A stretch of DNA of 64,000 nt from Mimachlamys varia (taxonomy: Eukaryota; Mollusca; Bivalvia; Pectinida; Pectinidae). Positions 1 through 64,000 of this stretch are shown piece after piece (the stretch's first letter is position 1; every line of letters starts with the position of its first letter). The notes under the pieces are model-generated. The model had not been told where the DNA came from. It saw nothing but the letters and a program-made list of their open reading frames with translations, and did no database searches. The stretch covers positions 26,907,001 to 26,971,000 of the forward strand of contig OX392538.1 of NCBI GenBank assembly GCA_947623455.1. Reading direction: 5' to 3'. Both the position numbers and the translations under genes were made by a program.

Positions 1-359
1 GGTTTGGGGGGTGGGGGGGTGAAGACAGCACACTAGATCTTTGTTTTACCAAATTTGGTTGCTTAAACCTGGTACACATATCAGTTAAGTTTTATTAACA
101 CGCACACAGATTAATTTTCACAGTTAATTGAACCAAACTTAATTAAAAACGTGAGTATGAGGGTCAGTCCAACAATACAGGCTTCAACACAGGGCCATGT
201 TTAGCCAGATTTTAAATAATTTTGGAGTTTTTTTGTCAAATTAAATATTTCTACACACTGAAAAATGTGCAAACACTCAATGACAGTGGCTGTCTTTGAA
301 AAAAAAATATCCGGAAGCACAGAAAATGTTATATAGGTCAAGCACATGGCTAGTTCCAT
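1..359. repeat. dispersed repeat block, copy 1 (second copy at 19737-20095)
   Basis: The first 359 bases match 19737-20095 almost base for base, beginning with a G-rich tract and the words GAAGACAGCACACTAGATCT. In both places the block runs directly into a copy of the 457-bp TIR element described next, so block and element were duplicated together. No ORF of note lies in it. The left boundary is outside the window, so the family's full length and class are unknown. Confidence 0.7.
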
Positions 360-363
360 TAAA

Positions 364-820
364 GGACTCACACAACTAAATAATTTACTATCTGTTATTA
401 CTAAGCTTTCGAGCTAATAACTTTAATATTTGAAGTACAACACTTGTGAAAACTGCCCAAATTCACAAATACATACATGACAAAGGCTTCAAGTGGCATT
501 TAATGAGGAGTTTACTGGCATATTAGCTTGCTACAGGCGTCTGCTTCGGACAACCGGAAATTTACATGTCAAACCAGTGAAATGGGACGGGAACACCCTC
601 TGAATTTTGACCCCATATCAATCCGCCATCACATATCAAAATCTACCAAAAGTATATATTTTTGTAAAGTTAAATATCTACAGATTTCATTCAATGCAGA
701 ATAGGTCAACAATTACCTATTTATATTACCCAGAATCACTGTACTTAGCCGGAATAAATTTTCGGTAGGGACTACAAACGTATGAAACACTACGTGAACC
801 TAATTTAGTTGTGTGAGTCC
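364..820. mobile_element. MITE-like TIR element, family M, copy 1
   Basis: A 457-bp element bounded by an 18-bp inverted repeat (GGACTCACACAACTAAAT and its complement) and flanked by the 4-bp direct repeat TAAA (360-363 and 821-824). Two more copies lie at 17851-18309 and 20100-20557. No transposase is encoded, so it must be non-autonomous. Identical flanking 4-mers beginning and ending in T/A fit a cut-and-paste transposon, but the superfamily is not assigned. Confidence 0.8.
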
Positions 821-824
821 TAAA

Positions 825-1582
825 CACCTCGCTTGTTTCCGTAAATAACTCGGCATAACTCGCAGACACTCGTAAGGATCTGTGAGAGGAGGGGCAGTTT
901 TTTTTTGGAAATGTCAAAAAATTTCTTACGATTATCCACGGATTGATTTTTCCGTAAATCACTTGTAAATAGTAATTCGTACATATCGTAAACATGTCAC
1001 AATAACAGGTTACCCTCCGTAAACTGCTCGCAAGAATCCGTAAATGACTCGTAAATGTTTTGTTACGAGTTTTGTTACAGCTGTTTTGTTACTTGGAGTC
1101 GCTATGGATACTCCGGCTCCGTGTTTCGTTTGACACAAGTTACCGCCGATCAAACATAGAATTGCTGACTTACATAGTAAAACAGCTTCCTTAAAATCAA
1201 AGGTAATTGTGGAATTAAACGCTGTTTTCCTAGAGAAAAAATCCGGAATAAGATTACAGATCCGATAATTTTGTGCAGTAAAATACTGCCTTCGTGTCGT
1301 TAAGCTAACCCGCATTTGAACAGAAGGGCAGCTTGAAGTTTTTCCAAGCTAGTCTGTAAGCTGTGTTTTGAGTGTTCAAATCAGCACAAGTGATATTTTT
1401 CACTAGTTTCACATCTAAAATCGCCCTTCAAAAGTTCCAAATCGTTAAGGTCCGTGGACTTGTCAAAAAAATCCATGCATATGAAGTCAAAATTAAAGGG
1501 GTAGGTCTGCTTACCAAAAGCGGTACAAGCTATTGTTTCACAACCCCACGATTTATTGTGTAATTAAGATATAACCAAAGAA
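825..1582. other. no gene recognised
   Basis: Non-repeated within this window. Short ORFs occur on both strands but none has recognisable composition or motifs. A loose motif, CGTAAAT-N-ACTCG, recurs near 839, 953 and 1037; nothing else is evident. Confidence 0.5.
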
Positions 1583-1766
1583 GTGTGTATATATACATAA
1601 AGAAACAATGACGTAATGATCTGGAAACTTCCAAATTATTACGTGTATGTTCGATATACCAACACACTAATGAAGGGTTTTTACGAAACATATTTATAGA
1701 ATTGCTTCGCAGAAACGCCCACAGGAACCCAAGAACTTGTTGAAGCTATATGTGTACCTAAGCTTT
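1583..1766 (+). repeat. fragment of the ~2.5-kb PLE unit
   Basis: This stretch matches 5020-5203 of the full unit, including the words GGAAACTTCCAAAT and CAGAAACG. It is separated from the next matching piece (from about 2586) by roughly 820 bp absent from the full unit. It is therefore the left part of an upstream, interrupted copy of the same repeat. Confidence 0.65.
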
Positions 1767-2585
1767 ATAAAATTCTCATGTTCTCACTAAGTATGGTATG
1801 TACTGATTTCCATCTCAAAAATCGATGTACTATATAATAGTCGTTTGGTTTATATGGTATTATGTGTATTAATTTTAGGGGGAGGGGGGTAGTGTGGGAC
1901 ACGTTGACTTACGGTTTCTGTAATTATCACAACAGTCATAATGTCATCCAAAAAATTGAAATAGGATTTCCTATTTTGGTTTTTGGCTTATTAATGGTTG
2001 TGTCTAAAGATGTCAGATAACGGAATATATGAACAAAATTGACGCTCTTTGACCGTTATAATGAGCCACAAGATTATTTATTAAGAAACGAAAGAAAGCA
2101 AGGTGTTGCAAACAGTATTGATATTGTGAAAATTTGATAAAATTTTCAAAATCAATGTGGCCATTAGTCTTGGACAAACGCTTGACCGTCACACAAAGTC
2201 AGAATTTAACCTGCATCTTATCATTTTACAATTTCATACCGATTACAGAAAAATAGCTCTATCCCATAAGTAAATGAGCAAAATCAAAAGTATGATGGAA
2301 GCACGAAATTATTGAATGTCGAAGTGGCCAGGGGTACCAACAGGACTCATTGGGGCCAAGAGGAACTCCAGTTGTCGCATTTGAACCTATCTTCGGACCA
2401 GGGTGTTTATTTAAGGTATTGGTGACCTTTATGTTTGACCTTCACACCTGAAGAGCTATCCAAAGCAAATGATTTAAGTGAGAGAGCACTTTTTGATGTT
2501 TGAGTTTGATATCCAAAGAGAACGTATCCTTGGACATTACTTCATAATTACACAGACCTTCATCATCTTGGACTTTCACAACTGA
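1767..2585. other. sequence interrupting the upstream PLE-unit copy; no gene recognised
   Basis: About 820 bp lying between two pieces that are close together in the complete unit at 3202-5706. No clear inverted or direct terminal repeat was found at its edges and no ORF is convincing. It may be an insertion, or ancestral sequence lost from the other copies. Confidence 0.4.
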
Positions 2586-3201
2586 GGAACAATCTGAAGC
2601 CAAGAATTAAACATGAGTAAGAAAGAACTGTATGAACTTGGAGTTTTACAAGCCATAGGGGATTAAGGGGAAACATTTGTTTGGACGACGCAAGCGACGA
2701 CTGACGACACCGATCAAATTATGTCAATACATATCATCTTTCCCTGTAACAATCAAATTGAGTCTACTTGGCTTACACATGATCAAAATGAAATGCAGTT
2801 AAAACCAATTATTCTGTTGACATTTAATCATATTTCCCCCATGGGCCCCATTACATTTTGTATTTCCCCGTCACAAGCAAATTGAATCTACTTGGCTAAT
2901 ATATAATCAAAATGTAATTCAATTAAAACCAAATATTCTTTTAACATTTACTCACATTTCCCCAATTGGCCCCATTCCTTCTTTAAAATTGTCTTGCTTT
3001 GAATTTGGTTTTTTAAATTGACGTCTTTTTTTCATTATTGGTCATAACAAATATTTGCCCAGTGTATGTGTTCACACATAGTCTTATAAACGTATACACA
3101 AGATATCGTCTGACGTAGTTTAAAAGTATTGATAGCCAAATCACTTGATATGTTATGACCGGACGTGTTCCAATTTCTTATCTTTATTTTTCATTTTCAA
3201 T
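2586..3201 (+). repeat. partial upstream copy of the PLE unit (pseudo-LTR-like)
   Basis: Matches the 3' end of the full unit at about 5220-5706, with the same words recurring at a spacing of about 2504 bp. It abuts the start of the full unit at 3202, giving a head-to-tail partial-plus-full arrangement. It also holds an internal duplication of about 120 bp (about 2735-2853 and 2854-2972) absent from the other copies. Tandem partial copies of this kind are known for Penelope-like elements. Confidence 0.65.
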
Positions 3202-3613
3202 AAAATATCAATACAAGAAAAACTAGGAACAAACATTTGACGATCTGTAAAATTAAAATAATTTTATTATGAATATTTTCATACTATACGATCGAAATCA
3301 TTTGAATCGTTGGGTGATTTAGCCCATTTGGCTGTTGTGTGTATTTGTTCAATAACGGAGAGTCTTATATCATGAAGCTTTTATCAAAACTGTTTAACTT
3401 CACGTGTCGCGGTATTATTGTTGTTAATTCAATTAAATGACATTTGAGTTTTCCATTTTTTTTTATGAGACAAGTATAGGTAAAAACATGTTAACAAAAT
3501 ATTGCCTTACTTACATGACCTTTCATATTGGGGAAAATATGTGGACTACACCTTTGGTAGCATTCTATCCAGTGTGGCAGATGAATTCAAAGATTATCTT
3601 AAAAACTGCTATT

Positions 3614-3882
3614 AAATTGACCAGCGAAAGAATAAGATATACTATCATTCTGGTTTTAGGATGTATAAGGCTATTTGACGACCGATTAATAAACAGTATG
3701 GTGTTTCGCAAACCAACTCACAACGACCAATGCCTCCAGTTCGACAGAAAACAAACCTAACATTCTAGGGGGTCATACGTACACAAACGTGTAGCGCCAA
3801 CTCGATCTTCTCTACTGAAGAAGCCAGAATTGAGGAGAACCAACTCACACAATTACTGAGTGTGCTGGGTTATACCAGTTGG
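3614..3882 (+). pseudogene. PLE reverse transcriptase C-terminal remnant
   Basis: In the frame of a 107-residue ORF (3437-3760), residues 89-98 read VFRKPTHNDQ (3701-3730). This matches the well-known V-[YF]-RKPTH-TD block that ends the RT core of Penelope-like elements. About 80 bp on, in another frame, 3811-3882 reads STEEARIEEN followed by a Leu-rich stretch and GYTSW, the arrangement expected of the helical segment after RKPTH. The phase change between the blocks means at least one frameshift. The text preceding RKPTH (LVLGCIRLFDDR) occupies the position of the family's PFLDV-type block but is degraded. The same segment recurs at about 35760-36025, where an indel in a T run breaks the ORF. 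Confidence 0.6.
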
Positions 3883-3935
3883 CCGTCGCCTACCAAAAAC
3901 GTCGACCATAAATGGTAAACCAGTATGGGGCCGCC

Positions 3936-4240
3936 AACGAGCCAAAGGCAATATCACCACGACCCCCCCCCCCCCCACAATACATAGGAGGAGTAATGTG
4001 GTCAGCTGAAAACATAAGCAATGTAGGGGTGATAATATATTCTGAACCCCATAGTGCCAACCTAGGTATGTTGGGCCCTCAAGGGAAAAAATACACACCA
4101 GAGACAAGTCTGGTACCAGCTACCATATCAAGAGTGTATACTATCTGGCGGCATATGTAGTCGAGACTGAAAGACTTCTTCACAAACAGGTATCAAAAAC
4201 ACAACCACGACCCTTATTAAGAAGGTGGCCAGGTGCGAGA
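3936..4240 (+). pseudogene. PLE GIY-YIG endonuclease region, degraded
   Basis: One frame (ORF 3912-4160) reads SAENISNVGV, then SEPH and LGPQGKKYTPE. In position and spacing this resembles the linker of Penelope-like elements between the RT and the endonuclease. In the next frame, 4154-4180 encodes YVVETERLL, which I align with the Y-[IV]-G-ET-R block of GIY-YIG nucleases; the expected Gly is Val here. Two frames and the substituted Gly indicate loss of function. A C run at 3965-3976, longer in copy B, is an obvious slippage site. The same YVVETERLL-coding DNA appears amplified as a 63-bp tandem repeat at 54190-54420. Confidence 0.5.
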
Positions 4241-4514
4241 AAATTTCCACTCATTTAAACCTGATTACATCAGAGTAATTACGTAACACACACACACACA
4301 TGCTTCACATTTTACATATAGTAATAGATACCGTATGCCGGTAAAATGCATAAAACTGCATGATACAGCTGGTTTGTCTTTCTAGGACTCGTCAGTGATG
4401 CTAGGAGCCAAAAGGTGAGAATAGAAATTTTTAAACAAATATAGAAGCATAAGGGTCAGGTGCGTGACACCCTTTAATTTATGAATTTAGAAAAAAGAAT
4501 TATCAAGAACCACG

Positions 4515-4748
4515 TTGATGCCAACGGGGGTCAAGGAGGCTAAATTTATGTTAATGAAAGTATGGGAACGGAATCAGGGGCAGATTGACGTTACATTGAT
4601 GTATTTGTTTGCTGTCAATGTGTATGTATGGTTAAAAAGGGAAGGTTTTGAAGCCATACCAATATTCCATTTCTTAGTAGAAACTATAAAAACTCAGGTG
4701 ACAAAAGAGTGGTCAGGTTTTCAAGAAGAAGTATTGAAAGATGAATAA
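4515..4748 (+). CDS. 77-residue ORF in the PLE unit, function unknown
   Basis: An ATG-initiated ORF of 77 codons that stays open in all three copies of the unit (also 36664-36897 and 43633-43866) with a few substitutions, for example Phe to Cys and Arg-Glu to Arg-Asp. The peptide has a hydrophobic middle (LMYLFAVNVYVWL) and a charged C-terminus. No family is recognised. Because the copies are nearly identical, an open frame says little about selection, so it may be a chance ORF in a transposon UTR. Confidence 0.25.
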   Translation: MMPTGVKEAKFMLMKVWERNQGQIDVTLMYLFAVNVYVWLKREGFEAIPIFHFLVETIKTQVTKEWSGFQEEVLKDE

Positions 4749-4763
4749 CTACACTGTACGATT

Positions 4764-5108
4764 ATGATTGAAGAGATATGTTCTCTATTGTTTCAATCCT
4801 TTTCTAATATCATGGACGTCCTTTTGTCTAACGTTGTTCCATTAATATGTCAAGGATCCCCAGGATATTATATTCATACGTTTGTATACAACCAAATGAA
4901 ACAATATGGTATGACTTCTTTCTTGATTGTTTGTATGACCGTAACTTACCAAACAGTAGAAAAAATAATGGATTCACAATCTTCTCATGTGGTGTGCAAT
5001 GCAGATAAACCCAATGACGTGTATATATATATACATAAAAAAGCAATGACGTATGGATCTGGAAACTTCCAAATGATTACGTGTATGTTCGATATAGCGA
5101 CACACTAA
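4764..5108 (+). CDS. 95-114-residue ORF in the PLE unit, function unknown
   Basis: Starts 16 bp after the stop of the 77-residue ORF. It encodes 114 residues here but 95 in the copies at 36913 and 43882, where an indel near a TA run changes the C-terminus. The peptide is hydrophobic with several Cys. A diverged relative at 54440-54530 has the same opening but soon stops. No domain is recognised, and it may not be coding. Confidence 0.22.
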   Translation: MIEEICSLLFQSFSNIMDVLLSNVVPLICQGSPGYYIHTFVYNQMKQYGMTSFLIVCMTVTYQTVEKIMDSQSSHVVCNADKPNDVYIYIHKKAMTYGSGNFQMITCMFDIATH

Positions 5109-5706
5109 TACAGGGTTTTTACGAAAAATATTTATAGAATTGTTTCGCAGAAACGTCCACAGGAACCCAATAATTTGTTGAAGCTATATGTGTACTTAAG
5201 CTTTAATGTTTAGATCGAACAAAGGAACAATCTCAAGCCATGAATTAAACATGAGTAGAAAGCACGGTATGAAGTTTGAGTTTTACAAGCCAAGGGGAAT
5301 CAAGGGGAATCATTTGTATGGACGACGCAAGCGACGACTGACGACACCGGATAAATACATTTTGTATTTCCCCGTCACAAGCAAATTGAATCTACTTGGC
5401 TAATACATAATCTAAATGAAATTAAATTAAAACCAAATATTCTGTTATCATTTACTCATATTTCCCCAATTGACCCCATTCCTTCTTTAAAATTGTCTTG
5501 CTTTGAATTTGGTTTTTTAAATTGACGTCTTTTTTTTCATTATTGATCATAACAAATATTTGCCCAGTGTATGTGTTCACACATAGTCTTATAAACGTAT
5601 ACACAAGATATCGTCTGACGTAGTTTAAAAGTATTGATAGCCAAATCACTTGATATGTTATGACCGGACGTGTTCCAATTTCTAATCTTTATTTTTCATT
5701 TTCAAT

Positions 5707-6505
5707 ATGGAATGTTTGTAGAGGGAAGAGTTATCTTTCCTTGGAAAAATATTTAATGGCCGCTAATGTTTTCCAAGAATTAAAGAATTGTCGCGCGCTG
5801 GGGACGAAGAAAACGGGCCCATAACTTTTTCTGTAACTTATCCACGTTTGTAAAACTCGGTACGATCTACATTACTGTGTATCTGTTATACCCGGGAAAA
5901 TCCTAGTTATGGAGATATTTTGGTAAAAGAGGCCAAAATCGGCATTTTTATCGCTAGTGTATTTATAAGTCATGTCGGTGATTTAACGCTTAAACCTGAC
6001 AAACTGAGACTCCAAAGATATCTAGTCCTGATAATTCCCCAAAAAACAGTATTTTTAGTTTTTCGATATCTTCATCAGAACGTCCACGAGCGATTTTTAA
6101 AAATATGTAGTCTGCCAGTAATTTTCCATTGACATATACGCTCATGACTGTTTTCCCATCGGAACACCTCTCCTACGTGTTCTAGAGTTACGTAGAATTA
6201 CGAGGGGGTCCGATTAATAGTGTAAATTTAAAGCGCATGCGTAAAAACAAATATGGCGTCGAACTTCTACTAGCGGCGAGTTGGATTAACTTCATATCAA
6301 TACAAAGTGATTTGTATTCCTTAACGATATTTTACGATGCTAAAAGTGATATTCTAGTTCATGCTTATTTTATATTGTCGATGTTAACAATCATACGTGC
6401 TAGATATTTCCTCGGAATCTCAATCGAAATATGTCGCCCGACATCTTCGTTGACAGGACTGATGTTCTCGGAACATTTCCCCGTTACTTGGATATTTACT
6501 TTTAG
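5707..6505. other. no gene recognised; moderately CpG-containing
   Basis: Single-copy within the window. It contains scattered CpG (for example GTCGCGCGCTGG near 5791) and ATGGCGTCGAAC at about 6253, which soon reaches a stop. It lies immediately upstream of the candidate first exon at 6506-6594, so it could hold a promoter, but no core-promoter motif can be defended. Confidence 0.3.
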
Positions 6506-6594
6506 GTTATTGAGGGTTGGCCAGCGCGGCGGCGATGTCAACAGCACACGGACCTTCACTGGAGAAGATGAGAAGAAGCTTGAACCATTCTATC
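6506..6594 (+). CDS. candidate 5' coding exon, unidentified
   Basis: Bounded by a TTTACTTTTAG acceptor-like end and an ATC|GTAAGT donor at 6595. It contains an ATG at 6535 in a GCGGCGATGT context. From there exactly 20 codons run to the donor, so the intron would be phase 0; the peptide begins MSTAHGPSLEK and is basic. Base composition is richer in G+C than the surroundings. An alternative frame (the 135-residue ORF 6237-6644) also crosses this segment. No family is recognised and no downstream exon was linked to it, so this rests only on splice-like boundaries and the start context. Confidence 0.28.
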
Positions 6595-7039
6595 GTAAGT
6601 TTGAATCATATGTTCAACCCGAATCTAACGCGGTATTCTTGTGATTTGCATTTAATATTGCCCGATGTGGCGATGGTGTAAAACCACGGACTTAGACCTA
6701 GCTGATTCAGTGATAAAACAAAGCGCACATATTTTGTCATTCTGCTGTCTTGTTTTCTCGCTAGGAGGGCCGCCACGTAACATTTGCTTGGTAAAGGAAT
6801 TAAACCCGTCTCAGACAAAAAACAGTCACATAAATTTAGGAATAATTTACATTGTTTTGGACTTTTGTATAATTACAAAATGTATAATAAATTGTAATAT
6901 ATCGCGCGTGTTTTAGTCTGCATAAAATATAATGTCTTTATAATAATACATTGATAAATATCTATATCTTTGCTGTCTGGACACATACATGTAGGTATAT
7001 TGTATACTTCCGGGCACTCACAACCAAAGCTAGTACTAA

Positions 7040-7694
7040 TGTAGCGGGGGACATAATATATGTTGTATGTTTACATCCAAAGCTAACCATGCTGTCATGT
7101 TTTGGTCTATATGTTGTGGCTGTATTCGGTTTGTCTGTACTTCGTGCCCTAGTGTCACCTGACCTTTGTTTGTTACAGTCTGTACACGTGTTCTGTCGGT
7201 GTCGCGCTGGTTCTCGTGTTGGTTTATTTGTCCGTGTTTCTTGACTTGCTGTTGATGTCCGGTGTGTCTGTGGAGTCCTCTGTTTTGATTGGTCTGTGTT
7301 CTCATGTCTGGGTATAGGTTTCAGTGTTACTTTCATATCGGGGTAGACCGTTGAATTGAGTTCCTGAGTGCTGCCATTTAGCGTTAGGTAAATTATAACT
7401 TAGATAGTAATTAGGTTAAATAGGGACTTAGATGGGAGGACGGGGGATGTTCTAAAAATGTTATAGGAATATGTAGCAGCTAGGCCTGCTCTTGTTTTGT
7501 TTATGTTTGTGTGAACCTGTTCCATTTTACGTTGTAAATATTAATGTTATCTATGTAATAAACCTATTAAGTATAATATCCTCTTGGTTATCTTTCCTCA
7601 ATAAGCAGTGACAAGCAGGAGTGCCGAACCGAACCTTGGTTGCTTCTTATAGGAAGAGTCGGACATAAACTCGGCCCGTCTCCCTCCTATTACA
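7040..7694 (+). mobile_element. probable solo LTR (655 bp)
   Basis: Starts TGTAGCGGGGGACA and ends CCTATTACA, giving TGTA...TACA termini. It is flanked by CTAA on both sides (7036-7039 and 7695-7698) as a 4-bp target duplication. A polyadenylation signal AATAAA at 7557-7562 sits about 130 bp before the end, as expected for R/U5. No gag-pol lies nearby, so it would be a solo LTR left by recombination. The antisense ORF of about 124 codons inside it is an LTR shadow. An alternative right end, CCAACA at 7746, has no matching flank. Confidence 0.5.
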
Positions 7695-7748
7695 CTAATA
7701 TTAATACCCGGCCTCCAATGGCTCTGGCCCGGCCTGTACTCCAACAAT

Positions 7749-7803
7749 GTTAGAGGTTTAACACGGCGAGATATTTTTTGACAGGCGCCGTATAACCTCT
7801 AAC
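7749..7803. repeat. imperfect hairpin
   Basis: GTTAGAGGTTTAACACGGCG is followed 16 bp later by its near complement CGCCGTATAACCTCTAAC, giving a stem of about 18 bp with a small bulge. It could be a short foldback element or the end of a larger one. There is no poly-T, so it is not called a terminator. Confidence 0.5.
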
Positions 7804-8027
7804 TGCCCATAGCTGATTTTCCCGATGCTGACGATAAATTTTTCAAAGTCGGGATTTTGAAAAAAATATAGCGTGTCACTTACATTTAAATGATCAACAA
7901 AGTCCAAATAGCATATCTTTCCATAAATACATCATGAAATCAGGAGAATTTCGTGTAAAACACTCAATTTTATACAAATAATGTTTTTCTTATGTCGAAG
8001 TGAAGCAGACAACATTGTCGGAAGTAA
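7804..8027. other. unassigned spacer before the satellite
   Basis: AT-rich with no ORF or repeat match elsewhere in the window. Its last bases merge into the first satellite unit at TTTGTGTCATCC. Confidence 0.5.
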
Positions 8028-11000
8028 ATTTGTGTCATCCACCTAATGGACATCCTCTATATATTCTATATAATTTGTGTCATCCACCTAATGGACATCC
8101 TCTATATTTTCTATGTAGTTTGTGACATCCACCTAATGGACATCTCCGATATATTCTATGTAGTTTGTGACATCCACCTAATGGACATCTCCTATATCTT
8201 CCATGTAATTTGTGTCATCCACCTAATGGACATCCTCTATATATTCTATGTAGTTTGTGACATCCACCTAATGGACATCTCCGATATATTCTATGTAGTT
8301 TGTGACATCCACCTAATGGACATCTCCTATATCTTCTATGTAATTTGTGTCATCCACCTAATGGACATCCTCTATATATTCTATATAGTTTGTGTCATCC
8401 ACCTAATGGACATCCTCTATATATTCTATGTAGTTTGTGACATCCACCTAATGGACATCTCCTATATCTTCTATGTAATTTGTGTCATCCACCTAATGGA
8501 CATCCTCTATATATTCTATGTAGTTTGTGACATCCACCTAATGGACATCTCCGATGTATTCTATGTAGTTTGTGACATCCACCTAATGGACATCTCCTAT
8601 ATCTTCCATGTAATTTGTGTCATCCACCTAATGGACATCCTCTATATATTCTATATAGTTTGTGTCATCCACCTAATGGACATCCTCTATATATTCTATA
8701 TAGTTTGTGTCATCCACCTAATGGACATCCTCTATATATTCTATGTAGTTTGTGACATCCACCTAATGGACATCTCCTATATCTTCCATGTAATTTGTGT
8801 CATCCACCTAATGGACATCCTCTATATATTCTGTATAGTTTGTGTCATCCACCTAATGGACATCCTCTATATATTCTATGTAGTTTGTGACATCCACCTA
8901 ATGGACATCTCCTATATCTTCTATGTAATTTGTGTCATCCACCTAATGGACATCCTCTATATATTCTATGTAGTTTGTGACATCCACCTAATGGACATCT
9001 CCGATATATTCTATGTAGTTTGTGACATCCACCTAATGGACATCTCCTATATCTTCTATGTAATTTGTGTCTTCCACCTAATGGACATCCTCTATATATT
9101 CTATATAGTTTGTGTCATCCACCTAATGGACATCCTCTATATTCTATGTAGTTTGTGTCATCCACCTAATGGACATCTCCGATATATTCTATGTAGTTTG
9201 TGACATCCACCTAATGGACATCCTCTATATATTCTATGTAGTTTGTGACATCCACCTAATGGACATCTCCTATATCTTCCATGTAATTTGTGTCATCCAC
9301 CTAATGGACATCCTCTATATATTCTATATGGTTTGTGTCATCCACTTAATGGACATCCTCTATATATTCTATGTAGTTTGTGACATCCACCTAATGGACA
9401 TCTCCGATATATTCTATGTAGTTTGTGACATCCACCTAATGGACATCTCCTATATCTTCCATGTAATTTGTGTCATCCACCTAATGGACATCCTCTATAT
9501 ATTCTATATAGTTTGTGTCATCCACCTAATGGACATCCTCTATATATTCTATGTAGTTTGTGACATCCACCTAATGGACATCTCCGATATATTCTATGTA
9601 GTTTGTGACATCCACCTAATGGACATCTCCTATATCTCCTATGTAGTTTGTGTCATCCACCTAATGGACATCCTCTATATATTCTATATAGTTTGTGTCA
9701 TCCACCTAATGGACATCCTCTATATATTCTATGTAGTTTGTGACATCCACCTAATGGACATCTCCTATATCTTCTATGTAATTTGTGTCATCCACCTAAT
9801 GGACATCCTCTATATATTCTATGTAGTTTGTGACATCCACCTAATGGACATCTCCGATATATTCTATGTAGTTTGTGACATCCACCTAATGGACATCTCC
9901 TATATCTTCCATGTAATTTGTGTCATCCACCTAATGGACATCCTCTATATATTCTATATAGTTTGTGTCATCCACCTAATGGACATCCTCTATATATTCT
10001 ATGTAGTTTGTGACATCCACCTAATGGACATCTCCTATATCTTCCATGTAATTTGTGTCATCCACCTAATGGACATCCTCTATATATTCTATGTAGTTTG
10101 TGTCATCCACCTAATGGACATCCTCTATATATTCTATGTAGTTTGTGACATCCACCTAATGGACATCTCCTATATCTTCTATGTAGTTTGTGACATCCAC
10201 CTAATGGACATCTCCGATATATTCTATGTAGTTTGTGACATCCACCTAATGGACATCTCCTATATCTTCTATGTAATTTGTGTCATCCACCTAATGGACA
10301 TCCTCTATATATTCTATATAGTTTGTGTCATCCACCTAATGGACATGATCTCTATATATTCTATGTAGTTTGTGACATCCACCTAATGGACATCTCCTAT
10401 ATCTTCCATGTAATTTGTGTCATCCACCTAATGGACATCCTCTATATATTCTATATAGTTTGTGTCATCCACCTAATGGACATCCTCTATATATTCTATG
10501 TAGTTTGTGACATCCACCTAATGGACATCTCCTATATCTTCTATGTAGTTTGTGTCATCCACCTCATAGACATCCTCTATATATTCTATATAGTTTGTGT
10601 CATCCACCTTATGGACATCCTCTTTATATTCTATGTAGTTTGTGACATCCACCTAATGGACATCTCCTATATCTTCCATGTAATTTGTGTCATCCACCTA
10701 ATGGACATCCTCTATATATTCTATATAGTTTGTGTCATCCACCTAATGGACATCCTCTATATATTCTATGTAGTTTGTGACATCCACCTAATGGACATCT
10801 CCTATATCTTCCATGTTATTTGTGTCATCCACCTAATGGACATCCTCTATATATTCTATATAGTTTGTGTCATCCACCTAATGGACATCCTCTATATATT
10901 CTATGTAGTTTGTGACATCCACCTAATGGACATCTCCGATATATATTCTATGTAGTTTGTGACATCCACCTAATGGACATCCTCTATATATTCTATGTAG

Positions 11001-11674
11001 TTTGTGACATCCACCTAATGGACATCCTCTATATATTCTATATAGTTTGTGTCATCCACCTAATGGACATCCTCTATATATTCTATGTAGTTTGTGACAT
11101 CCACCTAATGGACATCTCCTATATTTTCCATGTAATTTGTGTCATCCACCTAATGGACATCCTCTATATATTCTATATAGTTTGTGTCATCCACCTAATG
11201 GACATCCTCTATATATTCTATGTAGTTTGTGACATCCACCTAATGGACATCTCCTATATCTTCCATGTTATTTGTGTCATCCACCTAATGGACATCCTCT
11301 ATATATTCTATATAGTTTGTGTCATCCACCTAATGGACATCCTCTATATATTCTATGTAGTTTGTGACATCCACCTAATGGACATCTCCTATATCTTCCA
11401 TGTTATTTGTGTCATCCACCTAATGGACATCCTCTACATGTATATATTCTATATAGTTTGTGTCATCCACCTAATGGACATCCTCTATATATTCTATGTA
11501 GTTTGTGATATCCACCTAATGGACATCTCCGATATATTCTATGTAGTTTGTGACATCCACCTAATGGACATCTCCTATATCTTCTATGTAGTTTGTGTCA
11601 TCCACCTAATGGACATCCTCTATATATTCTATATAGTTTGTGTCATCCACCTAATGGACATCCTCTATATATTC
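8028..11674. repeat. 45-bp satellite array, about 81 units, higher-order structure
   Basis: A continuous head-to-tail array of 45-bp units (3647 bp = 81.0 periods) built on CATCCACCTAATGGACATC followed by a TA-rich half. Four main variants recur: A (CCTCTATATATTCTATATAG, then GTGTC), B (the same with TATGTAG, then GTGAC), C (TCTCCGATATATTC) and D (TCTCCTATATCTTCC). They follow each other in a limited order, mostly A-B-D or A-B-C-D, giving 135- and 180-bp higher-order repeats. Because 45 is divisible by 3 and one frame lacks stops, ORFs of 225-399 codons appear. They are cut by indels of 2 bp near 9140, 10344 and 10930, and a 6-bp insertion lies near 11438. I do not regard them as genes. Confidence 0.95.
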
Positions 11675-12203
11675 CTTAATCGGTGTCTATTCTATAATTC
11701 TTCATACATGATCGTATAGTTTCGTTTGTAATGACACAAAGGAAATGACAGTTGATACTTTGCATAATTATAAATTACAATAAACTTAACTATACTACCA
11801 CTATAGGCTAGCATTATTAATATTACAATGAGCCACTTTTAATTATTTGATATATATATATATGTCCTTATTTTCAATTTATGTACCTACTCATTTAGCT
11901 ATATTCCAGTCTCTTATATAATATTGATCTTAAGATCAGTGCTTTAATTTAATGTGCATAAATTTGTGTATAATTATGTCTACATTATTGTGTATATATC
12001 GCCTTTTACCTAAATATATGTTTATTTTCATTGATATAAACTGTATTATATATTTTCTGCAAAATACTTATATTTTACATCGCTAAACTTATACAATTTG
12101 TGTTTGTATATCCTTTTATTATCTTTATTTTATTTGTTACATAGGTCTAGCCGGTTGTAAAGCCGGAGCAGCTTGTGTTGCCATGTTTATATATGTACCG
12201 ACT
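11675..12203. other. AT-rich, no gene recognised
   Basis: Strongly AT-rich with a short (TA)n run near 11850. No ORF, RNA or inverted repeat stands out up to the TTAA at 12204. Confidence 0.6.
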
Positions 12204-12551
12204 TTAAGGACTAGGTACAGGACAATTCAATATGGCGGAGGTGTTTTTACCAAAACTTGTTATTTTATTAAATACTGCAAAATGCATGACCAAAATAGAC
12301 CACAAAGTACATTTTGTGATGGAGAATCGATAACTTCAACCATATTTTGGTACGTTAGTTGGTTTTTCTGATATTTGATGTTATATGTCTAAAAACGCGT
12401 GCACGTTTGCAGAATACTGCGAAAGATAATAAAAACAATGAATATCATTTTTTGTTACTTTAATATACACAGAATGATAGACGAGCCTTCGATTTTTGAA
12501 TAAATCTCTCTTTCAATTGAAAACCGCAGAATAAGAGAACGTACTCGTCAC

Positions 12552-12818
12552 ATGAATGGCAATTTACGTACATTCAGGACACCGATTACATCTGGATCAA
12601 ATTTTAAAAATTTCCATCGCCGATCGGCAAATTTATGTGGCACGCCGCATAGCCAAAACAAAAATCTTACCGTCTGCGGTATGACGAGTTATGACATTAT
12701 GTCAGATCTCTTAAATCAACATCTTCCCGTAGCATGTAGCGAAAAATTATCCTACGCCCTACATTTTCAACTATTTACTGTTTTAGATATCCATACGCCT
12801 TACTTAGAGCCATGGTGA
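12552..12818 (+). CDS. 88-codon ORF within the beta transposon, unidentified
   Basis: Encodes a basic, Asn/Thr/His-rich peptide (MNGNLRTFRTPITSG at the start) inside the family beta element. In the second copy (45727 onward) the equivalent DNA has single-base indels, for example an extra T and an extra A, that break the frame, so the reading frame is not maintained. It may be a remnant of an element-encoded protein or chance. No domain is recognised. Confidence 0.2.
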   Translation: MNGNLRTFRTPITSGSNFKNFHRRSANLCGTPHSQNKNLTVCGMTSYDIMSDLLNQHLPVACSEKLSYALHFQLFTVLDIHTPYLEPW

Positions 12819-12970
12819 AACATCGACAAAATTAACAATTAAATTGGATTCAAGCATGCAGTAAAGGTAAATGCTACTTGGTATATCGTCACAAAGCAAA
12901 AACTGCCCGTTCCTATCACGATGAATTGTTTTTAGCGATTGCCAGTTTTCCATTTTTGGGCGAATGTATA

Positions 12971-15740
12971 CAGTTGAGTGTAAGCTAACCTTTACACCTA
13001 GTGCACTAGTAGTGCACTACGTTTAAACTAGTAGTGCACTACATTTAAACTACAGGTAAACTAGTAGTGCACTACACCCTGAACCCCATATAGGCCAAAT
13101 ACCCCTACAGGTAAATGGGCAGTCCCATCTACCTGTGATTCTTACCTGTACCTCACCTGTGTAGTACTTAGAAGCTGGCCTTATCATAAGTTAATTTTTA
13201 CAACTTTAATGTACAAATGTATATATGTTATGTAGTTATTTTTCTCAAACAGCCTTCTTTCTTTCATTTCAAAACTATAAATTTTGTCATCATGATAATT
13301 ACTGTAAGAGTTAATTGTCCTAAACATTTCTTGCACACAGGACATAAATAAAAAAAATGATAATAATTTAACTTACAATTTTGATGTCTTATATTTTGTA
13401 ATTTGATCAACATCATTTACATCATTAACGTTTTTTTATGTTTACTTACCAATTTACATTCAAGTATATTGAAAAATTGGAGCATTATAACCATTGATAA
13501 TTATTTGTTTAGGATATATATGTTCCCCTTGAAGAATTAATAACTACTTAATTAAACTTAATATATATGTTCATTAAATACATTCATCTCTCAGACCTGT
13601 ATATTCATGGACACGCAATAGAGTTTTGTCAATCTTTATTTTTATTTAATTTTCTATATATCTAGACATGTATGTATAACACATGCAACAGTGTTGATAT
13701 ATATAAAAGAATTTGAATTTGAAAAAGTAATACAACAAATTTTAATTTAGTCAGGTTTTCAGAATGGGTCATATGTTTTGATGTCAAGTTCAAGTTCATT
13801 TATTACCATTGGCCTTTCTGCCTCAGGCCTCAGGTAATTACCTGACCTACCTCAGCCTAATCTCGGAACACCTGCTGACGTAAGCCTGTCAGTGACACAA
13901 TTGAGGTGTGAATTCCTCACCTGACTATCACTGGTCAAATTTGAAACCAGTTGGAGATGACCAGGATCAAATGATAATACATATTTTAAGTTTTGCTCAG
14001 GTTTATCATGTTTATAAACCACATTCATGACATGAAATTAAAAAGCATTGAGATTATTTGATATTTTCATATTTCCATTTAAAAAGTGGATATAATCTGT
14101 GGACTAGCTCTGGTTTTATACGTCTCTGCTCTGATGAATTTTTGCTTTGTTTCATTTAAAACATTTAATAAATTCAATCATAAATTGATAGTAAATAGAA
14201 TAAAATTTAAAAAAAATAATTTATTAGAAAACAATATTAGTTTATACCGGTCCTTTACCAAATTCTGATTTTCTTAAATATTGTACTTAAAATAAGTATT
14301 TTATGACACTTGAATTAATGCAATCAAATGATACATTTTAATTTTAAATCTTTACACATATATATATACTTATCAAATGAATACATGATGAAAACGTATC
14401 TACAGTTTATATTGGGCGAAATATTGTTACGCTCAGTCGCTAAATGCAGTTTGATAAACAATTAAACTAAAATTCATTATACTTAATTTTTTCTAATACA
14501 AGAGAATTACAGGGTGTATTAAATATGACTTGAAGGTTTAGGTGTAAATATAATAATTATTTAAAAAAAAAAAAAGAACAATTTAAAACCAGGTCAGTGT
14601 AATGGAATCATTTCAATTAATTATACGATCTAATTTCTAAGCATACAACCACAGACTTAGCCAAGTCCATGATGCAACAAATAATATGATACATTTGTAT
14701 CTAACTTAAAAGGGACAGATACAGATCTACAGGTCGAATCATTTAATTTACCCTCCAGGCATAACTATGTACTTGACCTGCCACGGCCACATCCTCCCAG
14801 AGTTGGGGGGACACACCTGTAGGCTTGCTGTAGTTAGCCAGGTGTGAATTTCTCACCTCCCTCTCCCCCAGGGCCATCACTGGCCAAGATTGATTATAGG
14901 CTAGGGCCCTAATTGATGAATGATGATCCAATTTGATAATTGATGATAACATTGTATATAACAGTCAATTGGATTACATTTACATGTACAAATGTATATT
15001 GGTATGAAGAAGGAATGGCTTTATATGTTTATTTGTACATGAATGTATAATGAAACGAAATAGTCCAATGCCAGTATATGTAGGCATTTTTGCATGGCTT
15101 CTTAATATCAAATTCATTAAAGTACTATACTATGTAGAGAATCTGTTATTCTAATATCTGATCTTTTATATTATCTGTTGTTTACTTCATTTCTTTATAC
15201 ACTTTTAGCAGGATTAACTATTGACAACATATAGAGCACATTTACTATACGATTTGAACCAAACACATACATTTCGATTGAATTATAGAATGTAAATATT
15301 TAAATGAAAAAGAATCATTGTTACTTGTACCAAAAATTAAGTTATATGTAAGTTAAAGTTTGTTTATCATATACATATATTTAATCTTGACATGCAGTGT
15401 ATTAATTTTAAACAAGTTACTATGATGATCGAATATCATCCGGCATAAAATCAGATTTTTTCCTTCTTGTGCTTATATAAGTTACAAACTAAAGACTTCT
15501 TCATTAGACATCTTCAATAGTATCAACATAAAAATACAGGTAAATCATATTAAATCTGTACAGGTAAGGACACAGGTAGATATGGACACTCCCATTACCT
15601 GTATGGGGGTTTTTGTGGTCACACCTGACTGGACGTAGTGCACTACTAGTTTACCTGTAGTTTAAATGTAGTGCACTACTAGTTTAAATGTAGTGCACTC
15701 CTAGTGCACTAGGGTGTAAAGGTTAGCTTACACTCAACTG
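12971..15740. mobile_element. 2.77-kb TA-flanked inverted-repeat element nested in beta
   Basis: Left end CAGTTGAGTGTAAGCTAACC and right end its exact complement, continuing as an imperfect inverted repeat for more than 100 bp that contains several copies of the palindrome TAGTGCACTA. Flanked by TA (12969-12970 and 15741-15742). The beta copy at 46140 shows the uninterrupted target (GAATCTATAGCACG), confirming the ends. CAGT termini and the TA target suggest Tc1/mariner-type mobilisation. No transposase-length ORF is present. Two diverged direct repeats sharing AGGTGTGAATT and CTCACCT lie at about 13895-13960 and 14835-14900. Confidence 0.85.
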
Positions 15741-16578
15741 TAGCACGTGAAAAGATGTTGTTCGGCACTTCCGGCAGTGTTTTTTAGGTAATTTAATGAT
15801 TTTGAAAGAATTGTCAACAAAGTTTAATTTGTGTTGTATAAATTCTGATGGAATTCGTATATATTATACACTTCCGCATGGATCGGACAGTATTAACTCA
15901 CTGATTATACCGATTCGTTCTCGGCTTCGCACCTGTCAAACATCGCTAGCGTAAATTGTTGCCATCGTAAACATGTGTGGCAGTTGAGGCACAATGGTAT
16001 CAAAATACATTTCTCAAACTTAATTAGTAATTAGGTAACCGTATCGTAAATGTAAATTACGTTATGTCGGTGTTATTATTTCAATTTTATACCTTTTTTG
16101 ACACGAAACTTACATTTACATGACAAATGACCTATTCAATATAAAATAATGCCCCTATATTGCCCCCACGAGATACAGGTAACTACTTTTACCTGAACTG
16201 AAAACAGCATGCAATGGACGACATTTTTTAGAGGGGGTACCTGAGTATTTCTCCCTGATACTCTGATTTACAGAACAAAATAGAAATTTTAACACTGGGT
16301 TATCATTCTATGAACATTGCAGTAACTTTGTATTATTTTTTTTAAATGTTTCAAGTAACTATATGAAACATATTTGCGCACTCCCATTTCGATTATATTT
16401 ACTGAATATTTTTTTCCTAAGTACAGATTTTTTTAATTTGGGGGGCTTAATTGCATTTTATATCAATATTTAACATAATGGGATAAAGCTTATGCCATGT
16501 ATTGGAAGGAAACATTAAAACCTCAACATTACCATTTTCATCCAGGTAACAACCAATATGGCTGTACCTAGTCCTTAA

Positions 16579-17846
16579 GTAAAGTTTACTTGACTTGACT
16601 TGATTTGACGTTGCTTATATCACAGCAATATGGATGACTTGCCCAAGTCTACTTATACATTAAATCAGGTCCATCTAGTCGATAAACTTTATTTGGCAAA
16701 TACGCGGGGTTGTTTTTGCCGATGTCCATTAGGTGGATTGGATTTTTGGCCATCCAAATAAGGAGTTGTAGTAAACCGTAGTAACTCCATATTTGGCCAT
16801 GCAGACCATATATAAAAACGAGATTTTAGATAACCTCACACATGAACTGTCATGGCGATAGTTTCTTGTGTTTGTCAAGAGGACATTTCTGGTTCTGCTA
16901 ATTTCGTGAAAAAATATTATATCATGGCAAACACTCGATATTTCAGCAATCCTGCATTATTTTGACAACATTATGCTCAAATGAGGTAGTAATTAAATAA
17001 AATCTTACAGATTGAACACTTTTGATTTTGCTCCACTACCAGGCATGGGACCGCTTCGTAGCTCTAACGACGCAATATGTTCTGTTACACTTCGGTTATT
17101 GGTAGATTATATGATATTTGTCCTTTTTTCTTCCATGAACTTTTAATGTAAAAAGTCAACGTCAGCATTAAGAGTTACCTCGCTTGGTACTGCGACGTAT
17201 TGTTGTCGTTCTCATTACTTTTACTTTCGGTTTCGATTCTTGGAATTACCCATAATTCCAAGGTAGAAAAAAACAAACATGTCAACCAGACGCACATGCT
17301 TCGTCAGGAATGAATATAAGGAAAGGTCCCCCATAGTGTAAGTTCTTTCCCATTCCCATAGTGTATTGATTTGTATTATGATTATATGTATATCGATCCA
17401 TGTTTGTAAAGTTTCTAGAGGTGAAATGATGCTGATATTTTGATGTCATATGCATTGAACTAGAATCATGCCATTTTTCGCAGAAAGCACATGGTTTAAA
17501 AATGTTGTAATTTCATTTGACAACCCTTTTTTGTACTTTGGTACACCTCTATAACAGTTAATAGCTCAAAGTTTATTTTTTTCGGGACTCTTCATACTTG
17601 GCTCAAGATTAATAGAAATATTTCTAGTCATATACATGTAGAATAAATTTATAGTCTGTGAAATGGTATTAATTTACAGGCAGGTTAGGTCACATGTTAT
17701 GTTTATCACAATGTATATAACTAAAACAACCTATTTGTCAGGCATGTGTGGCCAGGCAAATTTCATTGTAAGATATTAAAATTTCTTCTTCTTGTTGTGA
17801 TTTGTGAAAACAGAACCTCTTTAGTCATTTTATTATTATGTCTGTG
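16579..17846. other. no gene recognised; holds an 18-bp inverted satellite word
   Basis: AT-rich single-copy DNA apart from 16721-16738, which is the exact reverse complement of the core of the 45-bp satellite unit. No ORF above background. Confidence 0.5.
16721..16738 (-). repeat. isolated satellite-unit core, inverted
   Basis: GATGTCCATTAGGTGGAT is the exact reverse complement of the conserved core shared by nearly all units of the array at 8028-11674. No neighbouring unit is recognisable. An 18-bp identity is very unlikely by chance in 64 kb. Confidence 0.7.
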
Positions 17847-17850
17847 TTTA

Positions 17851-18309
17851 GGACTCACACAACTAAATAATTTACTATATGTTATTACTAAGCTTTCGAG
17901 CTAATAACTTTAATATTTGAAGTTCAACACTTGTGAAAACTGCCTAAATTCACAGAAACATACATGACAAAGGCTTCAAGGGGCATTTAATGGGGAGTTT
18001 ACTGGCATATTAGCTCGCTACAGGCGTCTGCTTCGGACAACCGGAAATTTACATGTCAAATCAGTGAAATGGGACGGGAACACCCTCTGACGTTTGACCC
18101 TATATCAATCCGCCATCACAAATCAAAATCTACCAAAAGTATATATTTTTGTAAAGTTAAATAACTACAGTTTTCATTCAATGCAAAATAGGTCAACAAT
18201 TACCTATTCAAATTACTCAGAATCGGTGTACTTAGCCGGAACAAATTTTCAGTAGGGACTACAAACGTATGAAACACTTCGTGATAGGCTGATTTAGTTG
18301 TGTGAGTCC
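17851..18309. mobile_element. MITE-like TIR element, family M, copy 2
   Basis: 459 bp, closely matching 364-820, with the 18-bp TIR GGACTCACACAACTAAAT and flanked by TTTA on both sides (17847-17850 and 18310-18313). Outside the TIRs its flanks are unlike those of copies 1 and 3, which shows that the 457-459-bp unit moves on its own. Confidence 0.85.
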
Positions 18310-18313
18310 TTTA

Positions 18314-19075
18314 AAGGGCCCTAAACCCTTCAGATGTCGAAATAAAGTTACTATTTGAAAGTATATACATTTCCGAGTAAAATGGTGAAATTTGGTTGAA
18401 ATTGAATTAAAACTGATTAAGAAAACCCAAGTTATTGCACCTAATGTACATTTGCTATTCAGAGCTAGCACCAGGAATTTCTCGTTTCTTTTGCATAACA
18501 TTTACCTCTAGCACCTCAGTAAAGCACGCACTTAGCAATTTCATATTTTGCACAAAGATCAAATACGCTTACCGCTCAACTGTTTTTGAAAAGAAATCTT
18601 GTTACCTCAGTTTCTGTTAATTTTAAAGTCTCTGCAGTAATTAATTTTTATTTTAAGTATTTTTTTATTTAATTTAACAATTAAACACACTTAGAATTCA
18701 CACACAACTTCAAAATTCTACAGAAAAGATGAGTCATAAAAGGTTATCAAATATCCACCTTAACTGTTTATCTATCAATTATACCAGCTTACATTTAGCA
18801 CTTCTAGCTCCCCGGGGTGCCTTTATTTTACAGGGAGAATATTGGGGGTAGGGGAGATATAATGCTATAAACGGCTTATTGTATGAGTAAACAAAGTCCA
18901 CAAACACATTAAATCAATAAACAAGATGTTGAACAAGGTATATATTGTGACAGGAAGCAAGTAATTTCTACAATTTACTGAAAATATGGAATATAAGTTG
19001 GATTTAGCCACCAAAACATGTACGTGACACGTACACATATATAAACTCACATGTGCAATATTTATACAAGCTTAT
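18314..19075. other. no gene recognised
   Basis: AT-rich; several 60-80-codon ORFs on both strands have no recognisable content. Confidence 0.5.
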
Positions 19076-19620
19076 TATGTCCCCCAAACGAAGTGGGGGG
19101 ACATATTGTTTTTGCTCGGTTTCTTATTATTATTATTATTATTCTTGTTTCTTCCACTTTCTTCCGCCGCGGAGGTTTCCGCCGTTTTCTCAAAAACTAC
19201 TGGACGGATCTTAACGAAACTTCACCCACATACTCATTAGGGGTGGGGTGTGTGAAAACGGGTTGTTTTTTCGCGACCGGAAGTCCAAGATGGCCGCCAG
19301 AGCTAATTTCCGTTTTTCAAAATTCAGTCTTATTTCAGTAAAAATTGGTACATGGGTGTTTTAAGGGATGCTGAATAACATGGTAACATATTAAAGTTTG
19401 GTTGCCACCGAAACGAAAAAGGAGGCCTCTGATTGGTCGAAATTTATATATTGTCCGATTTCAATGAAATTTGATATATATGTGTAGTATTACACCAACA
19501 ACATTGTCGTAACCTCCGTTTCGTGATTCGTCAACATGGCCGCTATTTCCTGGCTTCTGATTGGTCAGTTCCTACCAAAGGGGTAGTTTGGGGGACATCT
19601 GTAATGGTACCCCATTACAA
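19076..19620 (+). repeat. dispersed molluscan-type repeat with GGGGGACATA hairpin
   Basis: Opens with a hairpin, TATGTCCCCC then GGGGGGACATA (19076-19105), followed by a (TTA)n run, a CpG-rich stretch (TTCCGCCGCGGAGG) and phrases such as CCAAGATGGCCGCC. It closes near 19590-19612 with a second GGGGGACAT word and GTACCCCATTACA. I recall near-identical repeats scattered through bivalve genomes; that is memory, not a search. The 96-codon ORF across it is not credible. Confidence 0.6.
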
Positions 19621-19736
19621 TTAGCACTTGTTATGTGATTGTTCTATTTATTGCTTTCTTCTGACTATAAAACACGCATGCATTTATAATTTTTATGAAG
19701 GAAGAGCCTGATAATGACTGGGCAGAGTTGGAACTG

Positions 19737-20095
19737 GGGTTGGGGGGGGGAGGGGGTGAAGACAGCACACTAGATCTTTGTTCTATCAGAATTTGGATGC
19801 TAAAACCTGGTACACATATCAGTTAAGTTTTATTAACACGTACACAGATTAATTATCACAGTTAATTGAACCAAACTTACTTAAAAACGTGAGTATGAGG
19901 GTCAGTACAACAATACAGGCTTCAACGCAGGGCCATGTTACGCCAGATTTTAAATAATTTTAGAGTTTTTTTGTCAAATTAAATAGTTTTTCACACCGAA
20001 AAATGTGCAAACACTCAATGACAGTGGCTGTCTTTGAAAGAAATATCCGGAAGCACAGAAAATGTTCCATAGGTCAAGCGCATGGCTAGTTTCAT
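19737..20095. repeat. dispersed repeat block, copy 2
   Basis: Matches 1-359, including the G-rich start and the words CTAGATCTTTGTT and ACAGTGGCTGTCTTTGAAA, with scattered substitutions and small indels. It continues without a break into M copy 3. Confidence 0.75.
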
Positions 20096-20099
20096 TAAA

Positions 20100-20557
20100 G
20101 GACTCACACAACTAAATAATTTACTATATGTTATTACTAAGCTTTCGAGCTAATAACTTTAATATTTGAAGTTCAACACTTGTGAAAACTGCCTAAATTC
20201 ACAGAAACATACATGACAACGGCTTCAAGGGGCATTTAATGAGGAGTTTACTGGCATATTAGCTCGCTACAGGCGTCTGCTTCGGACAACCGGAAATTTA
20301 CATGTCAAATCAGTGAAATGGGACGGGAACACCCTCTGACTTTTGACCCCATATCAATCCGCCATCACAAATCAAAATCTACCAAAAGTATATATTTTTG
20401 TAAAGTTAAATATCTACAGATTTCATTCAATGCAAAATAGGTCAACAATTACCTATTCAAATTACTCAGAATCGGTGTACTTAGTGGAACAAATTTTCAG
20501 TAGGGACTACAAACGTATGAAACACTTCGTGATAGGCTGATTTAGTTGTGTGAGTCC
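20100..20557. mobile_element. MITE-like TIR element, family M, copy 3
   Basis: 458 bp with the same TIRs as copies 1 and 2. The left flank (TAAA and 359 bp beyond) matches copy 1. The right flank starts TTTA, like copy 2, so the flanking 4-mers differ. This points to recombination between copies or decay of the target duplication. Confidence 0.8.
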
Positions 20558-20699
20558 TTTACAGCAAACCATGTAAACAAATTTGCTATATTCAGTTTCA
20601 ATTTAAATCAAATTAGAATAAATTTGATAACATGCATATTGTAGGTTAAACTCCTTATTAATTAACATGTTATATAGGCATATATTAAGGCAAGTCCTG

Positions 20700-20855
20700 A
20701 ACTTGTATAGGCAATTTTCCATGTATTGGCAATTTTGTGCATACTTGGCAATTTTGTTTATTGGCAATTTATTGGCAATTGTATAGTTGGCATTTCTTGG
20801 CAATTGTTGGCAATTTTAAGGCAAATGTTGGGAATTTCTTGTGCTATAGGCAATA
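20700..20855. repeat. TTGGCAATT short-motif cluster
   Basis: About eleven variants of TTGGCAATT(TT) at irregular spacing of 8-25 bp. It is a degenerate minisatellite rather than a perfect array. Each word contains TTGGCA, but no regulatory claim is made. Confidence 0.6.
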
Positions 20856-21755
20856 GTTGAGATCTATTAATTCCTCATTGTAGGTCTCTACCCTCAACTC
20901 AACTTGGAGGTTTGTGTTTGTGTGACATAAAATGGAAATTGAAATAAAGGAACTAATCAAACAACAGAACTTAATTTATTAGGCTTTTACTGTCCAGAAC
21001 AGCACACAATATAAATTTTTTTCTCGTCGTGAAGAGCTTCATTATCACAGCTAAACCAATTAAAGCCAGCTCGAGGCACCCAACCAAACACTCTACTTTT
21101 ATATTTATATAATGTATTATACTGTAATGTAAAAAAGTGTTTGATACCAACACTGATCTTGTTGAACAAATTATGTTATCCTCTTAAGTTCTTAATTTTG
21201 ATTTTTTTGAAATTTTCAAATATTCAATCTATTATTAAAATTTATGATCGATCATCGCTATGTACAGCAGGAATATTCAAACGTTAAAAACATTCAGTCC
21301 ACGCACTAGCACACCTGGACACGCCCAACAAACAAGTTAAAGGTTAATATAGACACAGGACTATATATATATAAATACCGACTTGCATGGACTATGTTAT
21401 ATATATTAAATAAATGACTATCAACACCATCCTTCTGAACCTTCGGATGGGTAATAACACAACACAGTTATTAAAGAAAAACCAGATCAGTTAGTACTAG
21501 TGTCACAATTGAATGTTGAGTGCAGTATATGCTGGGTCTGCGCTGGGTATCTTATATTATAATTTGGCCGGGTCCTATCCTGAATAAATGGGGTCCTTCT
21601 GTATAGTTTAAATGGGAATCCTGGGGTCCTTTTCAGTTTCTATGCTTGAAAAAAGATATAAGGACGGCTTCAATGCAAACCCTGATATATATACACTCTT
21701 ACAAATTGTATATTTTAATTATATACATATTTAACAAATAATGCATGGCACTGAT
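20856..21755. other. no gene recognised
   Basis: AT-rich DNA with short TA runs near 21365; two overlapping 60-codon minus-strand ORFs have no recognisable content. Confidence 0.5.
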
Positions 21756-21756
21756 C

Positions 21757-21905
21757 ATGAGGGCAATAATGACTGGTCAGTCAACCAAAAATATGTATAT
21801 GGACTGAAGTGGAGCCGAGGTCCATATACATATATGTACAAATGTACATATTTTTGGATGATCATGACTGACCAGTCCATAAACTCTCATAATGATATTG
21901 CCCGA
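21757..21905. repeat. inverted repeat (foldback-like)
   Basis: The left arm carries GGGCAATAATGACTGGTCAG, then CCAAAAATATGTA and TATATGGAC. The right arm carries the complements in reverse order (TCCATATA, TACATATTTTTGG, GACTGACCAGTC, ATATTGCCC), with small gaps. The two arms meet around GGAGCCGAGG. It may be a small foldback element; no target duplication was established. The 83-codon ORF here is a consequence of the palindrome. Confidence 0.65.
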
Positions 21906-22049
21906 AGTGACATGCAATATTTGTTATGTTATACCGAATCTACCCGACATGACCACATAATAAGTAAATATGTAATAAAACCAGACCATTAGATCAGCTA
22001 GACACCATTTTGCTCATTGTCTACGTGTGTTACGTGACCTCTGGAATAA

Positions 22050-22096
22050 TGACGTCACTTCATTGTCTATAACGTCATCCTGCAATTATGACGTCA
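22050..22096. promoter_or_regulatory. two CRE-type palindromes TGACGTCA
   Basis: Perfect TGACGTCA at 22050-22057 and 22089-22096, with a half-site AACGTCAT between them. CREB/ATF proteins bind this octamer. Whether it is used here is unknown, and no gene start is nearby. Confidence 0.3.
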
Positions 22097-22123
22097 ACAT
22101 ATACATGTATTACATTACCTACC

Positions 22124-22446
22124 ACAAAACCGAAAGTATCACGGTATACCATGGTATTTAGGCAAATACTGCGGTACAACTACCAAGGTATACCACCTAG
22201 ATTGAAAGTTTGAGCTAGTCAAAGGTCTCTGGCTGTTTTTGTTATGGAGCCAATCAACAAGAAGCCTAATGTCATAAGTTTCTCTTTGTGTTATCCTCTA
22301 ATATTGTTTGAATGAAGCCATGTCTGTTCTATATAGTTAATCAGCAAACGTATAGGAGATTATAATTTAATCTTACTGGAATTCCATTTGATCTACATGT
22401 GTGTAACAAGTAGTTCATTGTTAAGTTAAATGAAAGTCCCAAAAAT
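22124..22446 (-). mobile_element. diverged relative of the hAT-like MITE at 34647
   Basis: Read on the minus strand it follows 34647-35033. It shares TTGATTGGCT, AACAAAAACAGCCAGAGACC (with one difference) and a closing GGGACTTTCAT word, in the same order. Terminal repeats are eroded and no target duplication is visible. Confidence 0.6.
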
Positions 22447-22653
22447 TCAAAATATTAAATAACATTGATTATTTTGTAGGAATATACACAGGAATATACG
22501 TACACTGTATAATGCACATTAAATTGATTAATTATTACATTGAATTGTTTATAATTGTATGATTTGATATAACTCTGTGTTCTATTTTTCATATTATTTA
22601 TGCATCATGTGTCTGTCAGTTTTATCAATTTTCATCAAATTATATATTTGCAG

Positions 22654-22752
22654 TTTGTTTTGGGCACCTCGGCCGATCCAACCAAAGAGACGTCAACAGA
22701 ATAAGAATTCAAAAACCAACACAGACTTCCAAATCATCCTGAAAAAGATCAG
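22654..22752 (+). CDS. candidate internal exon, unidentified
   Basis: A 99-nt open stretch between TATATTTGCAG and AG|GTTAAGT, less AT-rich than its surroundings. The open frame gives LFWAPRPIQPKRRQQ followed by a Lys/Asn-rich tail ending in ILKKI. No domain is recognised and no partner exon is seen. Splice-like ends in AT-rich DNA are common, so this is weak. Confidence 0.2.
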
Positions 22753-22879
22753 GTTAAGTATTAATATAGCCATCGGGTATTTTTCACAGCTCAAGTCTGT
22801 GATCTCAAAAAAAAATCTTGTTAAAGATATAGTGAATTTGTTCATTCATATCATACAGGGATTTGATTACCTTACATTT

Positions 22880-24498
22880 TAAAACTGGGAGTCCATTGGA
22901 CTGCAAACCAAGAATTTTGAGGGTCCACGAAGAAAAAATGGGAGTCCAAATATTTAACATTCAACTTCATGCATAAATAATCATTTAATGTCACTGTAAA
23001 GCTTTTCATTATTTACTGAATTATTGATTGAATTAGTATATTCAACCATAGGTTATAAGACTAGTGAGGAATCATTATTCTTTTTGTACATTTTGTAAGT
23101 CTGGTTCCTGTATAATATGAAATAACTGATTAGATTCAGTTTCCATAATAACAAATGCTATATGTGATTTCCAACAGTTTACAACTCAGCAATCACATCA
23201 GTACAATTACTGTTATTACATGTTGAAGATTAGAATGACCAAGATCAATTTTCATTAGTGATGACGTTACTTTTTAAATAAATAAACAGAGGATGCTGTG
23301 ATAGAAATTATAAATTCAATTAATAGCCTGGCCACCTGAATATGAAACAATTATTGAACCTTAGAAAACACATTACAAAAACAAAATTTTTGACTGCTCC
23401 TGAAAATCTGTCCGGATCGGTTTCAGTATTAGAAAACACCAAAACAAACATGGCATGATTTATTTCTGACTTTTGGAGAGATTACATGAAATTCCTGTAC
23501 CCTATATGCTTATGGCAAGTAAAGAAAATGATTTGCAAGGAAGGTGCCGTTTTGGTGGTTAGTATTGACTTTCAATATTGTTTCTGCTGCGAATAGAGCC
23601 ATCTAGTACATTGTGAAAAATAACAACAGAATGCCAACCTGCTTCGGGGATTACTCCATCTACATAATGTTTTGATATACTGTATATTGCAATGAAAATT
23701 CTTGGGAAAATACTGATTTTAGATATTATTTTCAGTTACCCAACAGGAAGTACAAAAAAGGGGGGCAAAATATACCGAGCCTGCAATACAGTAATTGTCT
23801 GTTTTATCGTACCTGTATTTGAAGTACTCGATATATATATATATGTATTTGTTGCAACCAAGGAATTAAAGCAACGAACAACATGATAATTAACATGGTG
23901 CTATATTATTATCAATGTCAATTAGGTGTACAATGCAACTGGAACCTACAGATCACGTGACATAGTCTTCATTTGGACTGTCTCTCGTGTTATCGTATAT
24001 ACACTGTACGACTATGGTGAACCCCGGTCAACTTATATTAAAGTACACATGTCCGTCTCGTATCGAAATACGGTCATGGGAAATAAAATTTGGAACAATG
24101 TTACATGTGAACTTGTTGTAAACAGATGAAGTGTCATCCTTGGTGAGTGAAAACAACACAAATCAGTGGGATTTTGTACTACGTATATACTTTAATAGAA
24201 GTTTTACATAGACACAGCTGTGTGACAATCTTTTTCCTATTTTGATGGGTACCTGGGTATACATTTTTGGACCCGGTTACTTCTCCAACCCGAACCGTAC
24301 TAGAATATACGCAGGAATTTGTGTCTGATCATATGATATACAGATCTAGACAGCTTATTTTTAAAAATGTGTATAATTTTGACACTGTCTTGAAAATTTT
24401 GAAAATCAGTTCAATTCCTTTACTAATTTTGACTAAAGAGCATGTGAGTGATTCAGATCCATTGGGTCTCTTGTCTTCCAATCTACATTATGTAGATA
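22880..24498. other. no gene recognised
   Basis: Nothing beyond short ORFs and an (AT)n run near 23830. Confidence 0.5.
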
Positions 24499-24510
24499 TG
24501 CTAGAATCAA

Positions 24511-24731
24511 TTTTGGTTTATTTTTGTTTTACGTCCTATTAACAGCTATATGTTCATTTAAGGAAGTTCCAGGTAATGGAGGTGGAGGAAAGCCGGAGTA
24601 CCCGGAAAAAAAACACAGACCTACGGTCAGTACTTGGGAACTGCTGCACTTGGAATTTGAACTATCAACCCAGAGGTGGAGGGCCTTGGTAGAATGTCAG
24701 GACACCTTAACCACTCGGCCACTGCGGCCCC
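24511..24731 (-). mobile_element. tRNA-derived SINE, copy 1, with a perfect 12-bp target duplication
   Basis: On the minus strand the element begins GGGGCCGCAGTGGCCGAGTG, a tRNA-like A-box head, and a degenerate B box follows. The body includes CTCCGGCTTTCCTCCACCTCC-like text and a tail with AATAGGACGTAAAACAAAAA. TGCTAGAATCAA occurs exactly on both sides (24499-24510 and 24732-24743), the hallmark of LINE-mediated insertion. The family looks like a SINE common in bivalves; whether it is a V-SINE or a MetaSINE cannot be settled here. Confidence 0.88.
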
Positions 24732-24743
24732 TGCTAGAATCAA

Positions 24744-24985
24744 ATAGTCTTCATATATATATATATATATAGATGAAAGAGTGTGTGACTGCAGCTTCTC
24801 TTTTCAGATTTGAGAAAGTAGCCTCCAATGAAATGAGATGCAATTGATAAAGACTTATCCTTAACTTTGAAACTACACTGATGCAATAAGGTAATACTAA
24901 TTATCAAAACCGGATTCCGGGCCAAAATATCCAGATTTTTCCCACTCGCCACATGGCTATACCTGGTAATTTTATCTTGCATTTT
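24744..24985. other. (TA)n microsatellite and unassigned DNA
   Basis: A TA run at 24754-24771 followed by unique-looking sequence. Confidence 0.5.
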
Positions 24986-24989
24986 CAAA

Positions 24990-25198
24990 TTTTTACACAG
25001 ATATGCGAGTCATTTACTAGCAACTTGCATTTTGGAGCCCAGTTAATGTTACCCAAATTCAGTCAAATTCAATGAAAGTTGGTATGTAGATGTATCATGA
25101 CCCTACAAACCCAACTAGCTTTAATGTGATAGATCAAAAAGTTGCCTCAATTTCAAAATTCAGGTGACCATTAAGGCCCATGTGCCTCTTGTTTATTC
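24990..25198 (+). repeat. dispersed repeat ending GGCCCATGTGCCTCTTGTTT
   Basis: Its closing words AAGGCCCATGTG and CTCTTGTTT recur at 33223-33246 after a similar AT-rich body. Such endings are familiar from many molluscan loci (memory only). The start is not well defined. Confidence 0.4.
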
Positions 25199-27116
25199 TA
25201 TTTGTTTGTTCTTTTAATATTGTGAATGTTTTAAGTGCATTTGGTACATTGTATATATATGTATTCACCATCGTTAAAATGACTTTGACAGAATAAGACT
25301 AATTACCAGTATATAGAATATATGCCAATAGCTATAATATATATGTATAACCAGTCATTTCAGCGCTTGACACATTACTCTATATAATGTCAAGAAACTT
25401 TGAATTAAATGCATTTCTGCTGGTAATCTTCATTATATTGGGTTGCAGCACAAATGTTAACATACCTAGGGATTTTGTTGAAAAAACCTACAGAATTCCC
25501 TATGCAACCTTTCTTAAAATTTATGATTTGTAAAATCACATAAATTGCATGTACATGTAAATGGTATTTACAGGCTTATCAAGTCTTATGCAATTACAGT
25601 TGTTTTTAAGTGCGAGCAAGCACTTATTGTTATTGGTCGGCTCTGTGTCCTCTTTCCGGTATATGTGCAAAATTTTTTTTTACTTTTGTGCACTCATGCC
25701 ATCAGAAATAGAATATTGTACAATGTATATAATTACTCCTTACCAAATATCTACTTATTGTGAATGTGCAAAATTAAACATTTAGCTAAATAAAAGTTCG
25801 GTCGAACATGCTACGATACACATTTTGTAGGTCAGCACAAGGTGAAGCGGTCTATCTTATCAGCGCTTGTATGGGTCACGATTGTTAAGCGCTTTGGTGA
25901 CAGACAGCTAGGGGTGATAACTCATAACTTGCGGAATCTTAGAAGCATGAATTTGACGTCTAAATTTTGTACTCTGTTTTGTTGGATGAAATGCTTGGTA
26001 ATACTTCAATGACAGCTACTCGGTTCGTCTGGGGACTCATTTTATTGGTGTAAGGTATAATTTAAACGAATGCTGGCAAATAAACACTTTTAAAATATTG
26101 AAAAAATAATGTAATTTTCATACCAGTCATGAGGACGGCGGTCAAAACAGAACAATGAAACCGAATTTCTATTAGATACTACATGGACATTTCTGGCTAT
26201 TTTAGATATTGCCAATATGATAAAAATTGATAGAAATTACAACGTTTTAGGGGAAATATTGGTAGCATTATGTAGACAAAAACAGATTGCCAAAAAAGAT
26301 CAATAAACGAAGATATTCATTGAAATTTGATTTTAATTGTTTACAGCATACATACAACAGGAATATTGATAAGAAGTTACTCGTTTCTTGCATTCCACGA
26401 GCATGAATTTCAGTGTTCAATTGCAGCTGCAAAGCCATCATAATGTAAAATTATGTGTAGAGTGCTTTTTAGTATTATTATTTACAGACATGTAAGTGAA
26501 TTTATTGAATCAGTTGAAATATTATCATCATTATTAACGAATTACTTAAGAATCAAATGCTCAAAAAAGATGTTAAAATCACTTAACCATGTAAATAAAT
26601 TCAATCTAAGTCATGTCAGTGCTGATTAGAATTATTTCACATGAATCAGACTTTTTTTAGCTGTAAAATAATAATTCAAAAACACAACATTTAGATATAT
26701 TTACAATAAAACATTTTACACTGGATACATTCAGGGGCTTGAGGTTTTATATTTGAATTTTTTTTTTTTTTAATTTAAAACAAAATCTACTACTATAATC
26801 ACCGTTATTAACACCATTTCCCTAAAAGCAACCCTATCCCTTTTACGAGTGTATTGAAGTTGTGTAGGTGCCCCGACTAATCATGACAAAGCTTAATTTG
26901 TCCATATTACAGTTCAGTATACCTGCTATGCGCATTTTTACTGAACAAAACCACAAATATCGGTAATACACCATATTGTCCGAAACTGATGACAGTAATA
27001 TCGCACATCATACTACCCATTCTCAGGCAAAAAACATTGTATTTATGACTTTATAGAAACAGCTTTTTTGTTCATACATGTACATGTATCTTCTTTTTGT
27101 TGAAATCAATTTTTAG
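25199..27116. other. no gene recognised
   Basis: About 1.9 kb of AT-rich DNA, with T-rich and A-rich runs near 25671 and 26760 and only short ORFs. Confidence 0.5.
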
Positions 27117-27522
27117 GTGCTCTGTGCGCTATTTACGGCGAATACTGTAAGTGAAATCCTCAGGAGGTGGGAGCACTTCATGTCTTCCAGAAATATTTTT
27201 AGTTCATTATTTATTATTGAATTTGCAGATTCACCATGTGCTTCTACCAGTGGCAATACCCACGCAAGTGAGCCACCTGCTTCAACTTCATCCACCTCTG
27301 GACATCCCATGCGACATCGCAGATGCAAATTTGTGGGGAGACGCATTTCACAAGTGGTATATTAATGTTTCAACTAAACAGACGAAGTGGTGTGAAGGGA
27401 AGAGATGACCAGGAGGGGCAGAGTATGAAGTGTCCTACAAAAGTGAAAAGGAAAAGTACCTCACAGATCACCTTCAGCAAGATCTTGACACAGGGGCTTT
27501 GAAGTTTATTGACATACTGGTA
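27117..27522 (+). pseudogene. candidate two-exon gene fragment with one in-frame stop, unidentified
   Basis: A 30-nt open segment (27117-27146) lies between a pyrimidine-rich CAATTTTTAG end and ACT|GTAAGTG. After an 82-nt intron-like gap ending GAATTTGCAG, a 294-nt segment (27229-27522) runs to CTG|GTAATG. The frame is continuous across the proposed junction. The second segment reads, in part, LLQLHPPLDIPC, ANLWGDAFHKWY, STKQTKWCEGK, then a TGA (27406-27408), then EYEVSYKSEKEKYLTDH and FIDIL. The composition looks protein-like, with several Trp and many charged residues. The stop could be an Arg CGA changed by a CpG transition. The family is unknown; alternatives are a decayed transposon gene or chance. 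Confidence 0.35.
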
Positions 27523-27523
27523 A

Positions 27524-27625
27524 TGTCATGTTACGATTTATAAGTCAAGAGTTATTTCCCTTTAGTTGCAACACTGTCATGTTACGATTTATAAGTCAAG
27601 AGTTATTTCCCTTTATTTGCAACAC
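27524..27625. repeat. 51-bp direct tandem duplication
   Basis: 27524-27574 is repeated at 27575-27625 with one visible difference (TTTAGTTGC against TTTATTTGC). It starts 2 bp after the proposed exon end at 27522 and contains TTACGATTTATAAGTCAAG. Confidence 0.9.
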
Positions 27626-29764
27626 CTAAGCGAGGTGCGTGAGTTATTGTCGTTAATTCGAACGCATGGCAGCGTGAAGAAGTTTTGTGTCTATAAAGCA
27701 GAGAATCCAAGGTGTAAGTGAAATGTCAATTAACATAATCATGACAGATTAATAGTATATGAGCCAATGACTCGATCTATGCATATTGTGTTATATCGAA
27801 CTGGAGAAATACGTTATAATTTGTACTTATTAATGTGTCAGTGATTACGACTGATGCGTCAGGATTTATACGCATATAATAGTTGCTACCATACATCCGT
27901 TTGATTTGAGTATAGGGTTATTTCTCAGGAGTTTAGAAGTCCAGTTTATATTTGCATGCCCTAATATAAATTCCCCATGGTGTATTTTGGCTTCCAAGCG
28001 TGCTAATTACACGCATTTCTGCGGTTTACCGTATTTACTCTAATAATACTATTACCGATAACGGTGAGTACGGATTCTACACTCCTGACCTCAATATATA
28101 TTTTAGTTTTGCATACCGAACTTGTTGTCATACATATTGTATACTTTCAATAGGTTATAAAAACCATTATAGGTAATTGCTGCCATGTAGATTAACCAGG
28201 TTATATGGTTAAGGATAAAATAATGAGGGTAATTATGTACATCATAACAAACAACAGATAAGATTTTATGTAAAATGTATTGTTGTATTGTTGCAGGTTT
28301 TTACCCTCCTTCTCTGGGGGTTTGTAAAAGGATTAAAGGCTTAATCACAGCACAGGTAATATAATGATGTGGGTATGTACCAATGCAACAAGCCACTTGA
28401 AAGTGCAACGTTATAGTAAAAGTAGAACACTTGACAGGTCATGATCAGCAAGGGTGGTCATGGGGCTATTTTTGTCCTGTAGTCATAAATCCTTGAGCTT
28501 TTGGCAAAATGGTCAATCTTGGTGAGATTGATTTTTAGTCGATTGAGTCCTTGTTGAATTTTAACCAACTTATCATGTCATAAGGAAATGTTCATCAGTG
28601 GATACTATAGTATCATAAATAAGGGGGTGGGGGTCATTTTAACATAATGGTATTTTGACCCTGGGGTCAATTTACTTTGGGGTTCAAATTACCATACTGC
28701 ACCGGCCGTCTTGGTGAAAGGCATGTCAGCTCTCCACTGGAACTCCTGATCACTCTTGCAATGAAATATATTAATAATGAAGTATTTCTTTATTGAAATG
28801 TACCATGTAATATATGGCATGATGGTAAATATTGCTTATGTCCATTTGATTGATGATTTTAATCATTATTTTGTCCTGATGCAAATAAAACTACCGTGAT
28901 TGGACACAAAATCAACTAGCTGTTTTTGAAAAATAAATGTAGGACTGAATTAGTTGATTAATTGTAGAGAGTATGTCTAAACCTTTAGGCTTTCTTCTGT
29001 TGCTATTCCAAAGTGTCACTTGTTGTGAAATTGTTAATGCTTTTGTTTATAGTGAAACAATACCAGCAGTCATGATGCATTCAACTTATAAAACTGTGAA
29101 CTATTTACAAACCTGCTTTTCTTAAATAATTAGTTTAATTTTGTGGAAAGTTTTTGAATATTATAATATCTATATTGAAAATAAGAACATTTCCTTTAAA
29201 ATTGTTTTATTAAATAAATTTATATGATAATTGCTACATATGATTTTATTGAGAATTATCTCCCTTGGTTTCAGTCTGTTGTCTATGTGTCCCCATACCT
29301 TTCTTCACCTGTGTTTTACCTGTTCTAAAAATAGACCACTTTTGAACTACATTTTTGACACATGACACAGGCATTTTGGAATCTATTTATTGTAATTGTT
29401 CCTGTATTTAAATGGACTATTGTAAGTCAAAGACAATGTCTCCAGGGTTTTCTCATCAAATACTTATAGAGTTGATGTTGAACAAAATTATTTGTATATT
29501 TTTTTCATCTATAGAGCAGCAGTGAACTTCAGAAGCTGTGTTGTGCCAAAAAACTAAATTGCCTAAAAAACTATGTATTAAGTACATTTTCAATATTTTC
29601 ATTTATTTGCATACAAAATATGTATGCATATATATATAATCGTTGTTAGTGAACATAAATTGTTGCAAAAATATCTCTATTCCCATTAATTTACACTGTT
29701 TTAACCTTGGTCGCTTCAAGATATGTTATATGCAAAACTGTCTGGTGCTCGCCCTTAAAAAACA
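27626..29764. other. no gene recognised
   Basis: AT-rich; only short ORFs. GTTGCAG at about 28292-28298 followed by a purine-rich stretch and CAG|GTAAT resembles a tiny exon but is too weak to call. Confidence 0.45.
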
Positions 29765-29784
29765 ATGAACCCGCAGTTCAACAT

Positions 29785-30075
29785 TGTAAATTCGGTTTTC
29801 AGTTTGTGTTTTCCAGATTTTGGTTCAATTCAAAATGTATTGAAACTTTATGTAGTTACTAGCATCATCATACTGAACATCTTAGTGAAATTTGGAGGAA
29901 ATTTATATACAGGTTTTGCTGTTTTGGGTCAAAAACATGGGAATTTTGAGAATTTGCGTTAAAGTCCACTTTTTATAGTGTGGCTGATATCGGATTCAAT
30001 TGAAACTTAGGGTAGTTACTCATATTATCATACTGAAGACCTTAATGAAAATTGGAGGAAGTTTTGGTGAACTAG
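29785..30075. repeat. degenerate two-copy tandem repeat
   Basis: The words TTCAATT, GAAACTT, GTAGTTACT, ATCATACTGAA and TTGGAGGAA recur in the same order about 170 bp apart, with many differences. An old tandem duplication or a dispersed repeat; the 65-codon ORF here is not convincing. Confidence 0.45.
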
Positions 30076-30124
30076 ATCATATCTCTGCCATGCATTTGAT
30101 TCACTGCATAGTGTAATTTATATA

Positions 30125-30436
30125 CAGTGTACCCTCGTTATACTGCCACCTTTCGTCCACAGCAATTATGGCGGTATAACGAGGGTGGCGATAGTATCGA
30201 ATTATGAAAATTATTACCAAGAATTAAATTGCATAATAGATTGCAATTCCAACATTTTATTAAAAACAAGCTTAGTATTATATCGTCCTATCGGGAGGTT
30301 TGTATTTTAAAGGTTGTGGCAGATGGCGATATGCGAGGGTGGCAAACTTAACGAGGTAATTATAGGTTTAGAGGTTTAGATGGTGGTATGCGAGGGTGGC
30401 GGTAGATTCGGGTGGCGTTAGGTCAAGGGTACACTG
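30125..30436. mobile_element. 312-bp pogo/Tigger-like MITE
   Basis: Ends CAGTGTACCCTCGTTATA and, inverted, CAGTGTACCCTTGACC, flanked by TA (TATA on both sides). CAG ends with a CCTCG block are typical of pogo/Tigger-type Tc1-mariner elements. The interior contains repeated GAGGGTGGC words on the plus strand. No transposase is present. Confidence 0.75.
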
Positions 30437-30777
30437 TATAATGTGTATGGTATTGCAAAAGTTAATTTCTACTTGCTTTCAAGTTTTATACTTGACAGAC
30501 CATGCCCACTAGTGCACATTAAGCTTGTTTATCTGTAAAAAGATTCTAAACACACAATTAGCGATTCGTGTACCAGTGCAACAATACATTGTGTAAATGG
30601 AACCGAAATAAACCCAGAAAAACCTGAGCCAAACCAAATAAATCCTGAACCGTCCTGTAACCCCTACTGATGACCTCCATTTCTAACAGAACATGTAAAA
30701 ATGTTAAACTACACTGTCAAAAGCCATACATCATGGTCTTTCTTACACATGTACATTGATATCACCTGTGAGTCATG

Positions 30778-30993
30778 TTTGGTTTATTTTTCTTTTACAT
30801 TCTATTTACAGCTACTGCTAGGGTCATTTAAAGACATGCCAGGTTTTGGAGTTGGAGGAAAGCTGGAGTACCCGGAGAAAAAACACCGATCTTCAGTTTG
30901 TACCTGGTTACTGCCCCACACCGGTTTCAAACCTGCAACCCAGGGCGTGCGGTAGGATGTCAGGACACCTTAACCACTCGGCCACTGCAGCCG
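30778..30993 (-). mobile_element. tRNA-derived SINE, copy 2
   Basis: Colinear with the SINE at 24511-24731: the head (CAGTGGCCGAGTGGTTAAGG on the minus strand), the degenerate B box, the CTCCGGGTACTCCAGC-like body and the tail next to ATAAACCAAA all match. Its flanks show no clear target duplication, so it is older or truncated at the head. Confidence 0.85.
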
Positions 30994-31611
30994 TCTTCGG
31001 CTTCCTGAATCTGTTTGACCACTAGCCAATGGGTGAGATATGCACTCAAGTCATGTTTAACAAGTAAGCTTCTCAAGGCAACAAAAGAAATAATAATTAG
31101 GTCTGTTGATTTTGTAGATTTGTAATAATTTGATTCCTGCTTTGAACAGATTTATACATCATGAATACAAAATAAGAAATGAAATTAACTGTTCAAGTTA
31201 ACTTTATCCTTCCAGTATTTGGTAAGTCTTACTTTTTACTTTCAGTGTTTGACGCAAATGCTAGCTTGGGCTAGTAGAAATCATGTCGGTTACCAGAAAC
31301 TGTTTCACAACTAGCCAATGAGTGTGACTTCGCACCAGAATATGGACCATTTCATGCATCAGTAGCCGCAAATAATGACCTGTCAATACTTTGTGTAGAA
31401 TTGTACCAGAGGTCCACCCTTGACATGCATGTATCTGGAGATATAGGTAAATAGCTAAACATGTATCTCATTGGTAAACCGCGTGCAATAAAGAGAAATT
31501 AACAGTTAGATCTAACATCACATCTAATACAGTTTATTCCATTTTATATCACTCGTGTTTATATCATGGGCTCCCAGACATCATTTTCCCTCAATATAAT
31601 TTATGTAATTT

Positions 31612-31760
31612 TATTATGCCCCTGCGGCTGCCATGAAATGGGGGGCATATAGTGTTACCCATGTCCTTCCCGTCCCATGGTAATGTAACCAGCTGGGAGT
31701 GAGGGCATTTATGTCTCGCAGACATTTCTAGTTTGATGTTGATGTTGACATATTTTTTTC
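31612..31760 (+). repeat. dispersed repeat beginning TATGCCCCTGCGGC
   Basis: GC-richer than its flanks, with CCATGAAATGGGGGGCATA forming a short imperfect hairpin with the first bases. This end sequence is familiar from bivalve loci (memory). The right boundary is uncertain. Confidence 0.4.
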
Positions 31761-32394
31761 TGGAACAGCCCTAAGCACAACACACAAAAAAATGCATGCG
31801 TTCATTGTGCTTACATTGCGCACACATCGTTCACCTATGGTGTGCACAACTGGGCAATCTAAAGACAGTTAGTTCATCTGTACAATAGTCGCACTCACGT
31901 ACGATTTGGTACAATTGGTCGGTAAATAATACAAAATGAAAAAATACAGAACACTCTTGTCGAAATACTATATGAATTTGCATCATATTGATTGAGATTA
32001 TGTTAATTTTACAATATACAGTGAAGCAGTCAAATGCGGGTTTAGCTTCCCAGTAACAGAACAGGTAAATAACATGCCAGAGTTTTATCTGTCCTGTGTC
32101 CGGCAATCTGCTATGACAGCCATTACTGAGTGACCGTTATGAAATCTAATTGGACGCTTATGATTAGTTATTTGAAGTTTACTATAGTTTATATAGCAGA
32201 AAGACAGTTTTGGATATTTTGTCCATTTCCAGTTTGAAATAAGTCCAACTTGATTGGAATAACAACCATGAAATGACAGTTTGATATTGGAAGAATTTCG
32301 ACTCTGGCCTACCCATTGGACTATTGGGAGGGGCTCAAAAGGGTCCAACTGGCTTAATTTCAACAATCTTCTTCTTTAGACCAAGATGTGCCTG

Positions 32395-33000
32395 TTGGCC
32401 TCTTGTACTTAATATGAACATTTTGTGGGGACAGTATGACACAAAGATGATTGGAATTAAACAAGAGTTAGCTGACCAAAAAGTCAATGTCACCAGGTCA
32501 AAGGTCAAGGTCAATTTTTACATCTTTTCATTGATGAGCATTTTGTTACGACATTGTGAAGCAAAGCTGATCGGAATTAAACAAAGAGTCAACTAATTGG
32601 ATGTCTAGGTCAAAGGTCATGTCAAATTTTATATCTTTTCACTGATGAACATTTTGTTATGACATTATGAAGCAAATTTGGTTGGAATTTAACAAGAAGG
32701 TAGCGACCAAAAAGTCAAGGTCAAAGGTCAAGGTCATATTTTATATCTTTTCACTGATGAACATTTTGTTATGACATTACGAAGCAAAGGATTAAACAAG
32801 GATTCAACTGACCAAAAGGCAAAGTCTTTAGCTCAAATTTTAAGTTCAAATTTTATAGCTCTTTACTGATGAATATTTTGTATTGACATTGTGAAGAAAG
32901 TAGATCAGAATTAAAACAAGGAGTTAACTGATCAAAAGTCAAGATCACAGTGTCAAAGAGGTCAAGATCATTGATTTAAAGGTCAAGGACACCGCCTGTA
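32395..33000 (+). repeat. degenerate ~112-bp tandem repeat carrying AGGTCA clusters
   Basis: About five diverged units share GAACATTTTGTTATGACATT, GAAGCAAA, GGAATTAAACAA and a block of AGGTCA words. Clusters start at 32495, 32607 and 32718, i.e. 112 and 111 bp apart. All three include AGGTCA-A-AGGTCA. Confidence 0.8.
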
Positions 33001-33222
33001 GCTTTCTTTTTTGAGAAGTCAGTTGAACAAAAATCAAAGTCACTGAGTTTGATCGTTGGGTTCAAAGCTTTGGGAACGATGATTTTGGGAAATCTATAGA
33101 TGTACATGTATAAGCAGGACCTTTTTCTACCTGTCATTTTTCTAGCTCAAACTTTGTTTAAGTTAATCATTCTTTCAGTAAAAGTTATTAGTAATTGCAG
33201 TACATCAAAACTCGGTTGACTG

Positions 33223-33246
33223 TCAAGGCCCATGTGACTCTTGTTT
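33223..33246 (+). repeat. terminal word of the GGCCCATGTG...CTCTTGTTT repeat, second copy
   Basis: AAGGCCCATGTGACTCTTGTTT differs by one base from the sequence at 25175-25198 and follows a similar AT-rich body, so it marks the end of a second copy of that dispersed repeat. Confidence 0.4.
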
Positions 33247-33745
33247 AATCAGTCACATAAAATATCCAGAAAAAGATGTGATTTCCATTGATTTCAGATA
33301 AAACTTGTACAAAATATTGCATAGAAAATAAAAAATAGCACAAAAATAAAAGATTTTCATGAAATAATGTATCCCGATTGAAGCATCCTCATAGGTATAT
33401 TGACTAGCTTACTTATAGTTATTGATATTGGAAATGCACTAGATTAAGTTGAAAATCATGTTTCTCTTAATGTCACATACCTGGTTATATCATGTTTTTG
33501 TCTGACAAACCTTACATGATATAAAGAGGTATGCACTGTATTAACTTAGGGTGCCTATTATGGACACATTTGGGTGGTCTAGACCTACATCAGAATGCAG
33601 TGTTCCATAAAAATTATGAGTCATTTATGATATGTTATAACAACAGCTGAGATTGAGTGTATTTTAAAAGTAAAAGTATATATGTACACTTCAAATAAAA
33701 CATGAATGGAAGAAATGAAAGAAAATGTCAGTTGTGCTATGGTAT

Positions 33746-33818
33746 ATTTCTATAGTGTAGTGGTTATCACACTTGCCACTCTGTGGTGAGAGACTCGGGT
33801 TCAAATCCTGATGGAAAA
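33746..33818 (+). tRNA. tRNA-like sequence (pseudogene or SINE head)
   Basis: An A-box-like TAGTGTAGTGG (33753-33763) and a B-box-like GGTTCAAATCC (33798-33808) are correctly spaced. A TCGGG/CCTGA T stem, a GTG/CAC D stem and a six-of-seven acceptor stem can be drawn. The anticodon loop is irregular: position 33 would be C, and an extra base precedes the anticodon stem. It resembles Val/Glu-type tRNAs but is more likely a pseudogene or a SINE promoter than a functional tRNA. Confidence 0.45.
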
Positions 33819-33927
33819 AATAAATTAGCACTACTTGAACTTTGTAAACATTGCAAATTTAAATACATTTAAATATAAATACTTGTAACTTGTATAATGC
33901 ATTCTATATATTTTTTTCTCTATTCTT

Positions 33928-34640
33928 GTCTTGCCCGAAGGGCCAAGTGAGTTAATGTGATGGTGCAGCATCCGTCGTCCGCCCTGCGTCCATCAACTCT
34001 TCCTTGGAAAGATTTCTTATAAAATACTGAAAGGCCTAGTGGCTTGAAATTTGGCTTGTAGCTTTCTTGATAGGATCTGTACAAAGTTTGCGAAAAGAAA
34101 TGACCTTGACCCATATCCAAGATCACAGGAGTCAAATATGTTGAAACATTTAAACAACTTCTTCTGAAATACTGTCAGGCATAGAGACCTTATAATTCAC
34201 TGGTAGCTTCCTTGGATGAAGCTGAACAAAGTGTTGGGGGAAAATGACATTGACCAATATTCAAGGTTGTCAATTCTGTTAGAACCTTTAAACGACATTT
34301 TGTGATTAACTTAAATGCCCAGGAGCATGATATATGGCTGAAAGGTTCCTTGGATGAAGCTGACATAGTTTGCGAAAAGAAATGACCTTGACCCATATTA
34401 AAGATCACAAGGGTCAAATCTGTTCAAACCTTTAAAACGACTTCTTCTGATTAACCAAAAAATTGGATGAAAGGTTCTTTGGATAAAGCCTGACAAAATT
34501 TGTGAAAAGAAATGACCTGTTAAAACCTTTAAACAAATTCTTCTGATTAACCAAAATGCCCAGAAGCATTATACATGTATATGGCTGAAAGGTTCCATAG
34601 ATCAAGCGTGGCAAAGTTTGCCAAAAAAATTACCTCAACC
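33928..34640 (-). repeat. degenerate ~170-bp tandem repeat headed CCGAAGGGCCAAGTGAG
   Basis: Begins with the hairpin-like word TTGCCCGAAGGGCCAAGTGA. About four diverged units follow, each with AACGACTTCTTCTGATTAAC-like, GGCTGAAAGGTTCC, GGATGAAGC and GAAATGACCTTGACC words. Minus-strand ORFs of 60-75 codons arise from it. This head is recognised from memory as a very common bivalve repeat. Confidence 0.7.
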
Positions 34641-34646
34641 AATATT

Positions 34647-35033
34647 TAGGGCTGGGCAGTTTGACCTTTTTACCATGGTATAAAATTGTGATGGTACAAT
34701 GTACGTACCATGGTACATTAGTCCTGTACCGGTTTTTTGGGGACTTTCATTAACCTTATCAAAGAACTTTTTGTTGACATAGGTCAATTGGAATTCTGAA
34801 ATGGTTTATTTATAATTTCCTGTAAGTTTGCTGATCAACTAGGACAGACATTGCTTCACTCAAACAATATTAGAGGATAACACAACAAGAAACGTATGAC
34901 AGGCCCATTGTTGATTGGCTTCAGAACAAAAACAGCCAGAGACCTTTAGCTATCTCAAATATTCAATCAATGTGGTATACCATGGAACGTGCCTGAATAC
35001 TATGGTACTTTGATTTTGTGGTACCCAGCCCTA
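34647..35033 (+). mobile_element. 387-bp hAT-like MITE
   Basis: Ends TAGGGCTGGGCAGT and, inverted, TAGGGCTGGGTACC. The 8-bp flanks CCAATATT and CCATCATT agree at 6 of 8 positions, fitting a decayed hAT-type target duplication. The interior has several TACCATGGTA palindromes near both ends. Confidence 0.65.
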
Positions 35034-35343
35034 CCATCATTTTTCAAAAGTCATACCTCCATGATTAAAGAATAGCTGTGTCAGAACTCTCGCTCTTTAA
35101 GTCTATTTCTGTTGCTGGAGTGTATCTGTGTGTGTTCACTGTGTGTGTGTTCACTGTGTGTGTGTTGAGAGAGTGTAGTGTTTTTTGGTCTACCGCGTGA
35201 CACCGCTTAATTTACATATTTTTTTTTAATTTAAATTTCCATCAATTCCATCAACTGCCTTCCATGTATGTTCAATAGTTGTGAGTTATCGGCCTCTACA
35301 ATTCATTCCATCTGTGACATCCTTTAGGTGTCACCCCACTAGT

Positions 35344-37848
35344 AAAATATCAGTACAAGAAAAACTAGGAACAAACATTTGACGATCTGTAAAATTAAAC
35401 TAATTTTATTATGAATATTTTCATACTATACGATCGAAATCATTTGAATCGTTGGGTGATTTAGCCCATTTGGCTGTTGTGTATATTTGTTCAATAACGG
35501 AGAGTCTTATATCATGAAGCTTTTATCAAAACTGTTTAACTTCACGTGTCGCGGTATTATTGTTGTTAATTCAATTAAATGACATTTGAGTTTTCCATTT
35601 TTTTTTTTTTTGAGACAAGTATAGGTAAAAACATGTTAACAAAATATTGCCTTACTTACATGACCTTTCATATTGGGGAAAATATGTGGACTACACCTTT
35701 GGTAGCATTCTATCCAGTGTGGCAGATGAATTCAAAGATTATCTTAGAAACTGCTATTAAATTGACCAGCGAAAGAATAAGATATACTATCATTCTGGTT
35801 TTAGGATGTATAAGGCTATTTGACGACCGATTAATATAAACAGTATGGTGTTTCGCAAACCAACTCACAACGACCAATGCCTCCAGTTCGACAGAAAACA
35901 AACCTAACATTCTAGGGGGTCATACGTACACAAACTTGTAGCGCCAACTCGATCTTCTCTACTGAAGAAGCCAGAATTGAGGAGAACCAACTCACACAAT
36001 TACTGAGTGTGCTGGGCTATACCAGTTGGCCGTCGCCTACCAAAAGCATCGACCATAGATGGTAAACCAGTATGGGATTGCCAACGAGCCAAAGGCAATA
36101 TCACCACGACCCCCCCCCCCCCCCCCCCCAATACATAGGAGGAGTAATGTGGTCAGCTGAAAACATAAGCAATGTAGGGGTGATAATATATTCTGAACCC
36201 CATCGTGCCAACCGAGGTATGTTGGGCCCTCAAGGGAAAAAATACACACCAGAGACAAGTCTGGTACCAGCTACCATATCAAGAGTGTATACTATCTGGC
36301 GGCATATGTAGTCGAGACTGAAAGACTTCTTCACAAACAGGTATCAAAAACACAACCACGACCCTTATTAAGAAGGTGGCCAGGTGCGAGAAAATTTCCA
36401 CTCATTTAAACCTGATTACATCAGAGTAATTACGTAACACACACACACATGCTTCACATTTTACATATAGTAATAGATACCGTATGCCGGTAAAATGCAT
36501 AAAACTGCATGATACAGCTGGTTTGTTTTTCTAGGACTCGTCAGTGATGCTAGGAGCCAAAAGGTGAGAATAGAAATTTTTAAACAAATATAGAAGCATA
36601 AGGGTCAGGTGCGTGACACCCTTTAATTTATGAATTTAGAAAAAAGAATTATCAAGAACCACGTTGATGCCAACGGGAGTCAAGGAGGCTAAATGTATGT
36701 TCATGAAAGTATGGGAACGGAATCAGGGGCAGATTGACGTTACATTGATGTATTTGTTTGCTGTCAATGTGTATGTATGGTTAAAAAGGGAAGGTTTTGA
36801 AGCCATACCAATATTCCATTGCTTAGTAGAAACTATAAAAACTCAGGTGACAAAAGAGTGGTCAGGTTTTCAAGAAAAAGTATTGAAAGATGAATAACTA
36901 CACTGTACAATTATGATTGAAGAGATATGTTCTCTATTGTTTCAATCCTTTTCTAATATCATGGACGTCCTTTTGTCTAAAGTTGTTCCATTAATATGTC
37001 AAGGATCCCCAGGATATTATATTCATACGTTTGTATACAACCAAATGAAACAATATGGTATGACTTCTTTTTTGATTGTTTGTATGACCGTAACTTACCA
37101 AACAGTAGAAAAAATAATGGTTTCACAATCTCCTCATGTGGTGTGCAATGCAGATAAACCCAATGACGTGTGTATATATATATACATAAAGAAGCAATGA
37201 CGTAATGATCTGGAAACTTCCAAATGATTACGTGTATGTTCGATATAGCGACACACTAATAAAGGGTTTTTACGAAAAATATTTATAGAATTGTTTCGCA
37301 GAAACGTCCACAGGAACCCAAGAATTTGTTGAAGCTATATGTGTACTTAAGCTTTAATGTTTAGATCGAACAAAGGAACAATCTCAAGCCATGAATGAAA
37401 CATGAGTAGAAAGCACGGTATGAAGTTTGAGTTTTACAAGCCAAGGGGAATCATTTGTATGGACGACGCAAGCGACGACTGACGACACCGGATAAATACA
37501 TTTTGTATTTCCCCGTCACAAGCAAATTGAATCTACTTGGCTAATACATAATCTAAATGAAATTCAATTAAAACCAAATATTCTGTTATCATTTACTCAT
37601 ATTTCCCCAATTGGCCCCATTCCTTCTTTAAAATTGTCTTGCTTTGAATTTGGTTTTTTAAATTGACGTCTTTTTTTTTCATTATTGATCATAACAAATA
37701 TTTGCCCAGTGTATGTGTTCACACATAGTTTTATAAACGTATACACAGGATATCGTCTGACGTAGTTTAAAAGTATTGATGGCCAAATCACTTGATATGT
37801 TATGACCGGACGTGTTCCAATTTCTAATCTTTATTTTTCATTTTCAAT
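35344..37848 (+). mobile_element. Penelope-like element relic, copy B
   Basis: A 2505-bp unit nearly identical to copy A (3202-5706), followed at 37849 by the start of a second unit. It holds the same RKPTH-block remnant (about 35850), C run (36111-36129, longer than in copy A), GIY-YIG-like region and the 77- and 95-codon ORFs (36664-36897 and 36913-37200). A T-run expansion near 35600 changes the upstream frame relative to copy A. Its part from 36414 onward belongs to segmental duplication unit I. Confidence 0.65.
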
Positions 37849-38296
37849 AAAATATCAGTACAAGAACAACTAGGAACAAACATTTGACGATCTGTAAAAT
37901 TAAACTAATTTTATTATATATATTTTCATACTATACGATCGAAATCATTTGAATCGTTGGGTGATTTAGCCCATTTGACTGTTGTGTGTATTTGTTCAAT
38001 AACGGAGAGTCGGTTTATCATGAAGATTTTATCAAAACTGTATAACTTCACGTGTCGCGGTATTATTGTTGTTAATTCAATTAAATGACATTTGAGTTTG
38101 CCATATTTTTTTGAGACAAGTATAGGTAAAAACATGTTAACAAAATATTGCCTAATTTACATGACCTTTCATATTGGGGAAAATATGTGGACTACACCTT
38201 TGGTAGCATTCTATCCAGTGTGGCAGATGATTTCAAAGATTATCTTAAAAACTGCTATTAAATTTACAATCGAAGGAATAAGAAATACTATCATGC
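37849..38296 (+). repeat. truncated second PLE unit meeting the LINE 3' end
   Basis: Follows the start of the PLE unit for about 450 bp, then stops matching where the minus-strand LINE begins, just beyond the LINE stop codon (38299-38301). The two elements face each other with converging 3' ends. The LINE therefore inserted into, or was recombined next to, an existing PLE array. Confidence 0.7.
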
Positions 38297-38298
38297 TA

Positions 38299-41206
38299 TT
38301 AGACTTGGAAGTAATGTATAAAGATACGACGGGTTAACTTGTTGTGCATTTTATAAAATAAAGTAAGATTTCTACGTTCTCTCCTGATTTTTAAAGTATC
38401 CCATCCTGTTTCAAGATATAGAGATTGAATAGTTGCATATGCTGGTAGCCCAGTTACTACTCTGGCTGCTTCCAATTGTAGTTTTTCTAGCAGGTCAATA
38501 TGGAATTTGGAACAACCACTCAAATGCGCACATGCATATTCCATTATAGGTAGAATGAAACATGTATAAATTTTGCTCAAAAGTTTCCTGTTCACCAGAA
38601 ATTTTAACTGCCTTAAGGCATTTATTCTTTTTGAAGCACTTTTATAGATATTTTCAACATGATCACCCCACTTAGCACTTGCGCTAAATGTAACCCCCAG
38701 GTGCTTATGGTTTTCAGAGAAATTTAAAATGCTATCGTTAAACAATAACTCTAAACTATGTGTTTTTAAAGTATTAGATATAAAAAGAACATCTATATTT
38801 TTGAAATTGAATGTGACCAACCATTTCTTGGACCATGTAATTATACATTGAAGATCATGATTCATTACCCTTTCAATTTCCACACAAGATTTAGAGCCAA
38901 ATATCATGGAAAAAAATGTCTGCAAAAAGTCTAGACACGCTAATTTAATTTTCAGAAATATCGTTTATAAAAATTAAGAATAAAAGTGGACCTAGCACTG
39001 AACCCTGTGGTACTCCTGCTTTTAAAAAATGACTATTCGAATATGATTCCCCAATATAACCTTTCTGTTCACGGGCCTGAAGATAATTAGTTATCCATTT
39101 CAATAAATTTCCTGTAATACCATACGTTTTAAGATTTCAATTAAACCCTTATGCCTAACTCTGTCAAAGGCCTTTGATATGTCACAAAAGACAGTACAAG
39201 TATGTTTCTTTTCCTCTAAATTTAAACAGATATGATGATAAATTTCGATAAGTTGATGCACAGTCGAATGATAAGGCATACATTCAGATTGTCTTGAAAA
39301 GAAAAGTGAGTTATCTAAAAAATAATTATGAATATGTTTGACAATTACTCGTTCAAAACTTTTTCTATAGCTGACAGCAAAGAGATTGGTCTATAATTTG
39401 AGGGTAAATGCTTATCGTCTTTTTATACAGTGGCATAACTATCACCTGTATCCATAAGGTAGGGAAGGAGCATTTAGACAATGACATATTGAATATTTTT
39501 TGTAGAGGTTTACATATAGTTTTCGCAGTGTATCGTAACATATGGTGACTAATACCATCTATACCAGGAGCTTTACTTAATTTAAATGTTTCCAAGACGT
39601 CTTTTATCTCTGAATGTTCTACTTGAATAGATGACATGGAAGAATTGGTTCTGGGATCAAGGGACGGAACTGTTATTTGTATCATGTAAGTCTGTAATTG
39701 AAGAAAAATAATTGTTTAAAAGATCCGCCTTTTCAGAATCATTATATATAGTACTACCACTATGTGGATCAACTAGAGGAGGTATGTCATTAGATTTACC
39801 ATTTGTTTTGATTAATCGCCTAAACAGTTTCCAATAAGATTTCGGATCCAATACTACAAACCTATCAATAAGACAGTCTAGATTAGCAGAAAAAGATTCA
39901 CGCACATGTTTTAGCATATTATTTACCCGATTTCTAGCTCTCTAAACCAACTTTTATCAGTATCACGCTTACTTCTTCTACACTTTTTATGTAACCTATC
40001 ACGTAGTCTTATAGATTTGCGCAGTTCATACGTCATCCACGGCTTGTCATTAGGTCTTATATTAATAACTTTTTTGGGTATACATGCACAGATCATACAA
40101 TTAAAGGTATCAGAAAAACGTGTACATGCTTCTTCAACACTCCCTGATTCCATAAACATTTCATTCCAAGAACGATTCTCGATTTGCCTATTTAATTCGT
40201 TAAAGTCTGCTTGTTTATAGCACCATATTTCGCGTTTACAAGATAAGTTGAGCTTACTTACAACTTCTATGTAGACTTGGCATGCTTCATGATCACTAAT
40301 ATTCCTATCAATGGGTAAAACTGATGATTCAATATGTTTAATCTGTTCTGAAATAATGACCGGATCAAGAAGACTTGCACTAGTATTGGTTATCCTTGTG
40401 GGTGAATCAATCACATTTTTCAGATTAAAACTCGTTAAATTATCAGAAAAAACGTGTTGCTTAGAAAAAGTAAGCATGTCTACATTTATATCACCCACAA
40501 TAACTATGTTAGCTGATGAATCAATTGCCTTTTCAATAGACGAACGAAACCCTTCCCAAAAATAACTATTGACATTTGGAGGTCTATACACAGTACATAG
40601 TAAAATACAACTACGTGGAAAATCTAGCTGTATCCATATTAACTCGCCATGTGGAAATTCTAAATCTATACGTCTAGTAGCCTTTATTTGAGTCAATACG
40701 AACAACAAAATCCCACTACCAGCAACATTTCTGTCAGCCCTAAAAGGTTCGCTAAAACCTTGTAATTCTAAATCACTAGTCAGTATATTTTCATCAAGAT
40801 GAGTTTCGGTTAACGAAATAACGTTATAGTCGCTAGCAACATCCGATAAATAATCTTTTTTGTTTCTAAAACTTCGAATATTTAAATGAAAGATTGATAA
40901 TTCATGACTATTTGGTCCTGGATTTGGTTCCACATCCATGCATTTAAGTAATAAAATTAAAACAAAAACTGTATACATGGTGTTGTTAAAATAACTTTGA
41001 AGTGACAATAACTTAAGTACAAGTAGTACGTTACAAGGATTATACATGTCCGCTAGTTTCTTGCACCTATCTAGTAGTGATGACATTAAATATCGTAATG
41101 TTAAAAATCCTTTTTTAAACAAAAGACCGTATACTTTTATATAATACAATCCAATCGCAGCCCTATAACACATTAAACTACTACCCATTGTCAAAAACAT
41201 ATGCAC
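38299..41206 (-). pseudogene. CR1/Jockey-like non-LTR retrotransposon, copy 1 (2A-like motif, APE endonuclease, RT)
   Basis: Read on the minus strand. A 427-codon ORF (41206 to 39923) has a hydrophobic N-terminal ~90 residues, the 2A-like DVEPNPGP at residues 91-98, then APE-type endonuclease motifs: LNIRS, TETHLDE, YRPPN, GDINVD and SDHEA. RT pieces follow in several frames: KAPGIDG (39549-39569), FCDISKAFDRV (about 39150-39190), a PQGSVLGPLLF block (about 38980-39015), then a 208-codon C-terminal piece (38925 to 38299) with ITWSKKWL and LGVTFSASAKW. Frameshifts near 39920 and 39670 and a stop near 38943 are shared with copy 2. The FADD catalytic block is destroyed only here. CR1/Jockey assignment is by motif style; it is not mobile. 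Confidence 0.85.
40913..40936 (-). other. 2A-like recoding motif DVEPNPGP in LINE copy 1
   Basis: Minus-strand codons spell DVEPNPGP, a full match to the D-[VI]-E-x-N-P-G-P consensus that makes ribosomes skip a peptide bond before the last Pro. It follows the hydrophobic stretch VFVLILLLKCM and directly precedes the endonuclease. 2A-like motifs at this place have been described in non-LTR retrotransposons of invertebrates. Confidence 0.85.
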
Positions 41207-42179
41207 TACAGGTCACCGAGGCACGATCGGACGAACTCGTGCGCGGCATTACCGCACGAAGTATTTGCTTTACAACGTGTGAACAGGTAAATCTAGGTTG
41301 AAAAGGTAAATAGAGCGCAGACGGTAAAGAAGTCAGAGTAAGCAGGAGACAGAACGAACAAGGAAACATAATGGCAATAAATAAGTACTAACAATCATTT
41401 GGTTCAAGGTTTTTGAGTGGATCCAACTATAAGAGAGACAGTAAGCTAGACATAAAACACAGTATAATATAAGTACATATTTAATTAGCATCTGGTAAAG
41501 CTACATACGTTTCGACGTTTTATGAAGTTTGTATGTACAAAGATATATATATACAAAGGCAAATTTGCATGGAAAAAAGATGTATAAGTTTACAAGTAAA
41601 CAATTGTGTATTTACGTAGCTTTGGTTATTCTTATCAGGTTAAAAAAAAAGGGAAAAAAAAGGGGGGGGGGCACTCTTTTAACCTGTCAATTAAGTAGTA
41701 AAAATTATTTCACTTTGTACATACACAGATGGCTGGCTATACATGTACATGGATATCACACTAGTATACACATATCGAGGTGGTTTCAATGGCTACGCAT
41801 CCGCACCAGGTATGTAAACATTGCATCAGCGCAAACATAGGGTGATGGTAATATACATAACAAGTAAAATACCAGTGTAGCGAAATATTTATAAATATAC
41901 AATTATTCACTTCTTCAAATATTATAAGCATCACACGAGTGTACATTGTGATGGTTATGTACCTAAATATGGTTGTTTACTAACATTACATATGTGTACA
42001 TACAGTGTGGTGGGTATGTACGTGAATATAGTGCTTCACTGTGAAAACATTAACATATGTACACGGTTTGTTATCCTTTCTCCCACTTTTTTGGGATCAA
42101 AAGAATTATATAAACACTTGAGAACAATGGCACACCAATTATAGTCTGTTCTGGGAAAGTGCAAATTTCCCACAGTCCT
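41207..42179. other. LINE 5' flank or UTR, no gene recognised
   Basis: Repeated at 51252-52196 in unit II. Contains an A-run/G-run tract (41640-41670) and words such as GTGTGGTGGGTATGTACGTG that recur at 54050-54140. The LINE's true 5' end cannot be placed because both copies share the same flank through duplication. Confidence 0.5.
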
Positions 42180-42310
42180 ACACTGTGTTGTGCAATGCAG
42201 TTAAACCCTAATAAGGGTGTATATATACATACAGAAACTGTGACGTAATGATCTGGAAACTTCCAAATGATTACGTGTATATTTTATATATAGCGACACA
42301 CAATAGGGTT
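42180..42310 (+). repeat. diverged PLE-unit fragment in unit I
   Basis: TGTTGTGCAATGCAGTTAAACC, split here by small differences, and ATGATCTGGAAACTTCCAAA follow 37139-37260 of the PLE unit at lower identity. In unit II the matching fragment (54730-54845) is the end of a longer diverged PLE stretch. Confidence 0.6.
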
Positions 42311-42867
42311 TTTTTTCATAAAATAACGAAACGAAACTAATTAATGAAACATGCATAGGGACCAGAGAACCTGTTACAGAACTAAATTACTATCCAAGAT
42401 AGTGTGTTCAGTGTAATTAATCATGTTTTAGGGATCTAGATCGACTTTCCTTAAAAATGACATCCCCATTAGTCATATATACGATGACTTTGTGTTTCAT
42501 TTTACCGAAAGTCGATCTTAATCTCTTAAGCATGAAAAAACTCTTTGAACATCTTAGCTTAGGTCAAACAACTTCTCATGCCTTTGTGGAAACAGGGTTT
42601 ATATATTGAACAAGTTTTGACGGCTGATTCCCTGAACGCATACATTTTAAAAACAAGTATTAGGGAACATGTTGTTACAATGATTATAGTCTATTTCGTT
42701 AATATTATTTTGATTTACCTGTATTTTACCTGTGTTTTTCACTAGTACATGTGACAAAAATTTAGCTAAACATAATAGGTTAAGACTTAAAAAAAAAAAT
42801 GAATATGAAGAAACATACATTTTTTGTGATTAATTCCAAAACCATTTTTTAATTATCCTTTTGTTAG

Positions 42868-43373
42868 ATAGATTCCGAAAAGGCTTTTGATTCTGTTTCA
42901 TAGAATTTTAGAGATAGAACACTGATTTTTTTGTTTGGGGATAGTATAAGAAAATAGGTAAAACTTTTTCACTCAAATGTAAATTCAGTTATAAATCAGG
43001 ATGGTAATCTATTAGCTTTCTTTAAGGTCAAACCGAAAAGGTGACCCAATTGCGCCATATATTTTCATATTACTCATAGAAATAATAGCAATATGGTAAA
43101 GAAATAATAGAAATATAACGGGTATGTATATAGATGATTTTCTAATTCTCCTTTCTCATTACGCTTGATGGATCTGAAAAATCATTGAATCGAATCTATT
43201 TTTTCAATTTTCAGGCTTGAATATGAACACAAATGCATGAAATTCCTAAACTAATCTTTGATAAAAAAACGTATTTTGCTTAAATTTCTGATAAAGACGT
43301 GGAAAAGAAGAATTTTAACTCCTATTATCAAAGTTCACATTATCAGATTTCTTCAAATTTATAAACAGATATC
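42868..43373 (+). pseudogene. L1/Tx1-like reverse transcriptase relic, unit I
   Basis: At 42868 the plus strand reads IDSEKAFDSVS then a stop, matching the D-F-E-K-AFDSVSW block of L1/Tx1-type RTs. Downstream, in shifting frames, KLFHSNVNS, INQDGN and DGSEKSLNRI appear where such RTs have those blocks. Stops and frameshifts are frequent, so it is an old fossil. It ends abruptly at the duplication junction. Confidence 0.6.
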
Positions 43374-44828
43374 ATTTAAACCTGATTACATCAGAGTAAT
43401 TACGTAACACACACACACATGCTTCACATTTTACATATAGTAATAGATACCGTATGCCGGTAAAATGCATAAACTGCATGATACAGCTGGTTTGTCTTTC
43501 TAGGACTCGTCAGTGATGCTAGGAGCCAAAAGGTGAGAATAGAAATTTTTAAACAAATATAGAAGCATAAGGGTCAGGTGCGTGACACCCTTTAATTTAT
43601 GAATTTAGAAAAAAGAATTATCAAGAACCACGTTGATGCCAACGGGGGTCAAGGAGGCTAAATGTATGTTAATGAAAGTATGGGAACGGAATCAGGGGCA
43701 GATTGACGTTACATTGATGTATTTGTTTGCTGTCAATGTGTATGTATGGTTAAAAAGGGACGGTTTTGAAGCCATACCAATATTCCATTGCTTAGTAGAA
43801 ACTATAAAAACTCAGGTGACAAAAGAGTGGTCAGGTTTTCAAGAAAAAGTATTGAAAGATGAATAACTACACTGTACAATTATGATTGAAGAGATATGTT
43901 CTCTATTGTTTCAATCCTTTTCTTATATCATGGACGTCCTTTTGTCTAAAGTTGTTCTATTAATCTGTCAAGGATCCCCAGGATATTATATTCATACGTT
44001 TGTATACAACCAAATGAAACAATATGGAATGACTTCTTTCTTGATTGTTTGTATGACCGTAACTTACCAAACAGTAGAAAAAATAATGGTTTCACAATCT
44101 CCTCATGTGGTGTGCAATGCAGATAAACCCAATGACGTGTGTATATATATATACATAAAGAAGCAATGACGTAATGATCTGGAAACTTCCATATGCTTAC
44201 GTGTATGTTCGATATAGCGACACACTAATAAAGGGTTTTTACGAAAAATATTTATAGAATTGTTTCGCAGAAACGTCCACAGGAACCCAAGAATTTGTTG
44301 AAGCTTTATGTGTACTTAAGCTTTAATGTTTAGATCGAACAAAGGAACAATCTCAAGCCATGAATTAAACATGAGTAGAAAGCACGGTATGAAGTTTGAG
44401 TTTTACAAGCCAATGGGAATCAAGGGGAATCATTTGTATGGACGACGCAAGCGACGACTGACGACACCGGATATATACATTTTGTATTTCTCCGTCACAA
44501 GCAAATTGAATCTACTTGGCTAATACATAATCTAAATGAAATTCAATTAAAACCAAATATTCTGTTATCATTTACTCATATTTCCCCAATTGGCCCCATT
44601 CCTTCTTTAAAATTGTCTTGCTTTGAATTTGGTTTTTTAAATTGACGTCTTTTTTTTCATTATTAATCATAACAAATATTTGCCCAGTGTATGTGTTCAC
44701 ACATAGTCTTATAAACGTATACACAGGATATCGTCTGACGTAGTTTAAAAGTATTGATAGCCAAATCACTTGATATGTTATGACCGGACGTGTTCCAATT
44801 TCTAATCTTTATTTTTCATTTTCAATAA
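43374..44828 (+). mobile_element. Penelope-like element relic, copy C (5'-truncated by the duplication)
   Basis: Matches copy B from 36414 to its end, so it lacks the RT and endonuclease remnants. The 77-codon (43633-43866) and 95-codon (43882-44169) ORFs are intact. A partial next unit follows (44829-45265) and meets the LINE 3' end exactly as in unit I. Confidence 0.75.
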
Positions 44829-45267
44829 AATATCAGTACAAGAACAACTAGGAACAAACATTTGACGATCTGTAAAATTAAACTAATTTTATTATGAATA
44901 TTTTCATACTATACGATCGAAATCATTTGAATCGTTGGGTGATTTGGCTGTTGTGTGTATTTGTTCAATAACGGAGAGTCGGTTTATCATGAAGATTTTA
45001 TCAAAACTGTATAACTTCACGTGTCGCGTTATTATTGTTGTTAATTCAATTAAATGACATTTGAGTTTTCCATATTTTTTTGAGACAAGTATAGGTAAAA
45101 ACATGTTAACAAAATATTGCCTAACTTACATGACCTTTCATATTGGGGAAAATATGTGGACTACACCTTTGGTAGCATTCTATCCAGTGTGGCAGATGAT
45201 TTCAAAGATTATCTTAAAAACTGCTTTTAAATTTAAAATCGAAGGAATAAGAAATACTATCATGCTA

Positions 45268-45661
45268 TTAGACTTGGAAGTAATGTATAAAGATACGACG
45301 GGTTAACTTGTTGTGCATTTTATAAAATAAAGTAAGATTTCTACGTTCTCTCCTGATTTTTAAAGTATCCCATCCTGTTTCAAGATATAGAGATTGAATA
45401 GTTGCATATTCTGGTAGCCCAGTTACTACTCTGGCAGCTTCCAATTGTAGTTTTTCTAGCAGGTCAATATGGAATTTGGAACAACCACTCAAAAGCGCAC
45501 ATGCATATTCCATTATAGGTAGAATGAAACATGTATAAATTTTGCTCAAAAGTTTCCTGTTCACCAGAAATTTTAACTGCCTTAAGGCATTTATTCTTTT
45601 TGAAGCACTTTTATAGATATTTTCAACATGATCACCCCACTTAGCACTTGCGCTAAATGTA
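45268..45661 (-). pseudogene. LINE copy 2, C-terminal segment
   Basis: The last part of the RT C-terminus (LLSKIYTCFILP, LQLEAARVVTGLP, RRERRNLTLFYKM), matching 38299-38700 of copy 1. It is cut at 45661-45665 by the left-truncated beta transposon; about 40 bp of LINE beyond the cut are missing. Confidence 0.85.
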
Positions 45662-45664
45662 AAT

Positions 45665-46977
45665 GTTTTGAATAAATCTCTCTTTCAATTGAAAACCGCA
45701 GAATAAGGGAACGTACTCGTCACATGAATGGCAATTTACGTACATTCAGGACACCGATTACATCTGGATCAAATTTTTAAAATTTCCATCGCCGATCGGC
45801 AAATTTATGTGGCACGCCGCATAGCCAAAACAAAAATCTTACCGTCTGCGGTATGACGAGTTATGACATTGTGTCAGATCTCTTAAATCAAACATCTTCC
45901 CGTAGCATATAGCGAAAAATTATCCTATGCCCTCCATTTTGAACTATTTACTGTTTTAGATATTCATACGCCTAACTTAGAGGCATGGTGAAACATCGAC
46001 AAAATTAACAATTAAATTGGATTCAAGCATGCAGTAAAGGTAAATGTTACTTGGTATATCGTCACAAAGCAAAAACTGCCCGTTCCTATCACGATAAATT
46101 GTTTTTAGCGATTGTCAGTTTTCCATTTTTGGGCGAATCTATAGCACGTGAAAAGATGTTGTTCGGCACTTCCGGCAGTGTTATTTTAGGTAATTTAATG
46201 ATTTTGAAAGAATTGTCAACAAAGTTTAATTTGTGTTGTATAAATTCTGATGGAATTCGTATATATTATACACTTCCGCGTGGATCGGACAGTCTTAACT
46301 CACTGATTATACCGATTCGTTCTCGGCTTCGCACCTGTCACACATCGCTAGCGTAAATTGTTGACATCGTAAACATGTGTGGCAGTTGAGGCACATTGGC
46401 ATCAAAATACATTTCTCAAACTTAATTAGTAATTTGGTAACCGTATCGTAAATGTAAATTACGTTATGTCGGTGTTATTATTTTAATTTTATACCTTTTT
46501 TTTGACACGAAACTTACATTTACATGACAAATGACCTATTCAATATAAAATAATGCCCCTATATTGCCCCCACGAGATACAGGTAACTACTTTTACCTGA
46601 ACTGAAAACAGCATGCAATGGACGACATTTTTTATAGGGGGTACCTGTGTATTTCTCCCTGATACTCTGATTTACAGAATAATATCGAAATTTTAACACT
46701 GGGTTATCATTCTATGAACATTGCAGTAACTTTGTATTATTTTTTTAAATGTTTCAAATAACTATATGAAACATATTTGCGCACTCCCATTTCGATATTA
46801 TTTACTGAATATTTTTTTCCTAAGTACAGATTTTTTTTATTTTGGGGGCTTAATTGCATTTTATATCAATATTTAACATAATGGGATAAAGCTTATGCCA
46901 TGTATTGGAAGGAAACATTAAAATTTCAATATTACCATTTTCATCCAGGTAACAACCAATATGGCTGTACCTAGTCC
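45665..46977. mobile_element. beta TTAA transposon, left-truncated, inserted in LINE copy 2
   Basis: Matches 12497-12968 joined to 15741-16574. The right end CTGTACCTAGTCC is intact and followed by TTAA (46978-46981), continuing into the LINE exactly as at the single TTAA of copy 1 (38738-38741). The left ~290 bp of the element and ~40 bp of adjoining LINE are deleted. It carries the uninterrupted TATA site that the nested TA element occupies at 12971. A 101-codon ORF (46051-46356) is open here but broken in the full copy by an indel at about 15781. Confidence 0.88.
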
Positions 46978-49048
46978 TTAAACAATAACTCTAAACTATG
47001 TGTTTTTAAAGTATTAGATATAAAAAGAACATCTATATTTTTGGAATTGAATGTGACCAACCATTTCTTGGACCATGTAATTAAACATTGAAGATCATGA
47101 TTCATTACCCTTTCAATTTCCACACAAGATTTAGAGCCAAATATCATGGAAGTGTCATCTGCAAAAAGTCTAGACACGCTAATTTAATTTTCAGAAATAT
47201 CGTTTATAAAAATTAAGAATAAAAGTGGACCTAGCACTGAACCCTGTGGTACTCCTGCTTTTAAAAAAATGACTATTCGAATATGATTCCCCAATATAAC
47301 CTTTCTGTTCACGGGCCTGAAGATAATTAGTTATCCATTTCAATAAATTTCCTGTAATACCATACGTTTTAAGATTTCAATTAAACCCTTATGCCTAACT
47401 CTGTCAAAGGCCTTTGATATGTCACAAAAGACAGTACAAGTATGTTTCTTTTCCTCTAAATTTAAACAGATATGATGATAAATTTCGATAAGTTGATGCA
47501 CAGTCGAATGATAAGGCATAAATCCAGATTGTCTTGAAAAGAAAAGTGAGTTATCTAAAAAATAATTATCAATATGTTTGATAATTACTCGTTCAAAACT
47601 TTTTCTATAGCTGACAGCAAAGAGATTGGTCTATAATTTGAGGGTAAATGCTTATCGTCTTTTTTATACAGTGGCATAACTATCACCTGTATCCATAAGG
47701 TAGGGAAGGAGCATTTAGACAATGACATATTGAATATTTTTTGTAGAGGTTTACATATAGTTTTCGCAGTGTATCCTAACATGGTGACTAATACCATCTA
47801 TACCAGGAGCTTTACTTAATTTTAATGTTTCCAAGACGTCTTTTATCTCTGAATGTTCTACTTGAATAGATGACATGGAAGAATTGGTTCTGGGATCAAG
47901 GGACGGAACTGTAATTTACATCATGTAAGTCTGTAATTGAAGAAAAATAATTGTTTAAAAGATCCGCCTTTTCAGAATCATTATATATAGTACTACCACT
48001 ATGTGGATCAACTAGAGGAGGTATGTCATTAGATTTACCATTTGTTTTGATTAATCGCCTAAACAGTTTCCAATAAGATTTCGGATCCGATACTACAAAC
48101 CTATCAATAAGACAGTCTAGATTAGCATAAAAAGATTCACGCACATGTTTTAGCATATTATTTACCCGATTTCTAGCTCTCTAAACCAACTTTTATCAGT
48201 ATCACGCTTACTTCTTCTACACTTTTTATGTAACCTATCACGTAGTCTTATAGATTTGCGCAGTTCATACGTCATCCACAGCTTGTCATTAGGTCTTATA
48301 TTAATAACTTTTTTGGGTATACATGCACAGATCATACAATTAAAGGTATCAGAAAAACGTGTTCATGCTTCTTCAACACTCCCTGATTCCATAAACATTT
48401 CGTTCCAAGAACGATTCTCGATTTGCCTATTTAATTTTTTAAAGTCTGCTTGTTTATAGCACCATATTTCGCGTTTATAAGATAAGTTGAGCTTACTTAC
48501 AACTTCTATGTAGACTTAGCATGCTTCATGATCACTAATATTCCTATCAATGGGTAAAACTGATGATTCAATATGTTTAATCTGTTCTGAAATAATGACC
48601 GGATCAGGAAGACTTGCACTAGAATTGGTTATCCTTGTGGGTGAATCAATAACATTTTTCAGATTAAAACTCGTTAAAATATCAGAAAAAACGTGTTGCT
48701 TAGAAAAAGTAAGCATGTCTACATTTATATCACCCACAATAACTATGTTAGCTGATGAATCAATTGCCTTTTCAATAGACGAACGAAACCCTTCCGCAAA
48801 ATAACTATTGACATTTGGAGGTCTATACACAGTACATAGTAAAATACAATTACGTGGAAAATCTAGCTGTATCCATATTAACTCGCCATGTGGAAATTCT
48901 AAATCTATACGTCTAGTAGCCTTTATTTGAGTCGATACGAACAACAAAATCCCACTACCAGCAACATTTCTGTCAGCCCTAAAAGGTTCGCTAAAACCTT
49001 GTAATTCTAAATCACTAGTCAGTATATTTTCATCAAGATGAGTTTCGG
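46978..49048 (-). pseudogene. LINE copy 2, RT and endonuclease middle segment
   Basis: Colinear with 38738-40809 of copy 1. Here the RT catalytic block reads LFADDTSMIF (about 47144-47175) and is intact, as is NYRPISLLSAIEKVLNE (about 47585-47640). The stop before FADD and the frameshifts near 48165 and 47910 are shared with copy 1. A 2-bp deletion near 47780 is private. The segment ends at the TTAA where element alpha-1 is inserted. Confidence 0.85.
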
Positions 49049-49052
49049 TTAA

Positions 49053-50854
49053 AGGGGCATCCCGCGAAAGTAAGCTTTTTTTCATATTTTTTTTCAAAAT
49101 ATTACATACACATATCGAGTGGGTATTCTTATGGACTACGACGATCGGATTCCGCTGACATGTATTCATAAAATAAATAATTTCAAAATAACTAGTGGAA
49201 TTCCAAAACGTCTGGCCAGACATTCTGAATTGGGATTTCCACCTACCAACGCATGCGCAGCGAGCGCCGTTTCCATTGTAAACACTCTAACTGTTATTAC
49301 CGTTACACTACGATAAGGCCTAACTTCAAAGCGAAAAGTTGCCGAATGGTCAAAATATGACACAAGACTGCGTTACGGAATCATATTGAGAGATGGGAAG
49401 TATTCTAAGGAGAAACTACCTGCTCTATTGTGTGTATGTTACATATTTCTTCTGTATAACGGTAACATGCACAAATAAAGCTTTGATTTGGTTTTGAGGC
49501 AACCCAAGGGGAAACTGTTTCAGTCTTCTGTTGCATAAAATGCGTATGTAATATTAAACTTAAAAGTTTGTTTTATAATATTCTCTTAATAAAATCTTAT
49601 GTTCCAGTAAAACAGTATGATTTAATTATATTGCTGGATAGAAAGACATTTTCAAATACTATATATACCATAACAGAAAAAAGTCGTTTGATTACGTTGT
49701 AAAATGGGACGTGCGACCGAGGTACATACGGCTTCAATTTGGACAAAAGGAATATAAAAATTTGTTTTCACGCGTAAAAAAAGTGATATTCATACTTAAT
49801 CTATAAATTAGTGAAGGTACAAATATCATTGGTTGCGACCCCGGTATTGAATTTGATACGAAAATATATACATAACTGGAAAAAAAAAAAAAAAAAAACC
49901 AAAGTTATACAACATATACTTATATGTATATTCCATTCCTTCAGGTTTTTTTTTTTTTTTAAATCACCGTCCCTTTACAAGACGACAAAAAAGATGTTAA
50001 AAGAAAGCGGAATTATCATAACATATTCATAACGTGTAGTTATAAGTGTTTCAACAGTTCCAAATCTGATATACATGTAGTCATGCTTATAGTGTGTCGT
50101 TATATGAGTGTGTGGACTTAAATATTCGCATTCCGTGATACGTGTTAACGTGTGAAGACGCTGAAAGTTGGATAGATTTTAAATGAATATGAATGTACTT
50201 TGTATATATATAGCTGAGAAAAAGTCCTCAAGACATTGAGTTGTAAAAAAAATATCGCAAACATTTCATGTCATTTTTTTTCGAACTTTTCAATGCATGC
50301 TACATACATTTTATGAAATCATCTGAAAAGTTGATTCGTGAATATTACCTTTAACATAAATAAAGGTTTGTACCATGGCCGTATTAATTAAAAATATTCC
50401 GTACCCATGTGTACCGGTCTCGGTCAGGTAAATATAATATACATGTAGATAATTCCTGGTGTCGATCGATATATGGTGCCGATATGCCGACAATTATTCT
50501 TCATTTGAATATCGGTATGTGTGCAATTGATGTCTAATTTCAATGTGAATGTGATTCAATAAGTTTATACACGGACTTTGTCTCTGTTTCATCAGCCGTA
50601 TACATTAATATTACGCGTCCCCTCCCGTATGGCCCCTTCCGTCAAACTGAGCAGAAAACTTGCGGCACACCTGTCACGCTGCGTCATCCCCGCTATTTTT
50701 ATCTGGGCTTCCCCGAGGAATGCGATTTTGCAAGTGGTAATTATAGACATTTTGAGTGGACTGTTGAATTTGGGAATAACAGGAAAGTATAATAAGTAGT
50801 GCAGACGCCATGTATATTCAAGAACAGGCATTCAGGCTTTCGCGGGATGCCCCT
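49053..50854. mobile_element. TTAA DNA transposon, family alpha, copy 1 (1802 bp) inside LINE copy 2
   Basis: Perfect 18-bp inverted ends AGGGGCATCCCGCGAAAG, flanked by TTAA (49049-49052 and 50855-50858). LINE copy 1 shows the empty site with a single TTAA at 40810-40813 and otherwise matching sequence on both sides. Non-coding apart from short ORFs. Its right 260 bp match the left of alpha-2 in reverse, and its left subterminal text (AGCGAAAAGTTGCCGAATGG) matches alpha-2's right. Purine-purine ends fit Kolobok better than piggyBac. Confidence 0.92.
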
Positions 50855-50858
50855 TTAA

Positions 50859-51251
50859 CGAAATAACGTTATAGTCGCTAGCAACATCCGATAAATAATC
50901 TATTTTGTTTCTTAAACTTCGAATATTTATATGAAAGATTGATAATTCATGACTATTTGGTCCTGGATTTGGTTCCACATCTATGCATTTAAGTAATAAA
51001 ATTAAAACAAAAACTGTATACATGTTGTTGTTAAAATAACTTTGAAGTGACAATAACTTAAGTACAAGTAGTACGTTACAAGGATTATACATGTCCGCTA
51101 GTTTCTTGCACCTATCTAGTAGTGATGACATTAAATATCGTAATGTTAAAAATCCTTTTTTAAACAAAAGACCGTATACTTTTATATAATACAATCCAAT
51201 CGCAGCCCTATAACACATTAAACTACTACCCATTGTCAAAAACATATGCAC
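50859..51251 (-). pseudogene. LINE copy 2, N-terminal segment with 2A-like motif
   Basis: Minus-strand ORF start at 51251, nearly identical to copy 1, with DVEPNPGP at 50958-50981 (residues 91-98) after a hydrophobic stretch, then FHINIRS. The frame runs across the alpha-1 boundary and stops a few codons inside the transposon. Confidence 0.85.
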
Positions 51252-52185
51252 TACAGGTCACCGAGGCACGATCGGACGAACTCGTGCGCGGCATTACTGC
51301 ACGAAGTATTTGCTTTACAACGTGTGAACAGGTAAATCTAGGTTGAAAAGGTAAATAGAGCGCAGACGGTAAAGAAGTCAGAGTAAGCAGGAGACAGAAC
51401 GAACAAGGAAACATAATGGCAATAAATAAGTACTAACAATCATTTGGTTCAAGGTTTTTGAGTGGATCCAACTATAAGAGAGACAGTAAGCTAGACATAA
51501 AACACAGTATAATATAAGTACATATTTAATTAGCATCTGGTAAAGCTACATACGTTTCGACGTTTTATGAAGTTTGTATGTATAAAGATATATATATACA
51601 AAGGCAAATTTGCATGGAAAAAAGATGTATAAGTTTACAAGTAAACAATTGTGTATTTACGTAGCTTTGGTTATTCTTATCAGGTTAAAAAAAAAGGGAA
51701 AAAAAGGGGGGGCACTCTTTTAACCTGTCAATGAAGTAGTAAAAACTATTTCACTTTGTACATACACAGATGGCTGGCTATACATGTACATGGATATCAC
51801 ACTAGTATACACATATCGAGGTGGTTTCAATGGCTACGCATCCGCACCAGGTATGTAAACATCGCATCAGCGCAAGCATAGTAAAGTACCAGTGTAGCGA
51901 AATATTTATAAATATACAATGATTCACTTCTTCAAATATTATAAGCATCACACGAGTGTACATTGTGATGGTTATGTACCTAAATATGGTTGTTTACTAA
52001 CATTACATATGTGTACATACAGTGTGGTGGGTATGTACGTGAATATAGTACTTCACTGTGAAAACATTACACATATGTACACGGTTTGTTATCCTTTCTC
52101 CCACTTTTTGGGATCAAAAGAATTATATAAACACTTGAGAACAATGGCACACCAATTATAGTCTGTTCTGGGAAAGTGCAAATTT
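51252..52185. other. unit II copy of the LINE 5' flank
   Basis: Matches 41207-42168 with small indels, for example about 24 bp lost near 51880. No gene recognised. Confidence 0.7.
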
Positions 52186-54189
52186 ACAGGTATATTATTT
52201 ACCTGTAATTTTTACAAAGTCAGAATACATGTACTTTATAGATCACAATGTATTCACATATAATTTTTATTTTGGTAATAATATTTCTTTTTACTAATTA
52301 TCAGTATTATATGGATATATTTCATGATATAAAGTAAAAAGTATACTTAGAATATTTAGCACTCGATATTAGTTAATTAAAAATTCAATGAAACACAAAC
52401 ATTTTTATAATTAATTAGTAGTTCTAATTGTTTACATGTATATCAGGAAGGCTTAGTATACACACTTAGCACTGGATAACGGATGATAGATTATTCTTTA
52501 AAACTTTAACATGCATACTGTAACTTTAGTATGTCCATGTACATGTTCATTGTATAACAATATCATATCCAAATATATTAAGCCCTATTATCATCTAAAT
52601 CCATCTGTCTTTAATCAATTTAACTTCTATCATCTGCCAAAACGAAAGAATTCTGTAATTTTGGAAAGAAAAAAAAAATATTTTGCAAATACAGCAAGAT
52701 CTACTTAATGCAGTAAATAATTGATTGCTGTAATATTGGAATGACCTTGATGAAAAATTGCTGTTTAATACATATTGTATCTATAAACTGTATCAGTTTA
52801 TGATCAATAAATAATTACTAAATAATTTATTGCTGATTCTGTTTTAACCAGTTTAAGCAGTGGTCAGTTGATGGACTCAAGCTATGTTGATAAAGTTATC
52901 GGATAAAAAACGTGGCATTTTCTAATATGTATATATATATATATATCAACATTATATCATGTGAAAATTCCAACAAACTATTCTTTTTGAAGTTGACCAA
53001 CTATTGCAAACCTCAGTGGGAAAACTTAGTATGTGTAAACTATAAAAAGTATATTCCAGGTTATAGAATAACAGAATGTGTACATGGGCTTTTCCTAAAT
53101 TTGAACCTGTTACCTTTTTTCCAGAATTCAAATATATTATATCAACACTATTTAGTGTGAAATTCCAATAGACTTTTCTTTTGAAGTTTAATTACCAACT
53201 ATTGTAAATCTTAACTAGAACACTGTATGTGTGTAATATTAGCTGTGAAGTATATTTTGCTGAAGGTTAAAGATTATCAGAATGTGTTGGTGTGGGTAGG
53301 TAGACTCACTGAGCTACTTTTAGAAAAGATCAATAGTTTATTTTATTATTTTATGAATTTTAATTAACAGTATGTGTGAAGAACTGAATCTGTACTTTCA
53401 ATAATTTTAATAACGTAGTATAATCTGTATTTAAGTAAACTAGTGTCTCATAGGTCAACTTGGCCAGATATTGATTCAATCAATTTTGTCTATTAACATG
53501 TGAACTTGTAAATTATGAATCAATATATGACACTCCAATAGAATAAATTATTATCTTTATTAATAATCACATTAAAGATATGATTATAAAAATATTGATG
53601 ATAATATAGTAGTTATTATTTAATCATATCTACTAAATAAGTTCTTCCAAAATAATGAACTTATATGACTTAATTCACAGTATTTAATCATTTATAACAA
53701 AGCAATATCTTTAATATATATACTTGTTTGTACAATAGCTGTACCCTGCAAATCTAGCTGATGAAAATGGTATATGATATGTAAAATTTGGTTAAATAGT
53801 GATGAAATGAGATGATTTCAAAATTTGTTTAAAACACAGGTTAAAACCATGTTATGTGGGAGAACACAGATGGAATTCAGGTAATGTGAGAGAACACAGG
53901 TAAAATCCAGGTAAGGTATATATGAAGGTATATATTGACTATAATGACTGTCAAAACATACCTGCCCCTATGTTATTTTTGAAAAGTGAGAGAAAGGAGA
54001 ACACACCATGTATATGAATATAAGACTTCACTATGAAAACATTACACATATGCACACAGTGTAGTGGTTATAAAAATGTACCTGGATAGAGTACTTCACT
54101 ATGTAAACATTACACATATGTTAACAGTGTGGTGGTAATATACCTGGATATATTACTTCACTATGTAAACATTACAACAAAAGGCAAAA
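52186..54189. other. AT-rich DNA present only in unit II
   Basis: About 2 kb with ACAGGTA/TACCTGT words at its left, a TA microsatellite (52926-52946) and two ~63-65-bp repeats with ACTTCACTATGTAAACATTA (about 54025-54175) related to text at 52045. No ORF is convincing. Since PLE homology continues across the right edge of the missing stretch (54724), unit I probably lost this DNA. Confidence 0.5.
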
Positions 54190-54420
54190 GGTATCAAAAA
54201 CACCATCGAGATGCCTCTAAAGTTGGGGAGACTGAAAGACCAGTCCACAAGCAAATGTCAGAAACACCACCGAGACACCTCTGACGTGGGGAGACTGAAA
54301 GACTAGTCCACCAATAAGTGTCAGAAACAAAACCGAGAGGCCTCTTAAGTGGGAAAACTGAAAGACCAGTCCGAAAATTGGTATCAGAAACACCACTGAC
54401 ATTTCTCTTAAGTAGAAATG
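54190..54420. repeat. 63-bp tandem repeat (~3.5 units) derived from the PLE endonuclease region
   Basis: ACTGAAAGAC recurs at 54231, 54294 and 54357. Each unit reads ACTGAAAGACYAGTCC, then (G/T)TCAGAAACA, then a GAG-GCCTCT-type word. The order matches 4165-4215 of the PLE (GACTGAAAGACTTCTTCAC, then GGTATCAAAAACACAACCACG), so the PLE segment was amplified. Minus-strand ORFs with a 21-residue period are by-products. Confidence 0.75.
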
Positions 54421-54845
54421 AAAGATGAATAACTATGATCAATTATGATTCAAAATGGGTTTTTTCCACTATTTCCATCCTTTTTTAATATCAGGGACAT
54501 TATGTTGTCTAATAATGATTCAAAACGGAATACTTGATTTCAGTTTGCGAATGTGGATAGTTTATCTCTAATTAGATATAACCCGTATTTATTGATAATA
54601 TAACGTATCTAAATCCATTTGAAACATTATAGTATGTCTTCTTTCGTGATTTTTGAATGACAGTAAAATGAATATGATTATACGTACTTACCCAAAAGTC
54701 TAACTGTGGTACCAGGTGTGTCTTCGCAGTCCTCTCTGTGTTGTGCAATGCAGTTAAACCCTATATACATACAGAAACAGTGACGTAATGATCTGGAAAC
54801 TTTCAAATGATTACGTTATATTTTATATATAGCGACACACAATAG
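54421..54845 (+). repeat. diverged PLE-unit fragment in unit II
   Basis: Follows 4738-5115 of the PLE unit at moderate identity: AAAGATGAATAACTA, ATCCTTTTTTAATATCAGGGAC, split by differences, then TGTGCAATGCAG and GATCTGGAAAC. The short ORF equivalent to 4764 opens but stops early. Confidence 0.65.
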
Positions 54846-55071
54846 AAGGGGTTTTTTTATAAAAAAAACGAAACGAAACTAATTAATGAAACATGCACAG
54901 GGACCAGAGAACCTGTTACAGAACTAAATTACTATCCAAGATAGTGTGTTCAGTGTAATTAATCATGTTTTAGGGATCTAGATCGACTTTCCGTAAAAAT
55001 GACATCCCCATTAGTCATATATACGATGACTTTGTGTTTCATTTTACCGAAAGTCGATCTTAATCTCTTAA

Positions 55072-57356
55072 AGGGGCATCCCGGGGAAGTCTACAATGAA
55101 GTTCTTGAATGTACATGCTGTCTGCACTACCAGATATATTTTCCTGTTATTTCAATATTCAAAGTCCACTCAAAATGTGTTTATTAGCCCCTTGCAAAAT
55201 TGCATTCCTCGGGAAAGCCCGATAAAAATAGCGCTGATCACACGACAAGTGACAGCGTTCTCGGTCAATTTGACGAAGGGGCCCAAGAGGGGACGCGTAA
55301 TGTAAGATCTACACATGTACGTCCGATGATGAACTAGACACAAAGTCCGTGTATAAATTTATTGAATCACATTCACATTAATAATCAGACGTTAATTACA
55401 CACGATATTCATATGAAGAAATTTATGTCGACATCTCTGCATCATTTACCGACATCAGTACCTGACTGAAACCGCGATGCAAATCGCCAGAAACCCACAC
55501 GACACTGCACTCTTACATTGTACGTTTAACAGTGTCAAGTGGGTTTCCGACGATGACAACCATAGGGCAAACCTTAATTTCTGTAAAAAGTTATTTTCAC
55601 GAAACCTCATTTAGAACCATTTCACTAAAGGTGTGCATGCATTGAAAAGTACAAAAATAAAATGAAATTATTCCGATTTTTTTTTATACAACTCGATGTC
55701 TTGAAGATTTTTTTTCAGACTATCTACAGTTACATGCCATAAGTCTTTCAATTTTTTTTTATTTTGCTATATATTCTTTGTATTTCCAACTTTTTTCAAT
55801 GAATTTTCCTGACTTCGTTTCGGGATCATTTTTAATGAAATTTTGTGTACTTATAGAGAATTATTTCCTTTTTCATCTCATAATATTTTCTCTGTTATCC
55901 GTTATGTATAATTAGAGCAATCATAATTTATTTACAACATCCAATTTTCGGGACGCCATTTTGACCTCATTTTGGTAACGTTACATATGTATATAGAGAA
56001 ATGGCGTCACACGGAAATTAGCAGTGTATACAATTCTGTATAGCTCCATAAATACACAACGGAAAATTAAATAAATATTATCAGAGAAAACCTTGTATAT
56101 TTCTTTAGTAAATGACAAAAATTTGTCAAAATCCATCCATAAACGAAGTCAGGAAAATTCATTGAAAAAAGTTGGAAATACAAAGAATATACAAAATGTA
56201 TAGCAAAATAAAAACAAATGAAAGACTTTTGGCACGTAACTGTATATATTCATCTAAAATCTATCCAACTTTCAGTGTCAACATACTTTAACACTTACAA
56301 TTATATATGTATCACGGAAGTTCGTGCACTCATATGACGCACCGCGCACTAAACATGTAGAATATATATATCAAATTTGGAACTTGTCGAGAAGATAATT
56401 GTCCAATACTTAATCCATTTATATATGTTATGATTCATTTTACTTTTTTTTATGTAAATTTAAAGGTTCGTTAACATTTTCAACACAACTGCAGACATGG
56501 GATATACATGTATATGATTTTTTCTTTATGAATTAATGACTTCACTTATAAAATGCATACTTGATTCATATCAAATTTGTTACCGGGGTCCAAACCCGAT
56601 CATATTTATACAATCCGTATTTTATAGATTAGGTATGACAAGATTTTTTTATCCGCTCATGATGACATAAATTAATTCATTTTGTCCAAATTGAATCTGT
56701 ATACATTAAACTCAATCGCCCTATACCGGCGTTTTACAACGTAACACCCCCCCCCCCCCCCTACGGTTTTTCTTGTATGTGAAAAGGTCTTTCTCTTCAG
56801 ATATATATTTCAATAAGCTGTTTTACTGGAATATTATAAAGGGAATATTACAATACACGCTTTCAAGTTTTACACACGCATTTCATGTAACAGAGGAATG
56901 AAAGAGTTATCCCTTGGGAGGCCCCAAAACCAAATAAAAACTGTGTCACCGGCAATCCAGAAGAAAACTGTAACATGCAAACAATTGGGCTGTTTGTCTC
57001 TCCCTTGAATACTTCCCATCCCTCATTATGCTTCCGTAATATAATCCTTACGTTAAAGTTTGACCATTCGGCAACTTTTCGCTTGGTAGTTACATGTAGG
57101 TCACGCGGATCGCCATTTTTGTTTACCGATGTAGCTTGTTATGCGCATGCGTTATCATATGTGATGCAAAAAAATTTACATGTCCAAATCGTTGATCAAC
57201 GAATAGTGATTCCCTTTTTTAATTATTAATTAAAATTTATGAGAACATATTTCAACGTAAATCGCCCATTAATTTTCCACAATAGTATACATTTATTTCA
57301 TATACATAATAATTCTAAATAAGCATAAAAAAATATAGTTTTACCGTGATGCCTCT
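55072..57356. mobile_element. TTAA DNA transposon, family alpha, copy 2 (2285 bp)
   Basis: Ends AGGGGCATCCCGGGGAAG and, inverted, AGAGGCATCACGGTAAAA, flanked by TTAA (55068-55071 and 57357-57360). Unit I has the empty site at 42526-42529 (AATCTCTTAAGCATG). Internally homologous to alpha-1 in the opposite orientation. It is longer mainly because of a nested MITE at 55727-56242. No transposase ORF; TIRs are more diverged than those of alpha-1. Confidence 0.9.
55727..56242. mobile_element. 516-bp TA-flanked MITE nested in alpha-2
   Basis: Long inverted arms of about 95-105 bp begin CAGTTACATGCCATAAGTC on the left and CAGTTACGTGCCAAAAGTC (inverted) on the right. Both arms contain TTTGTATTTCCAAC and CAATGAATTTTCCTGACTTC. 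TA lies on each side (55725-55726 and 56243-56244). Alpha-1 lacks it at the corresponding place. CAGT ends and a TA target suggest Tc1/mariner-type mobilisation. Confidence 0.85.
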
Positions 57357-57702
57357 TTAAGCATGAAAAAACTCTTTGAACATCTTAGCTTAGGTCAAAC
57401 AACTTCTCATGCCTTTGTGGAAACAGGGTTTATATATTGAACAAGTTTTGACGGCTGATTCCCTGAACGCATACATTTTAAAAACAAGTATTAGGGAACA
57501 TGTTATTACAATGATTATAGTCTATTTCGTTAATGTTAGTTTGATTTACCTGTATTTTACCTGTGTTTTTCACTGGTACATGTGACAAAAATTTAGCTAA
57601 ACATAATAGGTTAAGACTTAAAAAAAAATAAAAATGAATATGAAGAAACATACATTTTTTGTGATTAATTCCAAAACCATTTTTTAATTATCCTTTTGTT
57701 AG

Positions 57703-58960
57703 ATAGATTCCGAAAAGGCTTTTGATTCTGTTTCATAGAATTTTAGAGATAGAACACTGATTTTTTTGTTTGGGGATAGTATAAGAAAATAGGTAAAACT
57801 TTTTCACTCAAGTGTAAATTCAGTTATAAATCAGGATGGTAATCTATTAGCTTTCTTTAAGGTCAAACCGAAAAGGTGACCCAATTGCGCCATATATTTT
57901 CATATTACTCATAGAAGTAATAGCAATATGGTAAAGAAATAATAGAAATATAACGGGTATGTATATAGATGATTTTCTAATTCTCCTTTCTCATTACGCT
58001 TGATGGATCTGAAAAATCATTGAATCGAATCTATTTTTTCAATTTTCAGGCTTGAATATAAACACAAATGCATGAAATTCCTAAACTAAACTTTGATAAA
58101 AAACGTATTTTGCTTAAATTTCTGATAAAGACGTGGAAAAGAAGAATTTTAACTCCTATTATCAAAGTTCACATTATCAGATTTCTTCAAATTTAAAAAC
58201 AGATATCTTTGGTCAGATGTGATTAAATCTTTGGAGAGGTTGACTAATTCTTATGTTAATAGAAAGAAAACGTTCACTTCTGAAAATCCCTTTATTAAAA
58301 TTGATACTCTAAAGTTGTAAGATATGTAAAGATACTAGTTCCCTCTCACTCTATATCGCTATCCATCTTCTTTTTCTCTTAAAAAAGGGAATTTATTACA
58401 CGACAAATATTTTCAAGGTACATGTGTATTGTTTAATAATAAAATGAATAATATTTTATGACACTGTTTCCATGTTACAGAACGTCTTCTTTCCATTCCT
58501 TTAAACATATAATTGATAATGAAAAAGGCAAAAGTAATAAAAGACATGTATATAATTCCCTCAAAATAATAAAGAAATCTCAACAGGTAGGGAAAAGTTG
58601 ACTGAGCATTTTGACTTTGATAAATCTGCTTGGGGGAGTTTTTTCTTTATCTTTCAAAATCACAAATAATTCAAAACTTAAGTGGTTTCAATTTAGAATT
58701 CTCATAATATTTTGGCAACCATTTCATATTTATTTAAGGCAAACCTAGTTAAAAGCAGCCCATTGTGTTCACTCTGCAACTTAGAGAAACACTTGCTGTA
58801 ACGTAGGAATGTCAACTAGTTCAAAAATTTACTTCAAAGTTTTGAAATACTTCTAGATGCACTCTTAATTCTGTTCACAGTCAACAAAGATTAATTTATG
58901 TTTGGAACATGGTCTCAGACATATGATTATAGTAAAATTGATAATGAATTATTGTAAATA
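57703..58960 (+). pseudogene. L1/Tx1-like reverse transcriptase relic, unit II and beyond
   Basis: Begins like 42868 (IDSEKAFDSVS then stop) and continues past the duplicated segment. Further on, 58690-58800 reads KWFQFRIL in one frame and CVHSATLEKH or CSLCNLEKHLL in neighbouring frames. These are the position and style of the W-x-RIL and C-x2-C...H block near the C-terminus of L1/Tx1 ORF2. Many stops and shifts; inactive. It extends to roughly 58960, where recognisable text ends. Confidence 0.6.
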
Positions 58961-59124
58961 ATTAGAATAATCATAAAACATTTACAAATTAACTAGGTGT
59001 TCATAAAACTCTCTCAGATTAAGTGCACTAGTTAAATCACAGACTTAGATAGCAATCTAATCCAATTCTGTGGTTTAATTAATAAAAGATCGTCATTAAC
59101 ATAAAAATGTATTAAAATGAGATT
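58961..59124. other. no gene recognised
   Basis: AT-rich spacer. Confidence 0.5.
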
Positions 59125-59426
59125 ATCAACACTTTCGATAATAAAAAGCATTAGTACTTGTAGTATTAAATATTGAATTTGATATTATTATCTTATCTTT
59201 CTTTCATGAAGTTTCAATAGTTTCAGTAAGTAACCTATATAGGTGATATGTCTCAGGTAAATAGCACAGGTAGATATCAACACTTTCGATAATAAAAAGC
59301 ATTAGTACATGTAGTATTAAATATTGAATTTGATATTATTATCTTATTTTTCTTTCATGAAGTTTCAATAGTTTCAGTAAGTAACCTATATAGGTGATAT
59401 GTCTCAGGCAAATAGCACAGGTAGAT
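59125..59426. repeat. 151-bp direct tandem duplication
   Basis: 59125-59275 is repeated at 59276-59426 with about three differences. Each begins ATCAACACTTTCGATAATAA and ends AAATAGCACAGGTAGAT. Confidence 0.95.
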
Positions 59427-59574
59427 TTACAGGTGAAATATCTCGGGTAAATATGATATAGACTATAATTACCCTCCTTTTGATGTTCTACCCATTGTCC
59501 TAAACATGTATGGGAACACACCGTTTTGACGCGCTGAACGCTGTGATATTGAGATGGTATGAGCCACTTCATCA

Positions 59575-59665
59575 TTACGCTGTTTTATTCCCCCGCCCAA
59601 CAAAGTTGGTGGGGTGTCTTCGTCCGGATGCGCTTTCCACACGATATCTTTTGAAGGAATAATAT
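59575..59665. repeat. dispersed repeat with CCCGCCCAACAAAGTTGGTGGGG-type hairpin
   Basis: A G/C-rich hairpin (arms CCCGCCCAAC and GTTGGTGGGG around 59592-59614) is followed by GTCTTCGTCCGGATGCGC. It resembles the other hairpin-headed molluscan repeats in this window. The minus-strand ORF across it (59469-59702) is not convincing. Confidence 0.4.
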
Positions 59666-59699
59666 GATGTCTAAGAGACTTGCTTGGTAGACTTATTAT

Positions 59700-60930
59700 C
59701 AAAACTTCTCGCTAACTTTAATCTCATATAATACAATATTTGCTTGGGCAATAAAAACGTTTAAATACGTTTGAAAAAAAAATCAGAGAATACCAAAGCG
59801 TCAACAATACCATAATCCGAACTCAAAATCAATTAAACAAGGGGCAAAATAGGAACAAAGGAAAGATTTACATGGATACCCTTGTAAAAGTACAAGGGAA
59901 TAAGGACCATGTATCACAGAAGAGTAAGCGTCTTCTGTTTCATTGACGACACCCGGTTACTGGTTACAGTTATCGGTATACATACACTTATAGACTCAGG
60001 TTCATTTATCAGATAATGTCATTAAAAGCGGCATTCTTCAACTTTAATTTCACGGCGTACTTCCTGTGTTCACATGTTTACATGTACATGACGACAGTTC
60101 TATTAACTCTCCAAATAAAGCAATATAATCAGTTAATTAAAAAATGATTGTTCATTTCAGAATGTTGACAACTGGGAAGAACGTCATCCCAACATAATGA
60201 AACCATCGTTGTTTCAGCACAAATAGTAATATACAATGTACAGCATTTTACAGAGCGCCATATCTATACATATAGCTAACATGTATTTAATGTAATAAGA
60301 ATATACAAACGAACCTAGTTAGTCGACGGAACTACGGGAAAACTTCGAGTTATATGATAAAAAAGAGTTTCGGCCGGTACCGAAGCAAGACTTCGAGTTA
60401 AACGAGGTCTTCGAGTTAAACAAGTTCGAGATAATGAGTTTCGACGATATATGAATGCGTACGAATGTTTACTTATCATGTGCTAACTATAGAACTTGTA
60501 CTCCATTCCGCATTATGCGTGCGACAACAAAAGCCTTGCTACAGAACCGATAGAGTTGTCTCCCTTACATTGAATACATATATATGCATGTGTACACACC
60601 AATTGCAAATTGACTCTCGTATCTTAATTCAAAACAAGTAATTTCCGTTACAAAACCAAACCTTAACCATTAAAAGAATCAGTTTATCTTAACAGCTCAA
60701 TCATTACACAATTTGATCTTCCGTGTGTCCGTTTTCTGGATGGAGACACCACAACATCAGCATCATTTACAATGTGTCATATATACATGTACGATCATTG
60801 AAAAGTTGATTTTATGAACATCTAAGCATTCCGTTATTTTGGGAACTTTTTAGGGGTGAAAAACACCAAAATATGTTTTGCCCGTTTTAATATGTTCCTT
60901 CCTTGTGTATTTCATACGAGGATATAGGCT
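59700..60930. other. no gene recognised; CGAGTTAA motif cluster at 60345-60445
   Basis: CTTCGAGTTA-type words recur five times between about 60343 and 60445 (for example CTTCGAGTTAAACGAGGTC). Such words are common in pogo/Tigger-type ends, but no element could be delimited. The rest is featureless. Confidence 0.4.
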
Positions 60931-61455
60931 TTAAACTCGATATATGTAGTGTATACGTGTACATTAGACTGTAACTCGAAATATGTAAAGTATACGTATG
61001 TATTAGACTGTAAACTCGTTATATGTTGTGTGTACGTGTACATTAGACTGTAACTCGAAATATGTAAAGTATACGTATGTATTAGACTGTAAACTCGTTA
61101 AATGTTGTGTGTACGTGTACATTAGACTGTTAACTCGAAATATGTAAAGTATACGTGTATGTTAGACTGTAACTCGATATATGTAAAGTATACGTATGTA
61201 TGAGACTGTAAACTCGTTAAATGTTGTGTATACGTGTACATTAGACTGTTAACTCGAAATACATGTATGTAGTTTATACGTGTATATTAGAGTGTAACTC
61301 GATATATGTAAAGTATACGTATGTATTAGACTGTAAACTCGTTAAATGTTGTGTGTACGTGTACATTAGACTGTTAACTCGAAATATGTAAAGTATACGT
61401 GTATATTAGACTGTAACTCGATATATGTAGTTCATACGTGTATTAGACTCTAAAC
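60931..61455. repeat. ~40-bp tandem array with dimeric higher-order structure
   Basis: About 13 units, with ACTCG at 60935, 60974, 61014, 61053, 61093 and 61133 (spacing 39-40 bp). Two unit types largely alternate: one with CGAAATATGTAAAGTATACG and one with CGTTAAATGTTGTGTGTACG. The true period is therefore about 79-80 bp. Confidence 0.9.
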
Positions 61456-61650
61456 TATATGTCTATAAGCAAGTGTGTACCTTAACACCTAAGACCAACT
61501 GTCAATGTATACAAATACATGCGCAGTTACCTTTCATTTACATGATGGATTACGAGGTGAATATTGAAATTAAAAAGCAGGTCGTCGAAGTCTCAACGGA
61601 GCTCGTAATTTTTTTTTTCTTTAGGTACATAAATATGCCATTGTTAACTG

Positions 61651-62902
61651 TACAGGCCACAGGGATCTGATAATTTGTTTCAGCAACTTTTGGACCTAAT
61701 TCTAAACTAAAATCAATTCTCGATAAAAAAAAATGCCCCATAAATGTCATGAGGGCTAGCTATTGAGGGGGGACATTTTTAATTGATAATTGATCTACCC
61801 CCTTCTAAAGTGTTTAGTTGCTCTTAAGGATGTACACCTCTGAGAAGTCACAATTTTCCTGTATCAGACTTTTTTTCTCATATACATTTTTGGATAAAGG
61901 AGTTCAATGCATGACAGAAAATGCAAAGACAATGATATGTCAGTGTGCTCGTTTTTGTGCTATGATCAGCCAAAGATACCAATATGACATAATAAGCAAT
62001 TTTAAGTTAATTTTGTAGTTTTGACCAATTGCGGGACATCTTCATACAATATCTTCCGAAATTGTGATCCGATATGTATGAAAGTTTGCAGAAATGACAA
62101 ACTTAGTGTTTTCTTTTAAGTTATGGAAGTAAAATTTCTCTAACTTAATATTTTTACTCAAAAAAGCAATTTGAGTTACCCCTACCCCTTATTTTCTTAG
62201 AAGAAAATTATCATTTTTTCACCATTTTTTGCAGATTAACTGCTTAATAAAAAAAGTTCTGATATCAAACTTTTTTTAATATTTAGCGTATGAAAAGAAA
62301 ATGGGTTTCTCTTTCTGAAACAATCATAAAAATGGGGGGTTAGTGTGCTTAATTTTTTGTCCCTGTATTATTTGTGGTTTTTTCACAGTTTTTGGTTCAA
62401 AAATAAAAACTGCTCCAGTTACACAAAATATATGAAAAAAATACTAAAATTGTATAATTATCCACTTTATAGCATAATATTTCTATAAAATTGAAAATTA
62501 TAAAGTTGTACAGCAAAAATGGGCTTGCTATAATTAAAAATGGCTAAACACTGATGTTTTAAAGAGAGCGATAAAGCATCAAAAAGGTGAAATTTTGGCC
62601 TTTCGCGAAGTGCATAAAATAGACAGAAATATGCATATTCAAAATGGCCGCCAAATTGGTAATTTTTTTAAAATTCATGTAAAAAAAGTTCTACAAGTAA
62701 CAGACACTTATATTTTTGACACAATTTTCAGATGCATATTTGCTATTAAAATTGCTAATAATTTCTTCAATATAACAAAAAGTCTTTAAATGAGACAGAA
62801 ACGAGACTTGAACGTGACTGAAACCTCAGAAGTGTACATCCTTAACATATTAGTTTAGGTCCAAAACTAGCTATAACAGTTCTCAGGTCCCTGTGGTCTC
62901 GC
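61651..62902. repeat. outer inverted repeat enclosing a TTAA element
   Basis: Left text CCACAGGGATCTGA ... CTTTTGGACCTAA and right text TTAGGTCCAAAA ... TCTCAGGTCCCTGTGG are complementary, in order, over about 50 bp outside the TTAA element. The ends of this outer element are not certain; 8-bp flanks (GTACAGGC and GTCTCGCC) match poorly, so a hAT assignment is not supported. Confidence 0.6.
61828..62841. mobile_element. TTAA DNA transposon, family gamma (1014 bp)
   Basis: Ends GGATGTACACCTCTGAG and, inverted, GGATGTACACTTCTGAG, flanked by TTAA (61824-61827 and 62842-62845). It lies inside the outer inverted repeat 61651-62902. AT-rich interior with T-runs and no transposase-length ORF. Unlike alpha and beta in sequence, but it shares TTAA flanks and purine-purine ends. 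Confidence 0.85.
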
Positions 62903-63081
62903 CCCAACCATGTCCAGTCCGTCTAGAGCAGGACACTGGTAGAGGGTTCAGAGGATCGAACCCTTCGACGGCAAATGACTTTGAAGATTTTTATGAAGCA
63001 TTACAAAATCCCGACCGGTACAGAGAACACAAATGTCCTGGATATTTTGAGAACTGGGCGTTAATACAATTGAATTTTTAA
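62893..63081 (+). CDS. 62-codon ORF, doubtful
   Basis: Reads NDFEDFYEALQNPDRYREH near its C-terminus, which looks protein-like and hydrophilic, but starts in repeat-derived DNA. No splice-like acceptor was confirmed ahead of it. Possibly an exon fragment, possibly chance. Confidence 0.18.
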   Translation: MVSPQPCPVRLEQDTGRGFRGSNPSTANDFEDFYEALQNPDRYREHKCPGYFENWALIQLNF

Positions 63082-63299
63082 CTTATATCGATATAAATGT
63101 TTTATGATTGCTGTAAAATCACCGACTCTAATCTGATCCCGTTGTCGCATCAACGTTTTGCGGTGTTAGTTTGGGGTTTACTCAGCTTGGCAGCGAGAGG
63201 TGTTAGCAACGTTGATGGAAGCGAGGAGACGAACAAAAACATGTCTTCCATTCATTTTATTCTCTACCGGAAGCAACAACAATGCAACCAACAATTTTA

Positions 63300-63402
63300 T
63301 AAAGAAAACGGGACTCCGGACCAGGAGTTCCGGAATTACACCGCAACTAATAAATTTATAAACAAAACCGGAATCCGGACCAGGAGTTCCGGAATTAAAT
63401 AT
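63300..63402. repeat. 59-bp direct repeat with CCGGACCAGGAGTTCCGGAATT
   Basis: TTATAAA, then AAAAC, then CCGGACCAGGAGTTCCGG occur twice, 59 bp apart (cores at 63316 and 63375). The core is an imperfect palindrome centred on the CAGGAG. It accounts for the internal repetition in the 130-codon ORF 63097-63489. Confidence 0.75.
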
Positions 63403-63489
63403 ATGGTGATAAATGTGACTTTACCTGACCAGTATAGTATGTGTATACAACATCCCCCCTCGCCAATTAAAAATTGCGAGCAATTTTGA

Positions 63490-64000
63490 AACACTGGTCT
63501 GGAAAAGGCCAATCAATTCCATATATTGAAAATAACAATTTCTGTGTACAAAATTAATCAAATACATAATGAATTATATGGCGGCATCATAAATCAAATT
63601 ATTACTTTCATGATCATTATCATATCATTATAGTTGATACTCGGATACATTTGATGTTTAAAGTAGTATACATTAAGGTCTATAAACCTATAGTGAAACA
63701 CTGATTGGTTGAAAAACACAGTTTGATATTGATAAGTGCAGCTAACATGTCTTATGACCATATCAGAGCATAAACCAGAGTAGAACAGATATGCATCAAA
63801 ATTATAGAAATACAAGAAAATTGAATATCTTATATGTAACTACACACACCTCTAATTTAATCACCTGTGCGCACAGGTACAAACACTCACAGACACACTT
63901 GTAAACATATAATCAAGTCAACCCACTATATTTCATAATAGAACCTTGTTAGAACACAATCTGTCTTTGGCAATCAATTTATCAAAACAAGTGCTTCCAA
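63490..64000. other. no gene recognised
   Basis: AT-rich DNA, with ACACACAC-type and CACAGG words near 63840-63900. Confidence 0.5.

Follow-up and report, generated by a model that had tools for sequence, protein, structure and literature searches.

A probable tandem duplication of about 9.5 kb in repeat-rich DNA of the scallop Mimachlamys varia, with a two-base junction and a legible later history

Mobile elements of the piggyBac kind, which are bounded by TTAA, usually have ends of the form CCY...RGG and can leave a site without a scar. They are one of the described systems that come closest to the locus reported here, the others being non-recurrent tandem duplications of the NHEJ/MMEJ or FoSTeS/MMBIR class and the haplotypic false duplications that are seen in assemblies of heterozygous genomes. 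A reference for the breakpoints themselves is available from Drosophila, in which, according to the accessible portion of one report, 35% of the breakpoints of copy-number variants are blunt, and a further 41% show simple ends with microhomology of 2 bp or more (PMC4056370).

The DNA that we analyzed is a 64-kb stretch of chromosome 12 of Mimachlamys varia (C12:26,907,001-26,971,000, as placed by a search of its own genome of 975,302,275 bases), and this whole stretch is called the window below. The available part of the genome note describes the assembly, xbMimVari1.1, as built from 44-fold HiFi data with hifiasm, purge_dups and YaHS, with a QV of 64.4 and a contig N50 of 19.4 Mb; the word “heterozygosity” is absent from that part (PMC11252643). 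The count of N was zero in the window and in all of the 30 loci examined, among which were the 20 kb on either flank, which makes 104 kb free of N.

When the window was compared with itself by self-BLAST (a first-pass annotation of this DNA had suggested a self dot-plot), 36402-43376 and 43372-58210 aligned collinearly on the plus strand in five blocks of 92-98% identity including gaps. The base-level comparison agreed, showing direct, adjacent copies in equal orientation, and the tandem segmental duplication that the annotation had placed at 36414..58207 is therefore real as a feature of the assembled sequence. By self-BLAST and base-level alignment, the two units are as follows.

36404..43373, plus strand: unit I, 6,970 bp, with 2,541 bp of the original gone
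43374..58207, plus strand: unit II, 14,834 bp, with three TTAA elements

The limits proposed earlier for unit II are the same as ours at base level, and so is the end of unit I, while the start of unit I had been put at 36414, 10 bp too far right of its true start at 36404. No further copy of the duplicated unit was found within 20 kb on either side of the window, where the flanks matched the unit through related repeats on the left and through a single 310-bp match on the right; a longer array was rejected on the lack of an extra copy.

Outside four large differences, the alignment of the units covers 6,858 bases and shows 87 substitutions (1.27%) together with 21 small indels. The substitutions are evenly spaced (p 0.89 by chi-square and p 0.59 for the longest identical run; the 88 substitution positions of this test include one, 38737, that belongs to the first element as finally delimited), and no patches of gene conversion between the units were seen by this spacing. 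At the four large differences, unit II has 45663-46977 where unit I has 38694-38737, 49053-50854 at a TTAA, 52186-54726 where unit I has CCCA, and 55072-57356 at another TTAA. These differences balance the lengths of the units exactly: 1271 + 1806 + 2537 + 2289 - 39 = 7,864 bp, which is the observed excess of unit II over unit I. The first reading had explained an extra ~7.9 kb by three TTAA elements and one stretch lost from unit I, closing to within a few tens of bases; it was correct in this, and one of the elements proves to be truncated on its left. The original unit is computed to have been 9,507 bp or nearly so.

We consider it very probable, from comparison of the two units, that about 9.5 kb of repeat-rich DNA was duplicated in tandem in the germline by non-homologous joining, and that unit I later suffered a loss and unit II gained TTAA elements. 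Two non-homologous sites in two different repeats would have been joined with an overlap of at most 2 bp, either by end joining or by replication with template switching. Afterwards, 2.5 kb would have been lost from unit I, three TTAA elements would have been gained by unit II after the duplication, and one of these would later have lost its left end together with some of its target.

Divergence outside the insertions, which the first-pass annotation had suggested for dating the event, does not serve this purpose, because 1.27% is below the heterozygosity of another scallop, Pecten maximus, given as 1.71% in the accessible text of its report (PMC7191990). The divergence could predate the duplication, as an allelic difference. 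Derived changes are about equal in the two units, so that neither unit is older by that measure: with a copy inside the window as outgroup, units I and II carry 7 and 11 changes in one stretch and 7 and 5 in another that overlaps it, and with five loci as outgroup they carry 6 and 3 (L004 was left out of the outgroup loci because its matches are the same as those of L003). It is possible, if rather doubtful, that the joining or template switching took place between homologous chromosomes. The units would then have entered the tandem as already different alleles, 1.27% apart and with at least part of the insertion differences, and the event would be much younger than the divergence suggests. 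If this is true, one would expect a single unit in the alternate haplotype or in other individuals, and that unit should match either unit I or unit II almost exactly. Tandem duplicates that are born already different would spoil dating by divergence, and the deposited alternate haplotype (GCA_947622925.1) could make the locus a test of whether such duplicates differ from the start in genomes of very high heterozygosity.

The same divergence and the large insertion differences would also fit a single-copy locus whose two parental haplotypes had been joined end to end by the assembly, given the figure of 1.71% in the portion of the P. maximus report at hand (PMC7191990), and 8 haplotypic duplications had to be taken out of the M. 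varia assembly by its curators, as stated in the available part of the genome note (PMC11252643). From the assembly method and from a join free of gap and overlap, we judge such an artefact to be unlikely, and markedly so. An assembly gap at the join would be a sign of haplotypic false duplication, but no N is present at the join, in the window or in the 20 kb on either side of it; the overlap at the join does not go beyond 2 bp, and purge_dups had been applied to the assembly according to the same part of the note (PMC11252643). HiFi reads presumably cross the join, because an overlap assembler is not expected to join unconnected ends, and the tandem is presumably present in the animal.

The non-homologous duplication that we prefer rests on what lies at the junction and at the two breaks, which are located as follows.

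43372..43373, no strand: junction, with TC common to both parental ends and nothing beyond
35343..37849, plus strand: left-break repeat of 2.5 kb, with the break 36403/36404 inside; 97.5% identity to 3201-5707 over its whole length
57453..59522, plus strand: right-break dispersed repeat of ~2 kb, with the break 58207/58208 inside

The dinucleotide TC is present at 36402-36403, 43372-43373 and 58206-58207, and the base-level comparison placed the junction after 43373 with no added bases. The earlier statement that only TC is shared at 43372-43373 was confirmed, as no longer overlap was found; the 301-bp stretches round the two breaks showed no significant similarity to each other (best E 0.45), and the repeats at the left and right breaks belong to different families. 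In a search of the own genome, a 301-base query spanning the junction yielded 759 candidates, and of the 40 that were scored only the locus itself matched over the full length. Ten weaker matches to this query start 15-29 bp right of the junction and not at it. At the left break, one locus (L009) too spans the break, to the left of which 153 of 192 columns agree, and another (L014) starts 28 bp right of the break. These starts complicate the picture: because the ten weaker matches begin right of the junction and L014 right of the left break, some members of the left family are without the break itself, and part of this family may stop just short of 36403/36404. At the right break, all six loci L003-L008 pass through 58207 at 92.9-94.1%. 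Among the further right-break loci, of which L010 is the place of L003 again, L011 (85%) and L012 (92%) continue beyond 58207 and L013 does so for 44 bp only (79%). The start of this repeat is kept in unit I as a truncated twin at 42622-43373. The right-break repeat also includes, at 59124-59426, a 151-bp direct tandem repeat whose two copies are 98% alike, and the six dispersed loci align as two pieces across it.

Related repeats abound in the region and in its left flank, a setting in which a tandem could be made by unequal recombination between homologous repeats (NAHR), but the break regions share 2 bp only, without significant similarity over 301 bp round each, and the repeats in which they lie come from different families. 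Recombination between long repeats is therefore not supported, and we rule it out as having almost no probability. The first-pass annotation had read the junction as end joining rather than such recombination; the second half of this reading stands, and the first does not, because at least 2 shared bases occurred in 18.7% of 200,000 random joins of the window, so that the TC junction is compatible with replicative template switching as well as with end joining. Most of what can be recognised in the units is mobile DNA, but a composite mobile element that inserted twice independently, with no duplication, is scarcely credible and was rejected, as several unrelated elements make up the same mosaic in both units, with equal internal boundaries (42065 = 52083, 42622 = 57453), and the outer ends of the units fall inside elements.

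We now turn to what would have followed the non-homologous duplication. Two of the four large differences allow the ancestral state to be read, and the first of them is the stretch missing from unit I.

52186..54726, plus strand: ancestral stretch, retained in unit II; unit I has CCCA at 42169-42172 instead

With a query over 52185/52186, 39 of the 39 scored non-self matches crossed the boundary (40 were scored among 167 candidates, one being the locus itself). The boundary is likewise crossed by every one of the 11 fetched loci (L016-L026), nine of which start at 52081-52083, and the right side of the stretch is homologous to 37066-37271 across 54727. Because dispersed copies cross its boundary, 52186-54726 is evidently ancestral, and this shows that unit I lost it, with 2,541 bp gone and CCCA in their place.

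The second difference with a readable ancestral state lies in the only coding remains recognised in the units, a LINE that is common to both.

38299..41206, minus strand: decayed LINE in unit I, also in unit II, with endonuclease and reverse-transcriptase pieces (Pfam PF14529, PF03372, PF00078)

A search of the protein collection gave 27 relatives of the reverse-transcriptase piece, including one named from Mytilus edulis, and 11 of the 27 were aligned with this piece, giving 12 sequences including the query. All 12 agree at residues H86, H88, L89 and G90 of the unit I frame, for which the codons fall in 38695-38709, and the frame is uninterrupted in unit I at the site that corresponds to 45663-46977. 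Since invariant residues are encoded there, the alignment shows unit I to be evidently ancestral at 38694-38737. A search of the window with four relatives for the 3' part that the LINE lacks found nothing beyond ~38332 in unit I. At 39923-41206 on the minus strand, the LINE frame has DVEPNPGPN just ahead of the endonuclease, which we take to resemble the 2A peptides of other non-LTR elements. The duplication itself would be expected to have no function.

The proposed gains of unit II are the three elements listed below.

49053..50854, plus strand: TTAA element, with TTAA at 49049-49052 and 50855-50858 and inverted ends AGGGGCATCCCGCGAAAG
55072..57356, minus strand: TTAA element of the family of 49053-50854, inverted, with TTAA at 55068-55071 and 57357-57360
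45663..46977, plus strand: left-truncated TTAA element, lacking its left end with the TTAA on that side and 44 bp of target; ATG at the scar

The first two are 64-71% alike and inverted relative to each other; 49053-50854 carries AGGGGCATCCCGCGAAAG at both ends, and 55072-57356 has AGGGGCATCCCGGG at one end and the less similar AGAGGCATCACGGT at the other. Opposite each of these two, unit I shows just one TTAA. The third, 45663-46977, has TTAA on its right side only, because its left end is deleted: it is without the first 286 bp of a relative at 12204-16578 (12208-16574), which is flanked by TTAA on the left and on the right and has the inverted ends GGACTAGGTACAG. TTAA duplicated on both sides together with inverted ends was thus found for 49053-50854, 55072-57356 and 12208-16574, and for 45663-46977 the left side is missing. 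The two copies of this element in the window (45663-46977 and 12204-16578) are ~97% alike, a figure that only bounds the age of the element. The copy at 12204-16578 holds a nested element, 12971-15737, with inverted repeats of ~180 bp. A Pfam search of all 10 stop-to-stop frames of at least 75 aa within the three unit II elements found no transposase. The empty TTAA sites in unit I suggest later insertion in unit II but do not prove it, because excision of the piggyBac type can be scarless. By simple arithmetic, the chance that all three elements fall in the same unit is 1 in 4, and this one-sided distribution is a point against the scheme that we prefer.

Elsewhere in the window, 2852-5707 and 35343-38297 each consist of one full copy of the 2.5-kb repeat and part of a neighbour, in different phase and with a period of ~2,505 bp, and they look like pieces of a tandem array. 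The 20 kb to the left of the window (L029 and L027; chromosome 12, 26,887,001-26,907,000) is an old complex array, crowded with copies of 1-2865 and of the 2.5-kb repeat at 64-97% identity. A 45-bp minisatellite of 80.8 copies occupies 8029-11674, with four ORFs of 225-399 aa running through it in frame, and a tRNA-Arg (TCT) lies at 33745-33820 on the plus strand (ARAGORN; Rfam 38 bits).

The locus offers a base-resolved case of how repeat-rich bivalve DNA grows, by one non-homologous duplication, after which one copy acquires TTAA elements and the other loses sequence. In its TTAA elements it resembles non-autonomous piggyBac-like elements, as the two complete elements of unit II and the relative at 12204-16578 have TTAA on both sides and short inverted ends; on the side of the differences, no transposase was found in the frames scanned, and the ends here begin AGGGG, AGAGG or GGACTAGG. 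Like haplotypic false duplications in heterozygous assemblies, it consists of similar adjacent copies, in a bivalve, that differ by substitutions and mobile-element insertions, whereas its join has neither gap nor overlap and comes from a HiFi assembly treated with purge_dups and curated manually, as the available part of the genome note has it (PMC11252643). In the duplication itself the likeness is to non-recurrent tandem duplications of the NHEJ/MMEJ or FoSTeS/MMBIR class, with direct copies, 2 bp shared, no added bases and no long homology, and the Drosophila breakpoint spectrum makes the scallop junction a typical one. The event is of a known, ordinary kind and is well preserved; it differs from that class in nothing, though its nested later history can be read unusually well.
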